Shown: positions 1-33,505 of the stretch, piece by piece
Numbering within the stretch: the stretch's first letter is position 1
Layout: every line of letters begins with the position of its first letter
From: Ideonella sp. A 288
GTDB lineage: Bacteria > Pseudomonadota > Gammaproteobacteria > Burkholderiales > Burkholderiaceae_C
DNA: 33,505 nucleotides
Direction of reading: 5' to 3'
Assembly: GCF_002198735.1 (NCBI RefSeq)
Contig: NZ_MWLO01000078.1
Coordinates: forward strand, 1 to 33,505
Notes under the pieces: model-generated
The model's database searches: none
Told to the model about the DNA's origin: nothing
What the model saw: only the letters and a program-made list of their open reading frames with translations
Program-made: the position numbers and the translations under genes

Positions 1-45
1 ACCGCACCGCACCGCACCGCACCGCACCGCGCCGCGCCGCGCCGC
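1..45. repeat. Pentanucleotide tandem repeat at window edge
   Basis: Six copies of ACCGC (1-30) run directly into three copies of GCCGC (31-45). The array touches the window edge, so its true length is unknown. No coding frame was assigned to it. It lies downstream of the minus-strand c-subunit gene. Confidence 0.9.
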
Positions 46-83
46 GCAGATCGTCGGACGTAACGACCGGCTGCAATGAGTTC

Positions 84-100
84 CGACCCGACAAGGGTCG
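84..100 (-). terminator. Possible hairpin after the c-subunit gene
   Basis: CGACCC and GGGTCG form a 6-bp stem around a 5-nt loop, 24 bp past the stop codon of the minus-strand atpE-like gene. No T-run follows, so it is only a weak intrinsic-terminator candidate. Bases 1-124 hold this hairpin and the pentamer array and no gene that I can see. Confidence 0.3.
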
Positions 101-124
101 TCCCTCCTTGGCATGTCCAGTGCG

Positions 125-845
<721 letters not shown>

Positions 846-991
846 GTCAGGGCTCCTGGGTAGCGTGGGGATGCCTCAGTGTGGCCAGCCTGCGTGCGGA
901 AATCGATGACCTGGGAGGTCATGGACCTGCCGCGCGATCGGCCCAAGAATCGGGGCTTCATCGCCCCGGCCAGCCCCGGCCACGCCCGCCC

Positions 992-1894
992 ATGCGCCGC
1001 CCTTCGTCGTCCTCGGCCCCAGCCGCCACCCGGTCCGGTGGCGTGTCCGCCGCCTCAGCCCCGGCACGCCCTTCCACGGCACGCCCCTCCACGACACGCA
1101 CGCCTGCCGGCGTCGGGCCGCTGCTGCGCGACTGGCGCACCCGCCGGCGGGTGAGCCAGATGCACCTGGCGCTGGATGCGGGTGTGTCGCCGCGCCACCT
1201 CAGCTGCATCGAGACCGGGCGCGCGCGGCCCAGCCCGGCGGTGCTGCTGGCGCTGGCCGAGCGGCTGGACGTGCCGCTGCGCGAGCGCAACCGGTGGCTG
1301 CTGGCGGCCGGCCACGCGCCGCGTTATGGCGAGGCCGGCCTGGGCGATGCGGCGCTGGTGCAGGTGCGCGCCGCGCTGCAGCGCCTGCTGGACGCGCACG
1401 ACCCCTACCCCGGCCTGGTGGTCGACCGGCACTGGAACCTGGTGCTCGGCAACCGCGCAGCGCAGGCGCTGGTGGCGGTGTTGCCGCCGCACCTGTGCAG
1501 GCCGGTGATCAACGTGATGCGCGTCAGCCTGCACCCCGAGGGCATGGCCTCGCGCACCGCCAACTTTGCCGACTGGGCCGGCACCATGCTGGAGATGCTG
1601 GCGCGGCAGGTGGCGCAAAGTGGCGACCCGCAGCTGCAGGCGCTGCAGGACGAGGTGCTGGCCTACCCGACGGTGCAGGCGCTGGCCAGAGCACCGGCGA
1701 GACCGCCGGCCGAATCACCGACGCTGCTGGTGCCCTGCGTGCTGGACCTGCCACAGGGCCGCGTCTCGATGTTCACCACGCTCACCACCTTCGGCACGCC
1801 GCGCGACGTGACCCTGCAGGAGCTGAGCGTGGAGCTGTTCTACCCCGCAGATGCGGCCAGCGAGGCCCTGTTGCGGGGCCGCGCGCCCGGCTGA
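992..1894 (+). CDS. XRE-family regulator with MmyB-like ligand-binding domain
   Basis: This is a cytoplasmic DNA-binding protein of about 300 residues. After an Ala/Ser/Pro/Arg-rich, probably disordered N-terminus, a helix-turn-helix starts near residue 45 (LLRDWRTRRRVSQMHLAL, then VSPRHLSCIETGRARPS). The C-terminal two thirds follow the MmyB-type pattern (PGLVVDRHWNLVLGN; later ANFADWAGT and LTTFGTPRDVTLQELSVELF). That domain resembles a PAS fold thought to bind a small, possibly lipid-like ligand. Start choice is uncertain: ATG 992 is used, a GTG at 881 would add 37 low-complexity residues, and a GTG at 1043 is also possible. It is divergent from the membrane-protein/atpE pair, 146 bp apart, and probably regulates it and itself. 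Confidence 0.85.
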   Translation: MRRPSSSSAPAATRSGGVSAASAPARPSTARPSTTRTPAGVGPLLRDWRTRRRVSQMHLALDAGVSPRHLSCIETGRARPSPAVLLALAERLDVPLRERNRWLLAAGHAPRYGEAGLGDAALVQVRAALQRLLDAHDPYPGLVVDRHWNLVLGNRAAQALVAVLPPHLCRPVINVMRVSLHPEGMASRTANFADWAGTMLEMLARQVAQSGDPQLQALQDEVLAYPTVQALARAPARPPAESPTLLVPCVLDLPQGRVSMFTTLTTFGTPRDVTLQELSVELFYPADAASEALLRGRAPG

Positions 1895-1920
1895 ATGCTC
1901 GGCCGGGCGGGCAGGCTCGC

Positions 1921-2343
1921 TCAGGACACTTCGGACAAACGCTCTTCGAGCATCTCGCGCTGCATTCCCCAGTACTCGACCGCCGCCACCAGCAGCGCCG
2001 ATTCGCCATCGGCCAGGTGCTCGTCGGCCTCGACAACGGCCACGCACAGCGACAGCACCTTGCGGCGCAGTGCGGGGTCGTCCACCTCGGACAGCAGTTC
2101 GGCCATGGTGTACGGATCCACCTCGCAGGCATGCGCGCCGCCGTGCGCGGCCGTGGACAGCAGGTCCTCGCAGAAGGTGTGGGTGATGCGGTGCATCTCG
2201 GACCGGTCCAGGCCCAGCTGCTCGTGCACGTTCAGGCGGTCGAGCAGGTCGAGTTCGGCCTTGCTCATGTGGCCGTCGCACAGCACGGCCAGCGAGACGA
2301 TGCGGGCCGCAGCCTGCGGGCTGTTGCGGGGATAGCTTCTCAT
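1921..2343 (-). CDS. TerB-like tellurite-resistance-family protein
   Basis: The product is 140 residues and all-helical in character, with the TerB/DjlA-type signature: LAVLCDGHMSKAELDLLDRL near the start and CVAVVEADEHLADGESALL near the end, two acidic helix-loop repeats of the fold. TerB-like proteins are cytoplasmic or membrane-associated and linked to metal or envelope stress; the biochemical role is not established. The ATG is preceded by GGAGGAA at 7 bases, overlapping the end of the upstream YccA-like gene, and only 4 bases separate the two genes. It is the last gene of a three-gene minus-strand operon. No other ter genes are nearby, so tellurite resistance itself should not be assumed. 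Confidence 0.8.
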   Translation of the reverse strand: MRSYPRNSPQAAARIVSLAVLCDGHMSKAELDLLDRLNVHEQLGLDRSEMHRITHTFCEDLLSTAAHGGAHACEVDPYTMAELLSEVDDPALRRKVLSLCVAVVEADEHLADGESALLVAAVEYWGMQREMLEERLSEVS

Positions 2344-2347
2344 GGTG

Positions 2348-3061
2348 TCATTCCTCCGAGCCGCCGAAGCCGAAAAGGGCCAGCAGGCTGCTGAACAGGT
2401 TGAAGATCGAGATGTACAGGCCGACCGTGGCCATCACGTAGTTGGTTTCGCCGCCGTTCACGATGCGGCTGGTTTCGAACAGGATCAGGCCTGCCGACAG
2501 CAGCGCCACCATCGCGGACACCGCCAGGCCCAGCGCCGGCATCTGCAGGAACACCGCCGCCAGACCGGCCAGCAGCGCCACCACCATGCCGGCGAACAGG
2601 AAACCGCCCATCGCGCTGAAATCGCGCCGCGTGGTCAGCACCCAGGCCGACAGCGCCAGGAACACCGCGCCGGTGGCCCCCAGGGCCATCGTCACCACCT
2701 GCGCGCCGCCGGGCAGCGACAGCGTCTTCGTCAGCATGGGGCCCAGCGTGTAGCCCATGAAGCCGGTGAAGGCGAACACCGCCGGCAGGGCCCAGCCGCT
2801 GTCCTTCACCTTGTGCACCAGGAACAGCAGGCCGAACATGCCGCCCAGCGTGAGCAGCAGCCCCGGCGCGGGCAGCGCCAGGCCCACCGCGGTGGCGGCC
2901 ACGCCGGCGCTGAACAGCAGCGTCATCGACAGCAGCGCGTAGGTGTTGCGCAGCACGCGCTGCGCGTCGTTGGCCAGCGGGGCCGAGCCCGCGGTCGGGA
3001 CGGCGACCAGCGCGGTGGAAGAGGCAGGGTCGCGTCGAAGGGTGTGTGAAAGGGGTTCCAT
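2348..3061 (-). CDS. Bax inhibitor-1/YccA family membrane protein
   Basis: The 237-residue protein has a soluble N-terminus of about 38 residues followed by seven hydrophobic segments, the architecture of the BI-1/YccA family (UPF0005). Recognisable pieces are LRNTYALLSMTLLFSAGVAA at the first helix, FTGFMGYTLGPML in the middle and LILFETSRIVNGGETNYV before the last helices. In E. coli the homologue YccA binds and modulates the membrane protease FtsH, and other family members are calcium leak channels. It lies between an HPF/RaiA-like gene (22 bp upstream) and a TerB-like gene (4 bp downstream) on the same strand. The context suggests an envelope or proteotoxic stress operon. Function is assigned at family level only. 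Confidence 0.9.
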   Translation of the reverse strand: MEPLSHTLRRDPASSTALVAVPTAGSAPLANDAQRVLRNTYALLSMTLLFSAGVAATAVGLALPAPGLLLTLGGMFGLLFLVHKVKDSGWALPAVFAFTGFMGYTLGPMLTKTLSLPGGAQVVTMALGATGAVFLALSAWVLTTRRDFSAMGGFLFAGMVVALLAGLAAVFLQMPALGLAVSAMVALLSAGLILFETSRIVNGGETNYVMATVGLYISIFNLFSSLLALFGFGGSEE

Positions 3062-3083
3062 GGTCGTGTGGGGTTCCTCGAAG

Positions 3084-3437
3084 TCAAAGGTCTTGAGAAA
3101 GAAGCCGGGCCTGCGGCGCGGCGCGGCGGCGAGGCTGGGTGCGGCCGCGCTGCGTCACGCGCAGCAGCACGCGGCCGGCACGGGCCACCGCGTTGTCGAG
3201 CGCCGTGCGCCAGTCGCGCGCCACCGAGGTGATGACCACGGTGCCCGCGGTGTCGGTCTTCAACTCGACCTGGCAACGCTTGTCGACGCCGCCGCGCGGG
3301 CCGTTCACGTCGGACAACTGCACCCGGGCGCGTGGCACCAGCCAGGCCAGGCGGCGCATGGCGAAGCGCAGGCGTTGCACGGCCAGGTCGCGCAGCGGGG
3401 CTGCCTGCGGGTCACGGGTTTCGAACAGCACTTGCAT
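3084..3437 (-). CDS. HPF/RaiA-like ribosome-associated protein
   Basis: The product is 117 residues and resembles the short HPF/RaiA (sigma-54 modulation/S30EA) family that binds the 30S decoding region and silences or dimerises ribosomes under stress. Supporting features are the pattern VLFETRDPQAAPLRDLAVQR, then VQLSDVNGPRGGVDKRCQVE, then VTSVARDWRTALDNAVARAG, plus a basic tail. The C-terminal long-HPF dimerisation domain is absent. GGAG lies 7 bases before the ATG. It is the first gene of the minus-strand operon with YccA-like and TerB-like genes, and it is divergent from the nhaR-like regulator across 87 bp. Sequence similarity is moderate, so a divergent paralogue of the main HPF is likely. 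Confidence 0.75.
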   Translation of the reverse strand: MQVLFETRDPQAAPLRDLAVQRLRFAMRRLAWLVPRARVQLSDVNGPRGGVDKRCQVELKTDTAGTVVITSVARDWRTALDNAVARAGRVLLRVTQRGRTQPRRRAAPQARLLSQDL

Positions 3438-3524
3438 CGGGCTACTCCATGGGGTGGAAGGGAGACTGAAAGATAGGGCCGACGGGGCTTCTGCAAAAGC
3501 AGAGAATCAGGAAGCTTCACTTCC

Positions 3525-4421
3525 GTGAAACCTGCAATGAGCCTGCTCTTCAGCTACCGCCACCTGTACTACTTCTGGGTCGTCGCCAAGGAAGGCGGCA
3601 TCGCCCGTGCGGCCGAGCGGCTGGGCATGGCGGTGCAGACCGTCAGCACCCAGGTGCGCGACCTGGAGCGCGCGCTGGGCCACACGCTGCTCGAGCACGC
3701 CGGCCGCCGCCTGGTGCTCACCGAGGCCGGCCAGGCCGCGATGCGCCAGGCCGACCAGATCTTCGCGCTGGGCGAGCAACTGCCCGGCGTGGTGCGCGAC
3801 GCCGCCAGCGGGCCGCGCATGCGCCTGGCCGTGGGCATCTCCGACGGCCTGCCCAAGCTGGCCGTGCGCCTGCTGCTGGAGCCGGTGATGGCCGAGCCCC
3901 ACCTGCGCCTGCTGTGCCACGAGGACGAGTTCGACGACCTGCTGGGCGAGCTGGCGCTGCACCGCCTGGACGTGGTGCTTGCCGACCGGCCGGCGCCGCC
4001 CAACCCCAACCTGAAGGTCTACAGCCACCCGGTGGGCCAGTCGGCGCTGGCCTGGTATGCGCCGCCCGCGCTGCGCGACGAGGCGACGCGGGGCTTTCCG
4101 CAGTCGCTGGCCAGCGTGCCGGTGCTGCTGCCCACCACCCACGCCGCGGTGCGGCCGCGGCTGGACCAGTGGTTCGAGCGCCACGCCATCCACCCGCGGG
4201 TGGTCGGCGAATTCGAGGACAGCGCGCTGCTCGTCACCTTCGCCGCCGGCGGCATGGGCGTGTTCCCGGCGCCCGAGATGATCGAGGACAAGCTGCTGGC
4301 CCGCTACGAGCTGCAGCGCGTCGGCACCTGCGACGGCGTCGACGAGCATTTCTTCGCCATCGGCACCGAGAAGAAGGTGCAGCACCCGCTGGTGCAGCGC
4401 CTGCTGCCGGGGCGGCGCTGA
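3525..4421 (+). CDS. nhaR: LysR-type transcriptional activator, NhaR-like
   Basis: This 298-residue LysR regulator has an N-terminal winged HTH (YRHLYYFWVVAKEGGIARAA ... AVQTVSTQVRDLE) and a periplasmic-binding-protein-like effector domain from about residue 95. The opening motif HLYYFWVVAKEGGIARA is characteristic of NhaR, which in E. coli responds to Na+ and activates the antiporter gene nhaA. No antiporter gene is next to it here. Start: GTG 3525 has AGGAAG 11 bases upstream; ATG 3537 would give 294 residues but has no good ribosome site. It is divergent from the HPF/YccA/TerB operon, which is the simplest candidate target. pobA starts 197 bp downstream on the same strand. Confidence 0.82.
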   Translation: MKPAMSLLFSYRHLYYFWVVAKEGGIARAAERLGMAVQTVSTQVRDLERALGHTLLEHAGRRLVLTEAGQAAMRQADQIFALGEQLPGVVRDAASGPRMRLAVGISDGLPKLAVRLLLEPVMAEPHLRLLCHEDEFDDLLGELALHRLDVVLADRPAPPNPNLKVYSHPVGQSALAWYAPPALRDEATRGFPQSLASVPVLLPTTHAAVRPRLDQWFERHAIHPRVVGEFEDSALLVTFAAGGMGVFPAPEMIEDKLLARYELQRVGTCDGVDEHFFAIGTEKKVQHPLVQRLLPGRR

Positions 4422-5788
<1,367 letters not shown>

Positions 5789-5806
5789 GCGGCGCGGGCC
5801 GCCGCG

Positions 5807-6580
5807 TCAGGCGGCGGGTGGCAGGTCGGCCGTGACGTCCGCCGTGTTGTCGGCCGTGTTGTCGGCCGTCAGCGTCAGCAGGATGTCCGCGTACCAGGCG
5901 CAGTTCAGCCCCAGCGACTCGTCCACCCGCAGGTCGCGGCCGCCCATCTCCATGCGCGCCGAGTGCACGCCCAGCAGCTTCCAGGGCAGGGCCGGGTCGC
6001 CGTCGGGGTGGTGCATCACCACCGGGGCGCCGCTGGTGCCGCGGTGGGTGCGCGCGTCGGTGAGGAAGTAGCCCTGGCCCTGGAAGCGCAGGCCGAAGGA
6101 CGACGCGATCACCGCCTGGCGCACCACCGGCAGGTGGTGCAGCGTGTCATGGAAGCCCAGCGGGAAGCCCACCACCAGCAGCGGCGTGCCCACCTGCACT
6201 TCATTCAGTGAATGCTGCAGTTGCCCGGGCGTGAAGCAGCGCAGCGCCACCTGGGCCGGCAGCGCCGTGCGGTCCAGTTCGATCGCCGCCACGTCGATCT
6301 CGCCCGCAGCGTCACGGCCCTGGCGCCAGATGGCCTGGCCATCGCGGTACAGCCACACCGACAGCACGGCCGCCCGCGTGAGGTTGTCGGCGTCGGTGTG
6401 CACCTCGATCTCGATGCGGTCGGGCAGGTGGCCGCTGGGCCGGTCGATCAGTACATGGCGGTTGGTGATCAGGAACAGGCGGTCGCCGCGCTCGAAGAAG
6501 AAGCCGGTGGCCCCCGTGAGCGCCTGCGCGCCGAAGAAGGTCGACACGCGGGCGGTGGTGAGCAGCAGCGGTTCGATCAT
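5807..6580 (-). CDS. Trypsin-like serine protease domain protein
   Basis: The product is a 257-residue, apparently cytoplasmic trypsin-like (S1-fold, HtrA-like protease domain) protein with no signal peptide and no PDZ domain. The triad is visible: His42 in ITNRHVLI, Asp96 in GEIDVAAIEL and Ser183 in HRGTSGAPVV. The ATG at 6580 (MIEPLLL) gives a compact protein; an upstream in-frame start would add 28 residues of unlikely sequence. The C-terminus ends in a repeated TADN/TADV stretch encoded by 12-bp DNA repeats (about 5830-5868). It is divergent from the transglutaminase-Anbu pair (146 bp), so it may belong to the same proteolysis module. Substrate unknown. Confidence 0.82.
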   Translation of the reverse strand: MIEPLLLTTARVSTFFGAQALTGATGFFFERGDRLFLITNRHVLIDRPSGHLPDRIEIEVHTDADNLTRAAVLSVWLYRDGQAIWRQGRDAAGEIDVAAIELDRTALPAQVALRCFTPGQLQHSLNEVQVGTPLLVVGFPLGFHDTLHHLPVVRQAVIASSFGLRFQGQGYFLTDARTHRGTSGAPVVMHHPDGDPALPWKLLGVHSARMEMGGRDLRVDESLGLNCAWYADILLTLTADNTADNTADVTADLPPAA

Positions 6581-6726
6581 GGCGGCGAAGGGGGGGGTGC
6601 GCGGCGGGTTCGCTGCGCGGGTGCAGGGCACTGTAGCGCCGATCCGGTGTGTTCTGCAGCGCACAGACGCCGCCCCGGGCAGGTGGCGACACTGGCCCGT
6701 TGGCTCGACACCGGAAGGGAAGCACC

Positions 6727-7536
6727 GTGCAGATCCGCGTGGGTTTCGAATTGACTTACCAATGCCAGCAGCCGACGCCGATGATCCTGTCGCTGAGCGT
6801 GCACTACTCGCGTGCGTCCGACCTGCTGCGGCCGGACCATCTGGTGACCACCCCGGCGGTGCCCGTCACGGCCTACCGCGACCTGTTCGGCAACTGGTGC
6901 ACCCGCCTCGTCGCCCCGCCGGGCCGGATGGTGCTGGGCAACGACGCGCTGGTCTACGACAGCGGACTGCCCGACGTGGTGGCGCCCTGGGCCGTGCAGA
7001 CCCCGGTGGAGCAGCTGCCCGAGTCGACCCTGGTCTACCTGATGGGCAGCCGCTACTGCGAGACCGACCACCTGTCGGAGACCGCCTGGCAGCTGTTCGG
7101 CAACGGGCCCACCGGCTGGGCGCGTGTGCAGGCCATCTGCGATTTCGTGCACCGGCACATCGAGTTCGGCTACCACCACGCCCGCTCCACCCGCACCGCG
7201 CTGGAGGCCTACCGCGAGGGCTGCGGCGTGTGCCGCGACTATGCCCACCTGGCGATCGCCTTCTGCCGCTGCATGAACATCCCGGCGCGCTACTGCACCG
7301 GCTACCTGGGCAACGTCGGCACCGAGCCGCCCTACGGCCCGATGGATTTCGCCGGCTGGTTCGAGGCCTGGCTGGGCGACCGCTGGTACACCTTCGACCC
7401 GCGCAACAACACGCCGCGCATCGGCCGCGTGCTCATCGCGCAGGGCCGCGACGCCTGCGACGTGCCGCTGTCCAGCACCTTCGGGCCGAACACGCTCGAC
7501 GGCTTCCGCGTGTGGTGCGACGTGGCGGCGCCGTGA
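6727..7536 (+). CDS. Transglutaminase-like cysteine peptidase (upstream of Anbu)
   Basis: The 269-residue protein belongs to the bacterial transglutaminase-like family (COG1305 type) with an N-terminal beta-rich domain and a C-terminal papain-like core. The nucleophile is Cys169 in EGCGVCRDYAHLAIAFCR. The usual second motif DxHAWxE is replaced by MDFAGWFEAWLGDRWYTFDP, so the canonical His is absent; as I recall, related proteins also lack it. Start is GTG 6727, supported by GGAAGG 8 bases upstream. The stop overlaps the start of the Anbu gene (GTGA), so the two are translationally coupled. Genomic association of Anbu with such peptidases is known, and a joint role in a peptide or tag-processing pathway is inferred. 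Confidence 0.88.
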   Translation: MQIRVGFELTYQCQQPTPMILSLSVHYSRASDLLRPDHLVTTPAVPVTAYRDLFGNWCTRLVAPPGRMVLGNDALVYDSGLPDVVAPWAVQTPVEQLPESTLVYLMGSRYCETDHLSETAWQLFGNGPTGWARVQAICDFVHRHIEFGYHHARSTRTALEAYREGCGVCRDYAHLAIAFCRCMNIPARYCTGYLGNVGTEPPYGPMDFAGWFEAWLGDRWYTFDPRNNTPRIGRVLIAQGRDACDVPLSSTFGPNTLDGFRVWCDVAAP

Positions 7537-8255
7537 CCTACTGCGTCGGCGTCAAGCTTGAGGAAGGCCTGATCCTGGCCAGCGATTCGCGCACCCATGC
7601 GGGCGTGGACAACTACGCCCGGTTCTGCAAGATGACGGTGTTCGAGCGGGCCGGCGACCGCGTGCTGGTGCTGCTGAGCTCGGGCGGCCTGGCCGCCACG
7701 CAGGCGGTGATCAGCCTGCTGCGCAAGCGCATCGCGGCCGGGCCGCCGCACCTCTGCTCGGTGACGTCGATGTTCGACGTGGCCAACCTGTTGGGCGACG
7801 CGATGCGCGACATCGAGCGTCGCGACGGGCCCTACCTCGAAGAGAGCGGCCTGAGCTTCAATGCCTCGTTCATCCTCGGTGGCCAGATCGCCGGCGAGGA
7901 GATGCGGCTGTTTCGCCTCTATGCCGAGGGCAACTTCATCGAGGCCGGCACCGACACCAGCTTCCTGCAGACCGGCGAGGCCAAGTACGGCAAGCCGATC
8001 CTCGACCTGGCGGTGACGCCCACCGCGTCGATGGAAGACGCCACCAAGTGCGTGCTGGTGTCCTTCGACACGACGATGATCAGCAACCTGTCGGTCGGCA
8101 TGCCGATCGACCTGCTGTGCTATGCGCGGGACAGCTTCGCGGTGACGATGAAGCGGCGCTTCGACAAGGGCGACGCCTACTTCGAACTGCTCAAGCAGCA
8201 GTGGATCGCCGGCACCCGCCAGGTGTTCCACGAACTGCCGCCGCTGGAGTGGTAG
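7533..8255 (+). CDS. Anbu, proteasome-type peptidase
   Basis: The 240-residue protein is Anbu (ancestral beta subunit/bacterial proteasome homologue). It opens TYCVGVKLEEGLILASDSRT after the initiator Met, so removal of Met exposes catalytic Thr1. Asp17 and Lys32 (mature numbering) sit where proteasome beta subunits carry Asp17 and Lys33. The GVDN segment and the middle FNASFILGGQIAGEE are also family-typical. Known structures show open helical rings or lock-washers, and the physiological substrate is unknown. Start is GTG 7533, overlapping the stop of the transglutaminase-like gene. Classical Anbu partners, the circularly permuted ATP-grasp and alpha-E proteins, are not in this window; instead a second transglutaminase-like gene converges from the right. 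Confidence 0.95.
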   Translation: MTYCVGVKLEEGLILASDSRTHAGVDNYARFCKMTVFERAGDRVLVLLSSGGLAATQAVISLLRKRIAAGPPHLCSVTSMFDVANLLGDAMRDIERRDGPYLEESGLSFNASFILGGQIAGEEMRLFRLYAEGNFIEAGTDTSFLQTGEAKYGKPILDLAVTPTASMEDATKCVLVSFDTTMISNLSVGMPIDLLCYARDSFAVTMKRRFDKGDAYFELLKQQWIAGTRQVFHELPPLEW

Positions 8256-8269
8256 CCCGGGCCACGGCG

Positions 8270-8290
8270 GCGCCACCGGGCCGGTGGCGC
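8270..8290. terminator. Bidirectional hairpin between convergent genes
   Basis: A 21-bp inverted repeat with 10-bp arms (GCGCCACCGG / CCGGTGGCGC) and one central base sits 14 bp after the Anbu stop and 8 bp before the stop of the convergent transglutaminase-like gene. Position and symmetry fit a shared terminator. No T-run is present, which is common in GC-rich genomes. Confidence 0.55.
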
Positions 8291-8298
8291 GACGGGCC

Positions 8299-9219
8299 TC
8301 AGGCGGCCAGCGCCGGCTGGGCGGTGGCGACACCGCCGTCGGTGGACAGCGCGTCGTCGCACAGGTGCGGCCGCACCCAGCCCTGGGCCGCGTCTTCCAC
8401 CGCCACGGCGCGGACGGTGGCCGCATGCGAGCGCACGTCGCCGAAGATGCTGGCGAAGGCCACGTCGGCGGCATCGCGCCCGGTGGCCAGGCGCACGAAG
8501 CCCATCGGGATGGCCGTGCCGGACGGGTCGAACAGGTACCAGCGGTCGTGCAGGAAGACTTCGACATAGGCCTGGAAATCGGGCGGGCCCAGCGCCGGGT
8601 CGGCGCCGTAGTCGGTGCCCGTGGCATAGCGCGCCGGGATGCCCACCGCGCGGCACAGCGCGATCATCAGGTGGGCAAAGTCGCGGCACACGCCGACCTC
8701 CTCGATCAGCGTGTCGATGGCCGAGGTGTGGGCGTCCGACGAATGCGACTTGAAGGTGACGTGCCCGTGCACCCAGTCTCGGATGGCCAGCACCCGGCCG
8801 TAGCCCGGCGCCAGGCGGCCGAAGGCCTTGCCCGCCATCGTCAGCAACCGGTCGGACTGGCAGTAGCGGCTGGGGTACAGGTAGCTCAGCGCCTCGGGCG
8901 GCAAGCGGCTGGCCGGCACCTCGTCGAGCAGCGCCGGGTCGGCCCGGTGGTGCAGCAGGTCCACCGTGGCCGCGTACGACACCTGCAAGGTGCCCGCGTC
9001 GGCGCGCAGGCGCATGCCGCGGGTGCCGGTGGCCAGGTCGGTGTGCATCACCGGCGCGATGGCCGGGGTGATGCTCAACCGCTCGGCCGACACGCGCTGG
9101 TTCGGTGTCTCGGCGGCGTGGATGTTGAACACGAACTCGGCGCCGGGCGGCTGGATCTCGTAGTGCAGGTCGATCTGCAGTTCGATGCGGTTCAGGATGG
9201 GGGATTCGGTGGCGCGCAA
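8299..9219 (-). CDS. Second transglutaminase-like cysteine peptidase
   Basis: This transglutaminase-family protein of about 306 residues is homologous to the one upstream of Anbu but clearly divergent. The catalytic Cys178 lies in EVGVCRDFAHLMIALCRA. The second motif reads PPDFQAYVEVFLHDRWYLFDP, again without the canonical His; Asp in LFDP is retained. The C-terminus (GFVRLATGRDAADVAF) parallels the first protein. No ATG is available: TTG 9219 is chosen because GAGG lies 9 bases upstream, and TTG 9237 is the alternative. It is convergent with Anbu. Two transglutaminases, Anbu and a trypsin-like protease in under 4 kb suggest one peptide-processing module. Confidence 0.85.
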   Translation of the reverse strand: MRATESPILNRIELQIDLHYEIQPPGAEFVFNIHAAETPNQRVSAERLSITPAIAPVMHTDLATGTRGMRLRADAGTLQVSYAATVDLLHHRADPALLDEVPASRLPPEALSYLYPSRYCQSDRLLTMAGKAFGRLAPGYGRVLAIRDWVHGHVTFKSHSSDAHTSAIDTLIEEVGVCRDFAHLMIALCRAVGIPARYATGTDYGADPALGPPDFQAYVEVFLHDRWYLFDPSGTAIPMGFVRLATGRDAADVAFASIFGDVRSHAATVRAVAVEDAAQGWVRPHLCDDALSTDGGVATAQPALAA

Positions 9220-9433
9220 CGGTGCATACCTCGGCAAACGGTGGGTCGGCGGGACAAGGGCCCGGACGGCCCGCCATCAGGCGCCCGTGGCGGCCTGCCG
9301 TCTGTGCGCCTTCGAACCATCAGCGGCGCGCTGGGCCAGGTGCGGTGGCCACGATCCGGCGGGCCGCACGCGCCACGCGCCCGCCAGGGCGTGACAATCC
9401 CCCCGCGCACCGCGCGATGACCGGAGGACCCCC

Positions 9434-10192
9434 ATGGCAAGCCCTGCCCCGCGACCCCAGCCGAAGGCCCGCGCCGCGCGCCCTGCGCGCAAGCGCTCCG
9501 CGGAGGCCCCCGCGGAGCGCCCGGCCGATCGCCCCACCAAACGCCCCACCAAACGCCCCGCCAAGCGCCCCGCCAAACGCACCGACCCGTCGCTGGTCAC
9601 CTCGCTGGCGCGGCAGTTCCAGTCGCTGGCCAGTTCGGTGCTGGGCAACGTGGGCACGGCCACCGACATGGCCTTCACACTGGCGCAGTCCAGGATCCAG
9701 CGGCCCGGCCCCAAGGCCGCCGTCGAGAAGGGCGCGGCGCTGCTGCGCGACCTGCGCCAGGCCGCCGGCCTGACGCTCGACGACCTGGGCCGCGCGCTCG
9801 AGGTGGACGACCCCGCCTTCCTGGGCCTGGTGGAAAAGGGCAAGGTGGGCCTGCCCTTCGAGCTGATCCTGCGGCTGACCGCCGTGCTGGGCCGCAACGA
9901 CCCGGTGGGCTTCGTGCTGCAGATCACCCGCGCCTACAACCCCGGCATGTGGAAGGCGCTGGACGCCGTGGGCGTGGGCCACCTGCTGGTGCAGGCCGGG
10001 CGCGAGCGCGAGTTCGCCAACATCTACCGCCGCCACGACGCCGCGCGCGCGCTGTCGGACGCCGACTTCGCGGCGGCGCTGGCCTTTGCCGATGCGGCGT
10101 TCGCCACGGCGCTGGCGTTCCGCGCGCGGGGCAGGAAGCCAGGGCCAGGCGACGAGGCACACCCCGTCGGCGACCGGGTGGCGCAGCGATAA
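9434..10192 (+). CDS. XRE-type HTH protein with basic repeat tail
   Basis: The product is 252 residues. The first 50 are rich in Ala, Pro, Arg and Lys, with short repeats of the kind KRPTKRPAKRPAKR that recall histone H1-like or AlgP-like DNA-binding tails. A helical segment follows, then an XRE-like helix-turn-helix at about 100-150 (LLRDLRQAAGLTLDDLGRAL, VDDPAFLGLVEKGKVGLPFE). The second half is helical and Ala-rich and not recognised. GGAGG lies 6 bases before the ATG. It is probably a nucleoid- or DNA-associated regulator; targets are unknown. A hairpin follows its stop, separating it from the phytochrome operon. Confidence 0.72.
   Translation: MASPAPRPQPKARAARPARKRSAEAPAERPADRPTKRPTKRPAKRPAKRTDPSLVTSLARQFQSLASSVLGNVGTATDMAFTLAQSRIQRPGPKAAVEKGAALLRDLRQAAGLTLDDLGRALEVDDPAFLGLVEKGKVGLPFELILRLTAVLGRNDPVGFVLQITRAYNPGMWKALDAVGVGHLLVQAGREREFANIYRRHDAARALSDADFAAALAFADAAFATALAFRARGRKPGPGDEAHPVGDRVAQR
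9530..9577 (+). repeat. Four 12-bp tandem repeats encoding the basic tail
   Basis: Units start at 9530, 9542, 9554 and 9566, all variants of CGCCCCRCCAAR. Each encodes a basic tetrapeptide of the KRPT/KRPA type. Such repeats can vary in number between strains without shifting the frame. Confidence 0.85.
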
Positions 10193-10219
10193 GGCGCCAC
10201 CGTGGCCGCGGGCCGAGGC

Positions 10220-10239
10220 GCCGCCCGCGCGCGGGCGGC
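10220..10239 (+). terminator. Perfect 20-bp GC palindrome, likely terminator
   Basis: Two perfectly complementary 10-base arms (GCCGCCCGCG / CGCGGGCGGC) lie 27 bp after the stop of the XRE gene and 54 bp before bphO. A hairpin with an 8-bp stem is expected. There is no T-tract. It could instead be an operator for bphO; the position favours termination. Confidence 0.45.
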
Positions 10240-10293
10240 TATGTTCGATGTCGCACAGACGCGGCAGGGGCGGCATGCGATCTTGCCCTGCCC

Positions 10294-10973
10294 ATGCCCG
10301 TCGACGCCCAACCCCGCCGCCCGACGACACCTGCACTGGAGCCCGACCGCGCTGCGGCAGCGCCCGCACCGGGCATCCTGTCCCGCCTGAAGCAAGCCAC
10401 CGCCGCACGCCATGCCGCCCTCGAGTCGCGATCGGTGCTGCTCGATCCGCGGCTGTCGCACGCCAGCTACCTCGCCTGCCTGCGCCGCTTCTTCGGCTAC
10501 TACGCCCCGCTCGAACGGCGCCTGCTGCGCTCGCACGCATGGCCCGGGGTGGGGCTGGCCTACGGCGACCGGCACAAGACGCCGCAGTTGTCGCAAGACC
10601 TGACGGCGCTGGGCGTCAGCCCGGATGACCTGGCGCAGACGCGCCTGTGCCATGCGCTGCCCGACCTGCGCAGCGCCGCACGGCTGTTTGGTTGCCTCTA
10701 TGTGATCGAAGGCGCCACGCTCGGCGGCCAGATCGTCACGCGGCACCTGCAGTCCAGCCTGGGCCTGACGCCGCAGTCCGGCGGCGCCTTCTTCAGCGGC
10801 TACGGCGAACACACCGGTTCGCGCTGGAAGGCCTTCGGCGCGCAGCTGAGCGCCTTTGCCCTGGCGTCGGGCGGCGGCGACGAGATCGTGGCTGCCGCCA
10901 ACGAGACCTTCGAGACACTCGACCGCTGGCTCTACCCGGCGCCACCCGGCACGGCCCCAGGCCACCCCGCACG

Positions 10974-10977
<4 letters not shown>
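10294..10977 (+). CDS. bphO: Biliverdin-producing heme oxygenase
   Basis: The 227-residue protein is a bacterial heme oxygenase of the BphO type. It cleaves heme to biliverdin, CO and Fe2+ and so supplies the chromophore for the phytochrome encoded next. The proximal heme ligand is probably His40 in RLKQATAARHAALES, and the distal-helix glycine motif is YVIEGATLGGQIVTRHL at about 136-152. An N-terminal extension of about 27 Pro/Ala-rich residues precedes the catalytic fold. ATG 10294 was chosen as the first start near the domain; no clear ribosome site is visible and an internal start is possible. The stop overlaps the bphP start (ATGA), so synthesis of enzyme and apo-phytochrome is coupled. 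Confidence 0.92.
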
Positions 10978-13325
<2,348 letters not shown>

Positions 13326-13327
13326 CC

Positions 13328-13750
13328 ATGCGCACGAAGCACATCCTGGTGGTCGAGGACTCGGACGAGGACTTCGAGACCGTGCGGGACGCCGCCCGCC
13401 GAGGCGGCGTGTCCCGTCCGATCGTACGGGCCCTGTCCGGCGATGAATGCCTGCGCCTGCTGCGCGGAGCATCGCGCCGGCGCGATGCCCTGCCGGCGCT
13501 GGTGCTGATGGACCTGAACACGCCCGGCGACGACGGGCGCGAGGCGCTGCGCGAGATCCGCGGCGAGCCCAGCCTGGCGGCGCTGCCGCTGGTGGTGCTG
13601 AGCGCATCGGCCAATCCGCGCGACCTGCAGTTCTGCTACCAGCAAGGCGCCAATGCCTACCACGTGAAGCCGGTGGAGCACGCCGCACACCTGCTGGTGC
13701 TGCAGCAGATCTTCTCCTATTGGCTGGGCAGCGTCGTGCTGCCCGCCTGA
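13328..13750 (+). CDS. Single-domain response regulator, Rcp1-like
   Basis: This 140-residue protein is a stand-alone receiver domain of the type paired with phytochromes (Rcp1/BphR-like). The acidic pocket is Glu10-Asp11, the phosphorylated residue is Asp62 in LVLMDLNTPGDDG, the switch residue is Ser92 in VVLSASANPRD, and Lys114-Pro115 closes the site. The C-terminal extension (LLVLQQIFSYWLG) resembles the dimer helix of Rcp1-type regulators. It starts 2 bp after bphP, so it is the obvious phosphotransfer partner of the BphP kinase. No output domain is present, so it probably acts by protein contact or relays phosphate to another protein. Confidence 0.93.
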   Translation: MRTKHILVVEDSDEDFETVRDAARRGGVSRPIVRALSGDECLRLLRGASRRRDALPALVLMDLNTPGDDGREALREIRGEPSLAALPLVVLSASANPRDLQFCYQQGANAYHVKPVEHAAHLLVLQQIFSYWLGSVVLPA

Positions 13751-13771
13751 GCCTGAACCCGCGGCAACCCG

Positions 13772-15763
13772 ATGGCCCGACCCCACAGGCACGTGCTGCT
13801 GATCGACGACAGCGCCGACGATCGGGCCGATCTGCGGCAGATGCTGCTGTGCGGCGGCCACCGCCGGTTCCGCTTCAGCGAGGCCCAGCTGGGCGCCGAA
13901 GGCGTGCACCAGGTGCTCGAAGCGCCGCAGGGGCCCATCGACTGCGTGCTGCTGGACTACAGCCTGCCCGACATGGACGCCCCCGAGGTGCTGGCCGCCC
14001 TGTGCCAGGGGACCGACCTGCCGCCGTGCCCGGTGGTGGTGATCACCGGCACGGCCGGCGAAGACGGGCTGAAGCTGCTGGGGGCCGGCGCGCAGGACTA
14101 CATCGGCAAGCGCTGGACCACCGCCGAGAGCCTGACCCGCGCGGTCGACAACGCCATCGAACGCCACGCGATGATGGTCGATCGCCGGCGCGCCGAAGCG
14201 GCCCTGCGCTCGTCGGAGGAACGCTACCGGGCCCTGTTCAACTCGATCGACGCGGGCTTCGCCGTCATCGAGATGGTGTCGGACGGGCAGGGCGCGACCG
14301 TCGACGCGCGGTACCTGCAGGTCAACCCGGCCTTCGCCCGCCACACCGGCTTCGCCGACGTCGAGGGCCGGACCATCCGCGAGCTGTTGCCCGACATCGA
14401 CCCCCTGTGGCTCGAGGCCTACGACACGGTGGCCTCGACGGGCGAGCCGGTGCGGCTGGTGCATCGCATCGAATCGATGCAGCGCTGGTTGGACGTGTAC
14501 GCCTTCCGACTGGGCGCAGCGCAGGCGCGCCAGGTGGCGGTGCTGTTCAACGACATCACCGAGCGCAAGCAGTCCGAGCTGGCGCTCATCGCCGCCAAGG
14601 CCGAGGCCGAACGGGCCAACCGGGCGAAATCCGAGTTTCTGCTGAGCATGAGCCATGACCTGCGTTCGCCGCTGAACGCCATGCTCGGCTTTGCGCAACT
14701 CCTCGAGGCCGGCACGCCCGAGCCCACGCCGCAGCAGCTGGAAAGCGTCCAGCAGATCCTGCAGGCCGGCTGGCACCTGCTGGGCCTGATCAACGAGATC
14801 CTCGACCTGACGGCCATCGAGTCGGGCCAGCTGATGCTGTCGCCGCAGGCGGTGTCGCTGAGCGAGGTGATCGAGGAATGCCGGGCCATGATCGAGCCGC
14901 AGGCGCACGAGGCCGGCATCGACCTGCACTTCGTGCCGTGCGTCGATCAGCCCTGGCGGGTGCAGGCCGACGCCACGCGGACCCGTCAGGTGCTGCTGAA
15001 CCTGCTGAACAACGCGATCCAGTACAACCGCAGCGCCGGGCGTGTCGAGGTGCGTTGCACCGAGGCCCCTGGGCAGCGCGTGCGCGTGAGCGTCGAGGAC
15101 ACCGGCCCGGGGCTGTCGGCGGGGCAGGTGGCGCAGCTCTTCGAACCCTTCAGCCGGCTCGGCGAGCCCTGCGGCGGCCCGCCGGGCACCGGCATCGGCC
15201 TGGTCATCAGCCAGCGCCTGGTCGAGCTGATGGGCGGCTGCATCGGCGTGGACAGCACGGTCGGCGTGGGCAGCTGCTTCTGGTTCGAGCTGGACGCGGC
15301 GCCGACGCCGCTGGCGCGGGTGTGGCCGGCGCGCACGGTGCTGTGCCTCGAGAGCGATGCGCTGCGCCTGCAACGGATCGAGGAAGTGGTCGCCCGGTGG
15401 CCCGGCGTGTGCCTGCTGCGTGCAGGCGACCTGCGCGGCGGTATCGAGGTGGCGCGCTCGGCCCGCCCCGATGCGATCCTGATGGAGATTACCTCGCCGG
15501 ACCGCAGCGCCGTGCTGGCGATGCAGCAGTTCGCCAAAGACCCGGCCACGGCGCACATCCCGGTCATCGCGCTGGGGGCCGACGCCCTGCCGCGCGACGT
15601 CGAGGCCGGCCTGGCGGCGGGCTTCTTCGACTTCCTCACGCAGCCGGTGCTGAGCGACGCGTTCGAGCGCGCGCTAGGCCTGGCCTTCGAACGCACACGT
15701 GCGGGCGGGCAGCACGCCACCGCGGCCGCGGGCCCCGCGCCCCGACCGGCCCCGGCAGCCTGA
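13772..15763 (+). CDS. REC-PAS-histidine kinase-pseudoREC hybrid sensor
   Basis: The 663-residue cytoplasmic hybrid kinase has four parts. The N-terminal receiver carries Asp62 in VLLDYSLPD and Lys113 in YIGKRW. A PAS domain spans about 145-270 (RYRALFNSIDAGFAVIE ... NDITERK). HisKA has His295 in MSHDLRSPLNA. The HATPase has NLLNNAIQYN, DTGPGL and GTGIGL. A second receiver-like domain occupies about 520-645. In that last domain the phosphorylated Asp is replaced by Glu572 (ILMEITSPD) and the conserved Lys by Gln624 (FLTQPV), so it is probably not phosphorylatable. It lies 21 bp after the Rcp1-like gene and is likely co-expressed with bphO-bphP, making the N-terminal receiver a candidate acceptor of light-signal phosphate. 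Confidence 0.9.
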   Translation: MARPHRHVLLIDDSADDRADLRQMLLCGGHRRFRFSEAQLGAEGVHQVLEAPQGPIDCVLLDYSLPDMDAPEVLAALCQGTDLPPCPVVVITGTAGEDGLKLLGAGAQDYIGKRWTTAESLTRAVDNAIERHAMMVDRRRAEAALRSSEERYRALFNSIDAGFAVIEMVSDGQGATVDARYLQVNPAFARHTGFADVEGRTIRELLPDIDPLWLEAYDTVASTGEPVRLVHRIESMQRWLDVYAFRLGAAQARQVAVLFNDITERKQSELALIAAKAEAERANRAKSEFLLSMSHDLRSPLNAMLGFAQLLEAGTPEPTPQQLESVQQILQAGWHLLGLINEILDLTAIESGQLMLSPQAVSLSEVIEECRAMIEPQAHEAGIDLHFVPCVDQPWRVQADATRTRQVLLNLLNNAIQYNRSAGRVEVRCTEAPGQRVRVSVEDTGPGLSAGQVAQLFEPFSRLGEPCGGPPGTGIGLVISQRLVELMGGCIGVDSTVGVGSCFWFELDAAPTPLARVWPARTVLCLESDALRLQRIEEVVARWPGVCLLRAGDLRGGIEVARSARPDAILMEITSPDRSAVLAMQQFAKDPATAHIPVIALGADALPRDVEAGLAAGFFDFLTQPVLSDAFERALGLAFERTRAGGQHATAAAGPAPRPAPAA

Positions 15764-15790
15764 CCGCCTGACCACCAAGCCCTGATCGTC

Positions 15791-15804
15791 GGCGGCCGGC
15801 CGCC
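15791..15804. terminator. Palindrome between convergent genes
   Basis: The 14-bp perfect palindrome GGCGGCCGGCCGCC lies in the 65-bp gap between the hybrid kinase and the convergent phasin gene. It could act as a shared terminator. Only its position supports this. Confidence 0.3.
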
Positions 15805-15828
15805 CGGCTGCCTCAGCGCGGCCCGGCC

Positions 15829-16269
15829 CTACTTCGTGCGCGTCAGCGCCTGCATGTCCTTCATGCCCTTGGCGGCGCGCTCACCCATGCCCACCATGGC
15901 CTCCGACTGGGCCTTGCGCACGCTGTCGGCCAGGTCCTTCATGTCGCCGAGCATCTTGTTCCAGGCCTTCTGGGCGGCTTCGGTGTGCTCGGCCGCGTCG
16001 CCGCCGCCACTGGCACCGCCACTCATCATGCTCTGCGCCGAGGACTGCATGGCCTGCATCGTCTGCGTCAGCATCTCGGTCTGGGTGCGGGCCAGCGCCT
16101 GCAGCGCCTCGAAGGCGCTCTGGTTGGCGGCCACCATCGCTTCCACGTCGTGGCGCCGGGCCTCGGCAAACGCCGACATGTCCATGCCGGGCATCTTGAA
16201 CTGCTCGAAGGTCTTGGTCAGCTCGCGGAATGGGTTCATCTGGCTGAGGTCGCTGTCGTGGGTGGCCAT
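15829..16269 (-). CDS. Phasin family protein
   Basis: The product is 146 residues, amphipathic and helical, with the phasin pattern: NPFRELTKTFEQFKMPGMDM, then AMVAANQSAFEALQALARTQTEML, and a C-terminal helix (KAQSEAMVGMGERAAKGM). Phasins coat polyhydroxyalkanoate granules and stabilise them. A Gly/Ser/Ala-rich linker near residues 84-92 separates the helices. The start at 16269 is supported by AGGAG 6 bases upstream; an upstream in-frame start would add 45 unlikely residues. It is divergent (155 bp) from a 4-hydroxybutyrate/acetyl-CoA transferase-type gene, which fits PHA or short-chain acyl-CoA metabolism. No PHA synthase gene is in the window. Confidence 0.88.
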   Translation of the reverse strand: MATHDSDLSQMNPFRELTKTFEQFKMPGMDMSAFAEARRHDVEAMVAANQSAFEALQALARTQTEMLTQTMQAMQSSAQSMMSGGASGGGDAAEHTEAAQKAWNKMLGDMKDLADSVRKAQSEAMVGMGERAAKGMKDMQALTRTK

Positions 16270-16424
16270 GGGGGCTCCTGGTCGGTTGGGTTCGGTTCGA
16301 ACGGCGCAGCGTCCGCGCATCGCCGGCCCGGGTCTGTGCGCTGCCGCACACCGCGGGCGGGCACCAATCGACCTGCCGTCACAATGGCCGGATTCGCACC
16401 GCACCCAGCCCTCAAGGAGCCCCC

Positions 16425-17714
16425 ATGTCGATCCAGGACCTCTACCAGCAACGGCGCATGTCGGCCCACGACGCAGTGGGCCTGCTGCGCGATGGCGATG
16501 CCATCGTCGTGCCCACCGGCGTGGGCGAGCCGCCGACGCTGATGGGGGCCCTGTCCGACCGGCGGCGCGAATGGCACGGTGTCACCGTGGCGCAGATCCT
16601 GGCCGTGCGCAAGTACGCCTACATCGACCCCGAGACCGCCCACCACGTGCGGCCCGTGGCCTACTTCTATGGTGGCGCCACGCGGCCCGGCGGGCAGGCC
16701 GGCTGGGTCGACTTCATCCCCAACTGCTTCTCCGAGCTGCCCAGCCTGATCGAGCGCGGCCTGACGCCGGCCGACGTGGTGTTCACGATGGCCTCGCCGA
16801 TGGACGCGCACGGCTACTTCGCCATCAGCCTGGCCGCCGACTACACGATGGCCGCCATCGCCAAGGCGCGCGCCGTGGTGCTGGAGGTGAACCCCAACGT
16901 GCCCTTCGCCTACGGCCGCTGCCACGTGCACATCTCGCAGGTGGCCGCGCTGGTGGAGAGCAGCGAGCCGGTGTTCGAGGTGGGCCTGCCGACCATCGGC
17001 CCGGTGCAGGAGGCCATCGGCCGCCAGGTGGCCGACCTGATCGACGACGGCTCCACGCTGCAGATCGGCTACGGCGGCATCCCCGATGCCGTGGTGATGC
17101 AGCTGACGCAGAAGCGCGACCTGGGCGTGCACACCGAGATGTTCGGCGACGGCCTGCTCACGCTGGTGGAGAGCGGTGCCGTCACCAACCGGCGCAAGAA
17201 CCACCTGCCCGGCAAGATGGTGGCCACCTTCGCGCTCGGCTCGAACCGGCTCTACCGCTTCATGGACCGCAACCCGGCGCTCGAGATCCACCCGGTGGAC
17301 TTCACCAACGACCCCTACGAGGCCGGCCGCAACGACAACCTGGTGGCCATCAACGCCACGCTGCAGATCGACCTGCTGGGGCAGTGCGGCTCCGAGAGCC
17401 TGGGCCCGCTGCCCTACTCGGGCACCGGCGGCCAGACCGACTTCGTGCGCGCGGCCAACCGCTCGCGCGGCGGCAAGGCCTTCATCGTGCTGCCGTCCAC
17501 GGCCAAGGGCGACAGCATCTCGCGCATCGTGCCCGCGCTGTCCGCCGGCACGCACGTCAGCACCAGCAAGAACGACATCAACTACGTCGTCACCGAGTAC
17601 GGCGTGGCCCAGCTGCGCGGCAAGTCGGCCTGCCAGCGCGCGGCCGCGCTGATCGCCATCGCCCACCCGAAGTTCCGCGACGAGCTGACCGCGCAGGCGC
17701 GCCGGCTGGGCTGA
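16425..17714 (+). CDS. Acetyl-CoA hydrolase/4-hydroxybutyrate CoA-transferase family protein
   Basis: This 429-residue family-I-type CoA-transferase has both halves of the fold: an N-terminal domain (to about 190) and a C-terminal acetyl-CoA hydrolase/transferase domain. The catalytic glutamate is Glu238 in LGVHTEMFGDGL, the same number as in clostridial 4-hydroxybutyrate CoA-transferase. GYGGIPDAV (about 215-223), the acyl-CoA loop LPYSGTGGQTDFVRAA and the conserved ending VTEYGVAQLRGKS are also present. Such enzymes move CoA between acetyl-CoA and short carboxylates such as 4-hydroxybutyrate, butyrate or propionate; the exact substrate cannot be read. AAGGAG precedes the ATG. It is divergent from a phasin gene, which makes a link to PHA precursor supply plausible. 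Confidence 0.93.
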   Translation: MSIQDLYQQRRMSAHDAVGLLRDGDAIVVPTGVGEPPTLMGALSDRRREWHGVTVAQILAVRKYAYIDPETAHHVRPVAYFYGGATRPGGQAGWVDFIPNCFSELPSLIERGLTPADVVFTMASPMDAHGYFAISLAADYTMAAIAKARAVVLEVNPNVPFAYGRCHVHISQVAALVESSEPVFEVGLPTIGPVQEAIGRQVADLIDDGSTLQIGYGGIPDAVVMQLTQKRDLGVHTEMFGDGLLTLVESGAVTNRRKNHLPGKMVATFALGSNRLYRFMDRNPALEIHPVDFTNDPYEAGRNDNLVAINATLQIDLLGQCGSESLGPLPYSGTGGQTDFVRAANRSRGGKAFIVLPSTAKGDSISRIVPALSAGTHVSTSKNDINYVVTEYGVAQLRGKSACQRAAALIAIAHPKFRDELTAQARRLG

Positions 17715-17724
17715 CCCGCGCACC

Positions 17725-17738
17725 GGGCCCGCGGGCCC
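17725..17738 (+). terminator. Palindrome after the CoA-transferase gene
   Basis: The 14-bp palindrome GGGCCCGCGGGCCC begins 11 bp after the CoA-transferase stop. It could form a hairpin terminator. No T-run follows. Confidence 0.35.
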
Positions 17739-17754
17739 TGGCGGCGCGGCTCGG

Positions 17755-17788
17755 CGGACAGGTGGCTCAGCCGGACAGGTGGCTCAGC
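17755..17788. repeat. Perfect 17-bp tandem duplication at a gene end
   Basis: The 17-bp unit CGGACAGGTGGCTCAGC occurs at 17755-17771 and again at 17772-17788. The right copy contains the stop codon of the minus-strand secreted-protein gene. Because 17 is not a multiple of 3, change in copy number here would matter only beyond the stop. It looks like a recent replication-slippage event. Confidence 0.95.
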
Positions 17789-18218
17789 GGCGGGGCGAGC
17801 GGTTGGCCAGCTTGGCGCGGCAGGCGGCGCGCTGGCGCGCATCCGACTGCGCTTCGCAGCGCGCCACCGCGTCGTCGATGCCGGCCGCCGACGCGGCCTG
17901 GCCGCGACGATCGGGCCGCGCCGGCGGCTTCGGCACGGGTGGCGTCGACGGGCCCAGCGGGATGGTGAACTGCCGTATCACCGGCCGGGCCGGCCCGAGC
18001 TCACCCGGCTCGGTGGCGCCATCGCGTCGCTCGACGGCCGTCTGCGCTCTCGGCGCGGGACGGGTGGCGGTCGGCGCCGAAGCCTGCGCCGCAGCGGTCG
18101 GCATGGTCGTCGGCCCAGGCAGGCTCGACTGCGCCAGGGCCTGCAGCGGCGACAAGGCCAGCACCAGCACCAGCACCAGCGCCGTCGCCGGGCCCGGGCA
18201 CCTGCGTGGGTCGCGCAT
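17784..18218 (-). CDS. Small secreted protein, unknown function
   Basis: The 144-residue protein has a classical signal peptide: basic start, then a Leu/Val core (VLVLVLALSPLQ) and a probable cut after ALA near residue 29. The mature part is Pro/Ala/Arg/Thr-rich and probably disordered up to about residue 105. A short C-terminal segment carries two cysteines (ARCEAQSDARQRAACRAKL) that could form a disulfide. The Leu/Val core is encoded by an ACCAGC-type 6-bp microrepeat near 18160-18183. The start codon overlaps by one base the stop of a 25-residue membrane peptide gene, so the two are coupled. I do not recognise the family; periplasmic location is inferred. Confidence 0.65.
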   Translation of the reverse strand: MRDPRRCPGPATALVLVLVLALSPLQALAQSSLPGPTTMPTAAAQASAPTATRPAPRAQTAVERRDGATEPGELGPARPVIRQFTIPLGPSTPPVPKPPARPDRRGQAASAAGIDDAVARCEAQSDARQRAACRAKLANRSPRR

Positions 18219-18295
18219 CAGTTGAACAGCATGTAGAGGACCACGAGGACGACCACGGGCACCCCGAGCACCCAGCCGATCAGATACTTGCCCAT
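18218..18295 (-). CDS. 25-residue single-helix membrane peptide
   Basis: A tiny frame of 25 codons encodes MGKYLIGWVLGVP followed by a Val/Leu-rich stretch, i.e. one transmembrane helix with a short charged start. AGGAG sits 7 bases upstream of its ATG, and its stop overlaps the start of the secreted-protein gene by one base. Both features argue it is translated. Similar very short GWxLGVP-type peptides are, as I recall, widespread in proteobacteria without an assigned function. It could be a regulatory subunit or a translational leader for the next gene. Confidence 0.7.
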   Translation of the reverse strand: MGKYLIGWVLGVPVVVLVVLYMLFN

Positions 18296-18447
18296 GTCCG
18301 TCTCCTGTGATTGAGTGGATTCAGCGTACGCCCGGCCGAGGCGGGCTGTCGCCCGGACAGCGGCGCATGCGCCTGTAGGACAAGTGCTCCCCGGGGCCTG
18401 CCCGGCGGGCCGCGCGCTGGGGAGGTGGCAGCGCGGGGCGGGACCGC

Positions 18448-19128
18448 TCAGTGCGCCGAGGCCACTGGGCTGTCGTTGGGCACGGGTTCCGGCGCCAACT
18501 CGCGCAGGGCGGCGATGCGCCGGCGGGTGGACGGGTGGGTGGCCGTCTCGCGGTGAAGCCCCTGGTGCGTGATCGCGGCCATGGCATCCAGGGCCGAGCC
18601 GCCCACCGCGCGCAGCGCCTGCACGGCAAAGGCATCGGCCTCCAGCTCGTGCCGGTGCGACAGGCCCGACGCATCTCGGCCCAGGGCCTGGGCCACGGCA
18701 TCGGTGTGCTGCCGGGTCACCGCGCCGGGCACCCACGACTTGTACAGCCGGCCCACCTGCGGCCAGTGGCGCAGGGCCACGTGGCCGAGTTCATGCGCCA
18801 GGATGAACAGGCGCGTCGACTCGGGCAGGTCGGCCAGCGACTCGTCGACCACGACGATGCGGCCCTGCAGCGTCTCGGCCAGCACGGCCCCGCGCACGAT
18901 GCGCAGCTCGACGGCGGGCCAGGCCTCGATCCGCGAGCGCAGGGTGTCGAAACTGGCGCGGATGCGGCGGGCCGCCACGCCGTCGGCCTCGGCCTGCGGC
19001 ATCGCGTCGAGCCGCGCCTGGTGCGACCTGTGCAGCACGGCCACGATGTCGGGGGCCGCCTCGACCGGCTCGGCGCGCGCCGCGCCGCAGGTCAGCGTCA
19101 TCCACAGCATCGACAGGATCCATCGCAC
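18448..19128 (-). CDS. Periplasmic M48-family metalloprotease
   Basis: The 226-residue zinc metalloprotease has an N-terminal signal peptide (hydrophobic core WILSMLWMTLTCGAARA, likely cut near residue 19). The zinc motif is His112-Glu-Leu-Gly-His116 in ILAHELGHVALRHW; the third ligand is Glu161 in HRHELEADAFA, the M48 ExxxD signature. No other membrane segment and no TPR repeats follow, so it is a soluble BepA/LoiP-like peptidase core. GTG 19128 is chosen because GAGG lies about 7 bases upstream; an upstream in-frame start would add 31 residues and hide the signal peptide. A role in outer-membrane protein quality control is inferred from the family. It lies 188 bp downstream of the Tsx-like gene on the same strand. 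Confidence 0.86.
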   Translation of the reverse strand: MRWILSMLWMTLTCGAARAEPVEAAPDIVAVLHRSHQARLDAMPQAEADGVAARRIRASFDTLRSRIEAWPAVELRIVRGAVLAETLQGRIVVVDESLADLPESTRLFILAHELGHVALRHWPQVGRLYKSWVPGAVTRQHTDAVAQALGRDASGLSHRHELEADAFAVQALRAVGGSALDAMAAITHQGLHRETATHPSTRRRIAALRELAPEPVPNDSPVASAH

Positions 19129-19288
19129 GGTGCACCTCGCTTGCGGGCCTGGGCGCGCGAAGCCCCTGCGGATCAATCCGTCGGCGCGCATCGGCCAGCC
19201 CCGACCACAGCATGGGCGCACCCGGCGCCCGGCGCCATCGGACAGCCGGAGGGGTGGGTGTAGGTGCGCACGACGTCAGCGGGGCACA

Positions 19289-19302
19289 GCGCCGGCCGGC
19301 GC
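19289..19302 (-). terminator. Palindrome after the Tsx-like gene
   Basis: The 14-bp perfect palindrome GCGCCGGCCGGCGC lies 14 bp past the stop codon of the minus-strand Tsx-like gene. It could end that transcript before the M48 protease gene. There is no T-run. Confidence 0.35.
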
Positions 19303-19316
19303 GGCCCCATCCGCCA

Positions 19317-20177
19317 TCAGAAGTGGTACTCGGCCCGGATCATCGGCGTCTTGGCCGTGGCGCCCGAGCCGGCGGGGCCGCTGGCGTCGTTGCCGAACTT
19401 GTTCTTCCAGTACTGGTACTCCAGCCCCAGCTTGAAGGTGTTCTTGCCGGCGCCGAGCAGGCCGCTCATGTCGTACATCACCTGCATGTCGAGGTTGGTC
19501 TCGGGGGCGGTGCCGCCGCCGAACTCGTTGCGGCCCTTCGAGGCGATGTAGTTGAAGAAGCCCTCGAACGACAGCGGGATGCCGACGTTGAACGGGATGC
19601 CCCAGGCGGCCGTCAGCATCGCGTGCGTGTCGTAGCGGTAGCGCGGCGTGGCCACGCGACTGAAGGTGCTGTAGGGCGCGTTGCTCTCCCACAGCGCCAG
19701 CAGGCTCACGTTGAGGAAACCGGGCACGTCCAGCATCAGCGTGGGGCCGGCGACGAGCATGCGCTTCTTCGAGTTGTAGCCGGCGTCGGTCTTGGTGTTG
19801 AAGTCGAAGCCCGCGGTCAGGCCCATGCCGCGCACCGGGCCGAACTTGAAGCTGCCGCCGGTCGCCTTGCCCAGGTCGAGCGTGTGGCGGTAGACCACGT
19901 ACACCTCGTGCGCGCCGCTGGTGGCGCCGGCCGACGACGGGTCTTTCGAGTCCGACAGCAGCAGATCGGCATTGAAGAAGTTGCTGCCGTACTTGTAGCC
20001 GCTGGCGTGGTTGAGGTTGAGGATGTTCTTGCGGATGTCCTGCGGGTTGAAGGGCTCGGCGAAGGACGTGCCGAAGCGGTAGCCGATCGAGGTGTCGCTC
20101 CATTCGGCGGCATGGGTCGTCAGGCTGCAGGTGGCCACGGTGGCCAGCACGGCAAGGCGGCGAAGGGCGGGCATCAT
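19317..20177 (-). CDS. Tsx-like outer-membrane channel (outer envelope protein)
   Basis: The 286-residue protein has a signal peptide (RRLAVLATVATCSLTTHA, cut before AEW) and alternating beta-strand sequence of a small barrel. It ends in the aromatic ...RAEYHF typical of BAM-inserted proteins. Strand motifs such as ADLLLSDSKDP, EVYVVYRHTLDLGK and FKLGLEYQYWKNKFG match the nucleoside-specific channel Tsx family. GGAG precedes tandem ATG codons, so the start could be 20177 or 20174. It is divergent from the BMP-type transporter operon, whose family often imports nucleosides. It therefore probably gives the same substrate a path through the outer membrane. Function is inferred from family and context. 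Confidence 0.85.
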   Translation of the reverse strand: MMPALRRLAVLATVATCSLTTHAAEWSDTSIGYRFGTSFAEPFNPQDIRKNILNLNHASGYKYGSNFFNADLLLSDSKDPSSAGATSGAHEVYVVYRHTLDLGKATGGSFKFGPVRGMGLTAGFDFNTKTDAGYNSKKRMLVAGPTLMLDVPGFLNVSLLALWESNAPYSTFSRVATPRYRYDTHAMLTAAWGIPFNVGIPLSFEGFFNYIASKGRNEFGGGTAPETNLDMQVMYDMSGLLGAGKNTFKLGLEYQYWKNKFGNDASGPAGSGATAKTPMIRAEYHF

Positions 20178-20251
20178 CGGTGAACTCCAGTCGGTGTCGT
20201 GGGGGAAGGGGCGGGCGGGTCGCGCACGGGCTGGTGCGGCGCTCCCGGGAT

Positions 20252-20261
20252 CGGTATACCG
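20252..20261. promoter_or_regulatory. Candidate operator A (CGGTATACCG)
   Basis: A perfect 10-bp palindrome, CGGTATACCG, 74 bp upstream of the Tsx-like start codon. The GTATAC core fits the general GT-N-AC pattern of sites bound by FadR-subfamily GntR regulators. Such a regulator is encoded at the far end of the divergent operon. Confidence 0.45.
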
Positions 20262-20274
20262 GCTTGTCTACCGC
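20262..20274. promoter_or_regulatory. Candidate operator B, direct-repeat copy 1
   Basis: GCTTGTCTACCGC abuts operator A and matches operator C at 12 of 13 positions. Together A and B form a double site on the Tsx side of the control region. Confidence 0.4.
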
Positions 20275-20523
20275 ACATCCCGTGCCAGTGCGCTGCCCTC
20301 GGCGCACCGCGCCTGCGGCGTGCCGCGATGCGGCAGGAGATGGCCCCGGCGCGGCCGCTCGCCGCCGTCACCGGCGCTGGTCGTTCGCGGTGCACCGGCC
20401 TCCCCAAGCGAGTGCGCGCCGTGCGCGATCCGCACAGGCGGCGTGCACCGGACGGCCCTTCCGGCCCGCACCCAGGCCTGCTTCCCGGCGACTTCCAGAT
20501 CGCGTCGGGCTGGCCTGTCGATT

Positions 20524-20536
20524 GCTTGTATACCGC
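20524..20536. promoter_or_regulatory. Candidate operator C, direct-repeat copy 2
   Basis: GCTTGTATACCGC lies 75 bp upstream of the BMP binding-protein start and repeats operator B with one mismatch. It contains the same GTATAC core as operator A. Its location fits control of the operon promoter. Confidence 0.45.
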
Positions 20537-20611
20537 CTGGCACACCAACCGGTGTGGCGGCATCGGCCCACAGGCCGGCCGCATGTCTTCCCATCGAACA
20601 GGAGCGATGCA

Positions 20612-21718
20612 ATGAGCGGACCGCAGTGGAATCGTCGTGACGTGATCAAGGCCGCCGGCGGCCTGGCGGCGCTGGGGGCGGCCGGTGGGTCGTGGGCCCA
20701 GAAGCCCTTGTCCGTGGGCTTCATCTACGTGGGCCCGCGCGACGACTACGGCTACAACCAGGCGCATGCCGAGGCGGTGGCCCAGGCCAAGAAGATGCCG
20801 GGCCTGAAGGTCGTCGAGGAAGAGAACGTGCCCGAGACCAACGCGGTGCAGAAGACGATGCAGGGCATGATCGCGCAGGACGGCGCGACGCTGCTCTTTC
20901 CCACCTCGTTCGGCTACTTCGACCCGCACATCCTGGCCTTGGCGCCGAAGAACGCCAATGTGCGCTTCGCCCACTGCGGCGGCCTGTGGAACGAGGCCAA
21001 GCACCCGAAGAACGCCGGCAGCTTCTTCGGCTATATCGACGAGGCGCAGTACCTCAACGGCGTCGTCGCCGGCCACACCACCAAGAGCAAGAAGATCGGC
21101 TTCGTGGCGGCCAAGCCGATCCCGCAGGTGCTGCGCAACATCAATGCCTTCACGCTGGGCGCGCGTTCGGTGAACCCGGCGATCACCACCACCGTGATCT
21201 TCACCGGCGACTGGAGCATGCCGGTGAAGGAGGCCGAGGCCACCAACAGCCTGGCCGACCAGGGCATCGACGTGTTCACGATGCACGTGGACGGGCCCAA
21301 GGTCATCGTCGAGACAGCAGCCAAACGCGGCAAGTTCGTCTGCGGCTACCACGCCAGTCAAGCGAAGCTGGCGCCCCAGGCCTACCTCACCGGCGCCGAG
21401 TGGAACTGGCTCACCGCCTACAAGCAGATCATCGAGGCGGCCCAGACCGGCAAGCCGCACCCGAACTTCGTGCGCGGCGGCCTGAAGGACGGCTTCGTCA
21501 AGAGCAGCCCCTACGGCAGCGCCGTGAGCGAAGGCGCGCGCAAGCACGCCGACGAGGTGCGCGCCGCGATGATGAAGGGCGGCTTCGACATCTTCAAGGG
21601 CGAGTTGAAGGACAACACCGGCAAGGTGGTCATCGCCAAGGGCAAGGCCTTCAAGCAGACCGACCTCGAGCTCGAGGGCATGAACTACCTGATCGAGGGC
21701 GTGATCGGCAAGGTCTGA
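20612..21718 (+). CDS. BMP-family ABC transporter substrate-binding protein
   Basis: The 368-residue periplasmic protein is of the BMP/PnrA-like (Med) family, whose characterised members bind purine nucleosides. The N-terminus carries a twin-arginine signal (NRRDVIKAAGGLAALGAAGG), so export by Tat is likely. The mature start KPLSVGFIYVGPRDDYGYNQAH and the segments FGYIDEAQYLNGVVAG and KIGFVAAKPIPQV are family-typical. AGGAG precedes the ATG by 7 bases. It heads the operon with two matching permeases directly downstream; the matching ATPase lies 6.4 kb further on. In this setting the ligand may be a ureide- or triazine-like compound rather than a nucleoside, which is inference. Confidence 0.92.
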   Translation: MSGPQWNRRDVIKAAGGLAALGAAGGSWAQKPLSVGFIYVGPRDDYGYNQAHAEAVAQAKKMPGLKVVEEENVPETNAVQKTMQGMIAQDGATLLFPTSFGYFDPHILALAPKNANVRFAHCGGLWNEAKHPKNAGSFFGYIDEAQYLNGVVAGHTTKSKKIGFVAAKPIPQVLRNINAFTLGARSVNPAITTTVIFTGDWSMPVKEAEATNSLADQGIDVFTMHVDGPKVIVETAAKRGKFVCGYHASQAKLAPQAYLTGAEWNWLTAYKQIIEAAQTGKPHPNFVRGGLKDGFVKSSPYGSAVSEGARKHADEVRAAMMKGGFDIFKGELKDNTGKVVIAKGKAFKQTDLELEGMNYLIEGVIGKV

Positions 21719-21758
21719 TCGCCACAGCCCCAACGCCACCCTGCCACCGAGCCCCTCC

Positions 21759-22865
21759 ATGGCCGCTCCACGTGCATGGCATGCCAGCGCCGAAGCGCTG
21801 CTGCTGCCGCTGTTCGCGCTGACCGCGGCGCTGCTGCTGTTCGGCCTGTTCGTGTGGCTGGGCGGCGCCAGCCCGGTGGAGGCCTGGGTGCTGCTGTTCC
21901 GCGGCGCCTTCGGCGACGCGTTCTCGTGGCAGAACACGCTGCAGCGCGCGGCCCCGCTGATGCTCACGGCGCTGGCCGTGGCGCTGCCGGCGCGCGTCGG
22001 CCTCACGGTCATCGGCGGCGAGGGCGCGCTGGTGCTGGGCGCGCTGGCCGGCGCCGGCCTGCCCTACCTGATCCCCGTGCCTGGCGGCATGGTGGGCAGC
22101 ACGCTGGTGCTGCTGGCCGGCGCGGTGTTCGGCGCCGCCTGGGTGGCGCTGGCCGGCGTGCTGCGGCAGTGGCGCGGCGTCAACGAAACCATCTCCAGCC
22201 TGCTGCTGGGCTACATCGCGATCGCGCTGTTCAAGCACTTCGTCGAGGGGCCGATGCGCGACCCGGCGAGCCTGAACAAGCCCTCGACGCGGCCGCTGGA
22301 CGAATCGCTGCGCATCGGCGCCATCGCTCCGGAATCACTGCTCGGCGACGTGCACTGGGGCCTGGTCATCGGCCTGCTGCTGTGCGTGGCCACCGGCGCC
22401 TGGATGAGCTTCACCGCGCAGGGCTTCTCGCTGCGGGTGGTGGGCGGCAACGCCCGCACCGCGCGGCTGGTGGGCCTGCCCACGAACCGCCTGATCGTGC
22501 TGGCCTGCGCGCTGGGCGGGGCCTGCGCGGGCCTGGCCGGCGCGGTGGAGGTGGCGGCGGTGCACACCGCGGCCAATGCCTCGCTGATCGCCGGGCTGGG
22601 CTACACCGGCATCCTGGTCAGCTTTGTCGCCCGGCACAACCCCTGGGCCATCCCGCCGGTGGCGCTGCTGTTCGGCGGCTTCGCGGCGGCCGGCAGCCTG
22701 CTGCAGCGGCGGCTGGGCCTGCCCGATGCGTCGGTGCTGGTGCTGCAGGGCTTCGCCTTCGTCTTCATCCTGGCCGCCGAGGCGCTGCGCGGGCGGCTGT
22801 TCCAGCTGCAGCTGCCGCAGGCGCGGCTCAAGCTCGCCGCTACCGGCGGCAAGGCGGTGGCATGA
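21759..22865 (+). CDS. ABC transporter permease (BMP-associated), subunit 1
   Basis: The 368-residue inner-membrane permease is of the branched-chain/monosaccharide type (BPD_transp_2), with about 8-10 hydrophobic segments. Family landmarks are LTVIGGEGALVLGALAGAGLPY near residue 85, the cytoplasmic coupling sequence GVNETISSLLLGYIAIALFKHF, and VVGGNARTARLVGLPTNRLI at about 226-245. It pairs with the next permease as the heterodimer of a BMP-type uptake system. The ATG lies 40 bp after the binding-protein gene and has a weak ribosome site. Confidence 0.92.
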   Translation: MAAPRAWHASAEALLLPLFALTAALLLFGLFVWLGGASPVEAWVLLFRGAFGDAFSWQNTLQRAAPLMLTALAVALPARVGLTVIGGEGALVLGALAGAGLPYLIPVPGGMVGSTLVLLAGAVFGAAWVALAGVLRQWRGVNETISSLLLGYIAIALFKHFVEGPMRDPASLNKPSTRPLDESLRIGAIAPESLLGDVHWGLVIGLLLCVATGAWMSFTAQGFSLRVVGGNARTARLVGLPTNRLIVLACALGGACAGLAGAVEVAAVHTAANASLIAGLGYTGILVSFVARHNPWAIPPVALLFGGFAAAGSLLQRRLGLPDASVLVLQGFAFVFILAAEALRGRLFQLQLPQARLKLAATGGKAVA

Positions 22866-22887
22866 CGCACGCACGGAGCACCCCGCG

Positions 22888-23808
22888 ATGACCCTCGACG
22901 CCTGGCTCGACCTGCTGCTGGCCATCGTCGGCGGCGCCGTGCGCGTGGGCACGCCCTTCCTGTTCGTCAGCCTGGGCGAGTGCCTCACCGAAAAGAGCGG
23001 CCGCATCAACCTGGGCCTGGAAGGCGTGCTGGTGTTCAGCGCGATGGTCGGCTTCGGTGGCGCCTACCTCAGCGGCTCGCCCTGGCTGGGCGTGCTGCTG
23101 GCCGGCACCAGCGGCGCGCTGCTGGCGCTGCTGCACGGGCTGCTGTGCTCGCTGCCGCGCGTGTCCGACATCGCCACCGGCATCGCGCTGATGCTGCTGG
23201 GCTCGGGCCTGGCCTTCTACCTGGGCAAGCCGCTGATCCAGCCGCAGGCGCCGCAGATCCCGTCGCTGGCGTTGGGCGCGTGGAGCGATTCGCCCGCCGT
23301 GCAGCAAGCGCTGTCGGTCAATGCGCTGTTCCCGATCGGCGTGGCGCTGGCCGCGCTGCTGGCCTGGGGCTTCGCCAACACCCGCTTCGGCCTGGTGGTG
23401 CGCATGGCCGGCGATTCCAGCGACGCGGCGCGCGCGCTGGGCTACTCGGTCAACGGCGTGCGCATCGCCGCCACCACCGCCGGCGGCTTCATCGCCGGCC
23501 TGGGAGGCGCGTCGCTGTCGCTTTATTACCCGGGCAGCTGGAACGAGGGCTTGAGCAGCGGCCAGGGCCTGATCGCCGTGGCGCTGGTCATCTTCGCGCG
23601 CTGGCACCCGTGGCGCTGCCTGGGGGCGGCGCTGCTGTTCGGCGGCGCCGGCGCCATCGGCCCGGCGCTGCAGAGCGTGGGCGTCAGCGGCGGCTACTAC
23701 CTCTTCAATGCCGTGCCCTACGCACTGACGCTGGCGATCCTGGTGGCCACCTGCTCGCCGAAGCGATCGCTGAAGGGTGCACCGATGGAGCTGGGAGTCT
23801 CGAGATGA
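22888..23808 (+). CDS. ABC transporter permease (BMP-associated), subunit 2
   Basis: The 306-residue second permease of the BMP-type system has the usual opening FLFVSLGECLTEKSGRINLG, the coupling segment VSDIATGIALMLLGSGLAFYL, and VVRMAGDSSDAARALGYSVN before the last helices. GGAG sits 9 bases before the ATG. Its stop codon overlaps the start of the formamidase gene (ATGA), linking transport and catabolism at the translational level. Confidence 0.92.
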   Translation: MTLDAWLDLLLAIVGGAVRVGTPFLFVSLGECLTEKSGRINLGLEGVLVFSAMVGFGGAYLSGSPWLGVLLAGTSGALLALLHGLLCSLPRVSDIATGIALMLLGSGLAFYLGKPLIQPQAPQIPSLALGAWSDSPAVQQALSVNALFPIGVALAALLAWGFANTRFGLVVRMAGDSSDAARALGYSVNGVRIAATTAGGFIAGLGGASLSLYYPGSWNEGLSSGQGLIAVALVIFARWHPWRCLGAALLFGGAGAIGPALQSVGVSGGYYLFNAVPYALTLAILVATCSPKRSLKGAPMELGVSR

Positions 23809-24824
23809 GTGGATTGGGCGGATTGAACAAGTCGCCGAACGGTGTCGTCGTCGGGCTGGTGCAGTTGCAGCTGCCGGTGGTCGACACGCCGGCGCAACTG
23901 AAGGCGCAGGCCGAGCGCATCTGCTGGATGGTGGGCAAGGCGCGGCGCAACCTGGGCACGATGGACCTGGTCGTGTTCCCCGAGTACGCGCTGCACGGCC
24001 TGAGCATGAGCACCGCCGACGAGTTGATGGTCTCGCTCGACGGGCCGGAGGTGGCGTCGTTCAAGGCGGCGTGCGTGGCCCACCGGATCTGGGGCTGCTT
24101 CTCGATCATGGAGAAGAACCCCCACGGCAACCCCTACAACACCGGCCTGATCATCGATGACCAGGGCGCGATCAAGCTGTACTACCGCAAGCTGCACCCC
24201 TGGGTGCCGGTGGAGGCCTGGGAGCCCGGCAACATGGGCATCCCGGTGTGCGACGGGCCCAAGGGCAGCAAGCTCGGCCTGATCATCTGCCACGACGGCA
24301 TGTTCCCCGAGATGGCGCGCGAGGCCGCCTACAAGGGTGCCGAGATCATCCTGCGCACCGCCGGCTACACCGCGCCGATCCGCCACGCCTGGCAGATCAC
24401 CAACCAGAGCAACGCCTTCCAGAACCTGGCCTACACCGCCAGCGTGTGCCTGTGCGGCAGCGACGGCAGCTTCGACAGCATGGGCGAAGGCATGTTCTGC
24501 TCCTTCGACGGCACGGTGATGGTGAAGGGCGGCGGCCGCCCCGACGAGATCATCACCGCCGAGCTGCGGCCCGACCTGGTGCGCGAGGCGCGTGCCGGCT
24601 GGGGTGTCGAGAACAACCCCTACCAGCTCTGGCACCGCGGCTATGCGGCGGTGAAGGGCGGCGCGCAGGACTGCCCCTACACCTTCATGCACGACATGGT
24701 GGGCGGCCGCTACCGCCTGCCCTGGCACGCCAGCGTGCAGGTGACCGACGGCACCGGCTGCGGCTTTGCCGCCCCCGAGCGCCGCTACCGCGGCCCCGAA
24801 GCCAACCCCTTCGAGAAAGACTGA
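23805..24824 (+). CDS. amiF: Formamidase-type nitrilase-superfamily amidohydrolase
   Basis: The 339-residue cytoplasmic enzyme closely resembles AmiF formamidase (formamide to formate plus ammonia). The nitrilase triad is in place: Glu60 in VFPEYALHG, Lys129 in [10 protein letters not shown] and Cys162 in [10 protein letters not shown], against Glu60, Lys133 and Cys166 in Helicobacter AmiF. Length and the long conserved C-terminus ([30 protein letters not shown]) match the family. It overlaps the permease gene and lies 5 bp before biuH. In a biuret operon a formyl-amide such as N-formylbiuret or formylurea is an attractive substrate, though formamide itself cannot be excluded. That link is inference. 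Confidence 0.92.
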
Positions 24825-24829
24825 CCCCA

Positions 24830-25534
24830 ATGCCCACGATCCGCTCAGAGCCCTACGCGTGGCCCTATGACGGCGACCTCACGCCGCAGAACACCGCGCT
24901 GGTCATCATCGACATGCAGACCGACTTCTGCGGCATCGGCGGCTATGTCGACAAGATGGGCTACGACCTGTCGCTCACCCGCGCGCCGATCGAGCCGTTG
25001 AAGGCACTGCTGGCCGCCGCGCGGCGCGTGGGCCTGCACGTGATCCACACCCGCGAGGGCCACCGCCCCGACTTGGCCGACCTGCCGGCCAACAAGCGCT
25101 GGCGCTCGCGGCAGATGGGCGCGGGCATCGGCGACGCCGGCCCCTGCGGCCGCATCCTGGTGCGCGGCGAGCCGGGCTGGGACATCATCCCCGAGCTGTA
25201 CCCGATCGCCGGCGAGCCCATCATCGACAAGCCCGGCAAGGGCAGCTTCTGCGCGACAGACCTCGAGCTGATCCTGCACACCCGCGGCATCCGCAACCTG
25301 GTGCTCACCGGCATCACCACCGACGTGTGCGTGCACACCACCATGCGCGAGGCCAACGACCGCGGCTTCGAGTGCGTGATGCTCAGTGACTGCACCGGCG
25401 CCACCGACCGCGGCAACCACGAGGCCGCGCTGAAGATGATCCAGATGCAGGGTGGCGTGTTCGGCGCCGTGTCCACCTCCGGCGCCCTGATCGACCTGCT
25501 GCAGACCCTCCCCACGCACACCCCCAAGGATTGA
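24830..25534 (+). CDS. biuH: Biuret amidohydrolase (isochorismatase-like)
   Basis: The 234-residue cysteine hydrolase is of the isochorismatase-like fold. It matches Rhizobium leguminosarum BiuH along its whole length, as recalled: [39 protein letters not shown], and [17 protein letters not shown]. The triad is Asp28, Lys134 and Cys167, each exactly eight positions before the rhizobial Asp36, Lys142 and Cys175. The reaction is biuret to allophanate plus ammonia. ATG 24830 follows the amiF stop by 5 bp. The product is the substrate of the AtzF-type allophanate hydrolase encoded later in the same operon. Confidence 0.93.
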
Positions 25535-25536
25535 CC

Positions 25537-26520
25537 ATGAGCCGACACCTCACCCGCCGCCGCCTGATCCAGGCCGGCACCGCCGCCGCCGCACTGGTGG
25601 GCCTGCAGCGCAAGGCGCTGGCCGCCGACGACAAGATCCTGATCGGCTACTGGCCCATCGCCTCGGGCCTGCCGCTGTACGCAGGGCTGGAACGCGGCTT
25701 CTTCAAGGAGGCCGGCCTGCAGGTCGAGGGCGCCAAGTTCGCCAGCGCGCAGCAGGTGGCCGAGGCGATGATCTCCGGGCGCATCCACGGCTCGGGCAAC
25801 GGCACCGCATCGGCGGCGCTGGCGCTGGCCGAGATCACCAGCCCCAACCTCTTCAAGATCATCTGCAGCAACCCCAGCAACCGCAAGCTGGTGCTCGACC
25901 AGTTCGTGGTGCCGAAGGATTCGCCGATCAAGGCCATCGCCGAACTGGCGGGCAAGAAGGTGGCCTCGGGCCCCGGCATCCAGAACCTCACGCTGGCGCG
26001 GATGATCCTCGAGAAGAACGGCATCGCCAACCCGCAGGTCATCGAGCTGCCGGTGGGCCAGCACGTGCCGTCGCTGGCCGCCGGGCAGGTGGACGCCGTC
26101 TACACGCTCGAGCCCACCGGCACCGCCGGACGGCTGAAGGGCCTGACCCGCGTGCTCGAGAACGGCGTGATCGCCAAGTACATCCTCGGCGACCCCGACG
26201 CGCCCTGGTTCGGCGGCTCGGCCACCGTGACCACCGCCTTCCTGAAGGACAAGCCCGAGCTGGCCAAGAAGTACGTCGCCGCCTATGCCCGCTCGGTGGA
26301 CTGGGTGCGCAAGAACCCCGACGACGCGCGCAAGAGCCTGGACGGCTTCACCGCCATCGAGGAGTCGCTGGTGAAGGAGGTGCCGCTGGCCGGCTTCACG
26401 CTGTACAACGAGTTCAAGCCCTCCGACATCGACCACTTCCAGAAGTTCTTCGACGTCTTCACCGACCGCAAGATCTTCACCCGCCGGCTGGACGTGAAGT
26501 CGCTGCTGTACACCGGCTGA
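25537..26520 (+). CDS. NitT/TauT-family ABC substrate-binding protein
   Basis: The 327-residue periplasmic binding protein is of the SsuA/TauA/ThiY-like superfamily. The N-terminus has a Tat-type signal (TRRRLIQAGTAAAALVGLQ; cut after ALA near residue 28). The mature part shows YWPIASGLPLYAGLERGFFKEAGLQVE and LAGKKVASGPGIQNLTLARMI, the usual two-lobe pattern. AAGG precedes the ATG by about 7 bases, and only 2 bp separate it from biuH. The ligand is not readable from sequence; with permease and ATPase next to it and biuH upstream, a biuret- or urea-derivative is the best guess. Confidence 0.92.
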   Translation: MSRHLTRRRLIQAGTAAAALVGLQRKALAADDKILIGYWPIASGLPLYAGLERGFFKEAGLQVEGAKFASAQQVAEAMISGRIHGSGNGTASAALALAEITSPNLFKIICSNPSNRKLVLDQFVVPKDSPIKAIAELAGKKVASGPGIQNLTLARMILEKNGIANPQVIELPVGQHVPSLAAGQVDAVYTLEPTGTAGRLKGLTRVLENGVIAKYILGDPDAPWFGGSATVTTAFLKDKPELAKKYVAAYARSVDWVRKNPDDARKSLDGFTAIEESLVKEVPLAGFTLYNEFKPSDIDHFQKFFDVFTDRKIFTRRLDVKSLLYTG

Positions 26521-26525
26521 CGCGC

Positions 26526-27302
26526 GTGGACCGCCTGTTCGATCGCGTGAACGCCCGGCGCTGGCTGCCGCTGCTGGGGCCGCTGCTGCTGCTGGCGCTG
26601 TGGCAGCTGATGATCTCGGCGCACTGGGTGAAGGCCGTGCTGCTGCCGCCGCCGATGGACACGCTGGCCCACCTGGGCAGCGTGTTCGCCAGCGGCCACA
26701 TCCTGCCCGACCTGTGGGCCACGGTGTTCCGCACGCTGGCGTCCTTCGCCATCGCGGTGGCCATCGGCGTGCCGCTGGGCGTGGTGCTGGGCAGTTCGGA
26801 GGCCGCCTACCGCAGCGTCGAGTTCGTGATCGACTTCTTCCGCTCCACGCCCAGCTCGGCACTGATCCCGCTGTTCCTGCTGATCTTCGGCATCACCGAC
26901 GTCAACAAGATCGCCATCGCCAGCTTCGGCGCCATGCTGATCGTGCTGTTCAACAGCGCCTACGGCGTGATGAACGCCAAGAAGACCCGCGTGATGGCCG
27001 CGCAGATCATGGGCGTGTCGAAGTGGCACGTCTTCAAGGACGTGATGCTGATGGAAAGCCTGGCACAGACCTTCGTCGGCCTGCGCAGCGCGGTGAGCAT
27101 GGCGCTGGTGATCGTCATCGTGGCCGAGATGTTCATCGGCAGCGAGACCGGCCTGGGCCACCGCATCATCGACGCGCAGCAGGTGTTCAACGTCAAGGAG
27201 ATGTACTGCTCGATTCTGGTCACCGGCGCGCTGGGCTACCTGCTCAACCTGCTGTTCCTGCTGGGCGAGAAGAAGCTCATCCACTGGAGCGGCAAGGCAT
27301 GA
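26526..27302 (+). CDS. NitT/TauT-family ABC permease
   Basis: The 258-residue inner-membrane permease is of the SsuC/TauC type with six or so hydrophobic segments. The EAA-type coupling loop is AAQIMGVSKWHVFKDVMLMES at about residues 159-179, and IVIVAEMFIGSETGLGHRIID follows. Start is a GTG just 5 bp after the binding-protein gene. The stop overlaps the ATPase start (ATGA). It forms, with its neighbours, a complete three-gene transporter inserted inside the BMP transporter operon. Confidence 0.92.
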   Translation: MDRLFDRVNARRWLPLLGPLLLLALWQLMISAHWVKAVLLPPPMDTLAHLGSVFASGHILPDLWATVFRTLASFAIAVAIGVPLGVVLGSSEAAYRSVEFVIDFFRSTPSSALIPLFLLIFGITDVNKIAIASFGAMLIVLFNSAYGVMNAKKTRVMAAQIMGVSKWHVFKDVMLMESLAQTFVGLRSAVSMALVIVIVAEMFIGSETGLGHRIIDAQQVFNVKEMYCSILVTGALGYLLNLLFLLGEKKLIHWSGKA

Positions 27303-28125
27303 GCGCAGCTCTACCTGCCACCGTGCTGCCGCCCGCCATGGCGGACACAGTGCTCACGCTGCGGCCCGCGCCGGCCACGCACGTCACGGTGCGCGGCCTG
27401 TGCAAGAGTTTTGCCGGCGCGCCGCTGTACACCAACTTCAACCTCGACCTGCCGCGCGGCAAGATCGTCTCGATCTTCGGCCCCAACGGCTGCGGCAAGT
27501 CCACGCTGATGAACATGATCGCCGGGCTGGTGCCGCCCGATGCCGGCGAGATCCTGTTCGACGGCAAGACCCTGCGCGAGACGAAGATCGGCTACGTCTT
27601 CCAGAACTACCGCGACGCGCTGTTCCCCTGGCTCACCGCCTGGGACAACATCGCCTACCCGCTGAAGCGCCAGGGCATGAAACCGGCCGCGGTGAAGGCC
27701 CGCGTCGACGAGCTGGTGGCGCTGTTCGAGATCCGCTTCGACCTGGCGCGCTACCCCTACGAGCTGTCGGGCGGCCAGATGCAGACCGTGTGCATCATGC
27801 GCAGCCTGGCCACGCGGCCCGAGGTGCTGTTCCTCGACGAGCCGTTCTCGGCGCTGGACTTCGAGATGACGCTGTTCATCCGCGCCAAGCTGCAGGACGC
27901 CCACATGGCCACCGGCACCACGATGGTCATCGTCTCGCACGACCTGGAGGATGCCGTGTTCCTGGCCGACCGCATCCTGCTGCTCACACGCCGGCCCACG
28001 CGCATCGCCGAGATCGTGCCCTTCGACATGCCCCGCCCGCGCCTGCCCGAGGCGGTGGCCGAGCCCGACTTCGTGCGCGTCAAGGCGCACACGCTCGAGG
28101 TGTTCCGTCGCGAGGTGAATGCCCA

Positions 28126-28129
<4 letters not shown>
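27299..28129 (+). CDS. NitT/TauT-family ABC ATPase
   Basis: The 276-residue cytoplasmic ATPase is of the SsuB/TauB type. Walker A is GPNGCGKST, the Q-loop lies in GYVFQNYRDALFPWLTAWDN, the signature is LSGGQMQ, Walker B is VLFLDEPFSALD and the switch His is in IVSHDLEDAVF. An N-terminal extension of about 28 residues precedes the ABC fold. The ATG overlaps the permease stop, and its own stop overlaps the next ATPase start (ATGA). Confidence 0.94.
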
Positions 28130-29669
<1,540 letters not shown>

Positions 29670-29673
<4 letters not shown>

Positions 29674-30335
29674 ACGGTGTCGCTGCAAGTCCTTTCCTGT
29701 ACCGCTTCGACGTGGCCCGCACGGCGCTGGTCATCATCGACATGCAGCGTGATTTCGTCGAGCCCGGCGGCTTCGGCGCCAGCCTGGGCAACGACGTGAC
29801 GCGCCTGCAGGCCATCGTGCCCACGGTGCGCGAGGTGCTGCTGGCCTGGCGCGCGGCCGGCGGCCTGGTGGTGCACACCCGCGAGGCCCACGCCCCCGAC
29901 CTGTCCGACTGCCCCCCGGCCAAGCTGCAGCGCGGCAACCCCCACCTCCGCATCGGCGACGTGGGGCCGATGGGCCGCATCCTGGTGGCCGGCGAACCGG
30001 GCAACCAGATCGTGCCGGCGCTGGCCCCGGTGCCCGGCGAGATCGTCATCGACAAGCCGGGCAAGGGCGCCTTCTACGCCACCGGCCTGCACGAGATGCT
30101 GCAGGGCCGCGGCATCACCCACCTGGTGTTCATGGGCGTGACCACCGAGGTGTGCGTGCAGACCTCGATGCGCGAGGCCAACGACCGCGGCTACGACTGC
30201 CTGCTGGTCGAAGATGGCACCGAGAGCTACTTCCCCGAGTTCAAGGCCGCCACGCTGGCGATGATCACCGCCCAGGGCGCGATCGTCGGCTGGGTGGCGC
30301 CCGCCCACCACCTGATCGCGAGCCTCAGCCCATGA
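29670..30335 (+). CDS. Second isochorismatase-like hydrolase, candidate triuret hydrolase
   Basis: The 221-residue cysteine hydrolase is homologous to BiuH but clearly different. The triad is Asp24 (VIIDMQRDF), Lys129 ([10 protein letters not shown]) and Cys162 ([20 protein letters not shown]). It lacks the BiuH segment [13 protein letters not shown] and has [14 protein letters not shown] instead, and the C-terminus ([20 protein letters not shown]) differs in the substrate-facing part. In Herbaspirillum a related enzyme, TrtA, is known to hydrolyse triuret and so feed biuret to BiuH; this gene fits that role by context. RutB-like ureidoacrylate hydrolase is an alternative. AGGAG is 6 bases before the ATG, and both ends overlap neighbouring genes. 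Confidence 0.75.
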
Positions 30336-32209
30336 GCCCAGCCCGGCCGCCCGAAGGGGCGAATTCCCTGTCGGACGGACAGGTCCGAAGGTCCACGGCT
30401 GCCCCCGTGCCCCCTGCCCCGCCGCTGCACACCCTGGCCGACTGGCGCCGCGCCTATGCCGGCGGCGCCTCGCCGCTGGCGCTGCTGGGTGCGCTGCGCT
30501 CGCACCTGTCGGCCGACGACCCGGCCTGGATCCTGCGCGTCGACCGGTCCTTCATCGACGCGCAGGTGGCCCTGTTGCCGCCCGCCCCCACCGCCAGCAC
30601 CCCGCTGTGGGGCGTGCCTTTCGCGGTGAAGGACAACATCGACGTGGCGGGCCTGACCACCACCGCGGCCTGCCCGGCCTTCGCCTACACCGCCGAGCGA
30701 TCGGCCACCGTGGTGCAGCGGCTGCAGGCCGCCGGCGCGGTGCTGGTGGGCAAGACCAACCTCGACCAGTTCGCCACCGGGCTGGTGGGCACGCGCTCGC
30801 CCTACGGCGAGGTGCCCAACAGCTTCGACGGGGCGTATGTCAGCGGCGGCTCCAGTTCGGGCTCGGCCTCGGTCGTGGCGCGCGGCCTGGTGCCGTTGGC
30901 GCTGGGCACCGACACCGCCGGCTCGGGCCGCGTGCCGGCGGGGCTGAACAACCTGGTCGGCCTGAAGCCCACGCCGGGCCGGGTGCCAATGGCCGGCGTG
31001 GTGCCGGCCTGCCGCACGCTGGACGTGGTGTCGGTGTTCGCCCTCACCGTCGCCGATGCGGCGCAGGCCATGGCCATCATCGAAGGCGCCGGCGACGAGC
31101 CACAGTTCAACCAGCCCGTGCCGCAGGCGGGCTGGCTGGGTGGCCACCGCGTCGGGCTGCGGCTGGGCGTGCCGCAGCGGGCCGACTGCGATGCCGCGCT
31201 CGGCTGGGACCAGGCCTTCGACGCCGCGGGCGTGCGCGCGCAGGCGCTGGGGGCCGAGCTGGTGCCGGTGGACTTCACGCCGCTGTTCGAGGTCGCGCGG
31301 CTGCTGTACGACGGGCCCTGGGTGGCCGAGCGCTACACGGTGGTGCAGGCGCTGATGACGGCCCGGCCCGAGGCGATGGACGCCACCGTGCGCGAGATCA
31401 TCGCCGCCACCGGCCGCTTCAATGCCGGCGACGTGTACCGGGCGCAGTACCGACTGGCCGAGCTGCGCAGGCAGCTCGCGCCGCTGTGGCAACAGGTCGA
31501 TGCGTTGATGGTGCCCACCACGCCCACCTGCCCCACCCGCGCCGCGGTGTCGCGCTCGCCGCTGCTGCGCAACAGCGAGCTGGGCCGCTACACCAACTTC
31601 GTCAACCTGCTCGGCCTGGCCGCGCTGGCGCTGCCCTCGGCCGTGCCCGAGTCCGGCCTGCCCTTCGGCGTCACCTTCGTCGCGCCGGGCGGCAGCGACG
31701 CCGCGCTGGCCGACTGGGGCCTGCGCTGGGAGGCCGCCGGCCCGGCCACGCTGGGCGCCCGTCTGCGCCCCGCCCGCGACGGCGACCGCAACCCCGGCGG
31801 CTGGCCCGCCGCCGCCGCCACGCTGCCCTTGGCCGTGGTCGGCGCCCACCTCGAAGGCATGCCGCTGCATGGCCAGCTGGTCGAGCGCGGCGCCCGCCTG
31901 CTGGCACGCACCCGCACCGCCCCGGCCTACCGGTTGTTCGCGCTGCCCGGCACCGTGCCGCCCAAGCCCGGCCTGATGCGCGTGGCCGAGGGCGAGCCCG
32001 GCCACGCCATCGAGCTGGAACTGGTGGAAATGCCAATGGCCGCGGTCGGCAGCTTCCTGGCCCTGATCCCCGCTCCGCTGGGCCTGGGCACGGTGCAGCT
32101 GGAAGACGGCCGCTGGGTCAAGGGATTCATCTGCGAGCCGGCCGCACTGGCCGGTGCCACCGACATCAGCGCGCACGGCGGCTGGCGCGCCTACCTCGCG
32201 TCGCGATGA
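30332..32209 (+). CDS. atzF: Allophanate hydrolase
   Basis: The 625-residue amidase-signature enzyme converts allophanate to ammonia and CO2, the last step of biuret and cyanurate breakdown. The Ser-cisSer-Lys triad is Lys100 ([11 protein letters not shown]), Ser174 (GGSSSGSA) and Ser198 ([11 protein letters not shown]), each nine positions after the AtzF residues Lys91, Ser165 and Ser189. A C-terminal domain typical of allophanate hydrolases follows from about 490 ([30 protein letters not shown]; ADISxHGGWR-like end), which separates it from AtzE and other plain amidases. About 45 Pro/Ala-rich residues precede the fold, so a later start is possible. ATG 30332 overlaps the preceding stop. No urea carboxylase is present. 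Confidence 0.95.
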
Positions 32210-32616
32210 CGCCGGCCGACATCGACCGCCCCAGCGTCGTCGCCGAGGTGCGGCGCCAGTTCGACGCCTACGAGCGGGCCCTGATGGGCAACGACGTCGA
32301 GGGACTGATCGGCTTCTTCTGGCCGGACGCCCGCCTCACGCGTTATGGCATTGCCGACCGGCAGCTGGGCATCGCCGAGATGGTGGCCTTCCGCCGCGCC
32401 ACGCCGGCGCCCGGCTTCACCCGGCGACTGGAGAACCTGCGCATCACCGCCTTCGGCGACGACATGGCCGTGGCGCTGGTGGAGTTCGTGCGCAGCGACA
32501 CGCCGCTGCGCGGCTTCCAGAGCCAGACCTGGGTGCGCATGGACAGCGCGGACAGCGGTCCCGCCGTCTGGAAGATCGTCTCGGCGCACGTGAGCATGTT
32601 CGACTTCGCGGGCTGA
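32206..32616 (+). CDS. AtzH/HpxZ-like NTF2-fold protein
   Basis: The 136-residue protein has an NTF2-like cone fold pattern: VVAEVRRQFDAYERALMGND, LIGFFWPDARLTRYGIADRQLG, then strands ending SQTWVRMDSADSGPAVWKIV and SAHVSMF. It resembles the AtzH-like/DUF3225 family, found with cyanurate (AtzH) and oxalurate (HpxZ) catabolic amidases. The precise role of these proteins is unsettled. The ATG overlaps the atzF stop. Its presence supports assignment of the operon to s-triazine/ureide nitrogen metabolism. AtzE and AtzG, its usual companions, are absent. Confidence 0.85.
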   Translation: MTPADIDRPSVVAEVRRQFDAYERALMGNDVEGLIGFFWPDARLTRYGIADRQLGIAEMVAFRRATPAPGFTRRLENLRITAFGDDMAVALVEFVRSDTPLRGFQSQTWVRMDSADSGPAVWKIVSAHVSMFDFAG

Positions 32617-32644
32617 CGCTCCGGCTGCGTATCATTCCGCCCAC

Positions 32645-33355
32645 ATGCCCTCGCACCGACTGCCCCCCGTGATCGTCGCTGCGGCCACCGCCGGGCCGGT
32701 GACCCTGGCCGACCAGGCCTACGCGGCGGTCAAGCAGATGATCTTCGACTTCGCCCTGATGCCCGGCGACCGCTTCAGCGAGAGCGAACTGGCCCAGCGC
32801 GTCTCGGTCAGCCGCACCCCGCTGCGGCAGGCGCTGCAGCGGCTCGAACGCGAGGGCTTCCTGGCGGTGATGCCGAAGATCGGCTGGCAGGTGGCACCGC
32901 TCGACTTCGACACCTTCGACGAGCTGTACGACCTGCGCATCCTGATCGAATGCCACGCCGCGCAGCAACTGGCCACCGCCGAGCCCCGCACGCCGCTGCG
33001 CGCGCTGGCCGACGTGTGGCTGGTGCCGGCGGCCGAGCGCGTCACCGACGGCACCGCCGTCGGCGCACTCGACGAGCAGTTCCACGCCCAACTGGTGCTG
33101 GCCGGCGGCAACCGCGAGATGTCGCGCGTGCACCGCGAGATCACCGAGCGCATCCGCATCATCCGCCGGCTCGACTTCACCAAGCCGGCGCGCGTGGAAG
33201 CCACCTACGACGAGCACGCCCGCATCGTGCGCGCCATCGCCCGCCGCCGCGCCGACGAGGCCGCGCGGCTGCTGCGCGCCCACATCGAGCAAAGCAAGCT
33301 CGAGGTGCGGCACATCACGCTGGACATGCTGCACCGCGCGCGGCAGCGGGCTTGA
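32645..33355 (+). CDS. GntR-family regulator with FCD domain
   Basis: The 236-residue FadR-subfamily regulator has an N-terminal winged helix (AYAAVKQMIFDFALMPGDR; LAQRVSVSRTPLRQALQRLE at about 50-70) and an all-helical FCD effector domain. Candidate metal or ligand residues are Asp and His in LDEQFHAQLV, His in YDEHARIV and His in LRAHIEQSK. It starts 28 bp after the AtzH-like gene and is probably co-transcribed with the operon. GTATAC-like sites in the 20.2-20.5 kb control region are its most likely operators. The effector is probably a pathway intermediate. The start at 32645 has no strong ribosome site. Confidence 0.92.
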   Translation: MPSHRLPPVIVAAATAGPVTLADQAYAAVKQMIFDFALMPGDRFSESELAQRVSVSRTPLRQALQRLEREGFLAVMPKIGWQVAPLDFDTFDELYDLRILIECHAAQQLATAEPRTPLRALADVWLVPAAERVTDGTAVGALDEQFHAQLVLAGGNREMSRVHREITERIRIIRRLDFTKPARVEATYDEHARIVRAIARRRADEAARLLRAHIEQSKLEVRHITLDMLHRARQRA

Positions 33356-33505
33356 GCGCAGGCGGCGCGCTGGCGCTGGTCTCGGGTCTCGAGGCGAACG
33401 CCTTAGTTCGGGTGGGGGCTCGGTGCGGACGTTCGTTGCGTCCAGAGATCAGCGCGGCGCGACAGGCGGCAGCCGACCGCCACAGCGAAGCTCCCCGGCC
33501 TGCCC
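33356..33505. other. Gene-free right edge
   Basis: These 150 bases after the GntR gene show no convincing coding frame, RNA gene or terminator. The next gene presumably lies outside the window. Confidence 0.5.

What the first reader, a model, noticed from the sequence alone, without database searches (positions are those of the whole stretch)
19317..33355. Complete uptake-and-hydrolysis cluster for biuret-type nitrogen compounds
One operon combines BiuH, a second isochorismatase-like hydrolase, AtzF, an AtzH-like protein and an AmiF-like amidase with two full ABC transporters and a GntR regulator, plus a divergent Tsx-like channel. BiuH and AtzF keep all catalytic residues, so biuret to allophanate to ammonia/CO2 is well supported. 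What precedes biuret, and what is imported, is unknown. The combination with formamidase and a BMP/Tsx import route is not one I know as described.
Basis: partly seen in the sequence, partly recalled or inferred. Interest (0 to 1): 0.85.

Follow-up and report, generated by a model that had tools for sequence, protein, structure and literature searches.

The report
Triuret-and-biuret nitrogen operon with a formamidase
This stretch of a bacterial genome carries an operon that very probably imports triuret and biuret (by-products of uric-acid oxidation and urea fertiliser) and breaks them down to ammonia; the core is already described, but a tightly linked formamidase and a re-tuned decarboxylase point to an unfinished part of the pathway.

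Summary
In detail: thirteen genes on one strand (20612-33355) plus a divergent Tsx-like porin. The "second isochorismatase-like hydrolase" is triuret hydrolase TrtA (nearest solved protein: Herbaspirillum TrtA; all tested TrtA-discriminating residues kept), so what precedes biuret is most likely triuret. TrtA-BiuH-AtzF operons, also with a BMP-type ABC importer, are in print (PMC7948467, PMC12625717): a known kind.

Three points go beyond what I found in print. (1) AmiF formamidase sits between permease 2 and BiuH in 55 of 59 AmiF-bearing TrtA loci; in 299 genomes of the family 38 of 39 close AmiF copies lie in this operon. (2) The AtzH-like protein stands without AtzE, its usual partner; across 103 classed loci its pocket residue Arg66 is kept where AtzE is present (70 of 70) and never otherwise (0 of 33). 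I infer that it decarboxylates carboxybiuret. (3) The binding protein resembles AtzT but with a nearly fixed altered pocket.

Mechanism: triuret -> carboxybiuret -> biuret -> allophanate -> ammonia + CO2. The formamidase's role is open; my boldest reading is a parallel "formyl-capped" route (formylbiuret -> formylurea -> formamide). Nothing was tested by experiment.

The parts
19317..20177 (-). Tsx-like 12-strand outer-membrane porin, divergent; occasional neighbour rather than core
   Evidence: AlphaFold model, mean pLDDT 90; best PDB fold match Tsx 1TLW E 1e-7, TM 0.56/0.63; no Pfam/PDB sequence hit
20254..20259 (.). GTATAC palindrome, candidate GntR operator (distal)
   Evidence: one of only two GTATAC in the window; likeness to GntR operators is recalled
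20528..20533 (.). GTATAC in TTGTATAC, candidate GntR operator 84 bases before the BMP gene
   Evidence: GTATAC in 33 of 113 upstream regions against 0.014 per 500 bases over the loci
20612..21718 (+). BMP-family periplasmic binding protein, AtzT-like with altered pocket (Gln/His/Asp)
   Evidence: PF02608; nearest structure AtzT 6PI5 E 1e-64; pocket survey
21759..22865 (+). ABC permease 1 (BPD_transp_2)
22888..23808 (+). ABC permease 2 (BPD_transp_2)
23805..24824 (+). AmiF-type formamidase, E60/K129/C162
   Evidence: NF009803 551 bits against cut-off 406; PDB 5G3O, 2DYU formamidases; residues (their role is recalled); operon-locked
24830..25534 (+). BiuH, biuret amidohydrolase
   Evidence: NF050097 422 bits against 370; PDB 6AZO E 2e-120; BiuH-type residues
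25537..26520 (+). NMT1/SsuA-type ABC binding protein (ligand unknown)
   Evidence: PF09084, TIGR01728 below cut-off
26526..27302 (+). ABC permease of the NMT1-type transporter (start uncertain)
   Evidence: sequence; homologues at the same place; no family scan
27299..28129 (+). ABC ATPase of the NMT1-type transporter
   Evidence: sequence; order BiuH-SBP-permease-ATPase-BMP ATPase in 16 of 150 loci; no family scan
28126..29673 (+). BMP-type ABC ATPase (two ABC domains)
   Evidence: PF00005, two stretches
29670..30335 (+). TrtA, triuret hydrolase
   Evidence: PDB 6XIX E 9e-96; catalytic and discriminating residues; BiuH model below cut-off, 247 of 370 bits
30332..32209 (+). AtzF, allophanate hydrolase with AH_C domain, K100/S174/S198
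   Evidence: TIGR02713 740 bits against 511; PF21986; residues
32206..32616 (+). AtzH-like protein of the AtzE-free type, proposed carboxybiuret decarboxylase
   Evidence: PF11533 E 2e-37; Tyr22, Arg46 kept, residue 66 Thr; no AtzE over cut-off in the genome
32645..33355 (+). GntR/FCD-family regulator
   Evidence: PF00392, PF07729

Best explanation
A triuret/biuret nitrogen-utilisation operon. A BMP-type ABC importer (perhaps fed by the Tsx-like porin) brings in a flat ureide, most likely triuret and/or biuret. TrtA removes one terminal amide: triuret -> NH3 + 1-carboxybiuret. The AtzH-like protein, working without AtzE, decarboxylates carboxybiuret to biuret. BiuH: biuret -> NH3 + allophanate. 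AtzF: allophanate -> 2 NH3 + 2 CO2. A GntR regulator, probably binding GTATAC sites before the BMP gene, controls it. The formamidase releases NH3 and formate from formamide that arises from, or is imported with, related ureides. Shown by sequence: enzyme families, active-site residues, operon conservation. Inferred: every substrate in this organism, the AtzH-like reaction, the regulation, the formamidase's role.
For: TrtA: nearest solved protein is the characterised Herbaspirillum triuret hydrolase, E 9e-96, against 8e-62 for the best BiuH; it has D24, K129, C162, Q202 and the TrtA-type F35, N41, A134, E160, Y187, I205, while the first hydrolase carries BiuH-type Y, Y, S, D, T, V there (residue roles from PMC7948467, Results and first part of Discussion read). 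BiuH and AtzF pass curated cut-offs. 150 distinct TrtA loci; of the 115 with enough flank (the window itself is not among these): BiuH 107, BMP ABC ATPase 104, AtzH 94, GntR 94, AtzF 60 within the fetched stretch. BMP binding proteins of these clusters keep AtzT's aromatic sandwich (Trp 118 of 118 rows, Tyr 110) but have Gln (114), His (118), Asp (118) for Glu165, Asn218, Asn220 (window counted twice; positions matched through the alignment). AtzH-like: Arg66 in 70 of 70 rows with AtzE and 0 of 33 without; AtzE over its cut-off in 0 of 19 AtzE-free genomes tested and 6 of 6 controls.
Against: No growth, transport or enzyme data for this organism. In Pseudomonas ADP, Arg66Ala/Lys were not among the AtzH variants with significantly lowered effect (PMC6219798, section read), so Arg66 is not essential for the dicarboxyurea step in vitro. 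Arg66 and AtzE change only about four times on the tree, too few for a significance test, and one clade for all AtzE-free rows is not rejected (p-AU 0.16). Weaker AtzE-like amidases exist in AtzE-free genomes (13 sub-cut-off matches in the window's), some close to the cluster on the other strand (32-35% identity). Carboxybiuret also decarboxylates by itself (half-life about 20 min, PMC7948467). Nine of 115 full loci have neither AtzH, AtzE nor the cupin. The ligand of neither ABC transporter can be read from sequence.
Confidence: 0.85

Rival explanations
1. Formyl-capped ureide route (may coexist with the main reading): besides triuret, the operon degrades formylbiuret and formylurea (for example from 5-azauracil or from oxidised nucleobases). 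TrtA and BiuH cleave the terminal amide; the N-formylcarbamate left from formylurea loses CO2 to give formamide, which AmiF turns into formate and ammonia.
For: AmiF stands between permease 2 and BiuH in 55 of 59 loci and, among close copies in this family, almost nowhere else (38 of 39 in the operon); TrtA's best non-triuret substrate is formylurea (0.3% of triuret activity; PMC7948467 Table 2). The chemistry of the chain and the natural sources are recalled or inferred; two paper searches for support found nothing of use.
Against: TrtA's formylurea activity is low; BiuH's was not found; 91 of 150 TrtA loci show no AmiF in the fetched stretch; no ring-opening enzyme for an azapyrimidine in the cluster.
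Confidence: 0.25
2. AmiF is an independent formamide-scavenging gene that merely shares a regulator and a nitrogen-starvation role with triuret degradation (concerns the formamidase only).
For: AmiF passes the formamidase equivalog model and keeps the catalytic residues; many clusters lack it, so it is dispensable for triuret.
Against: A general scavenger should often stand alone; 38 of 39 close copies in 299 genomes stand in this operon.
Confidence: 0.45
3. The AtzH-like protein still acts on 1,3-dicarboxyurea as in Pseudomonas ADP, supplied by another amidase (concerns this step only).
For: Tyr22, Arg46 and Arg63 are invariant in 105 of 105 rows; sub-cut-off AtzE-like amidases exist in the genome.
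Against: No AtzE over cut-off in the genome; Arg66 lost in every classed AtzE-free row.
Confidence: 0.15
4. The cluster serves mainly purine or s-triazine import (guanine, hydroxy-triazines) and ureide hydrolysis is secondary.
For: Nearest binding-protein structure is AtzT, which binds guanine at 0.11 uM (PMC6834077, passages); the porin folds like Tsx.
Against: Three of AtzT's ligand-bonding residues are replaced in a nearly fixed way in TrtA clusters; no AtzD found in the genome (the same search rings in 25 of 399 genomes of the order); no purine enzyme in the operon.
Confidence: 0.1

Closest known systems
trtA-biuH-atzF triuret operon of Herbaspirillum sp. BH-1 and Rhizobium leguminosarum 3841 (PMC7948467; abstract, Results, first part of Discussion, section on biological relevance and passages seen)
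   Same: TrtA, BiuH and AtzF together; triuret -> carboxybiuret -> biuret -> allophanate -> ammonia
   Different: The window adds AmiF, a second (NMT1-type) ABC transporter and a Tsx-like neighbour; whether BH-1 or 3841 have them is not said in the text I saw
Triuret gene contigs of ammonia oxidisers and comammox Nitrospira (PMC12625717; passages seen)
   Same: atzF, biuH, putative trtA, putative trtB (AOB only), bmpA-nupABC on one contig; gntR among the genes of its Fig. 6 legend
   Different: 'formamidase' and 'NMT1' do not occur in its main text; allFGHK joins in comammox
atzDGEHF cyanuric acid operon of Pseudomonas sp. ADP (PMC6219798; passages and one section seen)
   Same: AtzF and an AtzH-family protein acting after carboxybiuret
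   Different: No AtzD and no AtzE over cut-off here; carboxybiuret is proposed to go through biuret, not dicarboxyurea
AtzT, periplasmic binding protein (PMC6834077; passages seen)
   Same: BMP-family protein, aromatic sandwich around a flat ligand
   Different: Glu165, Asn218, Asn220 become Gln, His, Asp in nearly all TrtA clusters surveyed
AmiF formamidase (PDB 2DYU, 2E2K, 5G3O)
   Same: Same family; catalytic Glu/Lys/Cys aligned
   Different: Sits in the triuret operon

Membership tests
TrtA triuret hydrolase | Catalytic D24, K129, C162 and Q202 | tested here: met
   same numbering in the window protein
TrtA triuret hydrolase | TrtA-type residues F35, N41, A134, E160, Y187, I205 where BiuH has Y, Y, S, D, T, V | tested here: met
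TrtA triuret hydrolase | Activity on triuret, almost none on biuret | not testable with these tools
   needs enzyme assay
BiuH biuret hydrolase (NF050097) | Score over the curated cut-off of 370 bits | tested here: met
   24830-25534: 422 bits; 29670-30335: 247 bits, not met, as expected for TrtA
AtzF allophanate hydrolase (TIGR02713) | Score over cut-off, amidase Lys/Ser/Ser and AH_C domain | tested here: met
   740 bits against 511, PF21986, residues (triad recalled)
AmiF formamidase (NF009803) | Score over cut-off; Glu-Lys-Cys triad | tested here: met
   551 bits against 406; E60, K129, C162 (triad recalled)
AtzH / HpxZ (1,3-dicarboxyurea decarboxylase type) | Genomic partner AtzE | tested here: not met
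   0 matches over the AtzE cut-off in the own genome, 13 below it
AtzH / HpxZ (1,3-dicarboxyurea decarboxylase type) | HpxZ equivalog cut-off 135 bits | tested here: not met
   128.7 bits; the wider PF11533 AtzH-like is met
AtzH / HpxZ (1,3-dicarboxyurea decarboxylase type) | Tyr22 and Arg46; Arg66 in the docked pocket | tested here: inconclusive
   Tyr22, Arg46 met; residue 66 is Thr
TrtB carboxybiuret decarboxylase | Sequence relation to characterised Herbaspirillum TrtB | not tested
   TrtB's sequence and family are not given in the texts I saw; an AtzH-like gene with Cys66 follows trtA in Herbaspirillum frisingense L191
Cyanuric acid pathway | AtzD | tested here: not met
   0 in own genome (whose controls did not ring); same search finds 25 of 399 genomes of the order
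Tsx nucleoside channel | 12-strand barrel of Tsx fold | tested here: met
   (TM 0.56/0.63); sequence family models not met
Tsx nucleoside channel | Nucleoside transport | not testable with these tools
   needs transport assay

The most novel reading that the evidence does not exclude
The operon degrades a whole series of oxidised or fragmented nucleobase ureides: the amino-capped series triuret -> biuret -> allophanate and, in parallel, a formyl-capped series formylbiuret -> formylurea -> formamide -> formate, finished by AmiF. The AtzH fold has been turned, with loss of a pocket arginine whenever AtzE is absent, into a carboxybiuret decarboxylase.
Probability: 0.25. Interest if true: 0.65.

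Novelty: new variant of a known kind. Interest (0 to 1): 0.45.

Why it matters
Triuret hydrolase is so specific that a natural substrate flux is suspected but its source is unknown. A formamidase locked into the same operon suggests that the natural substrate mixture, or a side route, yields formamide, which narrows the search. The AtzE/Arg66 rule, if it holds, predicts from sequence alone which of two routes (deaminating or decarboxylating) a bacterium uses after carboxybiuret, an intermediate shared with herbicide and cyanuric acid breakdown.

Tried and rejected
Cyanuric acid as source: no AtzD found in the genome. AtzD loci as a way to learn what TrtB is: among 30 short loci (2.2-4.1 kb) and 13 longer ones none showed an AtzE-free AtzH; L238 has AtzH with AtzE. 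L054 (G020), already held, has AtzD, TrtA and an AtzE-free AtzH (Leu66) in one cluster. RutB: its model falls far below cut-off for both hydrolases. GuuH: no model seen here, not tested. AmiF linked to the NMT1 transporter or to AtzE: no association (Fisher p 0.45 and 0.44); a negative association with AtzF in the fetched stretch (p 0.009) was not followed. Tsx as core gene: rejected, 2 of 150 loci. Correction made on the way: searches counted L086 as AtzE-bearing; the hit was the amidase core of its AtzF, and one search replaces them. Rows dropped: L077 (G058) from the neighbourhood counts, because its only isochorismatase-like gene scored higher as BiuH; L177 (Gln66) and L178 (Arg66) from the AtzE/Arg66 test, because AtzH lies at a contig edge; L173 was kept as AtzE-bearing on a partial AtzE at the edge. 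'Without AtzE' means none of 45% identity or more in the fetched stretch.
Full report
What is there. The window (one whole contig, 33,505 bases, of a 7.0 Mb genome) ends in a thirteen-gene stretch on the + strand, 20612-33355, with a divergent porin gene at 19317-20177. Six neighbouring pairs overlap by four bases. The genus is probably Aquabacterium or near it: G227, of the same genus as the window's genome, has its TrtA hit on a 747,161-base contig at the same place as the named contig of Aquabacterium terrae found.

The two isochorismatase-like hydrolases. The first (24830-25534) is BiuH: 422 bits against a cut-off of 370, nearest structure R. leguminosarum BiuH. The second (29670-30335) is TrtA: nearest structure 6XIX, Herbaspirillum triuret hydrolase, E 9e-96, against 8e-62 for Rhodococcus BiuH and 3e-54 for R. 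leguminosarum BiuH. PMC7948467 lists residues that separate the two enzymes; at F35, N41, A134, E160, Y187 and I205 the second hydrolase is TrtA-type and the first BiuH-type, and both keep the Asp, Lys, Cys and the shared Gln. That paper states that Herbaspirillum BH-1 and R. leguminosarum 3841 have operons with TrtA, BiuH and AtzF.

How common. TrtA-type matches (59-100% identity) occur in 79 of 299 genomes of the family, the window's included (counted). With the window that is 164 loci; 163 gave a TrtA (L077 did not) and 150 are distinct. Of the 115 with more than 7.4 kb before and 4.5 kb after the TrtA start (the window is not among them): BiuH 107, BMP-type ABC ATPase 104, AtzH 94, GntR 94, AtzE 69, AtzF 60, NMT1-type transporter 56, AmiF 48, a cupin 7. 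Record titles include Burkholderiales, Rhizobiales, Rhodobacteraceae and Nitrospira. The NMT1-type transporter lies between BiuH and the BMP ATPase, as here, in 16 of 150; in 42 cases its ATPase lies before AtzE. The window's complete order of thirteen is found in 4 of 150 loci (window, L121, L136, L149); the same order without AmiF in 7, without the NMT1 transporter in 3, without either in 5.

The formamidase. AmiF stands between permease 2 and BiuH in 55 of 59 loci. In the 299 family genomes there are 39 AmiF copies of 75% identity or more, in 38 genomes (two further matches are 40% identical). Of the 39, 35 lie within 6.6 kb of a TrtA and three more lie beside BiuH at contig ends or in a second copy (G041, G068, G005); G275 is the exception, with neither in 14 kb. 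TrtA is present in 35 of 38 genomes with AmiF and in 44 of 261 without (Fisher p 3e-20, not corrected for kinship). The window's genome has one other, weak match (26% identity). The order permease-formamidase-BiuH is also on plasmids of Pseudomonas luteola and Klebsiella pneumoniae. The sequence says formamidase. Why a triuret operon should need one is the open question. A chain that fits: TrtA's second-best tested substrate is formylurea (PMC7948467, Table 2); loss of its terminal amide would leave N-formylcarbamate, which should lose CO2 to give formamide (my inference). Formylbiuret is to triuret what formylurea is to biuret. Two paper searches for natural sources found nothing of use.

The AtzH-like protein. 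In Pseudomonas ADP, AtzH follows AtzE and is thought to decarboxylate 1,3-dicarboxyurea, docked in an arginine-rich pocket with Tyr22 and Arg46 as key residues and Arg66 among the contacts; Arg66 variants were not significantly impaired (PMC6219798). Here no AtzE passes its cut-off. In 105 AtzH-like proteins from the 150 loci, Tyr22, Arg46 and Arg63 are invariant. Of 103 that can be classed, Arg66 is present in 70 of 70 with AtzE in the fetched stretch and in 0 of 33 without; window residue 104 is Arg in all 70 AtzE-linked rows and Phe in 21, Arg in 9, Leu or Tyr in 3 of the 33 others (L086 moved). At genome level AtzE passes its cut-off in 0 of 19 AtzE-free genomes that I tested, the window's included, and in 6 of 6 controls. 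On a tree without the trait columns both traits need four changes; in the quick tree L054, L059, L085, L144 and L153, which have Leu66 and no AtzE, lie inside the AtzE-linked clade. With so few independent changes no significance can be claimed (1 pair on well-supported branches, 4 on all), and the careful tree does not reject one clade for all AtzE-free rows (p-AU 0.16). Distant AtzE-like amidases (32-35% identity) lie on the other strand near three of those five clusters and near some AtzE-bearing ones too. Reading: with AtzE the substrate has two carboxylates; without it, one (carboxybiuret). In Herbaspirillum frisingense (L191) the gene directly after trtA is an AtzH-like protein with Cys66, followed by gntR, so TrtB, the reported carboxybiuret decarboxylase, may be of this type; I could not confirm TrtB's family from the texts seen. 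In seven full loci, six of Rhizobiales and one of Rhodobacteraceae, a cupin follows TrtA and no AtzH or AtzE is present, a possible third solution.

Import and regulation. The BMP binding protein's nearest structure is AtzT, which binds guanine and 2-hydroxyatrazine (PMC6834077). The aromatic sandwich and Ser97/Phe98 are largely kept, but Glu165, Asn218 and Asn220 are Gln, His and Asp in 114, 118 and 118 of 118 rows of 48% identity or more (window counted twice; 9 more distant rows differ). A flat ureide is a fair guess, untested. The porin folds like Tsx, but a relative is found in only 22 of 150 family genomes and near TrtA in few. GTATAC occurs in 33 of 113 regions before the BMP gene against an average of 0.014 per 500 bases, and in the window only at two places, both in the divergent promoter region; 80 of 113 lack it, so it is no general signal.

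Verdict. New, as far as the held library shows (searches; open-licence papers only), are the operon-locked formamidase, the AtzE/Arg66 rule and the altered binding pocket.

Noticed in passing
L265 (Klebsiella pneumoniae plasmid NZ_CP023489.1, 68081-86740): An AtzF-BMP-permeases-formamidase-BiuH-ATPase-TrtA-GntR operon lies on a conjugative IncFII plasmid between an IS1 and an IS1/IS26 element; close formamidases are also listed on Enterobacter and Citrobacter plasmids.
   Followed up: partly
L264 (Escherichia coli plasmid NZ_CP026494.1, 70507-87148): A TrtA-like hydrolase (59% identical, all tested TrtA residues kept) with no second such place in the record, followed by genes annotated DUF2877, fdrA, DUF1116, carbamate kinase and cytosine permease; 78 Escherichia plasmid records match TrtA at E 1e-40 or better.
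   Followed up: partly
L077 (G058), 11465-12139: A cluster BMP-permeases-hydrolase-AtzF-AtzH-GntR with a single isochorismatase-like enzyme about equally like TrtA (64%) and BiuH (63%), perhaps a generalist or intermediate.
   Followed up: no
L034 10662-11015 and L032 10659-10991: A small cupin protein (Cupin_7 match tested for L034) takes the AtzH place after TrtA in Rhizobium and Agrobacterium plasmids; candidate alternative carboxybiuret decarboxylase.
   Followed up: partly
L054 (G020) 2805-14000: AtzD joins the triuret cluster with AmiF and an AtzE-free AtzH (Leu66): cyanuric acid and triuret routes merged.
   Followed up: no
window 10647-15763: A bacteriophytochrome-type sensor kinase (PAS_2-GAF-PHY-HisKA) followed by a response-regulator/PAS/histidine-kinase hybrid.
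   Followed up: no
window 6649-7536 (+) and 8299-9237 (-): Two transglutaminase-like proteins close together on opposite strands.
   Followed up: no
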